Origin: Flavivirga spongiicola
Lineage (GTDB): Bacteria; Bacteroidota; Bacteroidia; Flavobacteriales; Flavobacteriaceae
Reading direction: 5' to 3'
NCBI RefSeq assembly: GCF_030540825.1
Contig: NZ_JAUOEO010000002.1
Location: 744,001 to 808,000, forward strand
DNA length: 64,000 bases
Part shown: positions 1-64,000 of the stretch, one piece after another
Position numbering within the stretch: the first letter of the stretch is position 1
Layout of the letters: every line of letters starts with the position of its first letter
Notes under the pieces: generated by a model
What the model was told of the DNA's origin: nothing
What the model saw: only the letters and a program-made list of their open reading frames with translations
Database searches by the model: none
Made by a program: the position numbers and the translations under genes

Positions 1-3000
1 GAAGACAATCATAAAAATATATGGATATGCACAAATTATGGTAAACTTAACGTACTACCAAGTGCTAATAACAATATTAAATACCATGAAGGTTCCGCAA
101 ACAATACACCTCTTAGAGTTTTATCTGTCTATAAAAGCTCTCAAGGCGACTTATGGGCTGGAACAGATGGCTCTGGCATAACAAAAATCAGTTATAACTT
201 AGATGGTTCTACGAATGAAACACAATACTTTAATAATATAGCATTAAATAAAGGCTTTTATGTACAATCTATAATTGAAGATAATCAATCTAATATTTGG
301 TTTGGTACCTATAAAAATGGACTTTATTTTCATAATACAAAGAAAGGGACTTTTGAAAAAGTTAATATTGTTAATTCTAAAAAGCAGGAAGCTACTGATG
401 TAAGAACTGTATTTAAAGACTCTAAAGATCGTATTTGGGTTGGATCAAATATTTCAATAAATGTCTATTCTTCTAATTTAAGCCTATTAGCCTCTTTTGA
501 GAATAATACAAAAGGTTTAAAAGGCTCTATTGTTGAAAGTTTTATTGAAGATGAAACAGGTGCTATTTGGTTAGGAATTTATCAAGGAGGTTTGTTTATG
601 TTTAATGAAAATAAAAACAACCTAAAGCACTCAACGTTTTCAAATCATTCTTATAGTAAAAATAATGAGAGTAAAAACCATAGAGTCAAGTATATGGCTC
701 TTGGAGATTCCAATGATATATGGTTAATAAATAGCGTTAGCAAACTTTTAAAGTTTCACACAAAGAGTAAATCATATTCAACTTTTGACCATATAGAATC
801 TATTAACGAGCAAGATTTTAGTTCTGTAATAGTAGAAGACAATAATAATATTTGGTTGAGTTCGAACAATGGGATATGTCATATAAATATTGAAAAAGCC
901 AGTTTAAAAAGATATTACAGTACAGATGGTCTGCAAGATAATTCCTTTTTATCTAGAAGTGCTTTTAAAGATAAGCAGGGTACCATGTATTTTGGCGGAC
1001 TTAAAGGTTTAAATTATTTTAATCCAAAACAGTTAAGCAAAAAAGTACCGCACCCTTCACTCTCTATTAATACTATAGAGATTCTTAATCAACCAGCCGA
1101 TGCTTTAATTCCTTCACAAATTCCTTCGGGAATTTCTAATGTTGAATTATTAAAATTAAAATATAACCAATCTTCTTTTTCGTTTAGGTTTTCTGCTATT
1201 GATAATATTCTCAATCCAAAATATTATTATGCATATAGATTAAAAGGATTTGATGATGATTGGATAACTAGCCGTTCTGAACGCATTGCTACTTATACAA
1301 ATATTCCTTCAGGTAGTTATATTTTTGAAGTTAAGGCAGGCACAAAAAAAGGTGTTTGGGATATTCCAAAGAAGCAAATTACTATAGAAATAGACCAGCC
1401 TATTTGGAATAAACCAATAGCATATTTTATTTACATGTGTTTTTTTGGGTTATTTATATTTGGACTAAAACGGTGGTATTCGTTGAAAAAAAAATTATTC
1501 TTAGAAAAAGTTAGCCATAAAAAAGAAAGTGAGTTACATGACCTTAAAATGAATTTCTTTACTAAAATGTCTCACGAAATTCAAACTCCAATAACACTAA
1601 TTTTAGGTCCAATTGATGATATGTTAAGATTGGCCGAACAAAATGGAAACTTACTACTTAAACAACGCCTAAATATTATAGCCAATAATACGAATCGACT
1701 TTCTAAAATAGCTCGCGAGTTAACCTTAGTTAGGAATAAAGAATTAAACAAGTTAAGGTTAACAGTTACTAAAAATAATTTGTTTAAAAATATTGAAGAC
1801 ATTTCTTTGTCATTTAAAGAATTAGCAAGAAAAAAACAAATTGATTTTGCTATAAACTGTCCAGAAAATTTGTCAGAAGCATGGTATGATAAAGAAAAAA
1901 TAGAACACATTATATATAACCTACTTTCCAATGCATTCAAGTTTACTCCAAAAGAGGGAAATATTCAGTTAAGTATAATTCCAATCAATTCAAAAAAACA
2001 AATAAAATTGTCTGTAATAGATTCTGGTCCTGGAATTCCCAAAGAGGAATTAGATACTATTTTCGAATTATTCTACCAATCTAACATAGGTAAAAAGAAC
2101 AAAGGTTCTGGTATTGGATTGGCACTTACAAAAGAATTGATAGATTTACATAGAGGAACAATTAAAGTTGATTCAACCCACTTAGAAGGCACAAATTTCA
2201 CTATTACATTACCTGTTACAGAAGAGGCTTATCTAGATTCTGAAAAAATTATAACTAGTGATTCTGAAAAACCAATAGTTGATATTGAAGATAAAAACGA
2301 AAATGAAAAGGAAAGTGAAGGGCCTAACCTGTATAAAAAAACAATCCTAATAGTAGAGGACAATTATGATTTGCAGACTTTTTTAAAAGAACTGTTATTT
2401 GATCAATACAATATTATTCTTGCTGAAAATGGTGAAGAAGGTTTTCATTATGCCAAAAGTAATTTTCCTGACCTTATTCTAAGTGACATCATGATGCCTA
2501 AACTTGATGGCATTGAAATGTGTAAAGCATTACAAACAGATCACTTAACAAAGCATATTCCTATTATATTACTGACAGCAAAAAACTCTACAAATGCTAA
2601 GATTTCTGGACTAAAATCCGGTGCTATAGAATATATTAACAAGCCCTTTAATACTAAAGAGTTATTGTTAAAGGTTAAAAATATAATTTCATCTAAAGAA
2701 CATATAATTTCAAAATACCGCAAAGAAATAATTAGTCATCCAAAAATAAAATTAGAGCAATCCCCAGATGAGGTTTTTCTTGAAAACTTAACATTTAGAA
2801 TAAATTCAAAATTAGATGATGCTAATTTTAAAATAGAAACGCTTGCAGATTCTTTAAATATGAGCTATTCTAGTCTTTATAGAAAATGTCAATCTTTAAC
2901 GGGGCACAGTTTAGTTGATTTTGTTCGTCTAATGCGGTTAAAAAAAGCGGCCATTTTAATTGCCAAATATGGCTATACAATTTCTGAAGTTGCTTTTATG

Positions 3001-3141
3001 GTAGGCTTTAATGATCCGAAATATTTTTCTAAATGTTTTAAAAAACTATATAAGAAAAACCCTAAGAATTTTGGAATTGAAGCAAAAAAAATGGGTGTTG
3101 ACGAATACCTCAAAAAGCATCGTTTAGAAAACATCATTTAG
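1..3141 (+). CDS. Hybrid two-component system sensor/regulator (HTCS), 5' end outside window
   Basis: The frame is open from base 1, so this is the C-terminal part (about 1046 residues) of a one-protein two-component system and not a gene starting at the ATG at 592. In order it has periplasmic propeller repeats (repeated IWxG-type motifs, about 1-1000), a Y_Y_Y domain (about 1130-1400), one membrane helix (about 1420-1475), a histidine kinase dimerisation domain with the phospho-acceptor His in MSHEIQTP (codon 1573), an ATPase domain with DSGPGIP and GSGIGLAL motifs (about 1870-2215), a receiver domain with Asp in LSDIMMP (codon 2485), and an AraC-type DNA-binding domain (about 2780-3080). 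HTCS proteins of Bacteroidota usually sense oligosaccharides in the periplasm and activate nearby glycan-use genes. Its targets are not visible here. Confidence 0.93.
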   Translation, partial: EDNHKNIWICTNYGKLNVLPSANNNIKYHEGSANNTPLRVLSVYKSSQGDLWAGTDGSGITKISYNLDGSTNETQYFNNIALNKGFYVQSIIEDNQSNIWFGTYKNGLYFHNTKKGTFEKVNIVNSKKQEATDVRTVFKDSKDRIWVGSNISINVYSSNLSLLASFENNTKGLKGSIVESFIEDETGAIWLGIYQGGLFMFNENKNNLKHSTFSNHSYSKNNESKNHRVKYMALGDSNDIWLINSVSKLLKFHTKSKSYSTFDHIESINEQDFSSVIVEDNNNIWLSSNNGICHINIEKASLKRYYSTDGLQDNSFLSRSAFKDKQGTMYFGGLKGLNYFNPKQLSKKVPHPSLSINTIEILNQPADALIPSQIPSGISNVELLKLKYNQSSFSFRFSAIDNILNPKYYYAYRLKGFDDDWITSRSERIATYTNIPSGSYIFEVKAGTKKGVWDIPKKQITIEIDQPIWNKPIAYFIYMCFFGLFIFGLKRWYSLKKKLFLEKVSHKKESELHDLKMNFFTKMSHEIQTPITLILGPIDDMLRLAEQNGNLLLKQRLNIIANNTNRLSKIARELTLVRNKELNKLRLTVTKNNLFKNIEDISLSFKELARKKQIDFAINCPENLSEAWYDKEKIEHIIYNLLSNAFKFTPKEGNIQLSIIPINSKKQIKLSVIDSGPGIPKEELDTIFELFYQSNIGKKNKGSGIGLALTKELIDLHRGTIKVDSTHLEGTNFTITLPVTEEAYLDSEKIITSDSEKPIVDIEDKNENEKESEGPNLYKKTILIVEDNYDLQTFLKELLFDQYNIILAENGEEGFHYAKSNFPDLILSDIMMPKLDGIEMCKALQTDHLTKHIPIILLTAKNSTNAKISGLKSGAIEYINKPFNTKELLLKVKNIISSKEHIISKYRKEIISHPKIKLEQSPDEVFLENLTFRINSKLDDANFKIETLADSLNMSYSSLYRKCQSLTGHSLVDFVRLMRLKKAAILIAKYGYTISEVAFMVGFNDPKYFSKCFKKLYKKNPKNFGIEAKKMGVDEYLKKHRLENII

Positions 3142-3173
3142 AGGACATTGTTTATTGATGCATAATTTTAAGA

Positions 3174-3213
3174 CAAAAAAAGTGCTCCAAAATATTTTGG
3201 AGCACTTTTTTTA
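3174..3213. terminator. Bidirectional intrinsic terminator between HTCS and purA
   Basis: A perfect stem AGTGCTCCAAAA / TTTTGGAGCACT is flanked by an A-run on the left and a T-run on the right. It sits between two convergent genes and can end transcription from both sides. Confidence 0.85.
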
Positions 3214-3226
3214 ATATATAGAATAC

Positions 3227-4513
3227 TTAGTGAACTAATTGTTCTCTAAATATAGTCTGTTTTCTATCTGGTCCTACAGAAACAATGGTGATAGGAATTT
3301 CCAGTTCTTTTTCTAAAAAGGCAATATACTCGTTTAAAGCCTGTGGTAGTTGAGATGCTTCAGACATGGCTGTTAAATCTTCTTGCCAACCATTAAACTC
3401 AGTATAAATTGGTTCTACATTTTCTGGTTCAATATTATAAGGGAAATGCTTAATAACTTCACCTTTATATTTATAAGCGGTGCATACTTTCAAAGTTTTA
3501 AAACCAGAAAGCACATCGCCTTTCATCATCATTAATTGAGTAACACCATTTACTTGACATGCGTATTTTAAAGCAATTAAATCCAGCCAGCCACAGCGTC
3601 TAGGTCGCCCGGTAGTCGCACCAAATTCATTACCAACGCGTGCCATAGTTTCACCATCTTTATCGAAAAGTTCGGTAGGGAAAGGTCCAGAACCTACACG
3701 CGTTGTATAGGCTTTAAAAATACCAAATACATCACCGATTTGGTTAGGAGATACCCCTAAACCAGTACAAGCACCAGCAGCGGTTGTATTACTTGATGTT
3801 ACAAATGGATAAGTTCCAAAATCGATATCTAGTAACGATCCTTGAGCACCTTCTGCCAAAATGGTTTGTCCAGATTTTTGTGCTTGATAAATATATTCTT
3901 CAGAATCTATAAACTTTAAAGACTTTAATACATCAATAGCTTTAAAAAAGGCTGTTTCAAGTTCTGTTAAATCATACTCTATATCTACATCATAAAAAGA
4001 AATCATAGATTCGTGCTTATTAGCTAATGCTCTATAACGTTCTTTCCAGTCACTTAATTCTAAATCTCCAACACGAATACCATTTCTACCAGTTTTGTCC
4101 ATGTAAGTTGGACCAATACCTTTAAGAGTGGAGCCTATTTTTGCTTTCCCTTTAGAAGCTTCACTTGCAGCATCTAATAAACGGTGCGTTGGTAGAATTA
4201 TATGTGCTTTACGAGAAATAACCAGAGATTTTTTGTAATCTACACTTTGTTCTTCTAATTTGTCTAGTTCTCCTTTAAAAATAACAGGATCTATAACAAC
4301 ACCATTACCTACCAAATTTGTAGCATCATCATGAAATATCCCTGAAGGAATGGTATGTAAAACATGTTTTCTTCCGTTAAAAACCAAAGTGTGTCCAGCA
4401 TTAGGCCCTCCTTGAAAACGAGCAATAATATTGTAGTTGGAGGTAAGTACGTCAACAATTTTTCCTTTGCCTTCGTCTCCCCATTGTAATCCTAGTAGTA
4501 AATCTACTGCCAT
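3227..4513 (-). CDS. purA: Adenylosuccinate synthetase
   Basis: This cytosolic enzyme joins IMP and aspartate using GTP, the first committed step to AMP. The 428-residue length matches the family. The N-terminus carries the phosphate-binding loop WGDEGKGK (residues 11-18) with the catalytic Asp, followed by GGPNAGHT with the catalytic His near residue 41. The middle has KGIGPTYMDKTGRNGIRVGD and TTGRPRRCGWLD, both typical of PurA. It is the last gene of a minus-strand cluster after relA/spoT and a Fur-family gene; the gap to the latter is 12 bases, suggesting co-transcription. PurA is a known direct target of (p)ppGpp inhibition in other bacteria, which fits the neighbour. Confidence 0.97.
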   Translation of the reverse strand: MAVDLLLGLQWGDEGKGKIVDVLTSNYNIIARFQGGPNAGHTLVFNGRKHVLHTIPSGIFHDDATNLVGNGVVIDPVIFKGELDKLEEQSVDYKKSLVISRKAHIILPTHRLLDAASEASKGKAKIGSTLKGIGPTYMDKTGRNGIRVGDLELSDWKERYRALANKHESMISFYDVDIEYDLTELETAFFKAIDVLKSLKFIDSEEYIYQAQKSGQTILAEGAQGSLLDIDFGTYPFVTSSNTTAAGACTGLGVSPNQIGDVFGIFKAYTTRVGSGPFPTELFDKDGETMARVGNEFGATTGRPRRCGWLDLIALKYACQVNGVTQLMMMKGDVLSGFKTLKVCTAYKYKGEVIKHFPYNIEPENVEPIYTEFNGWQEDLTAMSEASQLPQALNEYIAFLEKELEIPITIVSVGPDRKQTIFREQLVH

Positions 4514-4525
4514 TGTAAAAATTAG

Positions 4526-4978
4526 TTAAGTGTTTGATTTTCTATTTCCGTAAAAATAGAGTGAGTGGTTATTAATTTCAATATCAAAAATTTCTTCGAT
4601 TGTTTTTTTTATAGATTCAATTCTAGGGTCGCAAAATTCTATAACCTCTCCAGTATCTGTAAGTATAACATGGTCATGTTGTCTATCGAAATAGGATTTT
4701 TCGTAATGTGCCTGATTCTTTCCGAACTGATGTTTTCTTACTAAACCACATTCTAGAAGTAATTCAATAGTGTTATACAGTGTAGCACGAGACACACGAT
4801 ATTTCTTGTTTTTCATGCTAAGATATAACGATTCTATATCGAAGTGTTCTGTATTATTATAAATTTCTTGGAGTATGGCATAGCGTTCGGGCGTTTTGCG
4901 GTGTCCGTTACCTTCTAAAAAGCTAGTAAATACGCTTTTAACTATGTCTTGATTTTTTGTATCTGCCTTTGCATTCAT
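4526..4978 (-). CDS. Fur-family transcriptional regulator
   Basis: The 150-residue protein has the Fur winged-helix domain (about residues 15-90: [13 protein letters not shown], then [19 protein letters not shown]) and a shortened dimerisation part with [15 protein letters not shown]. Fur proteins are metal- or redox-responsive repressors. The first CxxC zinc pair that normally follows the HDH motif is absent (ILTDTG in place of ICxxCG), and the C-terminus has no second CxxC, so structural zinc binding may be lost. It lies between relA/spoT (26-base gap) and purA (12-base gap) on the same strand. Which metal or signal it senses cannot be read from sequence. Confidence 0.85.
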
Positions 4979-5004
4979 AATTTCGTCGCAAATTTACACT
5001 TTTT

Positions 5005-7224
5005 TTACACTCTAGTAACCTTATCTATACCATTAATTTTTTTTAGTTTCTCTAAAAGCTTTTTTATGATAGTATTATTTTTTACAATAACATTGATTTT
5101 TCCGGAAAATAAACCGTCATCACTTTCAAAACTTAAGCTTTTCATGTTCACATGCATGTTATCTGAAACAATTGAGGTAATATCACTTACTAAGCCTATA
5201 TGATCAATTCCTGTAATTTTAATTTTAGCTAGAAATTCTTGTTGAGTAGAGTCAACCCATTTAGCCTGCATAATCCTGTAAGCATAATTGGATTGTAAAC
5301 TGAGTGCGTTAGGGCAATTTTTTTTATGAATCTTAATACCTTCACTAACAGTTAGAAAACCAAAAACTTCGTCACCAGGAATAGGATTACAGCAATTTGA
5401 TATTTTGTAGTCTAGTTTTTCTTCTTCCTTACCAAAAACTAAAGAATCGTATTTGGCTGTAACTTCTTCTTTTTCTAAATCTTCTTTTTTAATGGCCGCT
5501 TTTCTTGAGATTTTATTTTTAATAAAACTCATTAAAACATTGCTTCTGGAAGCAGCGTAACTTTTAAGCATGGTATTATCAATAGTACCAATGCCAACCC
5601 TATAAAACAAATCCAGACTTGTTTTAAGTTTAAAATAGTTAACTAATTCATTTGTAGAAGCTTCATTGAGCGTGATTTTTAGTTGTTTTAATTTTCTTCT
5701 AAGGATTTCTTTACCATCTTCGCCTATAAGTTTTTTATCTTCCTTTAAAGCAGATTTTATTTTACCTCTAGCTCTAGCTGTGGTGGCATAATCCAACCAG
5801 TTAGCATTGGGTTTGGCACTTTCTGAGGTCAAAATGTCTACTTGATCACCACTTTGCAATTCATGACTTAACGGTACTAACTTACCATTTACTTTCGCAC
5901 CCCTGGTTCTCATACCAACCTCGGTATGAATATTAAATGCAAAGTCTAATGATGTAGCCCCTTTGGGTAATGATTTTAATTCTCCAGTTGGAGTAAATAC
6001 AAATATCTCTTGTGAATATAGGTTGAGTTTAAACTGTTCAACAAAATCTACGGCATTTGTATCTGGGTTTTCTAAAGCTTCCTGGAGTTTATTAATCCAG
6101 CTTTCTAAATTATCTTCTTTTTCTTTGTCTTGCTTGTATTTATAGTGAGCGGCATAACCTTTCTCAGCAATTTCATTCATACGATCACTTCGTATTTGAA
6201 CTTCTACCCAGCGTCCTTTAGGTCCCATGACAGTAATATGTAAAGCTTCATACCCAGTAGACTTAGGAGAGGAAATCCAATCACGGAGTCGTATAGGATT
6301 AGGTCTAAAATGATCTGTTACCACGGAGTATATTTTCCAAGCGAAAAACTTTTCATTAGCCTCATCACTTTTATAAATAATTCTTACTGCAAACTTATCG
6401 TATACTTCATCAAAAGACACACCCTGATTAAGCATTTTTTTTCTAATCGAAAAAATAGATTTTGGTCGCCCTTTTATGGTGTATTCAAAATTTTCTTTAT
6501 CTAAAGAGTTTTTTATAACCTCACTAAACTCTTCAATGTATTTATCTTGTTCTTCCTTGCTTTCTTTAATTTTATCAAAAAGATCATTATAAACATCTGG
6601 TTCGGTATATTTTAAGCCTAAATCTTCAAGTTCGGTTTTAATGTTGTATAAGCCAATTCTATGTGCTAAAGGTGCATAAATATATAATGTTTCAGAGGCT
6701 ATTTTTTCTTGTTTATCAGGGCGCATGGATCCCATTGTTTGCATATTATGGAGCCTATCTGCAATTTTTATTATGATAACACGAACATCATCATTAAGAG
6801 TAAGCAGCATTTTACGAAAGTTTTCTGCTTGTAAAGACACATTCATGTCTTTTTCTTTACTTAAAGAAGATATTTTTGTGAGCCCATCTACAATAGTGGC
6901 TATTGTTTTTCCGAATAGTTTTTCAATGTCCTTTATAGAGTAATTTGGACTATCTTCAACAACATCGTGAAGTAAGGCAGCAGCAATGGAAGTACCATCC
7001 AACCCAATTTCTTGAGCCACTATTTTTGCTACGGCTAAAGGGTGAAAAATATAAGCTTCCCCCGATTTTCTACGCTGATCCTTGTGTCCATCTATAGCAA
7101 CATCAAAAGCTTTACGTATTAATTTTTTATCATCACCAGATAGCGTTGTATAGCTAACTTTTAATAATTCTTTGTAGGCTTTAGTAATTGCTGCATTTTC
7201 TTTTTCTATAGCTTCATCTGTCAT
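5005..7224 (-). CDS. Bifunctional (p)ppGpp synthetase/hydrolase, RelA/SpoT family
   Basis: This cytosolic enzyme makes and degrades the stringent-response alarmone (p)ppGpp. The 739 residues contain an HD hydrolase domain with HDVVED at residues 86-91, a synthetase domain (about 245-360) with RPKSIFSIRKKM and GYEALHITV, a TGS domain (about 405-465, FTPTGELKSLPKGATSLDFAF) and a C-terminal ACT domain (about 660-739). The intact HDxxED motif suggests that hydrolase activity is retained, as in single-copy Rel enzymes. It is the first gene of a presumed minus-strand operon with the Fur-like gene and purA. No clear Bacteroidota promoter motif was found in the 240 bases upstream. Confidence 0.95.
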   Translation of the reverse strand: MTDEAIEKENAAITKAYKELLKVSYTTLSGDDKKLIRKAFDVAIDGHKDQRRKSGEAYIFHPLAVAKIVAQEIGLDGTSIAAALLHDVVEDSPNYSIKDIEKLFGKTIATIVDGLTKISSLSKEKDMNVSLQAENFRKMLLTLNDDVRVIIIKIADRLHNMQTMGSMRPDKQEKIASETLYIYAPLAHRIGLYNIKTELEDLGLKYTEPDVYNDLFDKIKESKEEQDKYIEEFSEVIKNSLDKENFEYTIKGRPKSIFSIRKKMLNQGVSFDEVYDKFAVRIIYKSDEANEKFFAWKIYSVVTDHFRPNPIRLRDWISSPKSTGYEALHITVMGPKGRWVEVQIRSDRMNEIAEKGYAAHYKYKQDKEKEDNLESWINKLQEALENPDTNAVDFVEQFKLNLYSQEIFVFTPTGELKSLPKGATSLDFAFNIHTEVGMRTRGAKVNGKLVPLSHELQSGDQVDILTSESAKPNANWLDYATTARARGKIKSALKEDKKLIGEDGKEILRRKLKQLKITLNEASTNELVNYFKLKTSLDLFYRVGIGTIDNTMLKSYAASRSNVLMSFIKNKISRKAAIKKEDLEKEEVTAKYDSLVFGKEEEKLDYKISNCCNPIPGDEVFGFLTVSEGIKIHKKNCPNALSLQSNYAYRIMQAKWVDSTQQEFLAKIKITGIDHIGLVSDITSIVSDNMHVNMKSLSFESDDGLFSGKINVIVKNNTIIKKLLEKLKKINGIDKVTRV

Positions 7225-7466
7225 AAATTAAAAATAACATAAAGAAAATTAACCACCAACACGAAATCTGATTTTTTATACCTGTTTTGCTAACCTTTAT
7301 TATTCATGGCTTTCGTTATGAAAAGTTAAAATGTCAATAGATTTAGGAAGCATAATAATTTTTAACGGATAAATTGTTACTTACTTTTGAGGTATAAAAA
7401 TTAAGAGGACTGTTAAAGGTAGTAGGCAGTTTGTCTTTGGAATAGAATAACTGTGAATAATGCAGG

Positions 7467-8039
7467 TTAAGATTTTAAAAAATCAACTAACTGAAGTACG
7501 GCCTTTCCACGATGCCCAATTCTGTTTTTTAAACTTAAATCCATTTCAGCAAAAGTTTGTTGGTATCCTTTGGGCTTAAAAATAGGATCGTAACCAAAAC
7601 CAGATGCTCCACTTTTAGTGTTCGTTATTTCTCCTTCGCATATACCAGTAAAGATGTATTGTTTGTTATTGAGTTGGAGCGTAATAACCGTTTTAAACTG
7701 ACCATTTCTATTGGTTTTATTTCTTAATTCGGTTAGTAATTTGTCCATATTATCATCGGCATTACGTTGCTCTCCGGCATAACGGGCTGAATAAACTCCT
7801 GGTGCACCATTTAAAATAGCTACTTCTAATCCTGTATCATCAGCAAAACAATCGTACCCATAATGGGTTTTTACATATTTCGCCTTCTGAATACTATTGC
7901 CTTCAATCGTGTTTTGAGTTTCAGGAATATCTTCAAAGCAATCAATATCATTCAAGCTTAATAACTTAATGTGGTTAGGGATCAAAGCTTGTACTTCTCT
8001 TATTTTATTAAGGTTGTTGGTAGCGAAAACAAGTTGCAT
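7467..8039 (-). CDS. rdgB: Non-canonical purine NTP pyrophosphatase (RdgB/HAM1)
   Basis: This housecleaning enzyme hydrolyses dITP, ITP and XTP to monophosphates, keeping deaminated purines out of DNA and RNA. The 190 residues start with the family signature LVFATNNLNKIREVQ (residues 3-17) and contain FADDTGLEVAILNGAPGVYSARYAG (catalytic Asp and substrate loop) and GFGYDPIF near the C-terminus, ending with LSLKNRIGHRGKAV. It is single and divergent from the ribosome hibernation factor gene on the right. Confidence 0.95.
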   Translation of the reverse strand: MQLVFATNNLNKIREVQALIPNHIKLLSLNDIDCFEDIPETQNTIEGNSIQKAKYVKTHYGYDCFADDTGLEVAILNGAPGVYSARYAGEQRNADDNMDKLLTELRNKTNRNGQFKTVITLQLNNKQYIFTGICEGEITNTKSGASGFGYDPIFKPKGYQQTFAEMDLSLKNRIGHRGKAVLQLVDFLKS

Positions 8040-8188
8040 ATACTAAATGAATTTAAGTTTTCAAAAATACCATTATAATGATTTATAAATAAAAATATTT
8101 TATAAATTTTTATGATTTTTGTTACTGTAAATTATTTTAAAAACGCGTATCTTAGATTAAGAATTTTAATATAAAAAGAGAAATAATT

Positions 8189-8488
8189 ATGACAGTAAAT
8201 ATTCAGTATGTAGGAGTAGATGTAAGTGAAACACTTTCAAGTTTCACCGAAGAAAAATTAAAAAAAATATTTAATCGTTATGAGTTTTTAATAAGTGCAA
8301 AAGTGCATTTTAAGCAAGATGAAAATCAACACGATATAGGTAAAATTTGCAATATAGAACTAAGTTTGCCAGGACCTCGAATTTTTGCAACCTCTAATGA
8401 GCGTAATTTTGAAGTGTCTGTAAGAGAGACTATCAAGGATTTGGAACGTCAATTACAAAAACGAAAGGAAGTTTATAAAACGCATTAA
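8189..8488 (+). CDS. hpf: Ribosome hibernation promoting factor, short HPF/RaiA type
   Basis: This small 99-residue protein binds the 30S subunit between the A and P sites and helps inactivate or dimerise ribosomes in starvation. The sequence shows the single beta-alpha-beta S30AE domain, with VGVDVSETLSSFTEEKLKKI near the N-terminus and NFEVSVRETIKDLERQLQKRKE at the end. There is no long C-terminal dimerisation extension, so it is the short form. It is followed 23 bases later by a YjbR-type gene in the same direction. Confidence 0.9.
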   Translation: MTVNIQYVGVDVSETLSSFTEEKLKKIFNRYEFLISAKVHFKQDENQHDIGKICNIELSLPGPRIFATSNERNFEVSVRETIKDLERQLQKRKEVYKTH

Positions 8489-8511
8489 TTTGGGTTAAAT
8501 ATTTATATAAG

Positions 8512-8871
8512 ATGAATATTGAAACTTATCGATCGTATTGTTTATCTAAAAAAGGAGTCACTGAGTCTATCCCATTTCCTAAGCTACCGGATGTTCTTGT
8601 TTTTAAAGTAAAAGGCAAAATGTTTACAGCTACGGATATAAATACATTTGACAGTTTTAGTATTAAATGCGAGCCGGAAACTATAGAAGAACTTCGTGCG
8701 CAATACGATGCATTAGAAGAACCATCGTATTTTAGTAAAAAACATTGGAGTAGAGTTTTGGTTGATGGTTCAATTTCTGATAAAATATTATGTGAATGGT
8801 TAGATGTTTCTTACCATTTAGTTGTAGCTAAGCTTACTAAGAAAGCCCGTTTGGAATTAGAAAGTTTATAA
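8512..8871 (+). CDS. MmcQ/YjbR family protein
   Basis: The 119-residue protein matches the YjbR/MmcQ fold in length and pattern: ETYRSYCLSKKGVTESIPF at the start, then FKVKGKMFTATDIN, KCEPETIEELRAQYD, and KKHWSRVLVDGSISDKIL. Family members resemble DNA-binding CyaY-like proteins but their role is unsettled. It probably shares a transcript with hpf. Its stop codon lies one base from the stop codon of the convergent rlmH gene, leaving no room for a separate terminator. Confidence 0.85.
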   Translation: MNIETYRSYCLSKKGVTESIPFPKLPDVLVFKVKGKMFTATDINTFDSFSIKCEPETIEELRAQYDALEEPSYFSKKHWSRVLVDGSISDKILCEWLDVSYHLVVAKLTKKARLELESL

Positions 8872-8872
8872 C

Positions 8873-9346
8873 TTACCTGTGATGATAAGGCTCATTCTTT
8901 AAAATTGTAAAACCTCTGTATAGTTGTTCAATAATGAATAAACGGATCATCTGATGGGAAAATGTCATTTTTGATAATGATATTTTCCCATTTGATTTAT
9001 TATAAACATCTTGTGAGAATCCATAAGGACCACCAATAACAAAAACCAATTGCTTAATACCAGAGTTCATGTGCTTCTGTAAGTAGGCAGAAAACCCAAT
9101 GGAATCTAATTGTTTACCGTTTTCATCTAATAAAATTAAAACATCTGTAGTATTAAGCTTATTTATAATGAGCTCGCCCTCTTTTTGTTTTTGTTGCTCT
9201 TCACTTAGATTTTTAGTGTTTTTTATGTCTGGAATAATTTCTAGTGAAAACTTAATATAGAAGCCTAAACGTCTTATATATGCATTAATTAGCGATTGAA
9301 GTTCCTTATTATCAGTCTTGCCAATGGCGAGAAGTTTTATAGTCAT
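8873..9346 (-). CDS. rlmH: 23S rRNA (pseudouridine1915-N3)-methyltransferase RlmH
   Basis: This SPOUT-class methyltransferase modifies pseudouridine 1915 in helix 69 of 23S rRNA on assembled 70S ribosomes. The 157-residue length is typical. The C-terminal trefoil-knot SAM site is visible in LVFVIGGPYGFSQDVY (about residues 100-115), followed by ISLSKMTFSHQMIRLFIIEQLYRGFTILKNEPYHHR, the strongly conserved end of the family. It is convergent with the YjbR gene and divergent from nadC. Confidence 0.96.
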   Translation of the reverse strand: MTIKLLAIGKTDNKELQSLINAYIRRLGFYIKFSLEIIPDIKNTKNLSEEQQKQKEGELIINKLNTTDVLILLDENGKQLDSIGFSAYLQKHMNSGIKQLVFVIGGPYGFSQDVYNKSNGKISLSKMTFSHQMIRLFIIEQLYRGFTILKNEPYHHR

Positions 9347-9446
9347 AGTAGCAAAATTACTATTTAGTATTTATGAAAAGCGCATATTTAGATGAAAAAA
9401 ATAAAAATTTCATAAATGTAAAATTTAATTTAGTAAATCAATTTCT

Positions 9447-9454
9447 TATTTTTG
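9447..9454 (+). promoter_or_regulatory. Bacteroidota -7 promoter element for nadC
   Basis: TATTTTTG matches TAnnTTTG and lies 19 bases before the nadC start codon. A clear TTTG at the -33 position is missing, so this rests on the -7 box alone. Confidence 0.5.
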
Positions 9455-9473
9455 TTGCAAACCAACTATTTAT

Positions 9474-10334
9474 ATGATAACACAAGAGCAATTTGATACA
9501 GAAGTTAAAATGATAATTTCGAATGCTATAAGAGAAGATGTGGGAGATGGTGATCATAGTTCTTTAGCTTGTATTCCAGAAAATGCTAAAGGCAAAGCAA
9601 AACTTTTAGTTAAAGATAAAGGTGTTATCGGGGGCGTTAATTTTGCCAAAAAAGTATTTGCTTACGTGGATAAAAACTTGAAATTAGACGTAAGAATTGA
9701 AGATGGGACAGAAGTTACTTATGGTGATATTGTTATGTATATTGAAGGGCCTTCTCAATCTATTTTAAAAGCAGAGCGGACCGTATTAAACGCTATGCAA
9801 CGTATGAGTGCGATTGCAACTAAAACAAGAATGTTTGTCGATTTATTAAAAGGGACTAACACTAAAATTCTTGATACGCGTAAAACAACACCGGGAATTC
9901 GTGTATTGGAAAAATGGGCTGTAGTTATTGGAGGGGGAGAAAATCATAGATTTGCGTTATATGATATGATTATGCTTAAAGACAATCATATTGATTTTGC
10001 AGGTGGTATTACGAAAGCCATTGAGATGACAAAATCATATTTAAGAGAAACTGAAAAAGATTTGAAAATTATGGTTGAGGCCAGAAATTTAATCGAGGTT
10101 GAAGAAATATTAAAAAGTAATGGTATTTATAGAATTTTACTTGATAACTTTGACTATGAAGATACAAGGAAAGCTGTAAAACTGATAGGAGATAAATGCC
10201 TTATTGAATCTTCTGGTAATATAAATGAAATTACTATTAGGCATTATGCAGAATGCGGTGTAAATTATATTTCGTGTGGTGCTTTAACGCATTCTGTCCA
10301 TAACATGGATTTGAGTTTAAAAGCTATAAAATAG
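9474..10334 (+). CDS. nadC: Nicotinate-nucleotide pyrophosphorylase (carboxylating)
   Basis: This enzyme converts quinolinate and PRPP to nicotinate mononucleotide in de novo NAD synthesis. The 286-residue length fits. Family motifs include REDVGDGDHSS near the N-terminus, RTVLNAMQRMSAIATKTR, LDTRKTTPGIRVLEKWAV, and GGGENHRFALYDMIMLKDNHI with substrate- and phosphate-binding residues, then SSGNINEI. No nadA or nadB is adjacent. A -7 promoter element sits just upstream. The YihY gene follows after 69 bases. Confidence 0.96.
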   Translation: MITQEQFDTEVKMIISNAIREDVGDGDHSSLACIPENAKGKAKLLVKDKGVIGGVNFAKKVFAYVDKNLKLDVRIEDGTEVTYGDIVMYIEGPSQSILKAERTVLNAMQRMSAIATKTRMFVDLLKGTNTKILDTRKTTPGIRVLEKWAVVIGGGENHRFALYDMIMLKDNHIDFAGGITKAIEMTKSYLRETEKDLKIMVEARNLIEVEEILKSNGIYRILLDNFDYEDTRKAVKLIGDKCLIESSGNINEITIRHYAECGVNYISCGALTHSVHNMDLSLKAIK

Positions 10335-10403
10335 TTTTATCACTCTTAATAGTCGTTTAGTTTTCTTGATAAACAAGAAATTTTAAACTTTTAAGCTAAA
10401 TTA

Positions 10404-11345
10404 ATGACCAAGCCCGTTGAAGACAAACTTGATAAGATTCCAGTAATAAATGTCTTGGCGCGAGTTTTTAAGCAAATAAAATTACCAGGCCTTGAGGGGT
10501 TATCGTTTTACGATTTATTAGAACTTTATATTATAGGTATTTTAAGAGGAGCTTTAACAACCCGGGCAAGTGCTATTGCTTTTAGTTTTTTTATGGCACT
10601 GTTTCCTTTTTTATTATTTGTGTTAATTATTATTCCATATGTACCGATTGATGATTTTAAAATTGAATTCTTGACCTTTTTGGAATCCTTTCTACCACCA
10701 AATACATCTGATTTTTTCGTTGAAAACATATTCGAAAACATTGATAAAACACAACGAGGAGGCTTATTGTCTTCTGTTTTTGTATTATCAATTGCATTAA
10801 TGGCAAATGGTGTGAATGCTGTATTTTCTGGTTTTGAAAACTCGTATCACGAGCAATTGACCCGTAACGTTTTCAAACAATATTTGTATGCTTTAGGTAT
10901 TGCGTTGATACTGGCATTTTTACTTATTATCACCATCGCTGTTTTAGGGTATTTCCAAATATATGTCGTGCAGGAATTATTTGCTGCTCTAGAAAATCAA
11001 GGCTATCAAGTTGAAAACCAAAATGTATTATGGACAGATATTGCTAAATATGCTTTCTTTATTATGATGGTATATTTAGCCACAGCAACTTTATACTATT
11101 TTGGTACTCAAGAGGGAAGGCATTCTAAATTCTTTTCTGTAGGTGCTTTATTTACAACTTTACTTATTATTTTATCATCATACCTATTTGGTCTTTATAT
11201 TGAAAATTTCGGACAATACAATAAACTTTATGGCTCTATTGGAGCGTTATTAATTCTATTATTTTATTTGTGGCTTAATGCCAATATTTTATTGTTAGGT
11301 TACGAATTAAATGCATCTTTGAATAAACTACGTAAAAGGTGTTAG
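10404..11345 (+). CDS. YihY/BrkB family inner-membrane protein
   Basis: The 313-residue protein has six probable membrane helices, including about 57-85 (FSFFMALFPFLLFVLIIIPYVP), 120-140, 165-190, 215-235, 245-265 and 275-295. The pattern TTRASAIAFSFFMALFPFLLF after a short cytosolic N-terminus is characteristic of the YihY/BrkB family. These were once called ribonuclease BN, but that activity was reassigned, and the true function (possibly envelope transport) is unknown. Its stop codon is three bases before the priA start, so the two are probably co-transcribed. Confidence 0.88.
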   Translation: MTKPVEDKLDKIPVINVLARVFKQIKLPGLEGLSFYDLLELYIIGILRGALTTRASAIAFSFFMALFPFLLFVLIIIPYVPIDDFKIEFLTFLESFLPPNTSDFFVENIFENIDKTQRGGLLSSVFVLSIALMANGVNAVFSGFENSYHEQLTRNVFKQYLYALGIALILAFLLIITIAVLGYFQIYVVQELFAALENQGYQVENQNVLWTDIAKYAFFIMMVYLATATLYYFGTQEGRHSKFFSVGALFTTLLIILSSYLFGLYIENFGQYNKLYGSIGALLILLFYLWLNANILLLGYELNASLNKLRKRC

Positions 11346-11348
11346 TTT

Positions 11349-13802
11349 ATGTCATATTTTATAGACGTTATAATTCCCGTACCTCTTAAAAAACTCTTTA
11401 CTTATCGTATAAGTGTTTTAGAATCTGATTTTTTAAAACCCGGAATGCGTGTTGCAGTACCCTTTGGGAAATCGAAAATCTATACTGGCATTGTTTACAG
11501 AGTTCATAATGAACCACCAACAGCTTATGATGCTAAAGATATTCAGCAAATTTTAGACGACTTTCCTATTGTAAATGAAAAACAATTACAATTGTGGCAA
11601 TGGATAAGTAACTATTACATGTGCACGTTGGGTGATGTGATGCGGGCAGCTTTACCTAGTGCTTTTATTTTAGAAAGTGAAACAGTTATCTTAAAAAATA
11701 AGACTAAAGCCATTGATGAAGCGATATTAAAGGATGATGAGTTTTTGGTTTACGAAGCATTGCACCATCAATCATCTTTAAAAATTCATGATATTTCTAA
11801 TATTCTTGATAAAAAGAATGTATTGCCAGTTATTAAGCGATTAATTGAAAAGGAGGTTATTTCTGTCGAAGAAGAAGTATATGAAAAATATAAGCCTAAA
11901 TTGGTTCGTTATGCAAAACTACATGCCAGCTTTTCTTCAGAAGAGGCACTTCAAAAGTTATTGGATGATTTAAGTAGAGCACCAAAACAACGGCAGGTCA
12001 TTATGACTTTATTTTCTGTTTCTGCGACTACCAAAAAACCTGTAAAGGTTGCTGATTTATCTACTCAAAGTGGTGCGTCAACTGCTATCATAAAATCATT
12101 GATTGATAAAGAAATTCTCGAGGAATATTATATTCAAACAGATCGTGTTCAATACTCTGGAGATGAAAATGAAGCTACTAAAAACCTTAATGAGTATCAA
12201 GAAGTAGCTTTAAAAGAAATAAAAAACGCTTTTAATAAACACGCGGTTACATTGCTTCATGGAGTGACTTCTTCTGGTAAAACTGAAGTATATGTAAAGC
12301 TAATTGAAGATGTTTTAAGTAAAGGAAAACAAGTGCTTTACTTGTTGCCGGAAATAGCGTTAACCGCACAACTAATTACACGATTGCAGAATTATTTCGG
12401 AGAGCAGGTAGCTGTTTTTCATTCTAAATATTCATCGCATGAACGTGTAGAGGTTTGGAATCATGTTTTAAATAATTCAGTAAAGGCAAGAATAGTTTTA
12501 GGGGCGCGTTCTTCTATCTTTTTACCATTTGATAATTTAGGACTTATAGTTGTTGATGAAGAGCATGAACAGTCTTTTAAACAGTTTGATCCAGCACCAC
12601 GTTATCATGCCAGAGATACTGCTGTTGTATTAGCAAATATGCACGAAGCAAAAATACTTTTAGGCTCTGCTACACCGAGTTTAGAAAGTTACTTTAACGC
12701 CAAACAAAACAAGTATGGTTTTGTTGAAATAACAAAACGTTACAATAATGTTTTGATGCCGGATATTGAATTGATTGACATTAAAGATAAGTTCAAGAAA
12801 AAGCTGATGAAAGGACATTTTAGCGATAGGCTTATCGAAGAAATGACAGAGACTTTAAGAGAAGGGCATCAAATTATATTATTCCAAAACCGACGTGGGT
12901 TTTCTCCTATAGTGGAATGTAATACCTGCGGTAATTCGCCTCAATGTCCAAATTGTGATGTGAGTTTAACCTATCATCAATATAGAAACCAATTGCGTTG
13001 TCATTATTGTGGTTATAATTCGGTTATGATAAAAGATTGTGCGGCTTGTGGAAGTGCCGAATTAGATAATAAAGGATTTGGTACCGAACAAATTGAGGAA
13101 GAGGTGAAATTGTTATTCCCAGATTATAAGGTAGCAAGAATGGATTTAGATACTACAAGGGGGAAATATGGATATGAAAAAATAATTACAGCCTTAGAAC
13201 AACAAGAAATAGATGTTTTAGTAGGAACACAAATGCTAACCAAAGGCTTAGATTTTAGAAATGTCAAGTTAGTTGGTATTATGAATGCAGATAATATGCT
13301 CAATTTCCCTGATTTTAGAGCACATGAGCGTAGTTTTCAGCTGATGTTACAAGTTTCGGGTAGGGCTGGGCGTACAGATGAAAGAGGTAAAGTATTAATA
13401 CAAACATATAACCCATATCATAATATTTTACAACAGGTCTCAACTAATAATTATGTAGAGATGTACAACGAACAAATGAACGATCGTTATAATTATAAAT
13501 ATCCGCCTATTTACAAACAAATAAAGATTACTTTAAAGCATAAAGATTACAATAGGGTAGACGCGGCTTCAGTTTGGTTGGGAAAGGCTTTAAGACAGGT
13601 TTTTAAAGACTATGTATTAGGACCAGAATCTCCCCCGATTTCTAGAATAAGAAATCAATTTCATAAAAATATTCTGATAAAAATTCCTAAACAGCAATCA
13701 TTATCAAAAACAAAAAAAGCTATCATTAGAATAAATAATAGCTTCTCAAGTATAAAAGATTTTCGGTCGGTTAAAATAATTTTAAATGTCGATAACTTTT
13801 AA
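11349..13802 (+). CDS. priA: Primosomal protein N' (PriA helicase)
   Basis: This 3'-to-5' DNA helicase reloads the replisome at stalled forks. The 817 residues contain the N-terminal DNA-binding domain (YFIDVIIPVPLKKLFTYRI), Walker A GVTSSGKTEVY (about residue 305), the DEEH box, an inserted zinc-binding region with paired cysteines (CNTCGNSPQCPNCD ... CHYCG ... CAACG, about 515-570) and helicase C-terminal motifs (VGTQMLTKGLDF, QVSGRAGR). The zinc cysteines are all present, so the protein looks intact. It is convergent with the LytTR regulator gene on its right. Confidence 0.96.
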   Translation: MSYFIDVIIPVPLKKLFTYRISVLESDFLKPGMRVAVPFGKSKIYTGIVYRVHNEPPTAYDAKDIQQILDDFPIVNEKQLQLWQWISNYYMCTLGDVMRAALPSAFILESETVILKNKTKAIDEAILKDDEFLVYEALHHQSSLKIHDISNILDKKNVLPVIKRLIEKEVISVEEEVYEKYKPKLVRYAKLHASFSSEEALQKLLDDLSRAPKQRQVIMTLFSVSATTKKPVKVADLSTQSGASTAIIKSLIDKEILEEYYIQTDRVQYSGDENEATKNLNEYQEVALKEIKNAFNKHAVTLLHGVTSSGKTEVYVKLIEDVLSKGKQVLYLLPEIALTAQLITRLQNYFGEQVAVFHSKYSSHERVEVWNHVLNNSVKARIVLGARSSIFLPFDNLGLIVVDEEHEQSFKQFDPAPRYHARDTAVVLANMHEAKILLGSATPSLESYFNAKQNKYGFVEITKRYNNVLMPDIELIDIKDKFKKKLMKGHFSDRLIEEMTETLREGHQIILFQNRRGFSPIVECNTCGNSPQCPNCDVSLTYHQYRNQLRCHYCGYNSVMIKDCAACGSAELDNKGFGTEQIEEEVKLLFPDYKVARMDLDTTRGKYGYEKIITALEQQEIDVLVGTQMLTKGLDFRNVKLVGIMNADNMLNFPDFRAHERSFQLMLQVSGRAGRTDERGKVLIQTYNPYHNILQQVSTNNYVEMYNEQMNDRYNYKYPPIYKQIKITLKHKDYNRVDAASVWLGKALRQVFKDYVLGPESPPISRIRNQFHKNILIKIPKQQSLSKTKKAIIRINNSFSSIKDFRSVKIILNVDNF

Positions 13803-13838
13803 TTTAGTTCGGTTTAATTGGTTAGTTAGTTGTTGGAT

Positions 13839-14534
13839 CTAAATATTATTTAAAGCATCAACCAACTGAGTCTTTTTATTTCTACTTAAAGGAATTTCAT
13901 AAGCTCCAACTTCAACATTTTTACTGTTAAATCTGTCAATTTTATCAAGATTAACAATATATGATTTATGGATTCTTAAAAACTTGCCTTCAGGTAATTC
14001 AGCTTCGAAAGATTTCATTGTAGATAATACTACTAAGCTAGTTTCTTCCGTCACTAGTTTTACATAATCACCAAGCGCTTCGATCCATTTAATATCCTTA
14101 ATATAAACTTTACGTTTTTTAAGATTACTCTTTACAAAAATATGCTCACCTTCTTCTTCATTAAAGTCTAAAGTCAATCTATGTTGCTCTAAAGCTTTAT
14201 CTACAGAGGTGTTAAAACGTTCTCTTGTAATTGGTTTATGTAAATAATCGGTAGCATCATAATTAAATGCTTTAAAAGCATATTCGGTTTTACCGGTTAC
14301 AAAAATAATTTGGGGTTTGTTGTTTAATACGTCTAAAAGTTCAAATCCATTTAGCACTGGCATTTCAATGTCTAAAAAAATTAAGTCCACTTGATGCGTA
14401 TTTAAACCATTTTTAGTTTCTAAGGCACTACTATACTCTGCAATTAAGTTAAGTGAAGGATGATTCTCTACTAACTTAACGATAGAGAGACGTTGTATTG
14501 CCGAATCGTCTACTACTACACAGTTTAATGTCAT
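13839..14534 (-). CDS. LytTR-family response regulator
   Basis: The 231-residue regulator has a receiver domain (residues 1-120) with acidic VVVDD near the start, phospho-acceptor Asp55 in LIFLDIEMP, and FVTGKTEYAFKAFNYDATDYLHKP. A LytTR DNA-binding domain follows (about 130-231: FVKSNLKKRKVYIKDIKWIEALGDYVKL ... RIHKSYIVNLDKI). Such regulators usually pair with a membrane histidine kinase of the LytS/YehU type, but none is encoded next to it, so it is an orphan here. It points away from the ribosomal protein operon. Confidence 0.93.
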   Translation of the reverse strand: MTLNCVVVDDSAIQRLSIVKLVENHPSLNLIAEYSSALETKNGLNTHQVDLIFLDIEMPVLNGFELLDVLNNKPQIIFVTGKTEYAFKAFNYDATDYLHKPITRERFNTSVDKALEQHRLTLDFNEEEGEHIFVKSNLKKRKVYIKDIKWIEALGDYVKLVTEETSLVVLSTMKSFEAELPEGKFLRIHKSYIVNLDKIDRFNSKNVEVGAYEIPLSRNKKTQLVDALNNI

Positions 14535-14672
14535 AACATTTTATATTATTTCGGTTAAGATATCGACAATAGTACGAAAAATTCGGCTAAAAACCAAAAA
14601 TCATCGTTAAAGCGTTCGTTTTAACATAATTTTAACATTTATAAACAAGTATATATTATGCTTAAGTTATTG

Positions 14673-14703
14673 TTGTTTTATATGTATATATTGACTATTT
14701 TTG
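14673..14703 (+). promoter_or_regulatory. Promoter of the rpsF-rpsR-rplI operon
   Basis: TTG at 14673-14675 and TATTTTTG at 14696-14703 are separated by 20 bases, matching the Bacteroidota primary sigma factor consensus. The rpsF start codon lies 31 bases downstream. Confidence 0.75.
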
Positions 14704-14734
14704 CACCCAATTTTTAACAATAAAATAGATTTTT

Positions 14735-15073
14735 ATGAATCATTATGAAACTGTTTTCATCTTAAATCCCGTTTTATCTGAAGATCAGATAAAGGAAACA
14801 GTAAAGAAATACGAAGATTTTCTTGTTTCTAACGGCGCTAAGATGATAGCTAAAGAAGATTGGGGGCTTAAAAAATTAGCTTACCCAATACAAAACAAGA
14901 AAAGTGGTTTCTATCACTTATTTGAGTACACTGTACCAGGAGAAACTATTAATGCTTTAGAAGTAGAGTTTAGACGTGATGAGCGTTTTATGCGTTACTT
15001 AACCGTAGCATTAGATAAACATGCTATTTCATGGGCAGAGAGAAGAAGAGTTAAACTTAAACAAAAAGCTTAA
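14735..15073 (+). CDS. rpsF: 30S ribosomal protein bS6
   Basis: This component of the small ribosomal subunit binds next to bS18 on the platform. The 112 residues show the family pattern [22 protein letters not shown] at the N-terminus and [29 protein letters not shown] in the middle, followed by [19 protein letters not shown]. It is the first gene of the conserved bS6-bS18-bL9 operon. Confidence 0.98.
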
Positions 15074-15075
15074 TT

Positions 15076-15372
15076 ATGTCATCGATAGAACAACAATCAA
15101 AAGGAAAAAAAGACGGAGAAATTAGATATTTAACACCGTTAAATATTGAGACAAACAAACAAAAGAAATATTGTCGTTTCAAAAAATCTGGTATTAAGTA
15201 CATAGATTATAAAGATCCAGATTTCTTATTAAAGTTTGTAAACGAGCAAGGTAAAATCTTACCAAGACGTTTAACAGGAACTTCGTTAAAATACCAAAGA
15301 AAAGTATCTGTAGCTGTAAAAAGAGCGCGTCACTTAGCTTTAATGCCATACGTAGCAGATTTATTAAAATAA
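15076..15372 (+). CDS. rpsR: 30S ribosomal protein bS18
   Basis: This small-subunit protein forms a heterodimer with bS6. It is 98 residues long. The core matches bS18: [64 protein letters not shown]. It has an N-terminal extension of about 25 residues ([21 protein letters not shown]), as commonly seen in Bacteroidota. It starts two bases after the rpsF stop codon. Confidence 0.98.
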
Positions 15373-15385
15373 AATACCGATAACA

Positions 15386-15832
15386 ATGGAACTTATATTA
15401 AAACAAGACGTTGAAAATTTAGGATTTAAAGACGATGTTGTAACAGTTAAGAACGGTTATGGTAGAAATTTTTTAATCCCTCAAGGACAAGCTATTCTTG
15501 CTACGTCTTCTGCTAAGAAAGTATTAGCAGAAAATTTAAAGCAAAGAGCTTTTAAAGAAAAGAAAATAGTTGACGATGCTAATAAAATTGCTGAAGCTTT
15601 AAAAGCCTTAGAAATTAAAATAGCTGCTAAAGTTGGTACTGGAGACAAATTATTTGGTTCTGTGAATAATATTAATGTCGCTGAAGCTCTTGAAAAAGAA
15701 GGACAGTCTATTGATAAGAAATTCATTACAGTTGCAACGATTAAACGTACAGGGAAATATAATGCTGTGATACGTTTACACAGAGAAGTGTCTGTTGATT
15801 TAGCTTTTGAAGTTATTGCACAAGCAAACTAA
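15386..15832 (+). CDS. rplI: 50S ribosomal protein bL9
   Basis: This large-subunit protein has two globular domains joined by a long helix. The 148 residues begin MELILKQDVENLGFKDDVVTVKNGYGRNFLIPQGQA, the bL9 signature, followed by an Ala/Lys-rich helix (about 40-75) and a C-terminal domain with GTGDKLFGSVNNINVAEAL. It is the last gene of the operon and is followed by a strong terminator. Confidence 0.98.
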   Translation: MELILKQDVENLGFKDDVVTVKNGYGRNFLIPQGQAILATSSAKKVLAENLKQRAFKEKKIVDDANKIAEALKALEIKIAAKVGTGDKLFGSVNNINVAEALEKEGQSIDKKFITVATIKRTGKYNAVIRLHREVSVDLAFEVIAQAN

Positions 15833-15869
15833 AATATTGACATTTAGTCAATAAACTTTTAAATATTGT

Positions 15870-15898
15870 AAAGCCATTCTTATGAATGGCTTTTTTTT
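15870..15898 (+). terminator. Intrinsic terminator after rplI
   Basis: The stem AAGCCATTC / GAATGGCTT with a four-base loop is followed by a run of eight T. Confidence 0.9.
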
Positions 15899-15965
15899 GT
15901 TTATTTTTGTTATGATAAAATGCTATGCATGCATAATAGACTAACTTAAACTAAACTAAAATCAA

Positions 15966-18900
15966 ATGAAAAAAACAACCCTCACATTTTTTTTCTTGTT
16001 TTTTGGGTTTCTTGCATTTTCGCAGGTTACTACATCAAACATTAAAGGTCTCATTTTAGATGAAAATGCCGAACCGCTTCCAGGCGCAAATGTACTTGCC
16101 ATCCATACACCAACAGGTACTAAATATGGAGCAGCTACAAACTTTGATGGAAGATTTAACTTATTAAATTTAAGAGTAGGAGGCCCTTACTCAATTACGA
16201 TTAGTTTCGTTGGTTTTCAGGAACAATCTTATAATGATGTATTTCTAACTTTAGGGAAAACAACAAATTTAGATGTTACATTAGTGACCGATAGTCAGGA
16301 ATTAGATGCTGTTGTTATTCAGGGAACGGGAGGTACGGGAACTTTTGGTAGCGATCGTACAGGTGCAGAAACTAGTGTAGGTAGACGTGAAATAACACGT
16401 TTACCAACCATTTCAAGGTCGGCGTCAGATTTTACAAGGTTAGAGCCTACTGCGAGTGGTAACTCTTTTGGAGGTAGAAATGATCAATTTAATAACTTCT
16501 CTTTAGACGGTGCTATTTTTAATAACCCATTCGGGTTGGATGCGGCAACACCAGGAGGGCAAACAGATGCGCAACCTGTATCATTGGATGCTATAGACCA
16601 AATACAAGTGTCTACGGCTCCATACGATGTCACACAATCTGGATTTACAGGAGCCTCGGTTAATGCGGTAACGAAAAGTGGTACCAACGAGTTTCATGGT
16701 ACTGTTTATGGTTTTTATAGAGATGAAAGTCTAACAGGAGGAAAAGTTAAAGGTGACGATGTTGTAAAACCTAAGTTGGAACAAACTCAGTATGGCGTTA
16801 GTATTGGAGGTCCTATAGTTAAAAACAAACTATTCTTTTTTGCTAATTTTGAAAAGGATGATCGTACAGATTTAGGAACCAATGGTTGGGCTCCAAATTC
16901 TGGGTCTGGAGCTATTAATGAATCGAGAGTTTTAGAAAGTGATTTAATAGCAGTAAGAGATGCCTTATTAGCAGTTGGATACGATCCAGGAAGTTATGAA
17001 GGATTTACGCATGCTTCAGAATCTACTAAAGGCATTTTTAAACTCGATTGGAATATTAATGATAACCATCGATTGGCTATTATTTATAATTGGTTAGATG
17101 CATCAAAAGAAAAACCTGCACACCCTACGGCAATTGGTTTTAGAGGCCCAAATGCTTCTACATTACAGTTTCAAAACTCAGGTTATCAAATTAATAATAA
17201 ACTAAAATCTGTACAAATAGAACTAAATTCTACATTGTCTGATAATGCAACTAATAAATTTCAATTCGGATACACACATTTTGATGATTTTAGAAATCCG
17301 TTTTCAACGCCAGCACCATCAATTAACATATACAAAGATGGATCGCCTTACATTATAGCTGGGCATGAGCCCTTTTCAGTTCATAATAGATTGGATCAAA
17401 AAGTAATACAGCTTACTAATAATTTGAACTTTTTTAACGGAGCTCACACCTATACGGTTGGATTTTCTTTTGAAAAGTTTCAATTTGATAACTCTTTTAA
17501 CTTAACGGCTTATGGTTTTGACCTTTTTGGAAATGTAGATATTGGAGCTTTTGATGCCACTAGTTACGATTTTGCTGGACCTCAGGCTACTTTTGATGCT
17601 AATAATGCGGTGCCAGATGGAGAAGGATGGGCGCTAGCCGAAACAAATGTAGGTCAATTAGCTTTTTATGTACAGGATGAATGGGCCATTACAGATAAGT
17701 TTAAGTTAACCTATGGTGTTCGTTTTGATAAACCTTTATTCTTTGATTCTGCCGAAAAAGCACAAAACGTTATCGACAGAGGTTTTGTGTTACCAGACAT
17801 ACCATATTATAACCCCAATACGGGAACAAATGTTTTAATTGATAACACACAAATGCCCAATAATGATTGGTTAATTTCTCCCAGAGTTGGTTTTAACTAT
17901 GATGTTAATGGCGATGATACCTTTCAGCTTCGCGGTGGTTCGGGCTTATTTACCGGTCGTTTTCCTTTTGTATGGTTAGGAAATCAAATTACGGCCCCAG
18001 ATGTATTCTTTCTAGAGGCGGTAGATCCTGATTATAAATTTCCTCAGGTTTGGAGAACGAACATTGGAGCAGATAAAAAGTTAGAAAACGGATTGGTTTT
18101 AACTGCAGATCTATCTTACACTAAAGATTTAAACGGTCCTCATGTACAAAATTGGGCATTATTGCCTCCTTCAGGAACTTTGAATGGTGTAGATAACAGA
18201 CCTATTTATACAGCAGCAGATTATGGTGGTGCTATTGCAGACTTCGGATTGGGAGCTGGGCCTTACGTTTTTACAAATTCTGATAAAGGACGTATATGGA
18301 ACGCTTCGGTGAAGGCTCAAAAAACATTTGATAATGGGTTGTACACAATGCTGGCTTATAGTTATTTAAATGCTAAGGATGTAAATTCTATTGAGGCAGA
18401 AATAACAAGTGATGCCTTTAATGGAAACCCTATTATTGGAAATGTGAATGATGATGTTTTGGGGTATTCAAAGTATGGTAATACGCATCGTTTTATTGGT
18501 GTAGTTAGTAAAAAATGGGATTATGGAGATGATACTTGGTCTACGACCATATCAACGTTCTTTGAGTATGCACAAGGAGGTAGGTTTAACTATACCTATG
18601 GAGGCGATATAAATGGAGATGGTTCTGGAACAAACGATTTAATTTATATCCCGACTGCTAATGAGATTGGGCAAATGCAATTCTCTGGACCTGGCCAGGA
18701 TACAGCTTTGGAAAATTATATCGCTCAGGATGATTATTTAAGTGGAAGACGTGGACAATATGCTGAACGCTATGGCGCTTTAGCTCCTTGGAGAGGAAAA
18801 TGGGATCTTAAGTTTTTACAAGATTATAGATTTAAAGTTTCCGGAGATAAAACCAATACCATTCAGTTTAGTATTGATGTTTTAAATATTGGTAATCTTT

Positions 18901-19079
18901 TAAGTTCAGATTGGGGGCTCGTTCAGCAACCAAACAACATACAACCCATTGGAGTGAGTGTTGATGGAACGGGAACTCCAACTTATACTTTTAATACAAA
19001 TCAAACAGAAACTTTTGGCTACGATTCTAGTTTAGCTTCCAGATGGCAAGCACAATTTGGTTTACGTTATATTTTCTAA
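15966..19079 (+). CDS. Oar-like TonB-dependent outer-membrane receptor with carboxypeptidase-regulatory-like domain
   Basis: The 1037-residue protein has a Sec signal peptide (residues 1-19, ending AFSQ), a CarboxypepD_reg-like beta-sandwich (about 22-110: VTTSNIKGLILDENAEPLPGANV, cut short here), a plug domain (about 130-245, with FNNFSLDGAIFNNPFGL and VNAVTKSGTNEFHGTVYGFYRDE) and a large beta-barrel ending in an aromatic residue (FGLRYIF). The architecture matches Oar-type receptors of Bacteroidota rather than SusC, and no SusD gene follows. The substrate is unknown. A -7 box TATTTTTG occurs at 15902-15909, about 57 bases before the start, but no good -33 box accompanies it. Confidence 0.92.
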   Translation: MKKTTLTFFFLFFGFLAFSQVTTSNIKGLILDENAEPLPGANVLAIHTPTGTKYGAATNFDGRFNLLNLRVGGPYSITISFVGFQEQSYNDVFLTLGKTTNLDVTLVTDSQELDAVVIQGTGGTGTFGSDRTGAETSVGRREITRLPTISRSASDFTRLEPTASGNSFGGRNDQFNNFSLDGAIFNNPFGLDAATPGGQTDAQPVSLDAIDQIQVSTAPYDVTQSGFTGASVNAVTKSGTNEFHGTVYGFYRDESLTGGKVKGDDVVKPKLEQTQYGVSIGGPIVKNKLFFFANFEKDDRTDLGTNGWAPNSGSGAINESRVLESDLIAVRDALLAVGYDPGSYEGFTHASESTKGIFKLDWNINDNHRLAIIYNWLDASKEKPAHPTAIGFRGPNASTLQFQNSGYQINNKLKSVQIELNSTLSDNATNKFQFGYTHFDDFRNPFSTPAPSINIYKDGSPYIIAGHEPFSVHNRLDQKVIQLTNNLNFFNGAHTYTVGFSFEKFQFDNSFNLTAYGFDLFGNVDIGAFDATSYDFAGPQATFDANNAVPDGEGWALAETNVGQLAFYVQDEWAITDKFKLTYGVRFDKPLFFDSAEKAQNVIDRGFVLPDIPYYNPNTGTNVLIDNTQMPNNDWLISPRVGFNYDVNGDDTFQLRGGSGLFTGRFPFVWLGNQITAPDVFFLEAVDPDYKFPQVWRTNIGADKKLENGLVLTADLSYTKDLNGPHVQNWALLPPSGTLNGVDNRPIYTAADYGGAIADFGLGAGPYVFTNSDKGRIWNASVKAQKTFDNGLYTMLAYSYLNAKDVNSIEAEITSDAFNGNPIIGNVNDDVLGYSKYGNTHRFIGVVSKKWDYGDDTWSTTISTFFEYAQGGRFNYTYGGDINGDGSGTNDLIYIPTANEIGQMQFSGPGQDTALENYIAQDDYLSGRRGQYAERYGALAPWRGKWDLKFLQDYRFKVSGDKTNTIQFSIDVLNIGNLLSSDWGLVQQPNNIQPIGVSVDGTGTPTYTFNTNQTETFGYDSSLASRWQAQFGLRYIF

Positions 19080-19106
19080 AATAATAACAGATATATTATT
19101 AAATTT

Positions 19107-19139
19107 GCGCTCCCAACTATGGGAGTGCATTTTTTTTAG
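19107..19139 (+). terminator. Intrinsic terminator after the TonB receptor gene
   Basis: The stem GCGCTCCC / GGGAGTGC with a six-base loop (one G-T pair) is followed by ATTTTTTTT. Confidence 0.85.
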
Positions 19140-19194
19140 TGAAATTCAATTTTGAAAAGTCTAGAAGACGTATACAAAATTGTAAATTGAACTA

Positions 19195-19214
19195 ATCCCG
19201 CTTTTTAGCGGGAT
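19195..19214. repeat. Short GC-rich hairpin
   Basis: The inverted repeat ATCCCGCT / AGCGGGAT has a four-T loop. It lies 55 bases past the terminator and 48 bases before the next gene. It lacks a T-run, so it is more likely an interspersed palindrome or RNA hairpin than a second terminator. Confidence 0.5.
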
Positions 19215-19262
19215 CATACCCAAATATTATGAAACTTGTTTTGTAATTGATTTTTAATTTAT

Positions 19263-19730
19263 ATGAAATACTCAAGACTTACCAAAGAACAGTTTGAAGA
19301 ACTACACCAAGAGTTTATTAACTTTTTAGCAACACAATCTATCACTGCTGATGAGTGGACTAACCTTAAGGCAAACAAACCGGAATTGGCAGAAATGGAG
19401 CTGGATGTGTTTAGCGATCTCATTTGGGAAGGCGTTTTAAATAAAGCAGAATACCTGGAACATATATCTCCTCAGCATATGTATTTGTTTCGTTTAGCTG
19501 AAGATAAAATGTTCGTCATAGCACTTACTTTAAAAAATGATGTGGATATTACCACTAAAGAGGGATATAATTGGTTACGTGAAAATTTAATGGATGAAAA
19601 CGTTGAATTTTTACAAGCAGATAAAGACTATACAGACGATAAAAACTTAGATAAATTTAAAATGATCGAACAGGGCGCTGTGATTACTAAAGGCGATTTA
19701 TTTAAGTATTTTGATAAGCTGATAAATTAA
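19263..19730 (+). CDS. Conserved Bacteroidota protein of unknown function (DUF6495-like)
   Basis: The 155-residue soluble protein has no signal peptide or membrane helix. It is rich in acidic and aromatic residues, with LTKEQFEELHQEFINFLATQSITADEWTNLK near the N-terminus and VEFLQADKDYTDDKNLDKFKMIEQGAVITKGDLFKYF at the end. It resembles a small family found mainly in Flavobacteriia (I believe DUF6495, from memory). No function is known, and the gene stands alone between two hairpins and a lipoprotein gene. Confidence 0.7.
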   Translation: MKYSRLTKEQFEELHQEFINFLATQSITADEWTNLKANKPELAEMELDVFSDLIWEGVLNKAEYLEHISPQHMYLFRLAEDKMFVIALTLKNDVDITTKEGYNWLRENLMDENVEFLQADKDYTDDKNLDKFKMIEQGAVITKGDLFKYFDKLIN

Positions 19731-19799
19731 TTCTTTAAGGTAAAAGGGAGTCTCTAGTTGTTTATGATACCGAGTTTATCTTGTAGAGATTATACATAG

Positions 19800-19919
19800 A
19801 ATTATTATATTGCATATGAGAATTTTTCTCAAATAAAGTGGTTGGAAGAAACATCAAGATCGCTCGAAATTCCTGAACCATGGAAAAGTAATAATGTTGT
19901 TATTCAAGAACAAAAATAA
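19800..19919 (+). pseudogene. Possible remnant of a protein 3' end
   Basis: A 39-codon open stretch without a start codon, ending in TAA, has coding-like composition (FSQIKWLEETSRSLEIPEPW then KSNNVVIQEQK). It follows a TAG at 19797 and has no identified parent. It may be the 3' end of a decayed gene, but is too short to be sure. Confidence 0.25.
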
Positions 19920-19973
19920 CAAACCATTTTACTTTGTATAAAAATTTCTAATTAAATCAAAAGCATAAAATAT

Positions 19974-20453
19974 ATGAAGTTATTTAAAACCTTTTTGACT
20001 TTTATATTGGTTGTTACTTTATCTCAGTGTGTAAACAAAGAAGCAACTCAGGAAAAAACTAAAATTGACTTAGAACAACAATTGTTAGAATCGATAGATA
20101 AATTTAACAAAGCCTTTCAAGAAGGAAATGTAAAAGTATTGGAATCTATGATAACTGAAAACTATTTACATACTAATGGAAACTCGAAATCGATAAGAAA
20201 AAAAGATTGGATCAATTATTTGAGTAAAAGGGAAAAAGAAATTCAATCAGGGAATCTTGAAGTTATAGAATACAAGCTGAGCGAAACAGAAATTGAATTA
20301 TATGGAAACACTGCAATGGTGACTGGAAAGGTAACCGTATCAAATAAAAAAAGTAGTGATATTAAAAATAATGAATATCGAATTACCAATATTTGGGTAT
20401 ATGAATCTGGAGCATGGAAAAGAGCTGGGTTTCATGATGGGAAAATAAAATAA
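19974..20453 (+). CDS. Lipoprotein with NTF2/SnoaL-like fold (DUF4440 type)
   Basis: The 159-residue protein begins with a lipoprotein signal peptide whose lipobox is LSQC (Cys20). The rest matches the small cone-shaped NTF2-like fold: LLESIDKFNKAFQEGNVKVLESMITENYLHTNGNSKSI, then a strand pair EIELYGNTAMVTGKVTVSN and NIWVYESGAWKRAGFHD at the end, the usual pattern of DUF4440/SnoaL-like proteins. Some family members are enzymes and some only bind ligands, so no reaction is assigned. It probably sits in the inner leaflet of the outer membrane. Confidence 0.8.
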   Translation: MKLFKTFLTFILVVTLSQCVNKEATQEKTKIDLEQQLLESIDKFNKAFQEGNVKVLESMITENYLHTNGNSKSIRKKDWINYLSKREKEIQSGNLEVIEYKLSETEIELYGNTAMVTGKVTVSNKKSSDIKNNEYRITNIWVYESGAWKRAGFHDGKIK

Positions 20454-20567
20454 TGAGGGTAGTTATTAATTTCAATTTAAAAAGGTTACTACGCTTTTTT
20501 CTATAGAAAAAGCTCGTAATGACAATTTCATTATATATTTTTGCCGTTGATTTAAGCATTGAGTTGT

Positions 20568-20593
20568 TTTGTCGTTCCTACGGAAGTAGGAAT
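20568..20593. repeat. Short interspersed palindrome
   Basis: TTCCTAC and GTAGGAA form a hairpin around a four-base GGAA-type loop. It lies in the 220-base gap before hisS. An imperfect hairpin at about 20486-20516 precedes it. The palindrome looks like the interspersed palindromic elements common between flavobacterial genes. Confidence 0.4.
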
Positions 20594-20673
20594 TCACTAT
20601 TAAAGAATAATAATCATAAAAAATATTTCTGCTATAGTTAATCTTTAGCGGAGTCGAAAGACAGGTACTAGAT

Positions 20674-22044
20674 ATGGCTCAAAAACCAAGTATACCAAAA
20701 GGCACCAGAGATTTTAATCCAGAACAAGTAGCAAAGCGTAATTACATTTTTAATACCATTCGAGGTGCATTTGAAACGTTCGGGTTTCTACCTATTGAAA
20801 CTCCTAGTTTTGAAAACTCTGATACTTTAATGGGAAAATATGGCGAAGAAGGGGATCGTTTGATTTTTAAGATTTTAAATTCTGGAGATTATTTATCTAA
20901 AGCCAATAATGAAGCTTATGATACAAAAAACTCTAATAAATTAACATCAAGTATATCAGAAAAAGCACTCCGATACGATTTAACCGTCCCATTTGCACGT
21001 TATGTAGTACAACACCAAAACGAGATTGAACTCCCCTTTAAACGTTACCAAATACAACCCGTTTGGAGAGCTGATAGACCACAAAAAGGACGTTTTAGAG
21101 AGTTTTATCAATGTGATGCTGATGTCGTTGGTTCTAAGTCTTTATGGCAAGAGGTAGAGTTTATTCAATTGTATGATAATGTTTTTTCAGCTTTAAAACT
21201 TGAAGGTGTTATCATCAAAATAAATAATAGAAAGATACTTTCTGGAATAGCCGAAGTTATAGGAGCTTCAGATAAATTAATAGATTTTACCGTTGCGTTA
21301 GACAAATTAGATAAAATAGGAGAGGAGAAGGTCAAAGCAGAAATGCTAAGCAAAGGTATTTCTGAAGAAGGTATTGCTAAACTTCAACCCTTATTTACTT
21401 TATCAGGGTCTTTCGAGTCTCAAATTGATAGTTTAAAAAGTATTCTTGGTACTTCCGAAGAAGGAAAAAAGGGTATTGAAGAATTAGCATTTATAGATAC
21501 AGCGATTTCAGAATTAGGATTATCTACTGCAACTTTGCAATTGGATGTAACGCTGGCACGTGGACTAAACTATTACACAGGTGCTATTTTTGAAGTGTCA
21601 ACACCGAAAAATGTGAAAATGGGCTCCATTGGCGGTGGTGGTCGCTATGACGACCTAACGGGCATTTTTGGAATGAAAAATGTGAGTGGTGTAGGGATTA
21701 GTTTTGGTTTAGATAGAATTTATTTAGTTCTTGACGAATTGGATTTGTTCCCAGAAGCAGTCAATAAAAATGTTGAGGTACTTTTTATAAACTTTGGTGA
21801 TAAAGAAGCTTTGTTTAGTTTAAAAGCTATTAATGAATTACGATTACAAGGCATAAAATCCGAATTATACCCAGATGCTGCTAAAATGAAAAAGCAAATG
21901 AATCATGCGAATAAGCGTGCTATTCCGTTCGTTGTTTTAGTAGGAGAGGAGGAAGTAAGTTCAAACACGTATACATTAAAAAATATGAATTCTGGAGAGC
22001 AACATAAAGTGCCTCTGGATGCGTTAATCAATCTTGTAAAATAA
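20674..22044 (+). CDS. hisS: Histidyl-tRNA synthetase
   Basis: This class II aminoacyl-tRNA synthetase charges tRNA-His. The 456 residues show [10 protein letters not shown] (residues 9-18), motif 2 ([32 protein letters not shown]), the histidine-specific [15 protein letters not shown] (about 290-305) and motif 3 ([10 protein letters not shown] ... [15 protein letters not shown]), followed by an anticodon-binding domain (about 365-456). It is slightly longer than the E. coli enzyme (424), with an insert around residues 70-90, as in other Bacteroidota. Confidence 0.97.
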
Positions 22045-22047
22045 AAA

Positions 22048-22075
22048 TGAGTCCTAAAAATTAATTTAGGACTCA
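22048..22075 (-). terminator. Probable terminator for the minus-strand LamG/T9SS gene
   Basis: An 11-bp perfect stem with a six-base loop is followed by a T-rich tract on the minus strand. It lies about 340 bases past the stop codon at 22418. On the plus strand it could also protect the end of hisS, although no T-run follows there. Confidence 0.6.
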
Positions 22076-22264
22076 AAGTATAGTTAAGTAAAAAACAGAT
22101 TTGGGGTTCAAGTGACTAACTCAAATAAAACTAACTCAACTAACTCTTTTTTTCAATACTTTTTTAGAAATAGGTTCATTTAGTTTGAGACTAAATATTT
22201 GTTTATAAATATTTCATAGTAAATTATTTATGAAGCTAATATACATTTTATTTTTAATAAAACA

Positions 22265-22304
22265 CGATAAAACGCATAAAAACACGATGAAGTGTGTATT
22301 TTTA
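22265..22304 (+). promoter_or_regulatory. Operator-like direct repeat (CGATAAAAC / CGATGAAGT) with -7-like box
   Basis: Two CGATRAA half-sites are spaced 20 bases apart, and TATTTTTA starts 12 bases after the second. The same layout occurs before the sulfatase gene at 32211, and related repeats occur at 27670-27700. Here no gene on the plus strand follows. Confidence 0.35.
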
Positions 22305-22417
22305 ACATTTGCTATCAAATAAAAATATAGAATTGTTGATACGAAAACGACTATTAATCTGTTTTCTATTTTAAATGAATTGATAAATTTTACTAATAAT
22401 TAACCAAAGGGAAACTA

Positions 22418-25400
22418 TTATTTAACTAATACTTTTTTGGATATTTTTCCATCTTTAGTTTCTATTTTCAATATATAACTTCCTGTTTTAATTTGGCTTA
22501 CGTTATATTCTATATAGTTGGTATTAGTTTTAGGCTCAAACTGTAATAAAGATTGACCAAGTATATTAAACATTTCAATAGATTCTATGTCTTTTAATGT
22601 TGGATTATGAACAATAATGCTTTCTTTTTCATTAGAGAAATATACCTGAAGTGCTGTATCTTCAATATCATCAACATCTAACGAGTTTGATGATGAACCA
22701 TTTGAAAAAGTGATTTCAAAACGATCTAAATGATTTCCAACTGGTAAGTATACTTCATAATTGCCATCTCTTAGGTTGTGATAAATATCTAATTCTTTAT
22801 CATTTAAATAGATATCTAAATCATTGCTTATATTTTCTAGGTCATCTATTTTAATAGAAGCAATACCTTCTTTACCAATTCTAATGCCCATTGGTAGCTT
22901 TTGTTCTAAATTAAAATTATTTACAGCTTGAATAATATATTCATTATCTGAAAATACCCAGAACATGTCTTCTTTATTGTCTTCAATTAATGGCGCGTCA
23001 TAACCAATATCACATCCATTAGTTGTATGCTCATCAACTCCAACTAATAATTGACGATGATAGCCATCTGGAGAATCAAACATTAACTTGATTTTTTGTC
23101 TGTTATCAATTTTTCCTTTTTGGGTTTTGCTTTTTTGCTTTTTTGTATTTCCAGGTTTGAGAAAAGAAGAAGAAGCTGATGCTTCTGTAACGAAAGTACG
23201 TTGACTATTTTTAAATGTTATAGTGCCGCCAGTATCTGCCACAACATAAAAGCCTTGTCCTACAGGAATGTATTGTCCCGGTGTTTTTGTACCTGATGCA
23301 CCAGTATTATTAATTCTAGTATCATTAGATATGGCAACTGTAGTTCCTATAAGAGTATATGTGGCATAGCCTCCCTGATATTCTTTTAAAAGATGTGAGT
23401 CAACAGCAAAATGATCCCAAAAATAAAGGGTTCCATTAATAATATTGCTTGCTGCTCTACCTAGACCATCGCTAATATTATCTAGTATAAATTCATTAGC
23501 ATCAATAGCAGAAGGGTATGGGTTACCAATTAAATAATCATTACCAGCAGATAAGCTTAAAGTGATTTCACCATTATTTGGTTTACCACTAAACACATAG
23601 TTTTGGGTTTGTGTTATAAGGCCTCCCGTATCTTCAACACCTTTCATGGTAAAACCTTCACCAATATTAAGTAAACCATTACTTCTAATATGCTGCCAGG
23701 AAGGGTAATTATCGGTCGGTCTATTAGCGTACTTCCATATCCAATAATCTGCAATTCCAATTGGAGTAGTTCCTACAGTCCCCGGTGTACCATTATATCC
23801 AGATGTTAAAAAATTAATAGTAAGAGGGTTGGCAGAATCTAAACCGTCATTGAGTATTTCAGGAAGCGTATAGTTAACATTATTGTTTGAAGTATTAGTT
23901 CTTCCAACAGGAGACGACCAATAATTATATGTGTATAAATCTCGTGTACCTTGTTGGTCACGTTCTAATGATCCTGAACTACTGGTGTCTAAGTCACTAT
24001 CTACAGTTTGTATCAACTGTGATTCGCCTTCTAAATCAATGGTACCGTCAAGTTTTAAATAATGAGAAACTGTTAATGCATAACCAGTATTTGTAGCATT
24101 ACTACCGGCAATTTGTAATTCACCACTATTAATAATTAAACCTAATAGCGTTCTGTTACCATTTCTCGATGCAGGAATGAGTAAATTATCGGAATTGTCC
24201 ATAGTTACATTATGATCGATTTGAACAATATTATAATCAATGGTTTCCAGTGCATCTAAATAAGAATCAACTCCTGGTAAATATTGTACATTTCCATTTT
24301 CCCAAGTAGCCGAATCATCCCAGTCACCGTTTTGAATTGTTTTGTAAGGTAATGGAGCGGTTTGCACATCAATACCATCATAATTTATCATCGATGCGTC
24401 ATTACCGCTATTAGATTCATCTTTAATGCTGCCAAAAACTATCATACTCATTGGGTAATAAGCAATTAAGTTATTCCAGGGAATAGACATTATTTCGTTT
24501 TTTGTGGTAGCTAATGGTAAAACTTTTCCATCGGCATTTAGTGCCCCATTTTCTTCAATTTCTTGATTCATAATGTATCGAATCTGATCACCGGTAAGGG
24601 TTACATCCCAAACACGTACTTCATCCACATTACCTTTAGCTTTTTGCTGTCTTTTTATGTGATGAGCAGCTCCTATTATAAAATGAGCATCAGAGGGTGT
24701 ATTCATGGCGTTTAGTGTATTGTCAGAATCTTCCAAATAACCATCAATGTACAAATTGGTCATATTGGTGCCAGAATCGTATGTAGCTGCGATATGATGC
24801 CATTCTTTGGATGGTATCATGGCAGACGTTTCCATGACATTATTGGCAGAATCTTCGGGGTCTCTCCATACCATTCTAAATTTACCATCTGTGTTTATTC
24901 TAAACGAATAACCATGTGTATAAGTTTCAGAAGGTGGCCCTGGGGCTTCGTGAAAGTAGTTTCGCTTTGAAATGATATCAAATTTAATAGAATCACGTTT
25001 TACCCATGCACTAATGGTATAATCCATATTAGCTAAGTCATTTACATCGCCAGCAGTAATGTACGAGTCTGTACCATCAAAAAACACGGAACGAGAACCT
25101 AGGTCAACTTCTGGAGTAGACCCAAATGTAATATACTTAGTACCTTCAAAATAAAAGTCAACTTCTAATTCGGTGCCAACATCTTCCATGGTTGCCGATG
25201 TAACATTGGTTGTAAATAAAGCATCATCAGCAACGATCATGACATATTCCTCTCCGCCTGGATTGGTGGCTGATACCATAGATTCTGGAATAGAAAGTTT
25301 TATAGTTGGAATAGAATCTGTAACAACCATTTTCCATTTTCTTACTATAGGTGTGACATTTACATTGGCTGTAACTCCTGTACCAGCACCAAAATCTTTA

Positions 25401-27610
25401 GTAATATCTGTAGTTGCTGTTGTTGCACCATTATCATGCCCCCAGATTAGGAATGTTTTATCTGCAAAAAAGGCGTTTGTATTTGTGCTATTGTTCGTAG
25501 CAATATCTTTAATCCCAATAGTAATATCATCCGTTGTATTAATAGATTTAGATTGTTTTTGGTTTAATTCTGATTTGTCATCTTGTCCAATTCCAGTTAC
25601 GTTATAGTTATACCCGGCATTATCTGATTGATCCCAAATAACTCTATTATCAGAATCTACATAATCTTGAGATGTTCCGTTAACACCTAGAGTAATACCG
25701 TATTTTATAGCTAGGTAAGATTCTATTTTCCATCTATCTGCTTGTGGTACTTTGTAATTGTATACAATCATTTCTGCTATACCACCATTCCATCTAGTTG
25801 AAGATGTTGAAAGATTAGCTCCAATACCAGCTGTAAAGTTTCCAGAAAGGGTATTTGCATTCGTGTTAACACCTGGTACTGTTTGTACAATACCATTGAT
25901 AAACAATCTATTTTTTTCACCAGTAAGGTGTCTATAATTTATCAAATATGGTGTTCCGCTTGTAGTTGCAGTTAAATCATTACTCACTACACCAGATGTT
26001 GATGAAGCACTATCAGTATAGCTACCTTGAAAAGTTGTTGCAGCAGTTTGTTCTACGTAAACAGACCCATTTGCACCATTATCTAAATCTATTAAACTTT
26101 TGGTTGAGCTGTATGCTCCTTCAGCAACAGCAAAAATTGTAATTTGAGAATTGGTAGCAGCACTAGCAGACATTTCATGATTTGTACCATCAAAATCTAC
26201 CGTGGGGTTAAAGTTAATAGTGTTTTCTGCAAAAATGGGCTTATTTAATCCTGTGGATTGAATTGCATCATTATTGTTTATGGTATGATCCAACCAATTT
26301 AATACAGGGTCTGTATCTTCGGCACTATCACTGGCAGCCTCTTCAACACCAGAGTCTGCTTTAAGCCATAATTCTAAGTTAGTGGTAATACCACCTGGTC
26401 CTTCCGTTTGAACTGGGGCAGGAGCAACAAAATTAACTATTTGGATTTCATGAGCCATGGTGCTACCACTTCTGTGAGACCAGTGTGCGGCTTCAGTTAA
26501 AGAGTTGAAATAATAATTTCTCCAACCTCTAGCATAAAATGCGCTGGTACCACTTGTAGTGGAAGATCCAACAATTAATGCTTGACTTAGATCAGTTAAC
26601 CCGGCAGAAGTTATATCAATAGTGGATTCATCTGCGGTACTACTTGTATCCTGAAATCGTGCAACAGTAATATTTGAATTTACTAAAACATGAGTGAAAT
26701 GCCTGTTTGTACCAGCAGAATTATGGTCACCATTAAATGTCCAGTCTACACTTTGATTATCTGAACCAGGATCCATTAAAGGCCAGTTATCTGACCTTGC
26801 ATCATTAACATTATTTGTACCTGTATCTCCAATATGGTGACTAAAGATAATGGCTTCAGACCAATCACTTACAGATGTGCTAGTTCCAGAATTTCCATCT
26901 TCATTATCATTAAGGGTAATGGTACCCGTATCGGCACTTACACTACCAGAATCACCATGAAGAACTGTCCAGTTAGATCCCGTAAATTCTACAACAGTTA
27001 TATATACGGTTACATTATTTGCGTTAGATCCTTTTAAAACATTAAGCGTTGTAGCATTAGATAAGTAAGCTATAGCCGTACCCGAATCTGCACCTTGTGA
27101 TGTCACATTATTCATTATACCTGTAATAAAAGGGATACACTTATTTGCATTAACGACTCCAGTTAATGCTTGGGTTGCACTAATTGTTGTTCCGTTTAAA
27201 GGAATAGCATATCTTCCTCTTATAATCATTTCATTAGCACCTCCACCAGTTCCAATATATTCCCATATAGAGGTATTGAAACGCATACCAGCAGCTACTG
27301 GATCTGAACCAGATTCTCGGTAATAAGTTAATGTGCCAGTTGCTGTAAGTCTTCTGGCTCCTGCTAAATCATCTCCTTGAAAAGCACTACTGGTTCCAGA
27401 GCTCCCCGCATTTGTTTTACGGTTATTATTAGCTAAAGCAAAAGCGCTATTTGTAGAAGACACAGCAGTAAAACTAGTGTTAGTACCGCCAGTATTACCA
27501 ATATCATCTTGTATATGCTGTATCTTAAAATCTTGAGAAATAGCAGTGAAGCTATAACATAGAAATAGCCCAAAAAGGATGTACTTGGAGAATGAGGAGA
27601 AATTTTCCAT
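22418..27610 (-). CDS. Large secreted LamG-domain protein with T9SS C-terminal sorting domain
   Basis: The 1730-residue protein has a Sec signal peptide (residues 1-25, ending AISQ), a Ser/Thr/Gly/Asn-rich N-terminal part, a first concanavalin-A/LamG-like domain (about 408-637, LELWLKADSGVEE to AIKYGITLG), a second LamG domain (about 838-1017, SRSVFFDGTDSYITAGD ... ISAWVKRD ... HHIAATYDSGTNMTNLYIDG) and a C-terminal type A T9SS sorting domain (about 1650-1730, ending GSYILKIETKDGKISKKVLVK). It should be carried through the outer membrane by the type IX system and anchored on the surface or released. No catalytic domain was recognised. Its place beside the sulfatases suggests glycan binding or adhesion. 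Confidence 0.85.
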   Translation of the reverse strand: MENFSSFSKYILFGLFLCYSFTAISQDFKIQHIQDDIGNTGGTNTSFTAVSSTNSAFALANNNRKTNAGSSGTSSAFQGDDLAGARRLTATGTLTYYRESGSDPVAAGMRFNTSIWEYIGTGGGANEMIIRGRYAIPLNGTTISATQALTGVVNANKCIPFITGIMNNVTSQGADSGTAIAYLSNATTLNVLKGSNANNVTVYITVVEFTGSNWTVLHGDSGSVSADTGTITLNDNEDGNSGTSTSVSDWSEAIIFSHHIGDTGTNNVNDARSDNWPLMDPGSDNQSVDWTFNGDHNSAGTNRHFTHVLVNSNITVARFQDTSSTADESTIDITSAGLTDLSQALIVGSSTTSGTSAFYARGWRNYYFNSLTEAAHWSHRSGSTMAHEIQIVNFVAPAPVQTEGPGGITTNLELWLKADSGVEEAASDSAEDTDPVLNWLDHTINNNDAIQSTGLNKPIFAENTINFNPTVDFDGTNHEMSASAATNSQITIFAVAEGAYSSTKSLIDLDNGANGSVYVEQTAATTFQGSYTDSASSTSGVVSNDLTATTSGTPYLINYRHLTGEKNRLFINGIVQTVPGVNTNANTLSGNFTAGIGANLSTSSTRWNGGIAEMIVYNYKVPQADRWKIESYLAIKYGITLGVNGTSQDYVDSDNRVIWDQSDNAGYNYNVTGIGQDDKSELNQKQSKSINTTDDITIGIKDIATNNSTNTNAFFADKTFLIWGHDNGATTATTDITKDFGAGTGVTANVNVTPIVRKWKMVVTDSIPTIKLSIPESMVSATNPGGEEYVMIVADDALFTTNVTSATMEDVGTELEVDFYFEGTKYITFGSTPEVDLGSRSVFFDGTDSYITAGDVNDLANMDYTISAWVKRDSIKFDIISKRNYFHEAPGPPSETYTHGYSFRINTDGKFRMVWRDPEDSANNVMETSAMIPSKEWHHIAATYDSGTNMTNLYIDGYLEDSDNTLNAMNTPSDAHFIIGAAHHIKRQQKAKGNVDEVRVWDVTLTGDQIRYIMNQEIEENGALNADGKVLPLATTKNEIMSIPWNNLIAYYPMSMIVFGSIKDESNSGNDASMINYDGIDVQTAPLPYKTIQNGDWDDSATWENGNVQYLPGVDSYLDALETIDYNIVQIDHNVTMDNSDNLLIPASRNGNRTLLGLIINSGELQIAGSNATNTGYALTVSHYLKLDGTIDLEGESQLIQTVDSDLDTSSSGSLERDQQGTRDLYTYNYWSSPVGRTNTSNNNVNYTLPEILNDGLDSANPLTINFLTSGYNGTPGTVGTTPIGIADYWIWKYANRPTDNYPSWQHIRSNGLLNIGEGFTMKGVEDTGGLITQTQNYVFSGKPNNGEITLSLSAGNDYLIGNPYPSAIDANEFILDNISDGLGRAASNIINGTLYFWDHFAVDSHLLKEYQGGYATYTLIGTTVAISNDTRINNTGASGTKTPGQYIPVGQGFYVVADTGGTITFKNSQRTFVTEASASSSFLKPGNTKKQKSKTQKGKIDNRQKIKLMFDSPDGYHRQLLVGVDEHTTNGCDIGYDAPLIEDNKEDMFWVFSDNEYIIQAVNNFNLEQKLPMGIRIGKEGIASIKIDDLENISNDLDIYLNDKELDIYHNLRDGNYEVYLPVGNHLDRFEITFSNGSSSNSLDVDDIEDTALQVYFSNEKESIIVHNPTLKDIESIEMFNILGQSLLQFEPKTNTNYIEYNVSQIKTGSYILKIETKDGKISKKVLVK

Positions 27611-27669
27611 AAGAGGTTAGAATTTTAGTTTGGGGCTAAATATTTGAAGCAAACGTACTACAATATTCC

Positions 27670-27700
27670 GTGAAATGCAAAAATAATCGATGAAATGCAT
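27670..27700 (-). promoter_or_regulatory. Operator-like direct repeat overlapping a -7 box for the LamG/T9SS gene
   Basis: On the plus strand, CGTGAAATGCA and CGATGAAATGCA occur with the GAAATGCA cores 20 bases apart. Between them, on the minus strand, is TATTTTTG (27678-27685), a perfect TAnnTTTG -7 box, about 67 bases before the minus-strand start codon. There is no -33 box, which suits activator-dependent transcription. Confidence 0.45.
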
Positions 27701-28118
27701 TGTGTTTTTAATGTATTTTCTGTCTTTTTTGATATAAATATCTGTTTTTTAAGTTTTTATGTGTCATTTTGTATTTTTGTAATACTTATATTATTGCTAT
27801 ATAATACTTGTATTATTTATGTGTAATATTTGCTTTATGTTTTGAGACGGTTTTAAAAATTAGCCACCCAATTTGAAAAGAATAATAGTTTTGGTGTATT
27901 AATTAATTTACAGAATTTTTATTTAAGGGAAGAGTCATGCTTTTGTCTTTAGATATGAAGTTTTTTTGCACATCATAATATCGCTACGATATAATAAAAA
28001 GACAAAATATGGGAAATAAAGAATTTCTTGAAACCAACTATCCCCAGAGCAAGCCACATGGGCATTTCGCTGGTTTCATTTTGACCTTAGGGTCAAAAAC
28101 CAAAATTCTGTTATTTAG

Positions 28119-28223
28119 ATTCCCGTTTTATTCATAGATACTAATTTCAAATTTTTGTATTCATGAATCTTCGATTTCACGGGAATGACAATTTCTGTGG
28201 AAACCCCGACGCAAGCATCGGGG
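28119..28223. repeat. Cluster of interspersed palindromes
   Basis: The inverted pair ATTCCCGT / ACGGGAAT (53 bases between) is followed by a hairpin with CCCCGA / TCGGGG arms at 28204-28223. The style matches short palindromic repeats scattered between flavobacterial genes and resembles the element at 20568. Confidence 0.45.
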
Positions 28224-28478
28224 AATTCTTTTCGATTAAATTCAATTTAGTATTACAAGTAGTTTTCAGTATAATTTTCTATTTATAATCAACCTTTTTG
28301 ACATGTTTTAAATGCAAAGAGTTCATTTTATTTAGTAAATAGACAAGAAGTATAATAGTATTGATCCTTTGCAATTTAAGGGCAATGTGTTGAAAATCTA
28401 TAGCTTACAGTTATAAAAGATTTTGAGTTGTTAGTAAGTGTAGGATAATGTTTATAAGTCTGTTTGAATTTTCGCTAT

Positions 28479-28515
28479 TTGTTGAAAAAAAATACTAACT
28501 TGTTGAAATACTAAC
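28479..28515 (+). repeat. Imperfect tandem repeat before the first sulfatase
   Basis: TTGTTGAAA...ATACTAAC occurs twice, as a 21-base copy and a 16-base copy, the second lacking five A. It ends 15 bases before the start codon and could be a regulator half-site pair or leader element. Confidence 0.4.
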
Positions 28516-28529
28516 CAATCTTTTTAAAC

Positions 28530-31500
28530 ATGAAAACAATTAAAAGTTTATGTTTATTGCTATTTATTTTATTTTTTAATTTTCTCTCCTCTCAATCCCC
28601 TAATGTCATTGTCGTCATTGCCGACGATATGGGCTGGTCACAAGTCAGTACGGGATTAACAAATTTGAACAACCCAAGCGATTTCTACGAAACTCCAACC
28701 TTGGAAACACTGGCATCGGAAGGCATTGCATTTCCATATGCTTATGTCAATGGCGCCAATTGTGCACCTACGCGAGCTGCTATTTTAAGTGGTCAATATG
28801 CTTCACGTCCGAACAATAATATTTGGGCAGTCGATAATTTAAATCGAGGAGGTAGTAGTACTTTGCTTATTGGACCCTCACAAGGATTACCATCTGGCAT
28901 TGATGAATTACCAGTAAGCGCTGTTACAATTGCAGAAACAATGAAAACTGTAGGTTATGCCACAGTTCATCTTGGAAAATTTCATGTAGGTGAAAACGAA
29001 AGTACAAACACAACAAATAATGCTGCTACAGATCAAGGTTTTGATACTAATTATGGTGGCGGTACAAAAGGAGCCCCAGGGAGTTATTTTGCTTCTAGCA
29101 GTGCTCCATATACTTTTCACAGTAATATTGGACCTGAATTAGATGTATATGCTTCTCCATATACCGCAGCAGAATCTATTTCTTTATCTGTAAATGGAGA
29201 TAACGCATTAGAAGGAACTAAAAAACATGTTAGTGATGCTATGGCAGATGCTGCCATTGATTGGATGGAAATAAATAAAAGCACACCTTTTTTTATGCAT
29301 TTTAGCAATTTTGCTATTCATGGTCCTTTTGATACTGGAAATGCTCGCCCAGATCTTGTGACTAAATATCAAGCTAAAACACCAAGCCAAATGGGACACA
29401 ATAGTATTGGTCAAGCTGCTATTGCTGAAGGTATGGATCAAACTATTGGTAGATTAGTAAATTATTTAAAAACTACTGCGGATCCTAGAAACCCAGGAAA
29501 AATGTTATCTGAAAACACTTTAGTATATTTTATATCAGATAATGGTGGTGCAATAGGTACTGATGATAATGGTCCTTTAAAAGGAATGAAAGGTGAATTG
29601 TATGAAGGCGGTATTCGTTCTGTGACAATAGCTTGGTCTGAAGCTCCCTGGTTGGCTAATAAAGGTACAGTAAATAATACACCTATTCTTGCTTTTGATT
29701 TGTATCCAACAATCGCAGAAATTGGAGGAGCATCTCTTCCTGGTGGATATGATATTGATGGAGAAAGCCAATGGCAAATGTTGAGCAATGGTACAGCAAT
29801 GACAAGAGAATCACTTTTTTGGCATTTTCCTGGATATCTTATAGATTCAAATAGAGACCAACGACCAGTATCTGTTATAAGAAAAGGGGATTATAAATTG
29901 ATTCATAATTACGAAACAGCATCTTATGAGATGTATAATTTGATTACTGATATTAGCGAAACAACAAACTTATTAGCTGGTAGTCCAGATCAAGCCACAT
30001 TAATTATTGCTAATGACTTGAGCACAGATTTGCAGAATCATTTGATAAATATTTCTGCGCCTTTACCAACATTCAGAAGTAATGGTACAACAGTACCTTT
30101 ACCTTATATAATTGATATTAATGGAGGTACTCCTAATTCTACAGATGGTTGTCAACCAACAAGTGGATATGAAGCTTATTGGGATTTTGATATAGCTAAT
30201 GCAACCATAAGTGAAGATGCTTCTGGAAATTCACACAATCCAATAACTACAGTTGGAGTGATTACCGGAGATAATTTAGATTTTAAAGAGGGTGATCAAT
30301 CTGCTGTTTTTAATGGTTCAACAAAAATACAGTATAGTGATGGAACATTTTTAAATGCAGCTACAACAACTAGAACTATGATGGTATGGGTTAAACCAAC
30401 TAATCTTACTGGTTTACAAAATGTATATGATGAAGGAGGTGGATCTATTGGTATAGCCTTGAGATTAAATGGGAGTAATTTAGAATATGTTGTAAGAGAT
30501 AGCGGTACAACTTTTGTACAAATTAGTTCTCCATTTCCAAATGATGGTAATTGGCATCACGTTGCTTTAGTATATGATGGCGGAAATGTTATTCAAAGAC
30601 TTTATATTGATGGTGTTGAGGTTGCTTCGGGAATTGCGCCATCCTCAATAGGAACGCATACAGGGTTTGGTGGTATTGGTGGAAGGCTCAGTGGAACGGA
30701 TAGTTTTAAAAATACTACTGATGCTTTTTTTACAGGGAAAATGGATGCTTTTGTAGTTTACAATGGGGTCTTAGGTGCAACAGAAATTAATGATTCAGCT
30801 TGTACTGCACCACCAGTTGTAGTTGCAAATGCAGGGCCAGATGTTACAATTTGTGATGGCGATAGCACTACCTTGACAGCTTCAGGCGGCACCACTTATT
30901 TATGGAATACAGGAGCTACTACTGCAAGTATTTCAGTAAGTCCAACAAGTACTACAACATATACAGTTACAGTTTCAGATGGAAGTACATCAGATGATGA
31001 CGATGTTATAGTAACAGTAAATGCCTTACCAGTTGCAGATGCAGGGGCTGATGTCACCATTGATGAAGGAAATTCAACTACTTTGACAGCCACAGGAGGG
31101 GGTACCTATTTATGGAGTACTGGAGCGACTACAGCAAGTATTAATGTAAGTCCAACATCCACAACAACATATACAGTCACAGTTACCCAAAATGGCTGTA
31201 GTTCTATCGACGATGTTATTGTAACGGTAAATTCAGTAGGGTGCTCTTACTCTGTTATTAACTCCGAAAACTTTGAATCTGGATGGGGTATTTGGAATGA
31301 TGGCGGGTCAGATAGTAGAAGAAGTTCAAATGATGCGATCTATGCTAACGGAACTTATTGCGTGAGGTTAAGAGATAATACTTCAACATCTGTTACAACT
31401 ACGGATAATTTAGATTTGTCAATTTATGAAGAGATTACTGTTGATTTTGGCTATTACTGTAGAAGTATGGATAATAGTAATGAAGACTTTTGGCTGCAAA

Positions 31501-32021
31501 TATCTACAGATGGCGGTGGAAATTTTACAACAGTAGAAGAATGGAATAGAGATGATGAATTTGTAAATGATCAATTTTATACAGATCAGGTTATAATTTC
31601 TGGTCCGTTTACTTCTACTACTCAGCTAAGGTTTAGAGCTGATGCTTCTGGAAATTCAGATTGGGTATATATAGATGATGTTGTTATTAGTGGTTGTAGT
31701 TCTGGTGGATCTTCAAAAATAACTTCTAATAAAACAAAAACAGACATAGGAACTATAGACGAAGAGGAACTTAATTTAACAGAAATTGAAACTATACTTT
31801 ATCCTAATCCGTTTAAAGAGGAGTTGATTATTAAAATCCAAGCTGAATATATTCAATCTAATATACGGATATTCAATATGCTTGGTCAATTGATTATCGA
31901 AGAGGATTATTCAAAAGAAACATTAATTAAGATACCAACCTCGAATTTAGAAAGTGGTCAGTATTTAATTAATATAAATATTGATGGAAAAACCATTCGC
32001 AAGCGAGTTGTAAAGAATTAA
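28530..32021 (+). CDS. Secreted modular sulfatase (sulfatase + LamG + Ig-like repeats + MAM-like + T9SS domain)
   Basis: The 1163-residue enzyme should hydrolyse sulfate esters outside the cell. It has a signal peptide (1-21), a sulfatase domain (about 23-500) with metal-binding IADDMGW and the formylglycine motif CAPTRAAILSG (Cys78), then VHLGKFHVGE, HGPF and YFISDNGG. A LamG domain follows (about 540-757), then two PKD/Ig-like repeats (about 763-900, each with TTLTA and STTTYTVTV), a MAM-like sandwich (about 907-1060) and a type A T9SS sorting domain (about 1083-1163). The cysteine form needs an anaerobic sulfatase-maturating or formylglycine-generating enzyme; none is in the window. It is the paralogue of the next gene. 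Confidence 0.93.
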   Translation: MKTIKSLCLLLFILFFNFLSSQSPNVIVVIADDMGWSQVSTGLTNLNNPSDFYETPTLETLASEGIAFPYAYVNGANCAPTRAAILSGQYASRPNNNIWAVDNLNRGGSSTLLIGPSQGLPSGIDELPVSAVTIAETMKTVGYATVHLGKFHVGENESTNTTNNAATDQGFDTNYGGGTKGAPGSYFASSSAPYTFHSNIGPELDVYASPYTAAESISLSVNGDNALEGTKKHVSDAMADAAIDWMEINKSTPFFMHFSNFAIHGPFDTGNARPDLVTKYQAKTPSQMGHNSIGQAAIAEGMDQTIGRLVNYLKTTADPRNPGKMLSENTLVYFISDNGGAIGTDDNGPLKGMKGELYEGGIRSVTIAWSEAPWLANKGTVNNTPILAFDLYPTIAEIGGASLPGGYDIDGESQWQMLSNGTAMTRESLFWHFPGYLIDSNRDQRPVSVIRKGDYKLIHNYETASYEMYNLITDISETTNLLAGSPDQATLIIANDLSTDLQNHLINISAPLPTFRSNGTTVPLPYIIDINGGTPNSTDGCQPTSGYEAYWDFDIANATISEDASGNSHNPITTVGVITGDNLDFKEGDQSAVFNGSTKIQYSDGTFLNAATTTRTMMVWVKPTNLTGLQNVYDEGGGSIGIALRLNGSNLEYVVRDSGTTFVQISSPFPNDGNWHHVALVYDGGNVIQRLYIDGVEVASGIAPSSIGTHTGFGGIGGRLSGTDSFKNTTDAFFTGKMDAFVVYNGVLGATEINDSACTAPPVVVANAGPDVTICDGDSTTLTASGGTTYLWNTGATTASISVSPTSTTTYTVTVSDGSTSDDDDVIVTVNALPVADAGADVTIDEGNSTTLTATGGGTYLWSTGATTASINVSPTSTTTYTVTVTQNGCSSIDDVIVTVNSVGCSYSVINSENFESGWGIWNDGGSDSRRSSNDAIYANGTYCVRLRDNTSTSVTTTDNLDLSIYEEITVDFGYYCRSMDNSNEDFWLQISTDGGGNFTTVEEWNRDDEFVNDQFYTDQVIISGPFTSTTQLRFRADASGNSDWVYIDDVVISGCSSGGSSKITSNKTKTDIGTIDEEELNLTEIETILYPNPFKEELIIKIQAEYIQSNIRIFNMLGQLIIEEDYSKETLIKIPTSNLESGQYLININIDGKTIRKRVVKN

Positions 32022-32052
32022 AATAAGATAAAAACGCATTGCAATTTTTATT

Positions 32053-32083
32053 AAAAAGAGAAGGATATAATCCTTCTCTTTTT
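32053..32083. terminator. Intrinsic terminator between the two tandem sulfatase genes
   Basis: A 13-bp perfect stem AAAAAGAGAAGGA / TCCTTCTCTTTTT has a five-base loop and a T-rich tail. It separates the two sulfatases into independent transcripts. Confidence 0.88.
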
Positions 32084-32137
32084 GCTTTTTTAATTAGATT
32101 AATTTCTTACATAGCATGTAGTATTTATATAAAAAAC

Positions 32138-32179
32138 CGATAAAATGATGTTTTTATTCGATAAAATACATTATTTTTG
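32138..32179 (+). promoter_or_regulatory. Operator-like direct repeat plus -7 box of the second sulfatase gene
   Basis: CGATAAAAT at 32138 and 32159 are spaced exactly 21 bases (two helical turns), followed by TATTTTTG at 32172-32179, 32 bases before the start codon. The repeats replace the -33 box, as expected for a site bound by an AraC-type activator. The identity of the activator is inference. Confidence 0.55.
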
Positions 32180-32210
32180 TTAAGACTATAAATTATTAAC
32201 TCCCAAATTT

Positions 32211-35200
32211 ATGAAAACAATAACTACTTATTTATTGCTGTTATTTTCTATTGTAGTTAATAAAGTTTACTCTCAATCCCCAAACGTCATTGTTATTATA
32301 GCAGACGATATGGGGTGGTCTCAAGTTAGTACAGGATTAACTAATTTAAATAACCCAAGTGATTTTTTTGAAACACCTAGACTGGAAACATTAGCTAGTG
32401 AAGGTATAGCTTTTCCTTATGGTTATGTTAATGGCTCAAACTGTGCGCCAACAAGAGCGGCACTTTTAAGTGGGCAATATGCTTCACGGCCAACAAATAA
32501 CATATTTGCTGTTGATAATTTAAATAGAGGGGGGAATTCTACCTTACTTGTTGGTCCAGATAATGGGTTGCCGAGCGGAATAGATGAACTTCCTGTTACA
32601 GCTATAACCTTAGCAGAAACCATGAAGGTAGCCGGTTATAGAACAGTACATTTAGGAAAATACCATGTTGGAGAAAATGAAGCAACTAATGTTACTGATA
32701 ATGCAGCAACTGATCAGGGGTTTGATGTTAATTATGGAGGCGGAACCAAAGGGAACCCAGGTAATTATTTTGCATCCAACAGTGGAGCTCCATATACTTT
32801 TGGCAGCAGTATTGGACCTGAATTAGATCCGTATGCAGATCCTTATACCGCAGCAGAATCTTTAATGTTGGCTGGAGATAATTCTTTAGAGGGCACAGCA
32901 AAACATGTTACCGATGCGATGGCAGATGCAGCTATGGATTTTATCGATGCAAATATTAACAGTCCTTTTTTCATGCATTTTAGCAATTTTGCTATACATG
33001 GTCCATTTAACCCAAGTGATGCACGACCAGATTTAAGGGCGAAATATAATGCAAAAGCTATTAGTGATCCAAGCTCCATGGGGCATGATAGAAAACCTGG
33101 ACAAGCAGCTTTAGCTGAAGGTATGGATCAGACCATAGGTAGATTAATAGATTATTTAAAAACGACAGCAGACCCTAGAAACCCAGGGCAAATGTTATCG
33201 GCAAATACCTTAGTTTATTTTATTTCAGATAATGGAGGGGCAGTTCATAGTGATGATGCTGGTCCTTTAAGGGGCATGAAAGGAGAATGGTACGAAGGCG
33301 GGATCAGATCCGTTAGTATTGTATGGTCTGAAGCACCATGGTTAGCAAATAAAGGAACCATTAATACAACGCCTATTATTGGGTTTGATATATATCCAAC
33401 ATTTGTAGAAGTTGCCGGTGGTACTTTACCAGCTAGTTATGATATTGATGGCGTAAGTCATTGGCAAATGCTAACTAACGGGACTGCTTTAGGTAGAGAT
33501 GCCTTATACTGGCATTATCCAGGGTATCTTATAGATTCAAATCGTGATGCCAGACCCGTTTCTATTATTAGAAAAGGAGATTATAAATTAATTTATAATT
33601 ATGAAACAGAATCTTATGAATTGTATCACTTAATAAATGATATAAGTGAAACTACTAATTTATTAGCAGGTAGCCCAGATTCAGCTACATTAATTATTGG
33701 TAATGATATGAGTACTGATTTACGAAATCATTTAATAAATATATCTGCTCCTTTACCAACTTACAGAAGTAATGGACTAACAGTTCCTTTACCTTATATA
33801 ATTAGTACTTCTGGAAGTGGTTCAAATTCAACAGATGGTTGTCAGGCAGTAGCAGGATATGAAGCTTATTGGGATTTCGATTCCGTTAGTGATGCTAATG
33901 ACGCTTCTGGAAATGGACATGATCCAAACCCCGTTAATGGTACATTAACCTATGATACTATAGATTTTAAAGAAGGAGATCAATCAGTCATATTTGATGG
34001 AACGGTTGATATAAACTATAGTAGTGCTACATTTTTATCTGAAATAACAACTGCTCGAACAGTTTCAGTATGGATAAAACCTACTAACTTGTCAGGAATT
34101 CAAGAAATATTTGATGAAGGAGGTAATACGGTAGGGATAGCAATGCGCCTTAATGGTTCAGATTTAGAGTCCATAGTAAGAGAGTCTTCAATAATTTCAA
34201 ATAGTTTGAGTGCCGCTTTTCCGTCTGATGGCGATTGGCATCATGTCGCTTTAGTATATGATGGATCGATTACGAGCCACAAACTATATATTGACGGTGT
34301 TGAAGTAGCTACAAATAGTTCAGCACCAAGCTCTATTGGTTCTCATAATACTACGGGAGGTGGTATTGGAGGAGTGATTGGTAGTTGGGATAGTTTTAGT
34401 GTTTCAGCAGATAGCTATTTTTCAGGTAAAATGGATGCATTTTCTGTTTATAATACAGCGTTATCTACTTCACTAATTCAAAATGCCTCGTGTTTAGTTG
34501 TTGCCAATTCAACTGCTGGTTGTCAACCAACAAGCGGATATGAAGCCTATTGGGATTTTGATCTAGCAAGTAATGCGGATGATGCTTCTGGAAATGCACA
34601 TAACCCAACGGCTTTAACATCTACTGGAATTACATATGATATTTCAGATTTTAAAGAAGGAGACCGGTCTGTAGTGTTTAATGGAACGGAAGCTATTCAA
34701 TATGCAACTAATTCTAGCTCTCCTGATAGTTTTTTAAATGCATCGACAAGTTCAAGAAGTATTGCAGCCTGGATGAAGCCAACTCATTTAATAGGAATTC
34801 AAGATATATTTGATGAAGGTGGCCAAAATATTGGTATAGCCATAAGATTAAATGGAAGTGATTTAGAATCTATTGTTAGAGAATCTTCTTCAGTTTCTAC
34901 TAGCTTAAGTGCGGCATTTCCATCAGATGGTGATTGGCACCACATAGCATTAGTATATGATGGCACCAATACAAAACATACTTTATATATAGATGGTAGT
35001 GAGGTAGCAAATAGTAATAGTGCACCTTCTTCAATAACTAGTCATTTTAGTTATGGTGGTATTGGAGGGAAATTAAGTGGAAATGATAGTTTTCAAAATT
35101 CTTCAGATGCTTATTTTACTGGTAAAATGGATGCATTTGCAGTTTATGATATTGTTTTGACACCTGTACAAATTCAAGATCTTAGTACAACTTGGTATTT

Positions 35201-35669
35201 AGACTCAGATGGTGATAATTATGCAATATCTACCACTCAAAGCTGTACCAGCCCAGGAGTAGGTTATACCGCAACCGTATTACCAGTAACCGATTGTGAT
35301 GATTCTGATATTGGGATTAATCCAGACGCCACCGAAATTCCTGATAATGCTATTGATGAAGATTGTGATGGAACGGCTCAAACAACTTTAAGTGCTAATA
35401 GCTTCAACCTTGAAAATGTATCTATAACACCCAATCCATTTAATGAAACTATTAACGTAAAAGTGCCATTAAATTACAATAATGACACGTTAGATATTGT
35501 ACTATTCGATTTAAACGGAAGAATTATTTACAATAAAAATGTAGTAAGTAAAAATGATAAAGTTGAAATACCGATAGGTTTAAACCAATTAAGTAAAGGC
35601 GCTTACTTTATTAAAATTACTAGTAAAAACTTTGGAACTACTATTACAAAAAAGTTAATTAAATATTGA
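32211..35669 (+). CDS. Secreted modular sulfatase (sulfatase + two LamG + MopE-like metal-binding + T9SS domain)
   Basis: The 1152-residue enzyme is the paralogue of the gene at 28530. The signal peptide (1-21) and sulfatase domain (about 23-515) align with it almost without gaps, including CAPTRAALLSG with Cys78 at the same position. After the catalytic domain it has two LamG domains in tandem (about 543-763 and 770-993), a calcium-binding MopE-like segment (about 993-1058: DSDGDNY ... DCDDSDIGINPDATEIPDNAIDEDCDG, in pieces) and a type A T9SS sorting domain (about 1063-1152). The second LamG (CQPTSGYEAYWDFD) is closer to that of the neighbour than the first is. It should act at or outside the cell surface; the substrate is unknown. 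Confidence 0.93.
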   Translation: MKTITTYLLLLFSIVVNKVYSQSPNVIVIIADDMGWSQVSTGLTNLNNPSDFFETPRLETLASEGIAFPYGYVNGSNCAPTRAALLSGQYASRPTNNIFAVDNLNRGGNSTLLVGPDNGLPSGIDELPVTAITLAETMKVAGYRTVHLGKYHVGENEATNVTDNAATDQGFDVNYGGGTKGNPGNYFASNSGAPYTFGSSIGPELDPYADPYTAAESLMLAGDNSLEGTAKHVTDAMADAAMDFIDANINSPFFMHFSNFAIHGPFNPSDARPDLRAKYNAKAISDPSSMGHDRKPGQAALAEGMDQTIGRLIDYLKTTADPRNPGQMLSANTLVYFISDNGGAVHSDDAGPLRGMKGEWYEGGIRSVSIVWSEAPWLANKGTINTTPIIGFDIYPTFVEVAGGTLPASYDIDGVSHWQMLTNGTALGRDALYWHYPGYLIDSNRDARPVSIIRKGDYKLIYNYETESYELYHLINDISETTNLLAGSPDSATLIIGNDMSTDLRNHLINISAPLPTYRSNGLTVPLPYIISTSGSGSNSTDGCQAVAGYEAYWDFDSVSDANDASGNGHDPNPVNGTLTYDTIDFKEGDQSVIFDGTVDINYSSATFLSEITTARTVSVWIKPTNLSGIQEIFDEGGNTVGIAMRLNGSDLESIVRESSIISNSLSAAFPSDGDWHHVALVYDGSITSHKLYIDGVEVATNSSAPSSIGSHNTTGGGIGGVIGSWDSFSVSADSYFSGKMDAFSVYNTALSTSLIQNASCLVVANSTAGCQPTSGYEAYWDFDLASNADDASGNAHNPTALTSTGITYDISDFKEGDRSVVFNGTEAIQYATNSSSPDSFLNASTSSRSIAAWMKPTHLIGIQDIFDEGGQNIGIAIRLNGSDLESIVRESSSVSTSLSAAFPSDGDWHHIALVYDGTNTKHTLYIDGSEVANSNSAPSSITSHFSYGGIGGKLSGNDSFQNSSDAYFTGKMDAFAVYDIVLTPVQIQDLSTTWYLDSDGDNYAISTTQSCTSPGVGYTATVLPVTDCDDSDIGINPDATEIPDNAIDEDCDGTAQTTLSANSFNLENVSITPNPFNETINVKVPLNYNNDTLDIVLFDLNGRIIYNKNVVSKNDKVEIPIGLNQLSKGAYFIKITSKNFGTTITKKLIKY

Positions 35670-35766
35670 AAAAGTTTAAACCGCTTCATTGATCTATAAA
35701 ATAGAAAACCTTAGTTTTATTAGAATAAAAATGAGGAGGTCTAGAAAGCCTATGTAATTTGTTTTT

Positions 35767-36354
35767 TTATAAAGTATTACAAGGTTGATAAGAGAAAGAA
35801 GGCGCGTTAAAAATTTTAGGTTCAATTTCTTTTGAGGTATAATAGGCTAAGAGGGTGAATTTTCTGATTGCTATTAAAAAATGATATATGAGATATTGAT
35901 TATTATCATCAATTTTATCTTCTTTTTTTTCTATAAATTCTAGTATTTCTTTTTGTTCTGAAATGTTTTTTTTGAAATAATGACTTAACATGTCCTCAAA
36001 ATTTTTTCTTGTTCCTTTTTCAACGCTTTTATCAAACCGTTCTTGAAATTTATTTTGAAAAATGCGACCACCTCTTAAAAAAAGGTTTTGCTCTTTTTTT
36101 GAAACGACATTCTTTAAAAGAAGATCTATAAATTGTGGTGTATTCACTTCTAATGCCCCTATATTTTCCCCTTTAGGTAAAATAATATCAGACAATTGCT
36201 CCACAACAAAGGCTTGTGTTGTATTTAAAAATATAGGTTTCCAACCTGTTCCGGTTTTAGATTCACAGGAACTTAGCAGATGGAGTAGTGCGGGTGTAGC
36301 CATTGTATACCCAACTGATGCTCCCATTATTTTTAATAAACGTCTTCTATCCAT
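35767..36354 (-). CDS. Gluconate 2-dehydrogenase subunit 3 family protein (Tat signal)
   Basis: The 195-residue protein begins with a twin-arginine signal, MDRRRLLKIMGASVGYTM, which also ends in LLSSC and could be a Tat lipoprotein lipobox. The remainder matches the small subunit of GMC-type dehydrogenases: AFVVEQLSDIILPKGENIGALEVNTPQFIDLL. In known FAD-dependent sugar dehydrogenases this subunit carries the flavoprotein across the inner membrane and supports electron transfer. It is the last gene of the operon, two genes after its likely partner, the GMC oxidoreductase at 37851. Confidence 0.85.
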   Translation of the reverse strand: MDRRRLLKIMGASVGYTMATPALLHLLSSCESKTGTGWKPIFLNTTQAFVVEQLSDIILPKGENIGALEVNTPQFIDLLLKNVVSKKEQNLFLRGGRIFQNKFQERFDKSVEKGTRKNFEDMLSHYFKKNISEQKEILEFIEKKEDKIDDNNQYLIYHFLIAIRKFTLLAYYTSKEIEPKIFNAPSFSYQPCNTL

Positions 36355-36375
36355 TTTTACTGTTTATTCAAGTGA

Positions 36376-37830
36376 TTAAAGCTTTTTGATTTTATAGTTG
36401 ATTCCTAAATCATTATTTCTAACATCTTTTAATTTTTGCTTTAATTTTTGTTTAAAATATGCTACCTCTTTTTCGTATTGAGGAAGTTTAGCCAAATTAT
36501 GATATTGCTTCGGGTCGGTTTCCATATCAAATAGTTCAATACCTTCTGATGCATCTTCATTATACTGAATATATGCCCATTTTTTTGTTCTTAATAAAAA
36601 CGTTTTACCTCCTTGAGTCACAGAAAAAGCCATATCGCGTACTTTATGTTTAGGATTGTTTATTGTTTTGACTAAACTTTTTCCTTGTACATGCTTTGAG
36701 TAGGGTAATTTTGCTAATTCTGAAAGCGTAGGATATAAATCGATTAGCTCAACAAAAGAATGACAAACTTGAGGAGATTTACCAGGGACTTTTATAATTA
36801 AAGGGACTCGTGCAGATTCTTCTTTTAAGCTAACTTTCATCCAAAATTCATGTTCTCCCAAATGAAAACCATGGTCCGAAGTAAAAATAACAATCGTGTT
36901 ATCTTCTAAACCTTCCTCTTTTAAGGTTTTCATTATTTTACCTACTTGTTTATCCATATAAGCAACTGATGCATAGTATGCGGCAATGGCCTTTTTTTTC
37001 TGGGGGTTTGTTATTTGATCTTTTACACTATTTACATAATTGATTCCTTTTTTTGGAATATCGTTCCAGTCTCCATCAAAATTATAAGGTAATTTTATTT
37101 CTTGAGAAGGATATGGTTCGAAATAGCTTTTTGGGGCTACAAAAGGAACATGAGGGCGCACAAAACCTACAGCTAGAAAAAATGGAGTGTTTTTATGTTT
37201 GCGTATCAATTCTGAGGCTTTGGCTGCTGTTTTTCCATCAGAATGTAACATATCATCACCATCGGCTTTAACAATGGTCATGACATTTCCCCCTCTAATA
37301 GGTTTGGTGCCATCAGGATTTCCCTGTACCAGTTCACCTTCACCTTTAGCTTTCCATTCGGGACCTTGACTATTATATCTTTCATTCCATGAGGCGATAT
37401 CATCGGTTCCGTCTGTTCCCATTTCAATATCTATAGGAACTCCCATATGATAAATCTTGCTAACTCTTGCTGTGAAATAATCATTTTTCTTGAATATTTG
37501 AGGTAGTGTATGACGTTTATCACCTATATTTTCTCTTCCGCTAACATACCCATAAGTTTGAGTAGCACTTGGGTAATAACCGGACATTAGGGAGGCTCTG
37601 GAAGGACCACATACGGGATATTGGCAATAGGCTTTGGTATATTGAATGCCTTCTTTTGCAATTTTATCTATATGAGGCGTTCTGGAAACACCATTTTCAT
37701 AACAGGAAACAGCCGTAGTTGTTAAATCATCTGCTATTATAAATAAAACATTCATTTTTTCTTGTACTTGAGCATTTAATAAGCATGTACTTGCCAAAAA
37801 GGAAATTAGGAAGGCTAATCTGTTTTTCAT
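36376..37830 (-). CDS. Sulfatase, iduronate-2-sulfatase-like
   Basis: The 484-residue enzyme has a signal peptide (1-20, LLNAQ) and sulfatase motifs: metal-binding IIADDL, formylglycine motif CGPSRASLMSG with Cys74, and VGFVRPHVPFVAP, then FTSDHGFHLGEHEFWMKVSLKEESARVPLII. This last block and the YP-C-GPSR context match iduronate-2-sulfatase-type enzymes. There is no T9SS sorting domain, so it should be periplasmic. The natural substrate of such marine enzymes is often a 2-sulfated uronic acid or similar, but this is not fixed by sequence. It lies between the GMC gene (20-base gap) and the small-subunit gene (21-base gap). Confidence 0.92.
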   Translation of the reverse strand: MKNRLAFLISFLASTCLLNAQVQEKMNVLFIIADDLTTTAVSCYENGVSRTPHIDKIAKEGIQYTKAYCQYPVCGPSRASLMSGYYPSATQTYGYVSGRENIGDKRHTLPQIFKKNDYFTARVSKIYHMGVPIDIEMGTDGTDDIASWNERYNSQGPEWKAKGEGELVQGNPDGTKPIRGGNVMTIVKADGDDMLHSDGKTAAKASELIRKHKNTPFFLAVGFVRPHVPFVAPKSYFEPYPSQEIKLPYNFDGDWNDIPKKGINYVNSVKDQITNPQKKKAIAAYYASVAYMDKQVGKIMKTLKEEGLEDNTIVIFTSDHGFHLGEHEFWMKVSLKEESARVPLIIKVPGKSPQVCHSFVELIDLYPTLSELAKLPYSKHVQGKSLVKTINNPKHKVRDMAFSVTQGGKTFLLRTKKWAYIQYNEDASEGIELFDMETDPKQYHNLAKLPQYEKEVAYFKQKLKQKLKDVRNNDLGINYKIKKL

Positions 37831-37850
37831 TTTACTATTATAGTTTTAGT

Positions 37851-39560
37851 CTAATCAAATGTTCTGCTTTTTAATTGCAGTACGGCATGTTTTACTGCAC
37901 GCGCTGTTAGTGCCATATAAGTTAGAGAAGGGTTCTGATAGGCAGATGAGGTCATACAGGCTCCATCGGTAACATATACATTGGGTACTGTGTGTATTTG
38001 ATTGTTTTTATTTAAAACAGAAGTTTTAGGATTATGACCCATTCTGGCAGTGCCCATTTCATGGATTCCATGACCAGGAAAACAAGGATTATCATATCCT
38101 TTTACATTTTTAAATCCTGCTTCTTTAAGCATTTTTACAGCTTCTTTTTGTATATCTTCCCGCATGAGCTTTTCATTTTCTTTAAACTCACAATCAAACG
38201 TAACCGTAGGAATGCCCCATTCGTCTTTTTTTTCCGTATCTAAATACATCTTATTTTCATGATATGGTAAGCACTCCCCAAAACCTGTCATTCCTATTTT
38301 CCATGGACCCGGTTTAAATAGTTCTTCTTTTAATTCTTCTCCAAAAGATAGTTCTTTTATGGCTCTTTGCCAATTGCTTCTGCTAGCACTTCCTTGAAAA
38401 CCAAAACCTCTTAAATAGCGTTGTTGCGTGTTTTTATCTCCAAGATTTCTAAATCGAGGGATATGAAAACTTGTGGGTCTTTGTCCTTCATAAAATTTAT
38501 TATCAAAACCTTCAACAGTTGCTGTGGCACCTACCTTAAAATGATGATCCATTAAATTGTGTCCCAGCTCTCCACTATCATTACCCAAACCATTAGGAAA
38601 TCGCTTCGATGTAGAATTCAATAATATGGCTGTACTGGCAACAGTAGAAGCACAACAAAAAATAACTTTTGCCGAGAACGTCATTTTTTTATGGGTTATG
38701 GCATCAATAACTTCTATACCTGTTGCTATTTTTTTAGTATCATCGTATAGGATTTTGTGGACGATCGAGTGTGGTCTCAAAGTCATGTTACCCGTTTTTG
38801 AAGCTGCTGGTAGTGTAGAGGAATTACTACTGAAATAGCCACCATATGCACAGCCTCTAATACATTGATTTCTGTATTGACAATTGCTCCTCCCTTCATG
38901 TTCTGTATTTCCAGTTAAGTGAGCAAACCTACCCATAATTAAGTGTCTATTGGTGTAATTTTGTTCGATCTGATTTCTGAATTCTTGCTCCACACAATTT
39001 AATTCCATGGGAGGTGAAAAAATACCATCTGGCAAATGTGGCAAACCTAATTTTTCACCACAAACACCAATAAACTTTTCTACTTTATCATACCAAGGAG
39101 CCAAGTCTTTATAACGAATAGGCCAATCGACAGCAATGTCTTCTTTTTTATTGGCTTCAAAATCCAAATCACTTAACCGTAAGGTTTGTCTTCCCCAAGT
39201 AATGGAACGTCCTCCTACATGATAGCCTCGTATCCAATCAAATCTTTTTTCTTCATTGTAAGGATGTTGTAAATCATTTACAAACCAATGCTTACTTTCG
39301 GCTCTTATAGTATAACCTGTTCTGTTTTGTTTTTCTTGTTGTTTTAAATCTTTATGATTTACCAATCCGCGATATTTATAGTCCCAAGAATTCTTATTTA
39401 AGGTTGGATAATCCTGGATATGTTTAACCATCCTACCACGCTCTAAAACGAGCGTTTTTAATCCTTGTTCGCACAATTCTTTGGCAGCCCAACCTCCAGA
39501 AACTCCAGTACCTATAACGATGGCATCATAAGTTTCTGCATACTCCTTTACTTCATTCAT
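37851..39560 (-). CDS. GMC family FAD-dependent oxidoreductase
   Basis: The 569-residue flavoprotein has an N-terminal FAD-binding motif (DAIVIGTGVSGGWAAKEL, about residues 12-29), ending in a C-terminal domain with the catalytic pair His in HEMGTARMG and Asn in QNPSLTYMAL. It resembles the large subunits of membrane-linked sugar dehydrogenases, including glucoside 3-dehydrogenase. It lacks any signal peptide, whereas its likely small subunit at 35767 has a Tat signal, which suggests export as a complex. It lies 10 bases from the DUF1080 gene and 20 bases from the sulfatase gene. Confidence 0.92.
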   Translation of the reverse strand: MNEVKEYAETYDAIVIGTGVSGGWAAKELCEQGLKTLVLERGRMVKHIQDYPTLNKNSWDYKYRGLVNHKDLKQQEKQNRTGYTIRAESKHWFVNDLQHPYNEEKRFDWIRGYHVGGRSITWGRQTLRLSDLDFEANKKEDIAVDWPIRYKDLAPWYDKVEKFIGVCGEKLGLPHLPDGIFSPPMELNCVEQEFRNQIEQNYTNRHLIMGRFAHLTGNTEHEGRSNCQYRNQCIRGCAYGGYFSSNSSTLPAASKTGNMTLRPHSIVHKILYDDTKKIATGIEVIDAITHKKMTFSAKVIFCCASTVASTAILLNSTSKRFPNGLGNDSGELGHNLMDHHFKVGATATVEGFDNKFYEGQRPTSFHIPRFRNLGDKNTQQRYLRGFGFQGSASRSNWQRAIKELSFGEELKEELFKPGPWKIGMTGFGECLPYHENKMYLDTEKKDEWGIPTVTFDCEFKENEKLMREDIQKEAVKMLKEAGFKNVKGYDNPCFPGHGIHEMGTARMGHNPKTSVLNKNNQIHTVPNVYVTDGACMTSSAYQNPSLTYMALTARAVKHAVLQLKSRTFD

Positions 39561-39570
39561 TCACCAAAAA

Positions 39571-42500
39571 TTATTTACCTAAATCTTTAATTCTTATTTT
39601 TCTAAACTGTAATTCAGAACCATGACCCAAAAAGGCGATATGCCCTTTATTTCTTTTTAAACCTGGATGATCTTGGTGGTCTGCAGTTCCATTCTTAGCA
39701 GCCTCTTTTATATTTCCATCTACAATAATAGTGCCATTTAATGTGATTTTTATATTATCACCTTTAACTATTACTTCCTGAGAATTCCATTGACCGATAG
39801 GCTTTAAAGCACCTCTTTTTGCTGCTATAATACCATATACAGAACCATGATACTGGTAAGGTTTTAGGTTTTTGTAAATAGGAGCGGTGTTGTCTAAAAT
39901 TTGCAGTTCTTTTCCAACATAAGCAACATCACCTTTTAATGGCGCATGAATACCTAAACCGTTGTTTGCTCCAGGAGTTAATTGAAATTCGAAGCGGAAT
40001 ATAAAATCACTGTATTCTTTTGCTGTATACAAATTTCCATGTCCTCCATTTTTTGGGCGTACTGCCAACACACCATCTTCAATTAGATAATCTGTTTTAT
40101 TTCCAATCCAGTAGTCCAAATTCTCACCATTTAGTAGAGAAGTAAAACCATCTTTTTTTTCTTCTTCTGTTAATCCAGAATCACCAGAATGTATTTCGCG
40201 TACATAAACATTTCTAAACCCTAAATCTTCACCGTGTGCTTGCAATTCAATGGCTTCTTTTGTGAAAATGGGTAGCTTTCTATCCCAATAATTTTCTAAT
40301 ACCACATTATCGGTAACTAATATGCCATTTAAATGTACGGTAACACGATCTCCAACCATTTTAATACGGAATGTATTCCATTCACCAATAGGATTGTCAG
40401 CCACTGTTAATGGTGTTTTTTCATTTTTTTGATTGTTGTATAAGCCACCGCTACCTACTTGTGCTCCTACATTGGTTCTAGCTATATCCCATATTTGTAC
40501 TTGCGGCGTTCCTCTTAAGTAAATGCCACTATCGCCTCCATTGGTAATTTTCCAGTCTACCAACATTTCAAAATCACCATAATCTTTAATCGTACAAATA
40601 TTGTTATAACCTTCACCTTTAAACCCTATAATACCATCCTTAACAAACCAATCTCTAAGCATTTGCGCATTTGCTGTTTTTTGAGCTTTAGCTAACGCAT
40701 GTTTACTCATTTTTGCTCTTGCTATCGGATTTTTAACTAAGCCTTCCCATCCAGAAAGATCTTTTCCATTAAAAAGAGAAACATAGCCTTCATCATTAGG
40801 CATCTTGCTTAAAAATTCCTTTAAATCAATTTTGATATACTGACTATCATTTCCTTTTAAACCTTTAATTATTTTTTCAACGACTCCTCTAACAAAATCT
40901 CCTGAAAATTTATTTTTCTCTCCCGGTTTAGGTAATAATATTGAAATGGCCGATTGCATGGCTGTTTGAGAAAAGACTTCCTTATCGATATAGTTAGATA
41001 CAAATACCAATGACAGGAACGTTTTTACTTTACCAGCTGTTTGAATAAGCTGACTTGTTTGGTTATTCGTTTTTGCATAAGAAGTCAATTTTCGAATCCA
41101 TAATAATTTTTGGTCTTCTGGTGCAGTTGAGCCATTTATTTTTGAAAGATATGCGGTAAATACTTTTTCTATATTTCCATTTCCTTCACGGATAAAATCG
41201 TATAAATATGGTAATACATCGTCACTTTTCCATAGCAATAGTGCGTTAGTTGCCGCTTTTTTAGTTGCTATATCAGAACTTTTCAATGCGTCCTTAATAA
41301 GTTTTAATCCTTCTTTAGAATTAAGTACAGGAAAAATGGGTAACAACTTTTCTTTGGAAATTCCAGATTTGAAGGCCGCTATGAGTTGATCACTTCCCTT
41401 ATTATTGTTTTTAGAAATAACAAAAGACAAGGCGGTTTGAAGCTTCTCAATATATGCTTTCTTATCAGTAACTTCAAGCATGGCAATTAATTGTTGTACG
41501 TCTTTAGCCGTTGAAATACTAGGAATTGTACGGTATGCTACTTCTTGTAATTCGTTATTTGATTGGGCTGCTAGTTTTGATACAAAATCGAAATGTTGTG
41601 TAGCTCTTTTATCTCTCAACAATTCCAATACTACCTTTTTTGAGGCTTTTGGAAAAGTACTAAAATTAGCTACTAGTACATCTGTGTCTTTTGCATTAAT
41701 TGTTCTCTGCAAAGCATGATATAGAGCTTGAAGTTCTTCTTTAGAATGCTCATTTTTTAATAGCCTTTCTAATACAGGTACCGCTTTTTCGTTTTGATTT
41801 ATAGCTAAAACTTTTATGGCTTCTATTCTTAAAGCTTCATTTTTACTTTCTAATGCAGGAAGGATTCCTTTTGTTAAAACATCTTCTTCTTTTCTGTGAG
41901 CCAATGAGTTTAGTAATTGTGCTTTTCCTTCATTTGTTAGCTTTTTCAAAACTTTTAACCAAGGTTTTATTTCCTTTGAAGTCATCCCTTTATTGGCTTC
42001 ATTAAAAATAGCTTTGCGGTATTTTTTGTTTGTTGTGTTTGTAGCTTCTTTTAATAAGGCTTTCGTAATTTCATTTCCAAAATGGTCTCGAAGAATACTA
42101 TAGGCAGCTGAACGAACATGCCATTGATTTTCTGAAGTTGTATTTTCTATAATGTCATAACACACTTCTTTACATAAACCTTTATTTCCATTGATCCCTA
42201 AATTTCTAGCGTATTCAATATAAGCTATAGTAGCATCATCATTTGATATTGCAAAATGTGCTTTTTCAGCTGCCTCAAAAAGGATGCTTTTTGATTGCGG
42301 AGCTCCTATTTTACTTAGAGTATATAAGGCTTCTTTTTGAATTTCTTTATCAGTAGAAGCCGCTAATTTTGTTAGTTCAGCCAAGGCCCCACGATACTTT
42401 AAAACCCCAAGTGCTTTGATGATTTCTTTTTGTGCATTTTTATGATGAATAGCTTTTAATAAAACACTTCCTGCTTTTTCTGAATCAATGCTTGTTAAAA

Positions 42501-42966
42501 CACCGATTACTGGAGCATATAGTTTGTCATTAGACAAAAGACTACTCATTAACACTGTACTTACATCCGTAGCACAATAATTTAGCCTTCTTATTAAAAA
42601 CGTTTTTACCTCATTGTTTTTAACTCTTACGATAGCTTTTAAAAATGCTTTTTCTACAAGAGCTCTACCTGTGTTGTGCTCTGGAGCTGCACAATATTGA
42701 GCTAAACTTTCTAAAGCATAACGGGTCTGCGTATCATCACCTTGTCCTTGAGGGATCAGCATGTCTGTAAATTGAACTACTCCTGATGGCCCAAGATCAA
42801 TTATTTTTTGAGAAAGTTGATCTGCATGTTCATTACTCTTAGCAGGGTACTGAGCTAAAATATCGGCTACTTTGGTTTCTAGTGTTCTATGCTGTTGTGC
42901 TTGTATCGATGTGGTTAATCCAACTATTATTATAAATAATTGTACAATTCTATAATATTTTTTCAT
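39571..42966 (-). CDS. HEAT-repeat protein with two C-terminal DUF1080 (3-keto-disaccharide hydrolase) domains
   Basis: The 1131-residue protein has a signal peptide (1-23, SIQAQ), a long alpha-helical repeat region of HEAT type (about 60-720), then two DUF1080 domains (about 725-935: YVSLFNGKDLSGWEG ... GDSGIYLRGTPQVQIWD; about 940-1131: FTSLLNGENLDYWIG ... NNGLGIHAPLKG). DUF1080 (PF06439) is now associated with cleaving 3-keto-glycosides by an elimination-hydration route. The first domain has an insert (NPIARAKMSKHALAKAQKTA). The protein should be periplasmic. Its place between oxidoreductases and sulfatases supports a role in oxidative glycan breakdown; the catalytic state of each copy is unknown. 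Confidence 0.88.
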   Translation of the reverse strand: MKKYYRIVQLFIIIVGLTTSIQAQQHRTLETKVADILAQYPAKSNEHADQLSQKIIDLGPSGVVQFTDMLIPQGQGDDTQTRYALESLAQYCAAPEHNTGRALVEKAFLKAIVRVKNNEVKTFLIRRLNYCATDVSTVLMSSLLSNDKLYAPVIGVLTSIDSEKAGSVLLKAIHHKNAQKEIIKALGVLKYRGALAELTKLAASTDKEIQKEALYTLSKIGAPQSKSILFEAAEKAHFAISNDDATIAYIEYARNLGINGNKGLCKEVCYDIIENTTSENQWHVRSAAYSILRDHFGNEITKALLKEATNTTNKKYRKAIFNEANKGMTSKEIKPWLKVLKKLTNEGKAQLLNSLAHRKEEDVLTKGILPALESKNEALRIEAIKVLAINQNEKAVPVLERLLKNEHSKEELQALYHALQRTINAKDTDVLVANFSTFPKASKKVVLELLRDKRATQHFDFVSKLAAQSNNELQEVAYRTIPSISTAKDVQQLIAMLEVTDKKAYIEKLQTALSFVISKNNNKGSDQLIAAFKSGISKEKLLPIFPVLNSKEGLKLIKDALKSSDIATKKAATNALLLWKSDDVLPYLYDFIREGNGNIEKVFTAYLSKINGSTAPEDQKLLWIRKLTSYAKTNNQTSQLIQTAGKVKTFLSLVFVSNYIDKEVFSQTAMQSAISILLPKPGEKNKFSGDFVRGVVEKIIKGLKGNDSQYIKIDLKEFLSKMPNDEGYVSLFNGKDLSGWEGLVKNPIARAKMSKHALAKAQKTANAQMLRDWFVKDGIIGFKGEGYNNICTIKDYGDFEMLVDWKITNGGDSGIYLRGTPQVQIWDIARTNVGAQVGSGGLYNNQKNEKTPLTVADNPIGEWNTFRIKMVGDRVTVHLNGILVTDNVVLENYWDRKLPIFTKEAIELQAHGEDLGFRNVYVREIHSGDSGLTEEEKKDGFTSLLNGENLDYWIGNKTDYLIEDGVLAVRPKNGGHGNLYTAKEYSDFIFRFEFQLTPGANNGLGIHAPLKGDVAYVGKELQILDNTAPIYKNLKPYQYHGSVYGIIAAKRGALKPIGQWNSQEVIVKGDNIKITLNGTIIVDGNIKEAAKNGTADHQDHPGLKRNKGHIAFLGHGSELQFRKIRIKDLGK

Positions 42967-42992
42967 AATTAAATTTACTTTTTATAGGATTT

Positions 42993-44600
42993 CTATTGTT
43001 CGATATATTTTTGATCCAAAGCTTTCGAATCTTTATATTTTATCCTTAATTCTGTTAATTTTATTTTTAATGTTTTTACAATGTCTGCGTATGCAGGATC
43101 CTCATAAACATTTTTCATTTCTTGTGAATCTTTTTTACGATCATACAATTCCCACTCATCAACATCATGATAAAAGTGAACTAGCTTATATGCTTTAGTA
43201 ACAATTCCATAGTGTCTTTTTACAGCATGCTCACCTGGGTATTCATAATAATGGTAATAAACAGATTCTCTAGTCCATTTATCATCTATACCTCTCAGAA
43301 GAGGCATCAGGCTTTCTCCTTGCATATCTTCGGGTGCTTTAATATTTGCAGCTTCTAAAAATGTTTGAGCAAAATCAAGGTTTTGTACCATGTCATCATT
43401 GGTAGTTCCTGCATGAATCTTATGTGGCCATCTAATTAGTAATGGTGTTTTAAAAGATTCGTCATATATAAATCGTTTATCAAACCAACCATGCTCTCCC
43501 AAATAGAAACCTTGATCGGAAGTATATATCACTATAGTGTTTTCTGCAAGTTTGTTGTCATCTAAATAATTCAATACCCGTCCTACATTATCATCTACTG
43601 AGGAAATACAAGCTAAGTAATCCTGCATATATCTTTGATATTTCCATTTCATCTTTTCTTTTGATGTCATTGTCGGCCAATTTTCTTTAAAAAAATGGTT
43701 TATTGAGTCTAAAATGGGACCATATTGAGAACGTTGTAAAGAGTTTGCTCTCCCATAAGAAGCGTACAGTCCTCTTTTTAAATCTGGAACCTCTGGTTGT
43801 ACATTACCCATTTCTGCTATAGTTTCTGGTTTTATTTTAGAATCATGACTATACATCATATGGGTTAATATATTCATCTCAGCTGTTTTGGCTGCCGTAC
43901 CCCTATTTTCATAATCATCAAATAGTGTTGATGGTTCTGGAAACTCTTTTTTGGTAAATTCTTTAAATTTTTCAGGACTAGGCCACCACGAACGATGTGG
44001 CGCTTTATGCAAATACATCATTAAAAAAGGCTTTTCCGGATCACGCTTTTTATCCAACCAATTGATGGACATATCTGTTATGATATCTGTTACATATCCC
44101 GTTATGGTTGTATCTCCTTCTTTAGTAATAAACCTTGGATTAATGTAATCACCTTGCCCGGGAAGAATCATAAAGTCATCCACACCTTTAGGATTGTTTC
44201 CAAAATGCAACTTACCAAACATGGCCGTTTGATACCCTGCTTTTTGAAATAATTGAGGAAAGGTAACTTGAGTAGTATCAAATGGCGTTAAATTATCTAT
44301 TTTACCATTTATGTGCGTATGCTTTCCTGTAAGAATAGTTGCTCTGGAAGGCGCACAAATAGAATTGGTTACACAAGCATTAGTAAATAACATACCTTCA
44401 TTTGCTATTCTGTCTATATGTGGTGTTTCTATTAGTTTATTACTATAAGCACTGATTGCCTGATACGCATGATCATCAGACATAATAAACAATATATTTG
44501 GTCGCTCTTGTTTTTTCTCTGGTTCTTCTTTACAAGAAAAGAGAGACAACACTAAAATAAAAATTAGTGCTGGTATATTATAGATCTTATTATTTTTCAC
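42993..44600 (-). CDS. Lipoprotein sulfatase
   Basis: The 535-residue enzyme has a lipoprotein signal with lipobox LFSC (Cys23), and sulfatase motifs: NILFIMSDDHAYQAIS, CAPSRATILTG with Cys82 (the canonical CxPSRxxxLTG motif), AMFGKLHFG and YTSDQGFYLGEHGWFDKRF. The C-terminal part with YHYYEYPGEHAVKRHYG is typical of the family of sulfatases acting on sugar 6- or 4-sulfates, but the exact subfamily cannot be fixed here. It probably sits in the periplasmic face of a membrane. It follows the Gfo/Idh/MocA gene (34 bases) and precedes the DUF1080 gene (26 bases). Confidence 0.93.
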   Translation of the reverse strand: MKNNKIYNIPALIFILVLSLFSCKEEPEKKQERPNILFIMSDDHAYQAISAYSNKLIETPHIDRIANEGMLFTNACVTNSICAPSRATILTGKHTHINGKIDNLTPFDTTQVTFPQLFQKAGYQTAMFGKLHFGNNPKGVDDFMILPGQGDYINPRFITKEGDTTITGYVTDIITDMSINWLDKKRDPEKPFLMMYLHKAPHRSWWPSPEKFKEFTKKEFPEPSTLFDDYENRGTAAKTAEMNILTHMMYSHDSKIKPETIAEMGNVQPEVPDLKRGLYASYGRANSLQRSQYGPILDSINHFFKENWPTMTSKEKMKWKYQRYMQDYLACISSVDDNVGRVLNYLDDNKLAENTIVIYTSDQGFYLGEHGWFDKRFIYDESFKTPLLIRWPHKIHAGTTNDDMVQNLDFAQTFLEAANIKAPEDMQGESLMPLLRGIDDKWTRESVYYHYYEYPGEHAVKRHYGIVTKAYKLVHFYHDVDEWELYDRKKDSQEMKNVYEDPAYADIVKTLKIKLTELRIKYKDSKALDQKYIEQ

Positions 44601-44634
44601 ATGAATAAAATTAAGTTGATTTCTTAGACAAAAT

Positions 44635-45903
44635 CTATATTCTCCATGCTTCTCGCATAGGTTGGTTTATTAATCTATTGGCTTCATCATCATTTATAAA
44701 TTCTTGTTTTACCGGGTCAAATTCTAAAGTTCTTCCTAATCGCAAGGCAATAATTCCCATATTAACGATAGTACAGGAATGATGTCCATTTTCTTCATTC
44801 AATGCAAACTTTTTACGTGTTCGGACAGATTCTGAAAAATTCATAATTTGTTCTTCGGGGTCAGGCATCGTATCAATCATTTCTTTTAAATTTGGGATAG
44901 TCGATTTGAACCCGTTGTAAATTTTCCCGTCAGGCCCTTCTATATAAGCAGCATTTTTATCACTATTTTTTCCATCTAAAATAATCTGGCATCCATCCGC
45001 ATAGGTATACACTATTTTTCTCCATGTACCAATAGCATCGTAATGTTGTTGTGGTGCATCTACTTCTACTTTTATGGGACTTGTATTGTCTTTTCCAAGA
45101 AAATACTGAACAGGGTCTATATAATGTTGTCCCATATCTCCTAATCCACCTCCATCATAATCCCAATAACCTCTAAATGTGGCATGTACTCTATGCGAAT
45201 TGTATGCTTTTTCGGGAGCTGGACCTAGCCACATGTTATAATCTAAATGTTCGGGAATAGTTTGTGGCTGCAAATTTTCTTTTCCTACCCAATAAAATTT
45301 CCAGTTAAACCCAGTTATACCACTAATGGTTACTTTTAAAGGCCAACCTAATGCACCACTATCAACTGCCTTTTTTAGATTTTTAACGGGCGTATTCATG
45401 CCGTAAAAGTTGTCTTTAAAACGAAACCATGTATTTAATCTGAACATACTTCCGTGTACTTTCATGGCTTCCATAACTCTTTTTCCTTCACCTATAGTAC
45501 GAGTCATAGGTTTTTCGCACCATACATCTTTTCCTGCTTCCGCAGCCATTACAGACATTATACCATGCCAGTGAGGTGGTGTTGCTATATGAATTATATC
45601 TATATCAGGTCTTTGTAATACTTCTCTAAAATCTCTATAACCTTTTACATCACTACCAACTTTTTTAAGTGTATTTGCTAAGTGATTACCATCTGCATCA
45701 CAAATAGCCAAAAGTTTTGTGCCTTCATAATTTAAATGACCTTGTCCCATGCCACCAACACCAATAACGGCTTTGGTAAGCTGGTCACTTGGGGCTAAAA
45801 AATTAGTTCCTCCCATAACATGTCTTGGAATAATACTTATTCCAGCTGCTATTACCAACGATTTTTTTACAAAGTCTCTACGATTTGACCCTTTTTTTTC
45901 CAT
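44635..45903 (-). CDS. Gfo/Idh/MocA family oxidoreductase (Tat-exported)
   Basis: The 422-residue protein begins with a twin-arginine signal (NRRDFVKKS, then a hydrophobic stretch to about residue 25). A Rossmann NAD(P)-binding motif VIGVGGMGQGHL follows, then HIATPPHWHGIM and the lysine motif WCEKPMTRTI, then a C-terminal domain with GGGLGDMGQHYIDPVQYFLG. Family members oxidise or reduce sugars and inositols; exported ones in Bacteroidota have been linked to 3-keto-sugar chemistry and to bound cofactor. It is the first structural gene of the minus-strand operon, 165 bases downstream of the regulator gene. Confidence 0.92.
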   Translation of the reverse strand: MEKKGSNRRDFVKKSLVIAAGISIIPRHVMGGTNFLAPSDQLTKAVIGVGGMGQGHLNYEGTKLLAICDADGNHLANTLKKVGSDVKGYRDFREVLQRPDIDIIHIATPPHWHGIMSVMAAEAGKDVWCEKPMTRTIGEGKRVMEAMKVHGSMFRLNTWFRFKDNFYGMNTPVKNLKKAVDSGALGWPLKVTISGITGFNWKFYWVGKENLQPQTIPEHLDYNMWLGPAPEKAYNSHRVHATFRGYWDYDGGGLGDMGQHYIDPVQYFLGKDNTSPIKVEVDAPQQHYDAIGTWRKIVYTYADGCQIILDGKNSDKNAAYIEGPDGKIYNGFKSTIPNLKEMIDTMPDPEEQIMNFSESVRTRKKFALNEENGHHSCTIVNMGIIALRLGRTLEFDPVKQEFINDDEANRLINQPMREAWRI

Positions 45904-46067
45904 AAGTTATAATTTTCTATGATTGACTTTATTTTATTCTTGTAACAAAGAAATGGGAGGTCGTGTAAAATAAAGGGTAACAAAAGGGGTACTAAAAAAT
46001 ATTATTTCTTAAAATGCTAAAAATTGGAGGTATAAAAACAATATGTTTTTAAATATTCGGAAAAAAA
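45904..46067 (-). promoter_or_regulatory. Presumed promoter region of the oxidoreductase-sulfatase operon
   Basis: This 164-base gap precedes the first structural gene. On the minus strand TTTGTTAC occurs twice, about 36 bases apart (plus-strand GTAACAAA at about 45942 and 45978), in a GC-richer patch, which could be an operator pair. No clear TAnnTTTG box was found. Confidence 0.3.
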
Positions 46068-48353
46068 TTAGCTAGAAGTCATATCTTCAAAAGAAACGGC
46101 ATAGGTTTCTTTATATATTTTGTAATAAAGTTTCACAAAATTGTCATACGCTTTATAGGCCAGGCTCAATTTTCCTTGTTGAATTAATAATTGAAGCTTT
46201 AGGCTATGTGCTTTTTCATTTAAGTCATCGTAAATACAAATAACATCTGTTAAAAGCAATAGTAAATTACAATGTTTTTCTTTGTCTAATATTTCTATAA
46301 AATCTAAGCATTGCTCTATAATTTGATTGCTGAATTTCTCAATAAATGGATCTAACCAAGATTCACTTGAGCCTGAGAATAATCGCCCTGTTTTTAAAAT
46401 AGTTAGAAATGTAGGCAGTATGTCTTCTAATTCTTTAACTGAAAACTCATTTATTAAAAAATCATCTAAGTAATTTTGAATAATTAAATAATCATAATAA
46501 CAATTTTCAGATAATTCAATAAACCAAAATTTATCTTTAAAAACGAGATTGATTCCTGGACAGCTTCTTAGCCTTGAACGTAAATTATTAGTATTTGTAC
46601 CTCGTGTGTTTTTTGCTTTTTGAGGACTCATTCCTGGCCATAAAAACTCTGTAAGTTGTTTTGTAGAGATGCCTTTTTTGTTGTTTTGGTGACTGTGTAA
46701 TAATATGACAATAAATAGCTTTTTAAGCAAAGGCGAAAAATTTTCAGCTATATCTTGCCCGTCTTTGTCTAGAATTTTTAGTTTCCCGAAGCATAGAATA
46801 CTTTCATTTTCTCTATTTTCATGATCTTTAGCAAATACCTGCTGTTCCTTTTTTACTTGTCTATACTTTTTATGGTTATGCTTTTTTAGGTTTTTAGATT
46901 TATGTTTAAAGAAGAGAATAAATATTATTATTAAAAGAGTACCAAAAATAATAAGACCTACTGTTATTTTATTATTTAGAGAATTTTCTGCTTTACTTTT
47001 AAATAACGTTGATACTTCTTTTTCGTTTAGTTCTCGTTCCCAAATTTTAATTTCATCCAGATAACCTTCAAAAAACTCTTCCCATAAATTTGTTCCAATA
47101 TGTATATTATAATCAGAGGTCATCACATATTCAGAAATTAATTCAACTTTTTCGGTTAGTTTTCCATTGACGTAAAAAAATAAGCTGTTGTCTATTTGTG
47201 AATGCACTAAAGCAATATGTGACCATTTGTTTAAAGGAATAGGCGATGTTCTAGAAATATAATCTTTTATACGGGTCATGGTAAACGTTAAAAAACCATT
47301 GCGAAGTTTTACTGCAAAACTTTCTCCTTTTCCTAAAATACTGTTGTCTATTCCTAAAGAGGTAGGTTTTATCCAGGCACTTATTGTAAAACTATTACGT
47401 AAAGAATTTTTACTTTCTATTCCTGTGTCTATATAGCCTCCATTTTTAAAAAAACCAACGTTTCCCCGAGTTGAATCTTTCTTAAATTTTACATTGTTTA
47501 TTAATAATCCTTTACTGTTATCATTCAATTTGTTTTTAAACTTTGGGTCGAATACATAATAATCCGATAAGCCAAAATTCAAGTCTAATTGAAACGCTTT
47601 AAAGTTTTTGAGATTTTCTAAATTTTTTTCTGTAGTATGAATGATATCTGGCGAAAAATGATAGCCAGCTTTATAGGGAATTAAAATAGGAAGGCTATCT
47701 TCATTAATAATTGGAAAATTAAAATATCCACCAGCTGTTGATGATTTGTATTTTATAAACTTCACATCATTTATCAATGATTCAGCATCTGTTTTAATGG
47801 TTCCAGATATCGTTTTTAATGAATTTAAATAAGAAACAACACTGTCTGCTTTAACAAGCAAATTACTATTTATTTCAATGAAATTGGGGCGTTTCCCATA
47901 TTGATCCCAAAAATTTATCAAATGTTTGGTGCTACTTAAATGAGTTCTTGTAAGTTTTTTTGTGTTTATGGGTTGGACAAGTCTGTTGTTTATAGAGTTA
48001 AGGTGAATCGTTTCAATTTTATCAGGAGGAATTTGAAATACTGAAAGGTTGCCATCTAAAAGGGAATCGATATTTTGCTGTGTGATAACAACCACCTCTT
48101 TTCTATGTTTTACATACTTTTTTAAATGGTTTAAATGTGTCGTTTTTGATATTTCAAAAGCTAGGGGTGTACTACTATTACTTAATAAAGAATCTAATTT
48201 GAATGTAAAAGGGTTTTTTTCTATATCGATTAAAATATAGGATTTTGAAAGGATGTTTTCTTCTGAATAACCACTTTTATTTTGAGCGAGGCTAAAATGT
48301 GTTATTGTAAATAACAGGAGAATGGATAAAAAACAAGAAATAGTTTTATTCAA
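46068..48353 (-). CDS. Membrane-spanning regulator: periplasmic LamG sensor and cytosolic winged-helix/BTAD-like domain
   Basis: The 761-residue protein has a signal peptide (1-23), a periplasmic part ending in a LamG/concanavalin-A-like domain (about 300-455: GGYIDTGIESKNSLRNSFTISAWIKP ... FFYVNGKLTEKV, in pieces), one membrane helix (about 462-482, VGLIIFGTLLIIIFILFF), then a cytosolic OmpR-like winged-helix domain (about 521-608, FGKLKILDKDGQ ... TKQLTEFLWPGMSPQKAKNTR) and a helical BTAD-like end (about 625-761). It would sense a ligand outside the inner membrane and bind DNA directly, without phosphorelay. It lies directly upstream of the operon at 35767-45903, its likely target. No histidine kinase or receiver motifs are present. 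A -7 box TAAATTTG (minus strand, 48374-48381) precedes it. Confidence 0.72.
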   Translation of the reverse strand: MNKTISCFLSILLLFTITHFSLAQNKSGYSEENILSKSYILIDIEKNPFTFKLDSLLSNSSTPLAFEISKTTHLNHLKKYVKHRKEVVVITQQNIDSLLDGNLSVFQIPPDKIETIHLNSINNRLVQPINTKKLTRTHLSSTKHLINFWDQYGKRPNFIEINSNLLVKADSVVSYLNSLKTISGTIKTDAESLINDVKFIKYKSSTAGGYFNFPIINEDSLPILIPYKAGYHFSPDIIHTTEKNLENLKNFKAFQLDLNFGLSDYYVFDPKFKNKLNDNSKGLLINNVKFKKDSTRGNVGFFKNGGYIDTGIESKNSLRNSFTISAWIKPTSLGIDNSILGKGESFAVKLRNGFLTFTMTRIKDYISRTSPIPLNKWSHIALVHSQIDNSLFFYVNGKLTEKVELISEYVMTSDYNIHIGTNLWEEFFEGYLDEIKIWERELNEKEVSTLFKSKAENSLNNKITVGLIIFGTLLIIIFILFFKHKSKNLKKHNHKKYRQVKKEQQVFAKDHENRENESILCFGKLKILDKDGQDIAENFSPLLKKLFIVILLHSHQNNKKGISTKQLTEFLWPGMSPQKAKNTRGTNTNNLRSRLRSCPGINLVFKDKFWFIELSENCYYDYLIIQNYLDDFLINEFSVKELEDILPTFLTILKTGRLFSGSSESWLDPFIEKFSNQIIEQCLDFIEILDKEKHCNLLLLLTDVICIYDDLNEKAHSLKLQLLIQQGKLSLAYKAYDNFVKLYYKIYKETYAVSFEDMTSS

Positions 48354-48654
48354 AAGATTTGTGCATATTTTTTCAAATTTACTAAAATCCGATTAAAATT
48401 TAATGATATGATTTTATATTAAAGATTGTGTACAAACCATTTTAAGAGAAGTCAAAGAAATTCAATGTTTCCCTCTAATTTGTGGAAAAACTACATGGAT
48501 TGGATTGTACAATTGTAACGCTTAAAACCATATAGTTGAGGTTTAGCTTTATATGAGATATTAGAAAGAAAAATAGAGTATAGTAAAAATCTTAATTGTT
48601 GTACCTATGTTGTATCCAAATAAAAAACCCAAGATAAAATCTTGGGTTTTTCTT
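48354..48654. other. Intergenic region left of the integrated element
   Basis: This 301-base AT-rich region has no supportable gene. It holds a -7 box for the regulator gene (48374-48381, minus strand) and, at its right end, the terminator hairpin at 48622-48651 that belonged to the tRNA gene before integration. Confidence 0.6.
48622..48651 (-). terminator. Intrinsic terminator beside the truncated tRNA copy
   Basis: The stem AAAAACCCAAGA / TCTTGGGTTTTT has a five-base loop. On the minus strand it would follow the tRNA-Met 3' end directly, so it was probably the original tRNA terminator. Read on the plus strand it can also work. Confidence 0.75.
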
Positions 48655-48698
48655 GTAGCGAGAGGGGGGCACGATCCCCCGACCTCCGGGTTATGAAT
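48655..48698. repeat. Left attachment repeat (truncated tRNA-Met 3' part) of the integrated element
   Basis: 44 bases are identical to 56378-56421. They cover the anticodon loop to the 3' end of tRNA-Met(CAU) on the minus strand, but the 5' half is missing here and is replaced by unrelated sequence after position 48698. This is the classic att duplication of a tyrosine-recombinase element. Confidence 0.93.
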
Positions 48699-48802
48699 TT
48701 AGTGACTAATATGATGTTTTGTGTTTAAATAGTTGAAAATGAGTGATTTATTTGTTTTTGAAGTTCAATAAAAGCCAATAATACCTATTGTAAACCACAA
48801 AA

Positions 48803-48813
48803 TGTTTTAGGTA
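48803..48813 (+). promoter_or_regulatory. Putative integrase arm-type site, left end
   Basis: TGTTTTAGGTA occurs here, 105 bases inside the left att repeat, and twice in direct tandem at the right end (56308-56329), always on the plus strand. Confidence 0.55.
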
Positions 48814-48974
48814 GAATGAAAATCAAGTTTTATCTTTACTCTATTAAATAGACCCTATGGGCATCGATAAAAGTAATACTTTGGAAGCATGATAAGAAAA
48901 AAGATAACACTTTTCCTCTTGTTATTCGCGTAACGAAAAATAGAAAGACACGTTATATTTTTACAGGTGAATAT

Positions 48975-50069
48975 GTGCTTCAAAAGGATTGGGATGCGGA
49001 AAAGAATGTAATCAAAAAGTCTCATCCAAATGCAACGCGGATGAATAGTTTTTTACTTAAAAAATTAAGCGAAGCACATGATGTTGTATTAGATGTTAAA
49101 GCCAATGATAATAAACAATCTGTTTCAAATATTAAGAAGAAGATAGTCAATGAGCAAAACACGGACTTCTTTACAATATCAAAAATCTATTTGAATAATT
49201 TAGAAAAGAGAAAGAAGTTCCATCAAAAAGATAGTGATGCTGGACGGTTGAATATCTTTAAAGCCTTTTTGGGTAAAGAGCATCTTGATTTTAATGATTT
49301 GAATGTTTCGTTGTTAGAAAAGTTTCAAAATCATCTTAGGTATGAGAAGAAGCGCTCTGAGAGAACAATAGCCAATTATATGATTCTCATTAGAACGATT
49401 TACAATTTAGCCATATCACAATCAATTATTGACCGTAGAGATTATCCCTTTGGAAGGGGCAAAGTTCAAATTAAAATTCCAGAAAGCGAAAAGATTGGTT
49501 TGAACCTTGATGAGATTCAGTCGTTAGAGAAGGTTACCGGTATTACTTCTGCACAACAACATGCTGTCAATGTTTGGCTAATCAGTTTTTATTTTGCAGG
49601 AGTAAGAGTGGGGGATGTTTTAAAATTACGATGGTCAGATTTTAAAGATGGACGACTTTATTATCGTATGGGAAAAAACAAAAAACTTGTTTCATTAAAA
49701 GTACCTGACAAGTCGCAAGTTCTTTTAGATGGTTACAAAGAAGAAAAGCAAAATATAAATGACTTGGTATTCCCCGAACTCAAAGCAACAAACTTTAAAG
49801 ACGAAAGAACTTTAACGACAAGGGTTAAAACCGTAACACGTAATTTTAATCGACGACTAGAAATTGTCGCAGGAAAATTAGAGATTGATAAAAAACTATC
49901 CATGCATATTGCTCGGCATAGTTTTGGCAATATCTCTGGCGATAAAATACCTATTCAGATGTTACAGAAACTTTATCGTCATTCTTCAATTACGACTACA
50001 GTAAATTATCAACAAAATTTTATGCACAAAGAAACGGATGATGCGTTGGATAAAGTGATTAACTTTTAA
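48975..50069 (+). CDS. Tyrosine recombinase/integrase, N-terminus split off by a one-base frameshift
   Basis: The 364-residue open frame (GTG start) has a SAM-like core-binding domain (about 65-150) and a catalytic domain with Arg in FAGVRVGDVLKLRW, HIARHSFG, the second His in YRHSSITTT and the nucleophile Tyr in VNYQQ, so the catalytic set is complete. Upstream the same frame reads on without stop back to 48852 and encodes a typical arm-DNA-binding domain (IKVILWKHDKKKDNTFPLVI, then RVTKNRKTRYIFTGEY). The only fitting start, ATG at 48857, is out of frame by one G in a GGG run (48859-48861). Without that base the protein would be 403 residues starting MASIKVIL. It lies 0.28 kb inside the left att site and should drive integration at tRNA-Met. 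Confidence 0.9.
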   Translation: MLQKDWDAEKNVIKKSHPNATRMNSFLLKKLSEAHDVVLDVKANDNKQSVSNIKKKIVNEQNTDFFTISKIYLNNLEKRKKFHQKDSDAGRLNIFKAFLGKEHLDFNDLNVSLLEKFQNHLRYEKKRSERTIANYMILIRTIYNLAISQSIIDRRDYPFGRGKVQIKIPESEKIGLNLDEIQSLEKVTGITSAQQHAVNVWLISFYFAGVRVGDVLKLRWSDFKDGRLYYRMGKNKKLVSLKVPDKSQVLLDGYKEEKQNINDLVFPELKATNFKDERTLTTRVKTVTRNFNRRLEIVAGKLEIDKKLSMHIARHSFGNISGDKIPIQMLQKLYRHSSITTTVNYQQNFMHKETDDALDKVINF

Positions 50070-50189
50070 AAAGAGAGTTACCCAATATTTAGTGTTTTTT
50101 TGGAACATTTATTAATAAACTTATTTTTTTATTAAATTGCTCGTGGCTTGAATTATGTTTATAGATTTATTCATATTAAACACTTAACC

Positions 50190-50840
50190 ATGAAAATTAA
50201 AAAGCACCAACTTCTTTTTGAAAAATCACTTATTGTTTTTATGCTATTTCTATTCTTGCTCTTTTCTTGCAATACGCCAAAATATACTTATATGTTTGAA
50301 ACTGGAAAACATTTAGACTTTAGTGATGGTAAATGGCTATTAAATAGATCTAAATCCAATTCTAAAGTTTTTGATGCAGAACTTTATTATCAATCGAAAG
50401 AACAATTTGGGGAAATTCTTGGAAAATCATTATTGGAAATACATGATGTAAGGCTTACAAGAATAATTGCACCCGAAATTGCGTTTAATTTAGAAAAAAA
50501 AGAACTTATACAACTTCATAAAGATGCAGGCTGTGATTTCTTAATAAACATAAGAGGCAAAATTACAACTGAAAATGTAGGAGGCTTTTCTTTACCATCT
50601 TCTTCTGCTGATTACTACGCAACAAACGAAGCATACGTTTCTATTAAAATATATGATCTTAAAACCGGACATGAAGTATCCTCTTCAAAAGTTTATGGTA
50701 AAGTAATAGACAGAGGATATGATTCTAATAAACATAGAGTAATTCCAACAATTTCTACTAGCTCACATAACACTATGTTGTTAGCGGCTAAAAAATTGAT
50801 TAGCAAATACAAAAAATATCAAATAAAAAAAGGGAGCTGA
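50190..50840 (+). CDS. Putative lipoprotein of unknown function
   Basis: The 216-residue protein has a lipoprotein signal with lipobox LLFSC and no recognised domain. The start at 50190 is preferred over the in-frame ATG at 50148, because it places a normal signal peptide (KIKKHQLLFEKSLIVFMLF) at the N-terminus. The mature part has a short periodic beta pattern (AGCDFLINIRGKITTENVGG, then ATNEAYVSIKIYDLKTGHEV), which resembles outer-membrane-associated lipoproteins whose paralogues build envelope factors. It is element cargo, and is convergent with the next gene, separated by a shared terminator. Confidence 0.75.
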   Translation: MKIKKHQLLFEKSLIVFMLFLFLLFSCNTPKYTYMFETGKHLDFSDGKWLLNRSKSNSKVFDAELYYQSKEQFGEILGKSLLEIHDVRLTRIIAPEIAFNLEKKELIQLHKDAGCDFLINIRGKITTENVGGFSLPSSSADYYATNEAYVSIKIYDLKTGHEVSSSKVYGKVIDRGYDSNKHRVIPTISTSSHNTMLLAAKKLISKYKKYQIKKGS

Positions 50841-50860
50841 TTATTAGCCCCCTTTTTCTT
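50826..50860. terminator. Shared terminator between convergent cargo genes
   Basis: The imperfect stem AAAAAGGG...GCT / AGC...CCCTTTTT spans the two adjoining stop codons, and its arms give A- and T-runs for both directions. Confidence 0.65.
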
Positions 50861-51425
50861 CTTTATTGGATAAATTTAAGCCAAGTTTTACTTGAATATT
50901 CAAAGGAAAAAAGCCACTATTTCCGAGTGTGTCAAAGTAGTAGGTTGGTCCAACATCAACAAGGAAATGCAATTTACCGAAAGCCCGCTGAAGCCCCCAT
51001 GTAGGGCCTATTAAAAAATCAACATCATCAGTCCTTGTTACATTGTCAGCTATTGAAGCTCCTCTACCTCTGACTCTAATAGAGACAAAATTACCTGAGT
51101 TAAATGCTATAGGCTTTCCTTCCTTCATACGTTTATCCCTATTATAAATAAGCTTATATTGCACACCTATAAAAGGAGCTATGACATATTGAAAGCCATT
51201 GTTCTCAATCAATGTAATTTCATCGAATGCCCCAGAATAACCAATACCTAAATCTGTTGAAATTAGCGATTTATCAGAAACAGCCCAATCGAAACCTAAG
51301 CCTGGGCTTAAAAAATTTAACCTGAATAAGTTCTCAAGAGAGTTGTTTTGGGTTTCCTGTGAAAAAATTGGGATTATGCAAAACATAAGCATAACGACTA
51401 TTATAATTTTTTTACTTTTTTTCAA
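50844..51425 (-). CDS. Putative outer-membrane beta-barrel protein of the element
   Basis: The 193-residue protein has a signal peptide (1-22, ending PIFSQ) and then alternating short beta strands with aromatic and glycine residues (LGFDWAVSDKSLISTDLGIGYSG, FQYVIAPFIGVQYKLIY, FNSGNFVSIRVRG, HFLVDVGPTYYFDTLG, NIQVKLGLNLS), as in small outer-membrane barrels. No specific family was recognised. It is 9 bases downstream of the lipoprotein gene at 51435 on the same strand, so the two are probably one transcript and may work as a pair. Confidence 0.68.
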   Translation of the reverse strand: MKKSKKIIIVVMLMFCIIPIFSQETQNNSLENLFRLNFLSPGLGFDWAVSDKSLISTDLGIGYSGAFDEITLIENNGFQYVIAPFIGVQYKLIYNRDKRMKEGKPIAFNSGNFVSIRVRGRGASIADNVTRTDDVDFLIGPTWGLQRAFGKLHFLVDVGPTYYFDTLGNSGFFPLNIQVKLGLNLSNKEEKGG

Positions 51426-51434
51426 ATTAAAACT

Positions 51435-53033
51435 TTATTCTATTTTTCCAACTATACGTTTACCTTTCCACACTCCATTTCTCAGGGCAGCACCGTAAAT
51501 ATCAATATCCAAATTTTGATACTTTTTTGCGTTAAATTGATCTGTGAACGTCTTAAAGTTCGCATTACTGTTATTTGTAAGAGTCAGAAGAAAATTTGAA
51601 TCAAAACTTTCCTTGACCTGAGAACCATGTTTTTTAAGTATGTCAGCTCTTACAACTTTGAATTTATTAGGTAAAAATTTTATAATATTGACTCCAATCC
51701 TATCATTTTCTAAATCAGTTGCAATATCATCTCTGTCACCTGAAAGCCCCTTGTAATTTGAGCGAATCAAGCTCAGTAACTGATTGATCGACTTATTAGC
51801 GTCCTTTCCGCTTAAAGAGTAAAACAGTTCATTCCCAAAAATCTCGATATCAATTTCTCCAATGGTAGCATTTTGGGGGTAAGGCCATGCAGTAGGGTTA
51901 ACTGGAAATTTTGGAACGACATTTCCTTGCAAGTCGTAACCTTTGCCTTTGTAGTTTACTACAACCCTATTCGGATCAAATGGATTTTGTGGAGACAGTG
52001 GTGATTTGTATGTATAAATAGCATGATTGATTCCCAATCTAACTTCATCGGCTGTAACGGATTCTGACCAACCGATAAATCTCTTTTTTTGGTATTTGGC
52101 TGAGACCCCAATACTCGCAAAAAGAAAATAGTTCTCATTCCATACTTTAGTTTGGATTCTATGCTTACTGTCATGATAGTCATTGCATTTAACGGTATTT
52201 CCGAATACTTGTTGGAACAGGCTGTTTTCAGAATATTGACACATGCCAAAATTTTGTGAAGCAAGCATTGGAATTGAAACAGTAGTGCTCGAAGGAGTAC
52301 CTGATCCTCCGCCAGATCCTCCATTACCTTCTTTATCTTCATCAGGGGGGACGGGTTGATCATCTGTCTCAAAAGCACTAATTCTTGAGTCTATTTCCCT
52401 TACTTCCCCACTAATAGGTGCCAATGAAAGTGTTTCACCAGCAGACTTATTCGTTTTTATAAATGCTGATTTACTGGTCAATGTATTTTTCATATTTTTC
52501 AAATATTCTTTGAGATAATCTTCATCTTCAATCTTGCAAAAATACAACGCCTTTGTTGTATAAATAAAATACTTATCACCTACATAAATTTCTCTGTTCT
52601 TATTTAAGATGGAGGCAAACCTAGTATCTGATATTAATTCATCATTAAGATCAATCTCTTCCGAAACATCCTTTAAGCTGTAGAGGTAATCTTTCTTGGC
52701 AATTTTCGATTTTTTTTGTTTTAAAAAATCATCTATTAGTACATCATCATTCTCATCAAAAACGGGTCTAAGAGAACTAAAGCCTTTATCACTTAAATTT
52801 TTGATTTCATTTTTAAATTCTTCTTCTGTTTTCTGCTTTACAAATGTAGCTAGAGACTCATTATTCTCAAATTTTAGTTTATCGTCCACAACTTGGACAT
52901 TGATTAAATTATTTTCGAAACTTGAATCATCCAGATTTGTTTCTGGTTCTTTTTCACAATTCCAATAGGTTAATGCCATGAAGAGCATTAAAACCCCGAT
53001 TTTCGTTAGGCGCTTCAATTTTTGTTTTTTCAT
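51435..53033 (-). CDS. Large lipoprotein of unknown function (element cargo)
   Basis: The 532-residue protein has a lipoprotein signal with lipobox YWNC (Cys26), an acidic helical first part (about 30-200), a Gly/Ser-rich linker (GGSGGGSG, about 240) and a C-terminal domain with paired Cys (GMCQY ... VKCNDYHD) and NENYFLFASIGVSAKYQKKRF. No known domain was recognised. It is the first gene of a two-gene minus-strand unit with the beta-barrel gene. Its N-terminus resembles that of the broken lipoprotein gene at 54300 (both have a K-rich start and WNC lipobox). Confidence 0.72.
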   Translation of the reverse strand: MKKQKLKRLTKIGVLMLFMALTYWNCEKEPETNLDDSSFENNLINVQVVDDKLKFENNESLATFVKQKTEEEFKNEIKNLSDKGFSSLRPVFDENDDVLIDDFLKQKKSKIAKKDYLYSLKDVSEEIDLNDELISDTRFASILNKNREIYVGDKYFIYTTKALYFCKIEDEDYLKEYLKNMKNTLTSKSAFIKTNKSAGETLSLAPISGEVREIDSRISAFETDDQPVPPDEDKEGNGGSGGGSGTPSSTTVSIPMLASQNFGMCQYSENSLFQQVFGNTVKCNDYHDSKHRIQTKVWNENYFLFASIGVSAKYQKKRFIGWSESVTADEVRLGINHAIYTYKSPLSPQNPFDPNRVVVNYKGKGYDLQGNVVPKFPVNPTAWPYPQNATIGEIDIEIFGNELFYSLSGKDANKSINQLLSLIRSNYKGLSGDRDDIATDLENDRIGVNIIKFLPNKFKVVRADILKKHGSQVKESFDSNFLLTLTNNSNANFKTFTDQFNAKKYQNLDIDIYGAALRNGVWKGKRIVGKIE

Positions 53034-53298
53034 GTGTAGTTAATTAAATTATAAAAGTAATTAGGATCTAAATATAAAACACATGTAGGAAACCACATCG
53101 ATAAAGAGTGATTAAATTAAACACTTTATCGAATTTTTTTTTTTTTGCTGTGGGAAACCCGTAGTTTTTAAAAATTATGAGTAGACCAGAAATGATATAG
53201 ATAGTTTTTTAATCATCTATATAAAGCTTTTCTTATAAATAGTTTGATTTATCAATAAGTCTTAATAATTTACGACAATGGATTTTAAAAAATATTAG
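53034..53298. other. Divergent intergenic region inside the element
   Basis: This 265-base AT-rich gap separates the minus-strand lipoprotein gene and the plus-strand HTH gene. It includes a 13-base T-run near 53138. No clear promoter could be fixed. Confidence 0.4.
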
Positions 53299-53568
53299 AT
53301 GGAAGTAGTATGTCTACAAGAAGAAGCGTTTTATAAACTTTTTGATAAGGTGGTTGAGCATGTAGAACAAAACCGTAAAGATCAACCAAGAAAATGGATT
53401 GATGGAGATGAGGCTATGTCCATTCTTAATATTACTTCTAAAACAACGTTGCAGAAATTAAGAGATGAAGGGAAAATCCGTTTTTCTAAACCACAGCCTC
53501 GTATCATTGTTTATGACCGTAACTCTATCAATGAATATCTAGAAAGTAAGGCTCATGAAACTTTTTAA
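53299..53568 (+). CDS. Excisionase-like helix-turn-helix protein
   Basis: The 89-residue protein has an N-terminal helix (residues 5-25) and a winged HTH of MerR/excisionase type (about 30-80: KWIDGDEAMSILNITSKTTLQKLRDEGKIRFSKPQPRIIVYDRNSINEYL, in pieces). Such HTH_17 proteins are usual in Bacteroidota mobile elements, where they act as excisionases or as regulators of transfer. It is the only regulator seen in the element and lies 3.2 kb from the integrase. A 54-codon gene follows after 3 bases. Confidence 0.85.
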   Translation: MEVVCLQEEAFYKLFDKVVEHVEQNRKDQPRKWIDGDEAMSILNITSKTTLQKLRDEGKIRFSKPQPRIIVYDRNSINEYLESKAHETF

Positions 53569-53571
53569 ACT

Positions 53572-53736
53572 ATGGAAGAACAAACAACAGTTGATAAAGA
53601 TTATTTAGAGGTCTTTAACCAAGGCTATGAAGTAGCTAAAGAATTGGGGCTAAAGCCAGATGGTGTCAACGACCTCTTTTTTATTCCTAAGTTAAGATTT
53701 TATATTAAAAAAACACTGATAGTTGTATCTGTATAA
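53572..53736 (+). CDS. Small hypothetical protein downstream of the excisionase-like gene
   Basis: A 54-residue frame starts with ATG three bases after the excisionase-like gene stop codon and reads MEEQTTVDKDYLEVFNQG, then YEVAKELGLKPDGVNDLF, with a basic hydrophobic end (YIKKTLIVVSV). The tight spacing and acidic, helical content suggest a real co-translated gene. A small partner of this kind often follows HTH_17 genes in flavobacterial elements. The function is unknown. Confidence 0.55.
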   Translation: MEEQTTVDKDYLEVFNQGYEVAKELGLKPDGVNDLFFIPKLRFYIKKTLIVVSV

Positions 53737-53742
53737 AAACCT

Positions 53743-54303
53743 TTATGTATTTTTTATACTAAATGTTATTTCGCTTATATTTTGTTTATGCTTTAGAAAG
53801 ACTTTAATCTCAAAACCTTCTTTCTTCCATATAATATACAACGGTTTTTCTTCGAAACTGCCTTCTTTTAAATTGAGCGTGCTTTTTCTTAAGCGTTCAA
53901 CAATTTTCCCATTATCATCCTTTATAACACTTTCACTTTCAACTTTTCTATTTTCGATTATTTGTATGTTATCTGGCTTCCCATACTTTTCAATAAACAC
54001 ATCATAAAATTGGCGATCGATCACTTTTTGAAAATGAACTGTAATTGATTGTACAGTATCTTTTTCATTAGTCATTATTGTTAGCATGTTATAGCGCGTA
54101 CCACAGAACTCCTTTTTGATAAGCTCATCAGCTATATAATAATAACTCTTTCCAAAAAGCTTATTTTCAAAGTCAGTTCCAATAACTTCTTCTGCGATAG
54201 AAATATGTTTTCCTAATACTTTTTCAAATTCAATATAGTCCACAAAATAACTGTTCTGGTTTATAATTAAAATCAATAACAAGCTAATAAAACTTTTCAT
54301 CAT
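53743..54303 (-). CDS. Secreted protein of unknown function (element cargo)
   Basis: The 186-residue protein has a short signal peptide (MMKSFISLLLILIINQNSYF, cut here) and no cysteine lipobox. The remainder has alternating charged helices and strands (LTIMTNEKDTVQSITVHFQKV, IWKKEGFEIKVFLKHKQNISEITFSI) and a pattern like small periplasmic folding or binding domains. No family was recognised. Its start codon overlaps the stop codon of the lipoprotein gene at 54300 by four bases (ATGA-type), showing tight coupling between the two. Confidence 0.7.
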   Translation of the reverse strand: MMKSFISLLLILIINQNSYFVDYIEFEKVLGKHISIAEEVIGTDFENKLFGKSYYYIADELIKKEFCGTRYNMLTIMTNEKDTVQSITVHFQKVIDRQFYDVFIEKYGKPDNIQIIENRKVESESVIKDDNGKIVERLRKSTLNLKEGSFEEKPLYIIWKKEGFEIKVFLKHKQNISEITFSIKNT

Positions 54304-55841
54304 TCACAATCAAAAGGGTTACTTATACCTAAAACACTAGTAATGTATGGGGCAGGGCTGGGTATGTTAAAAGGAGAATTAACAGTATTAACACTGCCTC
54401 CCCAAGCTCCCATAAATGTCTTAATACTATCCTTAAAAAATTCACCCAATGCGTGTTCAGATACATGAGGGTTATTAGCAAAATACAAATCTGTTGATTT
54501 AATTGCAGAAGTTACGGCAAGAGCAGTAAGATTAGCGGCACGACCATTAGTCATAAAAGAAGGTGCTGTAAAATATGCTATAGGAACATTAGAATCTATA
54601 ATAGGTATTACAACAGATCCACTAGTTGTTATCTGTGGAAGGGAATAAAATGTATGATTAAAATTTATTACCGCACATCCTCTTTGTAATGCTCCGGGTG
54701 GTTGAGCATACTCGAAACTTCTACAATCTGCACCCAACAAAGGGTTGGCAGTAGGATTAGCTATAAAAATCTTAATAGCAAATTTTGAAAAGTCTTTATC
54801 GACATCCGTGGGATCATCTCCAAGAAGCGTATTAATTTGACTTGCTTTTGTCCTGTTTTCAGAAAGCCATATAAGTTCTATCAAAGAGAGTGAATGCCCT
54901 AATTTTTCATTAATCTGGTTGGGATCCGCTGTTGGTTGATACACTATTGAACCATCTGGGTTTCTTAGTGGAGTGGTTACTGTAGTGCCATCTGGGACGG
55001 GTGGAGTAACACCTCCTCCTGTTGGTTCAGTTGGAGGAGTAGGTGAAGTAGGGTTTGTTGGACCACTAGGTGTTGCGCCCGTTCCATCTTCACAATGTGA
55101 AAAATTATAAACTACCGTTATTTGAGTACCAGTACACACACTACTACAAGGTGGGAAGTTTCCAACACCATGCACCCCACCTGAATGTTGACAGGCATAT
55201 CTTTTTCTATGGCGTCCTCCTCTATTACAAGGTCTTATTTCCTCGCTTCTGATACCTTCACATCCACCATCTCCATCAGTTATTGGGACAGAGGTAAGAT
55301 CACGCCCTGTTAAATATGGACTTATAGCGTCAATATCCAAATATTCTTCATTTATTTTATGTATGGTAGATTTTTCAATGTCCTCTTCATTGCTCGTTTT
55401 ATCTTCAATATAGGAAACTAGAAAATAGCTAAATTCGTCATTAAACTCTTTAATCAACAAATTTTCAAAATCAGAGGTTTCAAGAACATTTTTATTTAAC
55501 TTAAAAGTCCAAGAAGTAGCATCTTCGGTTTTAATCTTAATAATTTCATCAGTTGAAATAGACAAAACATGCTTATCATTTTTTGAGGAACCTTTGCTAC
55601 TAAGGTTTTTAGTATGAAAGCTGAAATGCCTTTGAACTTTGTTTAGAGGAGTAGAAAAATTTGAATCAGAAGCCAACTGCTTAAGATTTAAGCTTTCAAA
55701 TTCAAACCTTGAAATATCTTCCTGTTTTTCTAAGTCATTAGAAGCTAATATTTCCTCGTTTTAACAATTCCAAAACAAAAAGGAGACACAAATTAAAATA
55801 TATAAGGCTAAAGGTCGTTTTTTGAGTTTTAGTTTTTTCAT
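54300..55841 (-). pseudogene. Lipoprotein gene broken by a stop codon right after the lipobox cysteine
   Basis: The frame starts at ATG 55841 with a lipoprotein signal ending FLFWNC (26 codons). Then TAA at 55761-55763 interrupts it, and the frame continues for another 487 codons to 54300 without a stop. Without the TAA it would be a 512-residue lipoprotein. The longest unbroken piece is 54300-55676 (458 residues from a TTG). The body has a Cys/His-rich region (about 150-210), a Pro/Thr/Gly-rich linker, and a C-terminal domain with CRSFEYAQPPGALQRGCAV. No family was recognised. It is the 5' partner of the gene at 53743. A single GAA-to-TAA change would explain the stop. Confidence 0.78.
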
Positions 55842-55993
55842 GAATTACATGTTTAAGAATTTATAATTATTTTTTTATAATTAATTCTTAGAGGGGAAAA
55901 TTTGACATCTCAAATCTATAAAACTATTCTTACTTTGACTAATTTTTTTATAATTGTCTTGTGTCATATAAATCTAAAAGATTCTTTCTTAGG

Positions 55994-56152
55994 TTAAAAT
56001 AATATGCAACGATTGACGGGAGTATCAACGATAGTTTTGTGATTTAATAAATGGTAAGCTACGGTTTCATCGATACAGAATTTTTCTAAATTCCAAAACC
56101 TCGTTTTAAAACGCTCAACTGCTTCTGTGAAATCAAATATATTACTTTGCAC
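55994..56152 (-). pseudogene. Coding remnant (fragment of an unrecognised protein)
   Basis: On the minus strand a frame from GTG reads VQSNIFDFTEAVERFKTRFW, then NLEKFCIDETVAYHLLNHKT, ending at TAA. Just upstream in the same frame is an in-frame stop (DEQ then TAA) preceded by NLFSKI. This has the composition of real protein interrupted by a stop and looks like the end of a lost mobile-element gene. The family was not recognised. Confidence 0.4.
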
Positions 56153-56307
56153 CCCTCTTTATTGTTCATCTATTTTACTGAATAGATTCATTAAAAAGTG
56201 AATTTGTTATCGCTCTTAACGAAATGGAAGTTCTAAAAATTATCAACTAACTTTAGGAAGAATTAGAAAGATATTAAAAAAGGATGAAGTATTTTAAAGA
56301 AATAATT

Positions 56308-56329
56308 TGTTTTAGGTATGTTTTAGGTA
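56308..56329 (+). promoter_or_regulatory. Putative integrase arm-type sites, right end (two tandem copies)
   Basis: TGTTTTAGGTA is repeated twice head to tail (56308-56318 and 56319-56329), 49 bases from the right att repeat. A third identical copy occurs at the left end (48803-48813). Confidence 0.6.
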
Positions 56330-56335
56330 AAATAA

Positions 56336-56363
56336 AAAAGCTGAGACTAAAATCTCAGCTTTT
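56336..56363 (-). terminator. tRNA-Met terminator brought in by the element
   Basis: The stem AAAAGCTGAGA / TCTCAGCTTTT with a six-base loop lies 15 bases past the tRNA 3' end on the minus strand and is followed there by a T-rich tract. Confidence 0.75.
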
Positions 56364-56377
56364 CCTTTGTTTACTTA

Positions 56378-56421
56378 GTAGCGAGAGGGGGGCACGATCC
56401 CCCGACCTCCGGGTTATGAAT
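56378..56421. repeat. Right attachment repeat within tRNA-Met
   Basis: 44 bases are identical to 48655-48698, covering the tRNA from the anticodon loop to its 3' end plus one base beyond. Only this copy is joined to the 5' half of the tRNA. Confidence 0.93.
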
Positions 56422-56452
56422 CCGACGCTCTAACCAACTGAGCTACCTCGCC
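56379..56452 (-). tRNA. tRNA-Met (anticodon CAU)
   Basis: The 74-base RNA folds with acceptor GGCGAGG / TCTCGCT (pairs 1-72 and 7-66 are G-U), D-arm GCTC / GAGC, anticodon loop TTCATAA (anticodon at 56416-56418), variable loop AGGTC and T-stem GGGGG / CCCCC. No CCA is encoded, as usual in Bacteroidota. Two unusual points: the T-loop reads ATCGTGC instead of TTCRANY, and the anticodon stem has one A-C mismatch at its loop end. It looks like elongator Met because the initiator GGG/CCC pairs are absent, but an Ile(CAU) role cannot be excluded. Confidence 0.9.
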
Positions 56453-56466
56453 ATAAATTAAGGCTG

Positions 56467-56497
56467 CAAATATAAAAACAATATTATTGTCAGCAAA
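56467..56497 (-). promoter_or_regulatory. Promoter of tRNA-Met
   Basis: On the minus strand TTTG (56497-56494), 19 bases, then TATATTTG (56474-56467) match the Bacteroidota consensus exactly. The expected start is about 8 bases before the tRNA 5' end. Confidence 0.85.
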
Positions 56498-56584
56498 CAG
56501 ATATAAGATAAAATATTATTAAAAATTGTTATTATACTTATCAATTAATGTATATATTGGGAACATAAAATTTTTAAGGTATTT

Positions 56585-56974
56585 ATGGACGATAAAGTTA
56601 AATTTGATATTGAATTTCCAATACATGCATCTCCTCAATTGCTGTATCAATATATTTCGACACCTTCAGGTTTATCTGAATGGTTTTCAGACAATGTAAA
56701 TTCACGTGGTGAATTATTCACTTTTATATGGGATGATAGTGAAGAACAAGCAAAATTGTTAAGTAAAAAAAGTGGAGAGCGTATTAAATTTAAGTGGTTG
56801 AATGATGAAGACGATCAAACTTCGTATTTCGAAATAAGAATTCAGGTTGATGAAATTACTAAAGATGTATCATTAATGGTCACCGATTTTGCTGAAGAAG
56901 ACGAAATTGAAGAAGCTAAAATGCTTTGGGAAAATCAAATTTCTGATTTAAAGCAAGTACTTGGTTCTGCTTAA
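56585..56974 (+). CDS. START-like domain protein (START_2)
   Basis: The 129-residue protein has the helix-grip fold pattern of the START/SRPBCC superfamily: FPIHASPQLLYQYISTPSGLSEWFSDNVNSRGELFTFIWDDSEEQAKL (in pieces) followed by a C-terminal helix AKMLWENQISDLKQVLGSA. It matches a Bacteroidota-specific START-like family of similar length. The function is unknown; members may bind small hydrophobic ligands. It is the first housekeeping gene after the integrated element and tRNA. Confidence 0.85.
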   Translation: MDDKVKFDIEFPIHASPQLLYQYISTPSGLSEWFSDNVNSRGELFTFIWDDSEEQAKLLSKKSGERIKFKWLNDEDDQTSYFEIRIQVDEITKDVSLMVTDFAEEDEIEEAKMLWENQISDLKQVLGSA

Positions 56975-56989
56975 TTCTATATTTTAAAT

Positions 56990-56997
56990 TATATTTG
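56990..56997 (+). promoter_or_regulatory. -7 promoter element for the class IV aminotransferase gene
   Basis: TATATTTG matches TAnnTTTG and lies 37 bases before the start codon at 57034. No good -33 box is seen. Confidence 0.45.
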
Positions 56998-57033
56998 TCC
57001 CGCTCTTATTAACTAGAAGAGTGGGATTTTTTT
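56998..57033 (+). terminator. Hairpin and T-run ending directly at the next start codon
   Basis: The stem TCCCGCTCT / AGAGTGGGA has an 11-base loop and one G-T pair, followed by seven T that end at the base before the ATG at 57034. It would terminate the START-like gene transcript. Confidence 0.7.
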
Positions 57034-57885
57034 ATGACAAATTTTAATGGAAATATTCTAGAAGAAAACACGATTCTTTCAATTGAAAATAGAGGCTATA
57101 ACTATGGTGATGCCTTATTTGAAACCATAAAAACAAGCTTTGGTAAAATCTTATTTTGGGAAGATCATTATTTTAGACTTATGGCGTCTATGCGTATTAT
57201 GCGCATGGAAATTCCAATGAATTTTACTATGGAATATTTAGAAGAACAGATTCTTAGCACGTTGGAATCTAATAAATTATTAAAGTCTTCTGCCAGAGTA
57301 AAATTAATGGTATATAGAAATGAAGGTGGATTATATAATCCAAATTCGAATCATGTGAGTTTTATAATTTCTGTAAAACCCATTCAAGACGATTTTTATA
57401 TGCTTCAAGATGATTTTTATGAAGTTGATTTGTTTAAAGATTATTATGTTTCACCGAGCTTATTATCTACATTAAAAACTAATAATAAGGCATTAAATGT
57501 AGTTGGAAGTATTTATGCAAAAGAGAACAATTTACATAATTGTTTGGTTTTAAATACAAATAAGCATGTTATTGAAGCACTAAACGGTAACGTTTTTGTT
57601 ATAAAAGACAATATTATAAAAACGGCTCCAATAAGTGACGGTTGCTTAAAAGGCATCATGCGTAAACAGATTATAGATATAATAAAAAATATACCTGATT
57701 ATGAGATTGTTGAAGAATCAATATCTCCATTTGAACTTCAAAAAGCCGATGAAATTTTTATAACTAATGTTATTGTTGGAATTCAACCTGTAACAAAGTA
57801 TAGAAAGAAGGTATATCTTAATGAGGTATCTAAAAATTTATTACAAAAGTTGAATGTAAAAATAAGGTTGAATAATACCAATTGA
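57034..57885 (+). CDS. Class IV aminotransferase (aminodeoxychorismate lyase-like)
   Basis: The 283-residue PLP enzyme has the family pattern: FNGNILEENTILSIENRGYNYGDALFETIK at the start, a Lys in TLKTNNKALNVVGSIYAKEN, and ALNGNVFVIKDNIIKTAPISDGCLKGIMRKQII near the end. The family includes branched-chain aminotransferases, D-amino-acid transaminases and 4-amino-4-deoxychorismate lyase (pabC). The short length and GDALFET motif favour a pabC-like role in folate synthesis, but neither pabA nor pabB is nearby, so the assignment is tentative. The start is supported by the conserved N-terminus. Confidence 0.85.
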   Translation: MTNFNGNILEENTILSIENRGYNYGDALFETIKTSFGKILFWEDHYFRLMASMRIMRMEIPMNFTMEYLEEQILSTLESNKLLKSSARVKLMVYRNEGGLYNPNSNHVSFIISVKPIQDDFYMLQDDFYEVDLFKDYYVSPSLLSTLKTNNKALNVVGSIYAKENNLHNCLVLNTNKHVIEALNGNVFVIKDNIIKTAPISDGCLKGIMRKQIIDIIKNIPDYEIVEESISPFELQKADEIFITNVIVGIQPVTKYRKKVYLNEVSKNLLQKLNVKIRLNNTN

Positions 57886-58039
57886 ATACTAAGTAAGATG
57901 CGTATAAATAAATTGAATTATTTTTTGATTAATTGAATTTTGAAAATCTAAGCATAGCAATAGTTACGGTTCTATTTTTAAATGTAAAGTAGGTGAAAAA
58001 GTAACTGTTTATATACGATATTTTTGTATCTATTTGGTA

Positions 58040-58600
58040 TCAATTATAGTTCGGATTTTCTGGTGCATTAGACCAAATACTATACTCACCTCCAAACTCT
58101 AACATTTTTTCTTTCCAAAAAGACTTGTAGTCTTTCTCTATAATATTATTTTTATATCCATTCTCGGTAACTACCCATGAATTGGCTTTAAGCTCTTCTT
58201 CTAATTGATTTGCTTCCCAACCGGAATATCCGAGAAAAAAGCGAATATCCTTTTCATTTATAGCACCTTTTGTAATAAGTTCAGCAACTTTACTAAAATC
58301 ACCTCCCCAAAAAATGCCCAAGGAAATTTCAATGCTTTCCGGGATTAATTTCGGTATTTTATGAATAAAATATAAATTATCTTGTTCTACTGGACCACCA
58401 TTGTAAACTTTATAAGTGGCTTCAACTTCCGGAACCAGCTCGTTAATAGTGTAATCTAGTGGTTTGTTAAGAATAAATCCTATAGAGCCATCTTGCGAAT
58501 GGTCTGCAATTAATACAATTGAGCGATTAAAAGAAACATCACCTATTATCGCAGGTTCAGCGATTAACAAATCACCTTTCTTTGGTTTTATTGTTATCAT
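58040..58600 (-). CDS. YqgE/AlgH family protein
   Basis: The 186-residue protein matches the YqgE/AlgH family: IKPKKGDLLIAEPAIIGDVSFNRSIVLIADH (in pieces) at the start, GSIGFILNKPLDYTINELVPE, YNGGPVEQDNLYFIH, and FLGYSGWEANQLEEELKANSWVV. The function is not settled; it was first named as a regulator of alginate genes, but it is widely conserved. It stands alone, convergent with the aminotransferase gene. Confidence 0.92.
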   Translation of the reverse strand: MITIKPKKGDLLIAEPAIIGDVSFNRSIVLIADHSQDGSIGFILNKPLDYTINELVPEVEATYKVYNGGPVEQDNLYFIHKIPKLIPESIEISLGIFWGGDFSKVAELITKGAINEKDIRFFLGYSGWEANQLEEELKANSWVVTENGYKNNIIEKDYKSFWKEKMLEFGGEYSIWSNAPENPNYN

Positions 58601-59238
58601 GCTTTTGAGGTATTAGCAACTAAATCTAATATTTATTTATTAGAAAAGCAACTGTTTTATTGATAGAAATGGTTTAAACTTTTTTGATTGAAGCGAAAAA
58701 TAGTGATTTCCTGCCTGTCAGCAGCTACGGTGTACCCACATCTTTTTAAGTAATTATCCCTGTTCGTTTAATTACTGTAAACTATGATTGCTATCTAAAC
58801 TTTGAGGATCTACAGGTACTAAGACACGAATTTCACAAATATGCACGAATAGAATCACTTAAAGTAGAGGGTTATTATACTCAACATAAACACGAATCTG
58901 GCTTTCAGTCTGCCAAACCTGTCGATAGACAGGAATATTAGTGAGGCCGGCTGGTCGGGTATGTTTGTGCATTCGTGACGAGCTTTTTTAAACTATGGTA
59001 TGTTTCCATATTTGTGGGTACATTAGCTGCAAGCAGGCAGGCATTTCCAAATGAAAGCTTTTTTGAGATACATAAGCATTGTTATGGAGTAATAAAAAAC
59101 AAAATGTGGGGATGAAAGGGCATTTTGCAGCCAATTATAAAAACATGTGCTTAGCTTGATTGGGTAGTTTGAAACCACTTCCATAAAAAAATGCCTTCAA
59201 ATTTTGAAGGCATCTTTTAATATAAAAGAAGTAAATAA
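58601..59238. other. Intergenic region with nested inverted repeats
   Basis: This 638-base gap has no supportable coding frame. TGTACCCACA near 58731 and its inverse near 59010 flank about 280 bases, inside which CACGAAT-type motifs near 58826-58851 recur in inverted orientation near 58966-58980, together with a hairpin CCTGTC-GATA-GACAGG near 58918. It resembles a miniature inverted-repeat element or a decayed insertion. Confidence 0.5.
59191..59213. terminator. Terminator after the HU gene
   Basis: The stem ATGCCTTCAA / TTGAAGGCAT is flanked by a run of A on the left, which gives a T-run on the minus strand after the HU gene. Confidence 0.85.
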
Positions 59239-59511
59239 CTAGTTTACTGCACTTGATAAATCTGATCCAGCTTTAAACTTAACAACGTTTTTAGCTTTAA
59301 TTTTGATAGTTTGTCCAGTTTGAGGATTTCTTCCTTCTCTTGCAGCTCTTTTAGAAACTGACCAAGATCCAAATCCAACTAAAGAAACTCTATTACCCTT
59401 TTGTAAAGCTCCTTCAATTTCAATTATTGCGCACTCTAAAGCTTTTTTTGCAGCTGCTTTAGTGATCCCTGCGTGTTCTGCCATTGCGTCGATTAAATCT
59501 GTTTTGTTCAT
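59239..59511 (-). CDS. HU-family nucleoid DNA-binding protein
   Basis: This small basic protein bends and compacts DNA as a dimer. The 90 residues match HU precisely: NKTDLIDAMAEHAGITKAAAKKALECAI at the start, KGNRVSLVGFGSWSVSKRAAREGRNPQTGQ with the beta arm containing RNPQTG, then IKIKAKNVVKFKAGSDL. It has its own strong promoter (59568-59597) and terminator. Confidence 0.97.
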   Translation of the reverse strand: MNKTDLIDAMAEHAGITKAAAKKALECAIIEIEGALQKGNRVSLVGFGSWSVSKRAAREGRNPQTGQTIKIKAKNVVKFKAGSDLSSAVN

Positions 59512-59567
59512 AATATAAATTTTAATTATTAATAAAATTGGTTAAACATTATTGTTAAATCCTACTA

Positions 59568-59597
59568 CAAATTTATACGGATTATGAAACCATGCAA
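59568..59597 (-). promoter_or_regulatory. Promoter of the HU gene
   Basis: On the minus strand TTG (59597-59595), 19 bases, then TAAATTTG (59575-59568) match the Bacteroidota consensus, 57 bases before the start codon. Confidence 0.8.
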
Positions 59598-59700
59598 GTA
59601 ATAGCAAGCGAAAAACACGGTATTGTTAATAACTTGATGCTTTTGTTAATAAAGGAAGTGTATTTTATCGATAATTTGTAATATCAATGAGAATAAGGGT

Positions 59701-60648
59701 TTAGAGCGCTTTCGCATTTCTTTCAAAAGCGTAACCGTTTAAAAGCGATTTTATATCCATAGTTCGTTTGCCAGGAAGCTTAATTTCTTTTATTATGATG
59801 TAACCATTTGTAACAGCAACTTTTAACTCTTTCTTATTAGAAATTATGGTTCCAATATTATTTTTATGTGGCACCATTTCTTTTTCTGCTTGATAGATTT
59901 TTACATCTAACTCATGATCTCCATTTATTAAAGTACACCAAGCTGCCGGGTACGGACTTAAGCCACGTATCTTATTATATATATTGTCTATAGATGCGTT
60001 CCAATCAATTTTACAATTGTCTTTATTTAATTTATAAGCCGTTCTAATATCTTTAGTTGCTTTCTGTGGTGTAGTTTTAACATCTCCCTTTTGTATTGCG
60101 TTTACCGTTTTTAAAACTAAGGAACTTCCTATAGTCATTAATTTATCATGTAAACTGCCTACGTTTTCATCAGCTTCTATTTCAATTTCTTTTTGAAGAA
60201 TCATATCTCCCGTATCAATTTTTTCATCAATGAAGAAGGTCGAAACGCCTGTTTTGGTTTCACCATTAATAATAACCCAATTAATGGGGGCTGCTCCACG
60301 GTAGTTAGGTAGTAATGAGGCATGCAAATTAAAAGTACCGTATTCTGGCATTTGCCAAACCAGCTTTGGTAGCATTCTAAAGGCCACTACAATTTGAAGG
60401 TTTGCTTTAAGTGCTTTCAGTTCTTCTAAAAAACCGTCATGCTTTAAATTGGTTGGTTGTAAAATTTTTAAGTTAGTTTCTTTCGCATATAATTTCACAG
60501 CACTTTCGTTTAGCTTACGTCCACGTCCAGCAGGTTTATCGGGAGCAGTTATAACACCAACTATATTATATTGGTTTTCTACTAATGCTTTTAAAGTGGC
60601 AACAGCAAAATCTGGTGTGCCCATAAATATGATTCTTAAATCTTTCAT
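59701..60648 (-). CDS. fmt: Methionyl-tRNA formyltransferase
   Basis: This enzyme adds a formyl group to initiator Met-tRNA using 10-formyl-THF. The 315 residues match: RIIFMGTPDFAVATLKAL at the start, GVITAPDKPAGRGRKL, the catalytic NLHASLLPNYRGAAPINW with His in the HASLLP motif, and DTGDMILQKE. The C-terminal OB-like domain (about 205-315) is present. It is the last of three minus-strand genes following recQ, with a 74-base gap. Confidence 0.96.
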   Translation of the reverse strand: MKDLRIIFMGTPDFAVATLKALVENQYNIVGVITAPDKPAGRGRKLNESAVKLYAKETNLKILQPTNLKHDGFLEELKALKANLQIVVAFRMLPKLVWQMPEYGTFNLHASLLPNYRGAAPINWVIINGETKTGVSTFFIDEKIDTGDMILQKEIEIEADENVGSLHDKLMTIGSSLVLKTVNAIQKGDVKTTPQKATKDIRTAYKLNKDNCKIDWNASIDNIYNKIRGLSPYPAAWCTLINGDHELDVKIYQAEKEMVPHKNNIGTIISNKKELKVAVTNGYIIIKEIKLPGKRTMDIKSLLNGYAFERNAKAL

Positions 60649-60722
60649 CTATTGAATATTCATTTTTATCTCTGTCAGGTGTCATGTGCTTCTAAAATAA
60701 TTTAAAATTCAAGGAGCTCATT

Positions 60723-62627
60723 TCATATATGACTTAATTTATATGTATTTGTTGGGGTAATAATAATGATGTTATGCTCTAATAACAATTTTAAGACTAT
60801 TTTTAAATCAGTTTCTTTACAATTTAATGTTGAAATCATTTCTCTAGATGATTTATCACCTTTTTCTAATAATTTTATAATGCGTTTTTTTGTAGTATTA
60901 ATGTCTAGTGCGTTAGTATCTTTTTTAGAGCTTGTACAAACCGAGCAAATACCACATGGTTTTATGTCTTTTTCCCCAAAGTAGGTGAGGAGTTGTATGC
61001 TTTTACAAACCGAATCGTTTTCAATATAATCAAGCATGGCATTAACCTGATTCTGTTTTAATTTATTTTGTTGTTCTATAGTTGATGCAATTTTGTTAAT
61101 TGTTTTTTCATCTTCACGAGGTTCTATAAAAGTGACCTGAGCATCTGTTTTTGCTAAATTAAGGGTAATGATTTCATCACTTTCTAATTGTTGAAGTGTA
61201 TGGATTAATTTACTTTCGGTTACCGATGCTTTTTTAGAAATTTTCATCAAATCAATTTTGGTAACATGGTCGAAAATGCCACCATACATTCTTAATATTG
61301 ATTTTACGATAATATTAAAGTCTTGATGAGTTTCTAAATAATTAAAAAGAGCCGCGCTCGATATAATAAATTGAACAGTTATTTTGTTTTTAAACTGTTT
61401 CGATAAGGTGATAATACTATTTCTATCTAATAACAATAAGGCATTATAGCACAAAACAGAACTAAAATTATAGGTTTTACAAAAGGTATTAAACTCAAAA
61501 TCAAAAGTTATGTATTCGCCCTCACCATACGCTATTTGAAAATAGTTACATAATTTTCTATAAACTTGCTTAACAAAATCTACTGTTGGTAAAACGCTTA
61601 AAAACTGATTTTTTACTAAAATGGAGTCGCTATTGTTTTTTAGAATCACAGCAAAAGCTTTTTCACCATTGCGCCCTACACGACCAGCCTCTTGAAAATA
61701 GCTTTCAATACTCTCTGGCAAATTAAAATGAATTACAGTTTTAACATCTGGTTTGTCAATACCCATACCAAAAGCATTAGTAGCGACCATAACCTGTTTT
61801 TGGTTTTGTGACCATGCTGTCATGTTGGTATCTTTTTCAATATTTGAAAGGCCACCATGATAATAAGTTGAAGAGATGTTTTTAGATGCTAAAAATGTGC
61901 TAATTTCTAAGGTTAATTTTCTATTTCTAACATAAATAATTGATGATGATGTGTATTTTTTTAAAATGGTTTCAAGGCGGTAATATTTATCATTTTCATG
62001 ATATACCATATACGCTAAATTTGGTCTGGCAAACGATCGTTTAAATATTTTAGGTTGAATAAAATCAAGTTCTTTTATAATATCTTTAACGACTTCTGGT
62101 TTTGCTGAAGCGGTTAAAGCAACCACATTTGCACTAGGTTGTATTTGACGTAATAGTGATATATTTTTGTAAGCAGGCCTAAAATCACTTCCCCATTGCG
62201 AAATACAATGAGCTTCATCAACTGCTATCAGATTCACATTCATTTGTTTGATGCGACCCTGTACCAACTCTTGTTGTAAACGTTCTGGCGATACATATAA
62301 AAACTTATAATTTCCGTAAATACAGTTATCTAAAAGAGTGTCTAATTGGCTGTAACTTATCCCGCTTGTAATTGCCATAGCTTTGATACCTTTATTATTT
62401 AAAGCTAATACTTGGTCTTTCATAAGGGAAATTAAAGGTGAAATAACGATACAAATACCATCCTTAGCTAAGGATGGTATTTGAAAGCATAATGATTTTC
62501 CACCACCAGTTGGTAATAACACAAAAGTATCTTCACCATCAATGACCGCATTAATAATAGCTTCTTGGTTATGCCGGAACTCTGTAAACTTCCAGTAACG
62601 TTCTAATATGTTTATGGGGTGTTCCAT
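60723..62627 (-). CDS. recQ: ATP-dependent DNA helicase RecQ
   Basis: This 3'-to-5' DNA helicase acts in recombination and fork repair. The 634 residues have Walker A LLPTGGGKSLCFQIP (about residues 37-51), DEAH box AVDEAHCISQWGSDFRPAY, ATNAFGMGIDKPDV and the HFNLPESIESYFQEAGRVGRNG motif VI, then a zinc-binding site (CKSI ... CGICSVC, about 560-585) and a winged-helix end. The start codon lies one base from the stop codon of the ATPase gene upstream, which suggests translational coupling. There is no HRDC domain. Confidence 0.95.
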   Translation of the reverse strand: MEHPINILERYWKFTEFRHNQEAIINAVIDGEDTFVLLPTGGGKSLCFQIPSLAKDGICIVISPLISLMKDQVLALNNKGIKAMAITSGISYSQLDTLLDNCIYGNYKFLYVSPERLQQELVQGRIKQMNVNLIAVDEAHCISQWGSDFRPAYKNISLLRQIQPSANVVALTASAKPEVVKDIIKELDFIQPKIFKRSFARPNLAYMVYHENDKYYRLETILKKYTSSSIIYVRNRKLTLEISTFLASKNISSTYYHGGLSNIEKDTNMTAWSQNQKQVMVATNAFGMGIDKPDVKTVIHFNLPESIESYFQEAGRVGRNGEKAFAVILKNNSDSILVKNQFLSVLPTVDFVKQVYRKLCNYFQIAYGEGEYITFDFEFNTFCKTYNFSSVLCYNALLLLDRNSIITLSKQFKNKITVQFIISSAALFNYLETHQDFNIIVKSILRMYGGIFDHVTKIDLMKISKKASVTESKLIHTLQQLESDEIITLNLAKTDAQVTFIEPREDEKTINKIASTIEQQNKLKQNQVNAMLDYIENDSVCKSIQLLTYFGEKDIKPCGICSVCTSSKKDTNALDINTTKKRIIKLLEKGDKSSREMISTLNCKETDLKIVLKLLLEHNIIIITPTNTYKLSHI

Positions 62628-62628
62628 A

Positions 62629-63168
62629 TTACATATTCAAGGTATTTAAAATAAAATCAGTTCTATTTTCAACGGTGTCAAAAGGGACATCAATAAGGTT
62701 ATAATTAAAATATTGATAGGTTTTAAGTAAGTGTTTATGAATATCCAAAGCCTGTTCATAATTTTCGTAGCGTTCATTATCACTCTTATATATAGACTCC
62801 CAAGGTTTTAAAATAAAAACCCTATCGTAGACCAAATTGTTACAAGTATTTACAAAGTCCTGCGGATAGATGTCTCCAATGTAATCCATGTAAGCTAACA
62901 CATCTGGAAGCCCTCTATCAAAAAAAGTAATTTCAGATGAAAACGTGCTGGCATTTAAAAATTGTTGCTGTCTACCCTTTAAAAGCAATTCACTAAATAA
63001 TAGCGGGTTGGTTAAAAACAGCTGATCAATGCCTTCTTTTTTTGCATTTAAAGTAACCTGACGTGAAATTTCTTCAAGGCAGGTGTAGCCTCTATTAACC
63101 AACTCATTTATTAAAGTAGATTTTCCTGTTCCAGGACCACCTGTGATTACAATTTTTTTTGTGCTCAA
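62629..63168 (-). CDS. AAA-family ATPase (NadR/AAA_28-like kinase)
   Basis: The 179-residue P-loop protein starts KKIVITGGPGTGKSTLINELV (Walker A at residues 10-18), followed by EEISRQV, FFDRGLPDVLAYM (Asp as Walker B/base) and a C-terminal helix. It matches a small family of predicted kinases, related to NadR nicotinamide riboside kinase and deoxynucleoside kinases. The substrate is unknown. It is the first gene of a likely unit with recQ and fmt. Confidence 0.85.
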   Translation of the reverse strand: MSTKKIVITGGPGTGKSTLINELVNRGYTCLEEISRQVTLNAKKEGIDQLFLTNPLLFSELLLKGRQQQFLNASTFSSEITFFDRGLPDVLAYMDYIGDIYPQDFVNTCNNLVYDRVFILKPWESIYKSDNERYENYEQALDIHKHLLKTYQYFNYNLIDVPFDTVENRTDFILNTLNM

Positions 63169-63345
63169 ATCGGGATTATTTTACCGTAAAAATCGTAATT
63201 AAACTGCGATTAAAAAAATGCAAGGAAAAACAGCTATAACTAACGTTTTTAATTCACGGTATCATATTTGTACAAATGCTAATTCGTTGTGAGCAGCAAA
63301 ATCTAAGTATACTATTAAAAATAAGGATATAAACAGATGAAACTG

Positions 63346-63353
63346 TATATTTG
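63346..63353 (+). promoter_or_regulatory. -7 promoter element for the DUF493 gene
   Basis: TATATTTG matches TAnnTTTG and lies immediately before the DUF493 gene. It implies that transcription starts near 63360, so translation must start at 63366 or 63372. Confidence 0.55.
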
Positions 63354-63365
63354 CATGATATAAAA

Positions 63366-63665
63366 ATGACTATGAATACACCTTCAAATCCTGAAGAATT
63401 TTACGAAAAACTAAAGGGGCAATTATATGAAACAGCAAGTTGGCCAGCAGAATACTTATATAAGTTCATTATAAAATCTGATGCTAAAAAGATAGCTAAG
63501 CTAGAGGCCATTTTTAATAATCTTGGAGCTGTTATAAATAAAATTGAATCTAAAAATGGCAAATATACAAGTGTTTCTGTCAATTTACTGATGAAGAACC
63601 CGGATACTGTTGTTGAAAAGTATAAAGAAGTTGCAGAAAAAGTTGAAGGGGTGATAAGTCTTTAG
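63366..63665 (+). CDS. DUF493 family protein (YbeD-like)
   Basis: The 99-residue protein has the ACT-like fold of DUF493: EEFYEKLKGQLYETASWPAEYLYKFIIKSD (in pieces), KKIAKLEAIFNNLGAVINKIESKNGKYTSVSVNLLM, ending DTVVEKYKEVAEKVEGVISL. Homologues such as YbeD in E. coli are of unknown role. The longer frame from TTG 63351 is rejected because the -7 box overlaps it, so ATG 63366 (or 63372) is the likely start. The DUF4290 gene follows after 67 bases. Confidence 0.88.
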   Translation: MTMNTPSNPEEFYEKLKGQLYETASWPAEYLYKFIIKSDAKKIAKLEAIFNNLGAVINKIESKNGKYTSVSVNLLMKNPDTVVEKYKEVAEKVEGVISL

Positions 63666-63732
63666 TTTTTTTTTGTATTTTGCGCATGCATACCAACTTA
63701 CATGCATAATAATTAACTCTACACATTTAATT

Positions 63733-64000
63733 TTGACTATAGATAATTTAGAATACAATACAGAGCGTGAGCATTTAATCATTCCGGAATATGGCCGCCA
63801 TATGCAGAAGATGATTAATTATGCTAAAAGTATAGAAGTAAAAGAGGAACGTAATAAAGTAGCTAAAGCCATTATTTCAGTAATGGGAAATATGCAACCG
63901 CATTTAAGAGATGTTCCAGATTTTCAGCATAAACTTTGGGATCAACTTTTTATTATGGCCAATTTCGAATTGGATGTTGACTCTCCTTACGAAAAGCCTA
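63733..64000 (+). CDS. DUF4290 family protein (partial, 3' end outside window)
   Basis: A TTG start codon opens a frame that runs to the window end, reading TIDNLEYNTEREHLIIPEYG, then RHMQKMINYAKSIEVKEERN and KVAKAIISVMGNMQPHLRDV. This matches the N-terminal part of the DUF4290 family, which is Bacteroidota-specific and often near the UDP-N-acetylglucosamine transferase gene. The function is unknown. A possible upstream promoter TATTTTGC (63676-63683) lacks the exact consensus. Confidence 0.8.
   Translation, partial: MTIDNLEYNTEREHLIIPEYGRHMQKMINYAKSIEVKEERNKVAKAIISVMGNMQPHLRDVPDFQHKLWDQLFIMANFELDVDSPYEKP

Follow-up and report, generated by a model that had tools for sequence, protein, structure and literature searches.

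Two sulfatases interleaved with a recurrent candidate 3-keto-glycoside cleavage core in an operon of Flavivirga spongiicola

The breakdown of sulfated glycans is commonly attributed to sulfatases working with glycoside hydrolases or lyases in a SusC/SusD locus. Gut Bacteroidota reportedly also use a 3-oxidation/elimination/hydration pathway of the BT2156-BT2159 type (PDB entries 8tda, 8tdf, 8tdh, 8v31), in which a Gfo/Idh/MocA dehydrogenase stands beside a DUF1080 lyase/hydratase and a glycosidase is not needed. Oxidoreductive sulfoquinovosidases (8qc3), which are likewise Gfo/Idh/MocA enzymes that cleave sulfur-bearing glycosides oxidoreductively, act alone, with NAD+, on sulfonates. A further related system is the LacABC + DUF1080 route, in which a GMC large subunit and a Gluconate_2-dh3 small subunit occur near DUF1080 in the periplasm.

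DUF1080 has a part in lactose use by Caulobacter and other bacteria through this route (PMC9007349). Within our literature searches on DUF1080, 3-keto and sulfatase, no paper joined DUF1080 and sulfatases as one route; among the matches listed, the only one naming both was an iron transcriptome study (PMC10434189).

Here we describe a locus that resembles each of these systems in part. The window, a 64-kb stretch of the Flavivirga spongiicola genome, contains a tight block of six minus-strand genes running from 45903 to 35767 with intergenic gaps of 34, 26, 10, 20 and 21 bases, followed below by its neighbours:

44635-45903, minus strand: Gfo/Idh/MocA oxidoreductase (GFO); Pfam GFO_IDH_MocA (PF01408) and PF19051; twin-arginine N-terminus
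42993-44600, minus strand: S1 sulfatase B; Pfam Sulfatase and SGSH_C; CAPSR motif
39571-42966, minus strand: HEAT/DUF1080 protein; Pfam HEAT repeats and two C-terminal 3keto-disac_hyd domains (PF06439, formerly DUF1080)
37851-39560, minus strand: GMC flavoprotein large subunit; Pfam GMC_oxred N and C
36376-37830, minus strand: S1 sulfatase A; Pfam Sulfatase; CGPSR motif
35767-36354, minus strand: GMC small subunit; Pfam Gluconate_2-dh3
46068-48353, minus strand: regulator-like protein; Laminin_G_3 the sole Pfam family match
28530-32021, plus strand: S1 sulfatase bearing a LamG domain and a T9SS sorting tail; site context
32211-35669, plus strand: S1 sulfatase bearing a LamG domain and a T9SS sorting tail; site context

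The initial annotation had described one minus-strand operon of this content, with consecutive genes 10-34 bases apart and neither glycoside hydrolase nor polysaccharide lyase; the open reading frames, the Pfam families and the spacing of the six-gene block all agree with it, and no operon protein matched a GH or PL family in the Pfam scan. The six-gene arrangement is not a product of chance, because the pair formed by the GFO and HEAT/DUF1080 genes recurs across Bacteroidota.

The GFO is probably a periplasmic glycoside 3-dehydrogenase, judging from its relatives: its top match in both sequence and fold is the solved Alistipes glucoside-3-dehydrogenase AL3 (8tdf/8tdh), and its first-ranked NCBIfam is the BT_2158_fam glycoside 3-dehydrogenase. 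At 155.6 bits against a cut-off of 750 it is a distant relative, not a member of the BT_2158 equivalog. Oxidoreductive sulfoquinovosidases (8qc3 and related entries) are also among its fold matches; unlike those enzymes, the GFO is accompanied by ester sulfatases, DUF1080 and GMC proteins. The Tat-type N-terminus noted earlier is supported: all 14 sequences aligned share the RR pair.

The HEAT/DUF1080 protein, which scores above the Pfam cut-off and carries two PF06439 domains, is probably a 3-keto-glycoside eliminase plus hydratase. Fold matches of its C-terminal DUF1080 domain include 8rr2/9fbe, titled '3-keto-glycoside eliminase/hydratase', and 8tda/8v31, titled '3-keto-2-hydroxy-glucal hydratase', and the N-terminal domain matches the same PDB entries weakly, by sequence. 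The invariant polar residues differ between the two domains and each set is kept in the aligned proteins (82 of 89 core proteins, the other 7 lacking the regular-expression anchor used for counting). This fusion of two DUF1080 domains to HEAT repeats is a further difference from the BT2156-BT2159 pathway, as are the GMC pair and two sulfatases added here, and the lack of any sugar phosphate isomerase/epimerase-like (BT2156-type) family among the scanned operon proteins.

The GMC large subunit has fructose and glucose dehydrogenase large subunits as its PDB kin and, by eye, no signal peptide of its own, and the small subunit has, by eye, an RRR Tat-like N-terminus and a lipobox-like cysteine; the small subunit would serve as export carrier for its partner. 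In 5 other distinct loci, where both subunits are present and the gene is unsplit, the core-adjacent GMC is 78-84% identical to that of the window, and small subunits in core loci are 34-45% identical. The window differs from the LacABC route in that sulfatase A parts the small-subunit gene from the GMC gene, in having the GFO and sulfatases, and in having no nearby c-type cytochrome gene: neither the window nor the sequence available around the 7 other GMC-bearing core loci contains an ORF of at least 100 aa with CxxCH.

Both operon sulfatases are of the formylglycine-dependent S1 type, with PF00884 and the C-x-P/A-S/T-R motif, here CxPSR at residues 74 and 82. By eye, sulfatase A has a signal peptide and sulfatase B a lipoprotein-like N-terminus; they are putative members of subfamilies S1_7 and S1_11, respectively. 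The nearest solved relatives are arylsulfatase 6hhm and human iduronate-2-sulfatase 5fql for A, and N-acetylglucosamine-6-sulfatase 5g2v and mucin-desulfating sulfatase 7p24 for B. Such exported S1 sulfatases, with a regulator-like gene nearby, recall the sulfatase-rich polysaccharide utilization loci of Bacteroidota; the operon differs from these in having no GH or PL and no SusC/SusD pair. No window protein scanned matched a SusD family, and the window's sole beta-barrel protein (15966-19079) gave OMP_b-brl_4 and TonB-dependent barrel matches below cut-off.

The core formed by the GFO and HEAT/DUF1080 genes is widespread. We compared 89 distinct loci, the 80 named ones being the best 80 of at least 592, with HEAT/DUF1080 relatives P0008-P0020 and P0022 (59-78% identity) left aside; a class-wide search found the core protein in 8 other genomes out of 395, at 36-42% identity. 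In 82 of the 89 loci the GFO gene comes immediately before the HEAT/DUF1080 gene, and in 7, window included, the GMC pair follows the core. Sulfatases, sought with profiles started from the two of the window in flanks that reached about 10 kb at most and were shorter on small contigs, were undetected in 83 of 89. Among these loci they are interleaved in the window only, where sulfatase B sits between genes that are neighbours elsewhere; two further loci have same-strand sulfatases just upstream of the core, one (L105) also with SusC/SusD-type genes and the other (L110) with GH27 and GH29. The combination of sulfatases with a 3-keto route had been called unusual, and for this core it is, whereas DUF1080 near sulfatases is not rare in the genus (at least 7 of 72 DUF1080 clusters, 12 genomes).

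Since most core loci carry no detected sulfatase, any case for specificity towards sulfated glycans has to be made from the two sulfatases. The locus resembles an established 3-oxidation/elimination/hydration module of broad occurrence that has gained sulfatases, putatively by insertion. Of the proposal that the locus cleaves a sulfated glycoside by C3 oxidation, elimination and hydration, the chemistry gains support from the kinship of GFO and DUF1080 to solved enzymes, and the dedication of the whole locus to a sulfated glycan is not supported in that form. The two sulfatases sit inside a widespread set of exported enzymes that probably break sugar bonds oxidatively and not by ordinary hydrolysis, which suggests an adaptation of this known chemistry to sulfated sugar. 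For the GFO plus HEAT/tandem-DUF1080 core no NCBIfam equivalog scored over its cut-off, and no characterised example was found in the literature and database searches made, which makes the core itself a testable target.

We consider it probable that the operon encodes a cassette for deglycosylation in the periplasm that works without glycosidases and is adapted to substrates carrying sulfate. The core chemistry is the firmest part of this reading and very likely correct; that the substrate is sulfated is likely to a lesser degree, and we lean slightly towards core and sulfatases acting on the same molecule. The substrate class, the order of steps, the division of labour between DUF1080 domains, co-transcription and all activities are what we infer from the gene set. 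The two S1 sulfatases would desulfate a sulfated oligosaccharide or glycoside, opening its terminal sugar to oxidation. Either or both of two enzymes would oxidise this sugar at C3: the Tat-exported GFO, using bound nicotinamide, and the flavoenzyme made of GMC and small subunit, which would feed the respiratory chain. One DUF1080 domain would then eliminate the aglycone to leave a 2-hydroxy-3-keto-glycal, and the other would hydrate this to a 3-keto sugar, to be reduced or taken up. In its strongest form, a dedicated glycosidase-free route for sulfated glycans would have desulfation and C3-oxidative elimination/hydration consecutive in the periplasm and encoded in one operon. The two DUF1080 domains in tandem, held on a HEAT scaffold, would share out the lyase and hydratase roles, and sulfatase A would be a functional partner of the core across the genome, also when the genes are unlinked; we offer this version tentatively, at somewhat under even confidence. 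If sulfatases do feed such a route, loci in which no hydrolase can be recognised would cease to be blanks, and some of the many flavobacterial sulfatases could be assigned to a pathway.

The sulfatases may instead be passengers that joined the transcript of a general 3-keto-glycoside core and act on unrelated sulfate esters, for example in sulfate scavenging, so that regulation and not substrate is shared. The many core loci with no detected sulfatase fit this account, as do the 40 sulfatase matches in the genome, which make chance sulfatase neighbours available, and the orthologs of both sulfatases, whose examined neighbourhoods do not contain the HEAT/DUF1080 core. Of the 397 genomes searched (two draws treated as one set), 31 others have sulfatase A orthologs (66-75% identity), and no gene family appears in more than 5 of the 21 neighbourhoods examined among these 31 matches. 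Sulfatase B neighbourhoods (11 of 12 matches outside the own genome; families looked up for 30 chosen ORFs) are mixed, several being housekeeping and one holding GH95, DUF4861 and further sulfatases. Against it, the two sulfatases occupy separate junctions of a single compact block on one strand, with gaps of 10-34 bases, sulfatases are also same-strand neighbours of the core in L105 and L110, and sulfatase A is associated with the core across genomes: setting apart the window's own genome, 10 of the 14 family genomes that bear the core have an ortholog, compared with 21 of the 382 that lack it, counts uncorrected for relatedness or habitat. In nine of those 10 genomes the ortholog is on a different contig from the core, and in the remaining one it lies at a distance of about 1 Mb. 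We regard passenger sulfatases as unlikely, though by some way the best of the alternatives.

Far less probable is that the DUF1080 domains, whose fold is GH16/CBM66-like, are ordinary glycosidases or carbohydrate-binding domains, with the oxidoreductases having another role, for instance oxidising sugars but not cleaving them. Their function-titled solved relatives are 3-keto-glycoside eliminase/hydratases, the HEAT/DUF1080 protein is paired almost constantly with a 3-dehydrogenase-like GFO, and Caulobacter lactose use ties a DUF1080 gene to a 3-dehydrogenase (PMC9007349). Desulfation might also follow oxidative cleavage or concern a sulfated aglycone, a glucosinolate-like leaving group, in which case the route would serve sulfated small-molecule glycosides and not algal polysaccharide. 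Conversion of glucosinolates by BT2156-BT2159 of B. thetaiotaomicron, according to the review PMC12385236, and an operon with neither SusC/SusD pair nor endo-acting enzyme agree with that, but glycan sulfates are the targets of two of the sulfatases' nearest solved kin, a GlcNAc-6-sulfatase for B and iduronate-2-sulfatase for A, and in the same slot a congener (G019) instead carries GH29, GH2, GH43, sulfatase and hybrid-regulator genes; this is the least probable of the alternatives, and a very improbable one.

Returning to the adapted cassette, the heparan-sulfate-like substrate suggested by the nearest solved sulfatases was not confirmed: the sulfatase B neighbourhoods are mixed, and none of the gene families exceeds 5 of 21 among those of sulfatase A. 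The cassette reading draws support from two loci (L181 and L210) in which full-length orthologs of A and B occur together, and from a second trio of DUF1080, GFO and sulfatase in the own genome at C1:1.420 Mb (L045). A weak match to a single DUF1080 domain lies about 8 kb from the sulfatase B ortholog of L175.

The regulator-like gene adjoins the tight block from outside, 164 bases upstream; 25 of the 89 loci, window included, have such a gene next to the core. Besides LamG, its product appears by eye to comprise a signal peptide, a transmembrane helix and a cytoplasmic winged-helix/BTAD-like part. No Bacteroidetes-type promoter pattern was found just upstream of this gene or of the GFO gene. 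The LamG/T9SS sulfatases, on the opposite strand just downstream of the operon, were rejected as system members and are treated as site context because congeners without the operon carry relatives at the same site. Nor was the operon supported as cargo of an integrase element: a 44-base direct repeat, a copy of the 3' end of tRNA-Met, puts that element beside it, at 48655-56421.

ORF calling and Pfam searches bore out both the gene content and the coordinates of the sulfatase/GFO/GMC/DUF1080 operon, GFO being the Gfo/Idh/MocA oxidoreductase. Its six genes, separated in transcription order by gaps of 34, 26, 10, 20 and 21 bases, and the gene upstream of them are as follows.

46068-48353, minus strand: LamG protein whose C-terminal part resembles a regulator, 164 bases upstream of the six-gene block
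44635-45903, minus strand: GFO, first in transcription order
42993-44600, minus strand: S1 sulfatase B, second
39571-42966, minus strand: HEAT repeats and two PF06439 (DUF1080) domains, third
37851-39560, minus strand: GMC flavoprotein, fourth
36376-37830, minus strand: S1 sulfatase A, fifth
35767-36354, minus strand: Gluconate_2-dh3 small subunit, sixth and last

Translations read by eye carry an export signal on every operon product except GMC; in related dehydrogenases the GMC subunit is exported together with a Tat-signal small subunit. The upstream protein consists of LamG, transmembrane and winged-helix/BTAD-like parts (those after LamG read by eye), and is possibly a glycan sensor of a type not yet described.

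A HEAT/DUF1080 alignment served as the query for related loci, and at least 592 genome-contig stretches were confirmed as relatives. The best 80 loci, fourteen from genome searches and the window, minus five duplicates and L117, whose ORF is truncated, give 89 distinct loci, all containing a long HEAT/DUF1080 ORF. In this sample, which includes the best 80 of at least 592, the gene directly upstream of HEAT/DUF1080 is a GFO ortholog in 82 of 89 loci, a GMC gene follows in 8, and 25 have a LamG/winged-helix homolog nearby, the window counted. Three of the seven exceptions to the GFO pairing start at a contig edge (L066, L072, L094), three have GFO next door but beyond the distance limits applied (L080, L089, L098), and in the last, the window, sulfatase B sits between the two genes. 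The window GFO is 66-87% identical to 13 orthologs picked across Bacteroidota, with an invariant RR pair, and the range of the core among the best 80 of at least 592 takes in Chitinophaga, Pedobacter, Dyadobacter and Larkinella. Taken together, these counts identify GFO - HEAT/DUF1080 as the conserved unit, to which the regulator is often and the GMC - small subunit pair sometimes added. The core is thus a general module rather than a sulfated-glycan system as such, and the initial annotation's dedication of the whole locus to a sulfated glycan is not supported as it stands. Its proposed mechanism of C3 oxidation, elimination and hydration is plausible for the core and belongs to an established type of chemistry; what is new is the sulfatase pair built into the core.

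GMC and small subunit occur together in seven loci (the window, L034, L035, L038, L039, L054 and L061), the eighth GMC-bearing locus being L105. The window GMC shares 78-84% identity with the unsplit GMC proteins of five of the other six loci, and 50% with that of L105. In L061, from a MAG, the GMC gene is in two pieces (5942-6265 and 6526-7680), possibly through a frameshift or assembly error. The core module is not universal: the protein was found in 14 of 397 family genomes (E <= 1e-250) and, among 395 genomes from the class, in 8 others (E <= 1e-200). Loci L048-L051 and L086 encode stand-alone DUF1080 proteins that closely resemble the window protein's C-terminal domain; in L048-L051 a Gfo/Idh/MocA gene scoring about 300 bits comes next.

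Both sulfatases carry the CxPSR motif. The nearest solved relatives of sulfatase B are 5g2v (N-acetylglucosamine-6-sulfatase; 500.7 bits) and 7p24, and those of sulfatase A are 6hhm and human iduronate-2-sulfatase. Among the 89 core loci, including the best 80 of at least 592, a sulfatase was detected in the flank read at six, and sulfatases inside the core only in the window, which has two interleaved and two on the other strand. At L040, L094 and L121 the sulfatase is 5.6-7.2 kb from the core; at L105 and L110 it lies just upstream of GFO on the same strand. L105 (Pontibacter flavimaris) has a SusD gene, two sulfatases and then SusC/SusD-type genes, and L110 (a Bacteroidales MAG) reads GH27, sulfatase, GFO, HEAT/DUF1080, GH29. 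In this sample, then, three separate lineages have sulfatases next to the core. Twelve genomes of the window's genus contain 72 DUF1080 clusters, at least 7 of them with a sulfatase from the list no more than 5 kb away, among these a second DUF1080-GFO-sulfatase trio in the window's own genome (L045).

A search of 397 family genomes gave sulfatase A orthologs (66-75%) in 31 besides the window's own: in 10 of 14 with the full-length HEAT/DUF1080 protein versus 21 of 382 without it (Fisher P 1.6e-9, uncorrected for relatedness, habitat or genome size). In those ten genomes sulfatase A is on another contig from the core in nine and about 1 Mb away in the tenth. Position, the two similar cases and this genome-level association support a predicted coupling of the sulfatases to the core. 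Among 395 genomes of the order, 10 besides the window's own have sulfatase B relatives (E <= 1e-170; best per genome 58-75%), and the HEAT/DUF1080 core was absent from all eleven neighbourhoods read, two of them from one genome; in L175 a single DUF1080 domain matches weakly about 8 kb off. Full-length A and B orthologs are close together in 2 of 21 sulfatase A neighbourhoods (L181, L210). Near another sulfatase A ortholog (L198, genome G337), two short adjacent sulfatase B-related ORFs at 11254-12330 are possibly a broken gene.

Among 12 genomes of the genus, the HEAT/DUF1080 protein was found at E <= 1e-80 only in the window's own; the operon is thus present in one of 12 species, in a variable slot. 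We read the site, beside the histidyl-tRNA synthetase gene, in ten of the eleven other congeners. The 1730-aa LamG/T9SS protein (22418-27610 in the window) is there in all ten, and LamG/T9SS sulfatase relatives in nine, at two separate places in six and as overlapping matches in three; the stretch from the tenth congener (L135) stops short. Synteny resumes at tRNA-Met (56378) in both congeners whose second stretch extends that far. The slot next to tRNA-Met is variable, and at least one congener (G019, one of these two; L152 2950-17878) has hydrolytic glycan genes there: GH29, an S1 sulfatase, GH2, aldose epimerase, a RhaT-like transporter and GH43, with a hybrid two-component regulator. Beside the operon, the 3' end of tRNA-Met recurs as an exact 44-base direct repeat (48655-48698 and 56378-56421), which flanks a tyrosine recombinase/integrase (48975-50069) together with four larger ORFs that gave no Pfam match, probably an integrated element. 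Of the 9 second congener stretches read, 5 carry a 41-44% relative of the 1730-aa protein at a more distant point.
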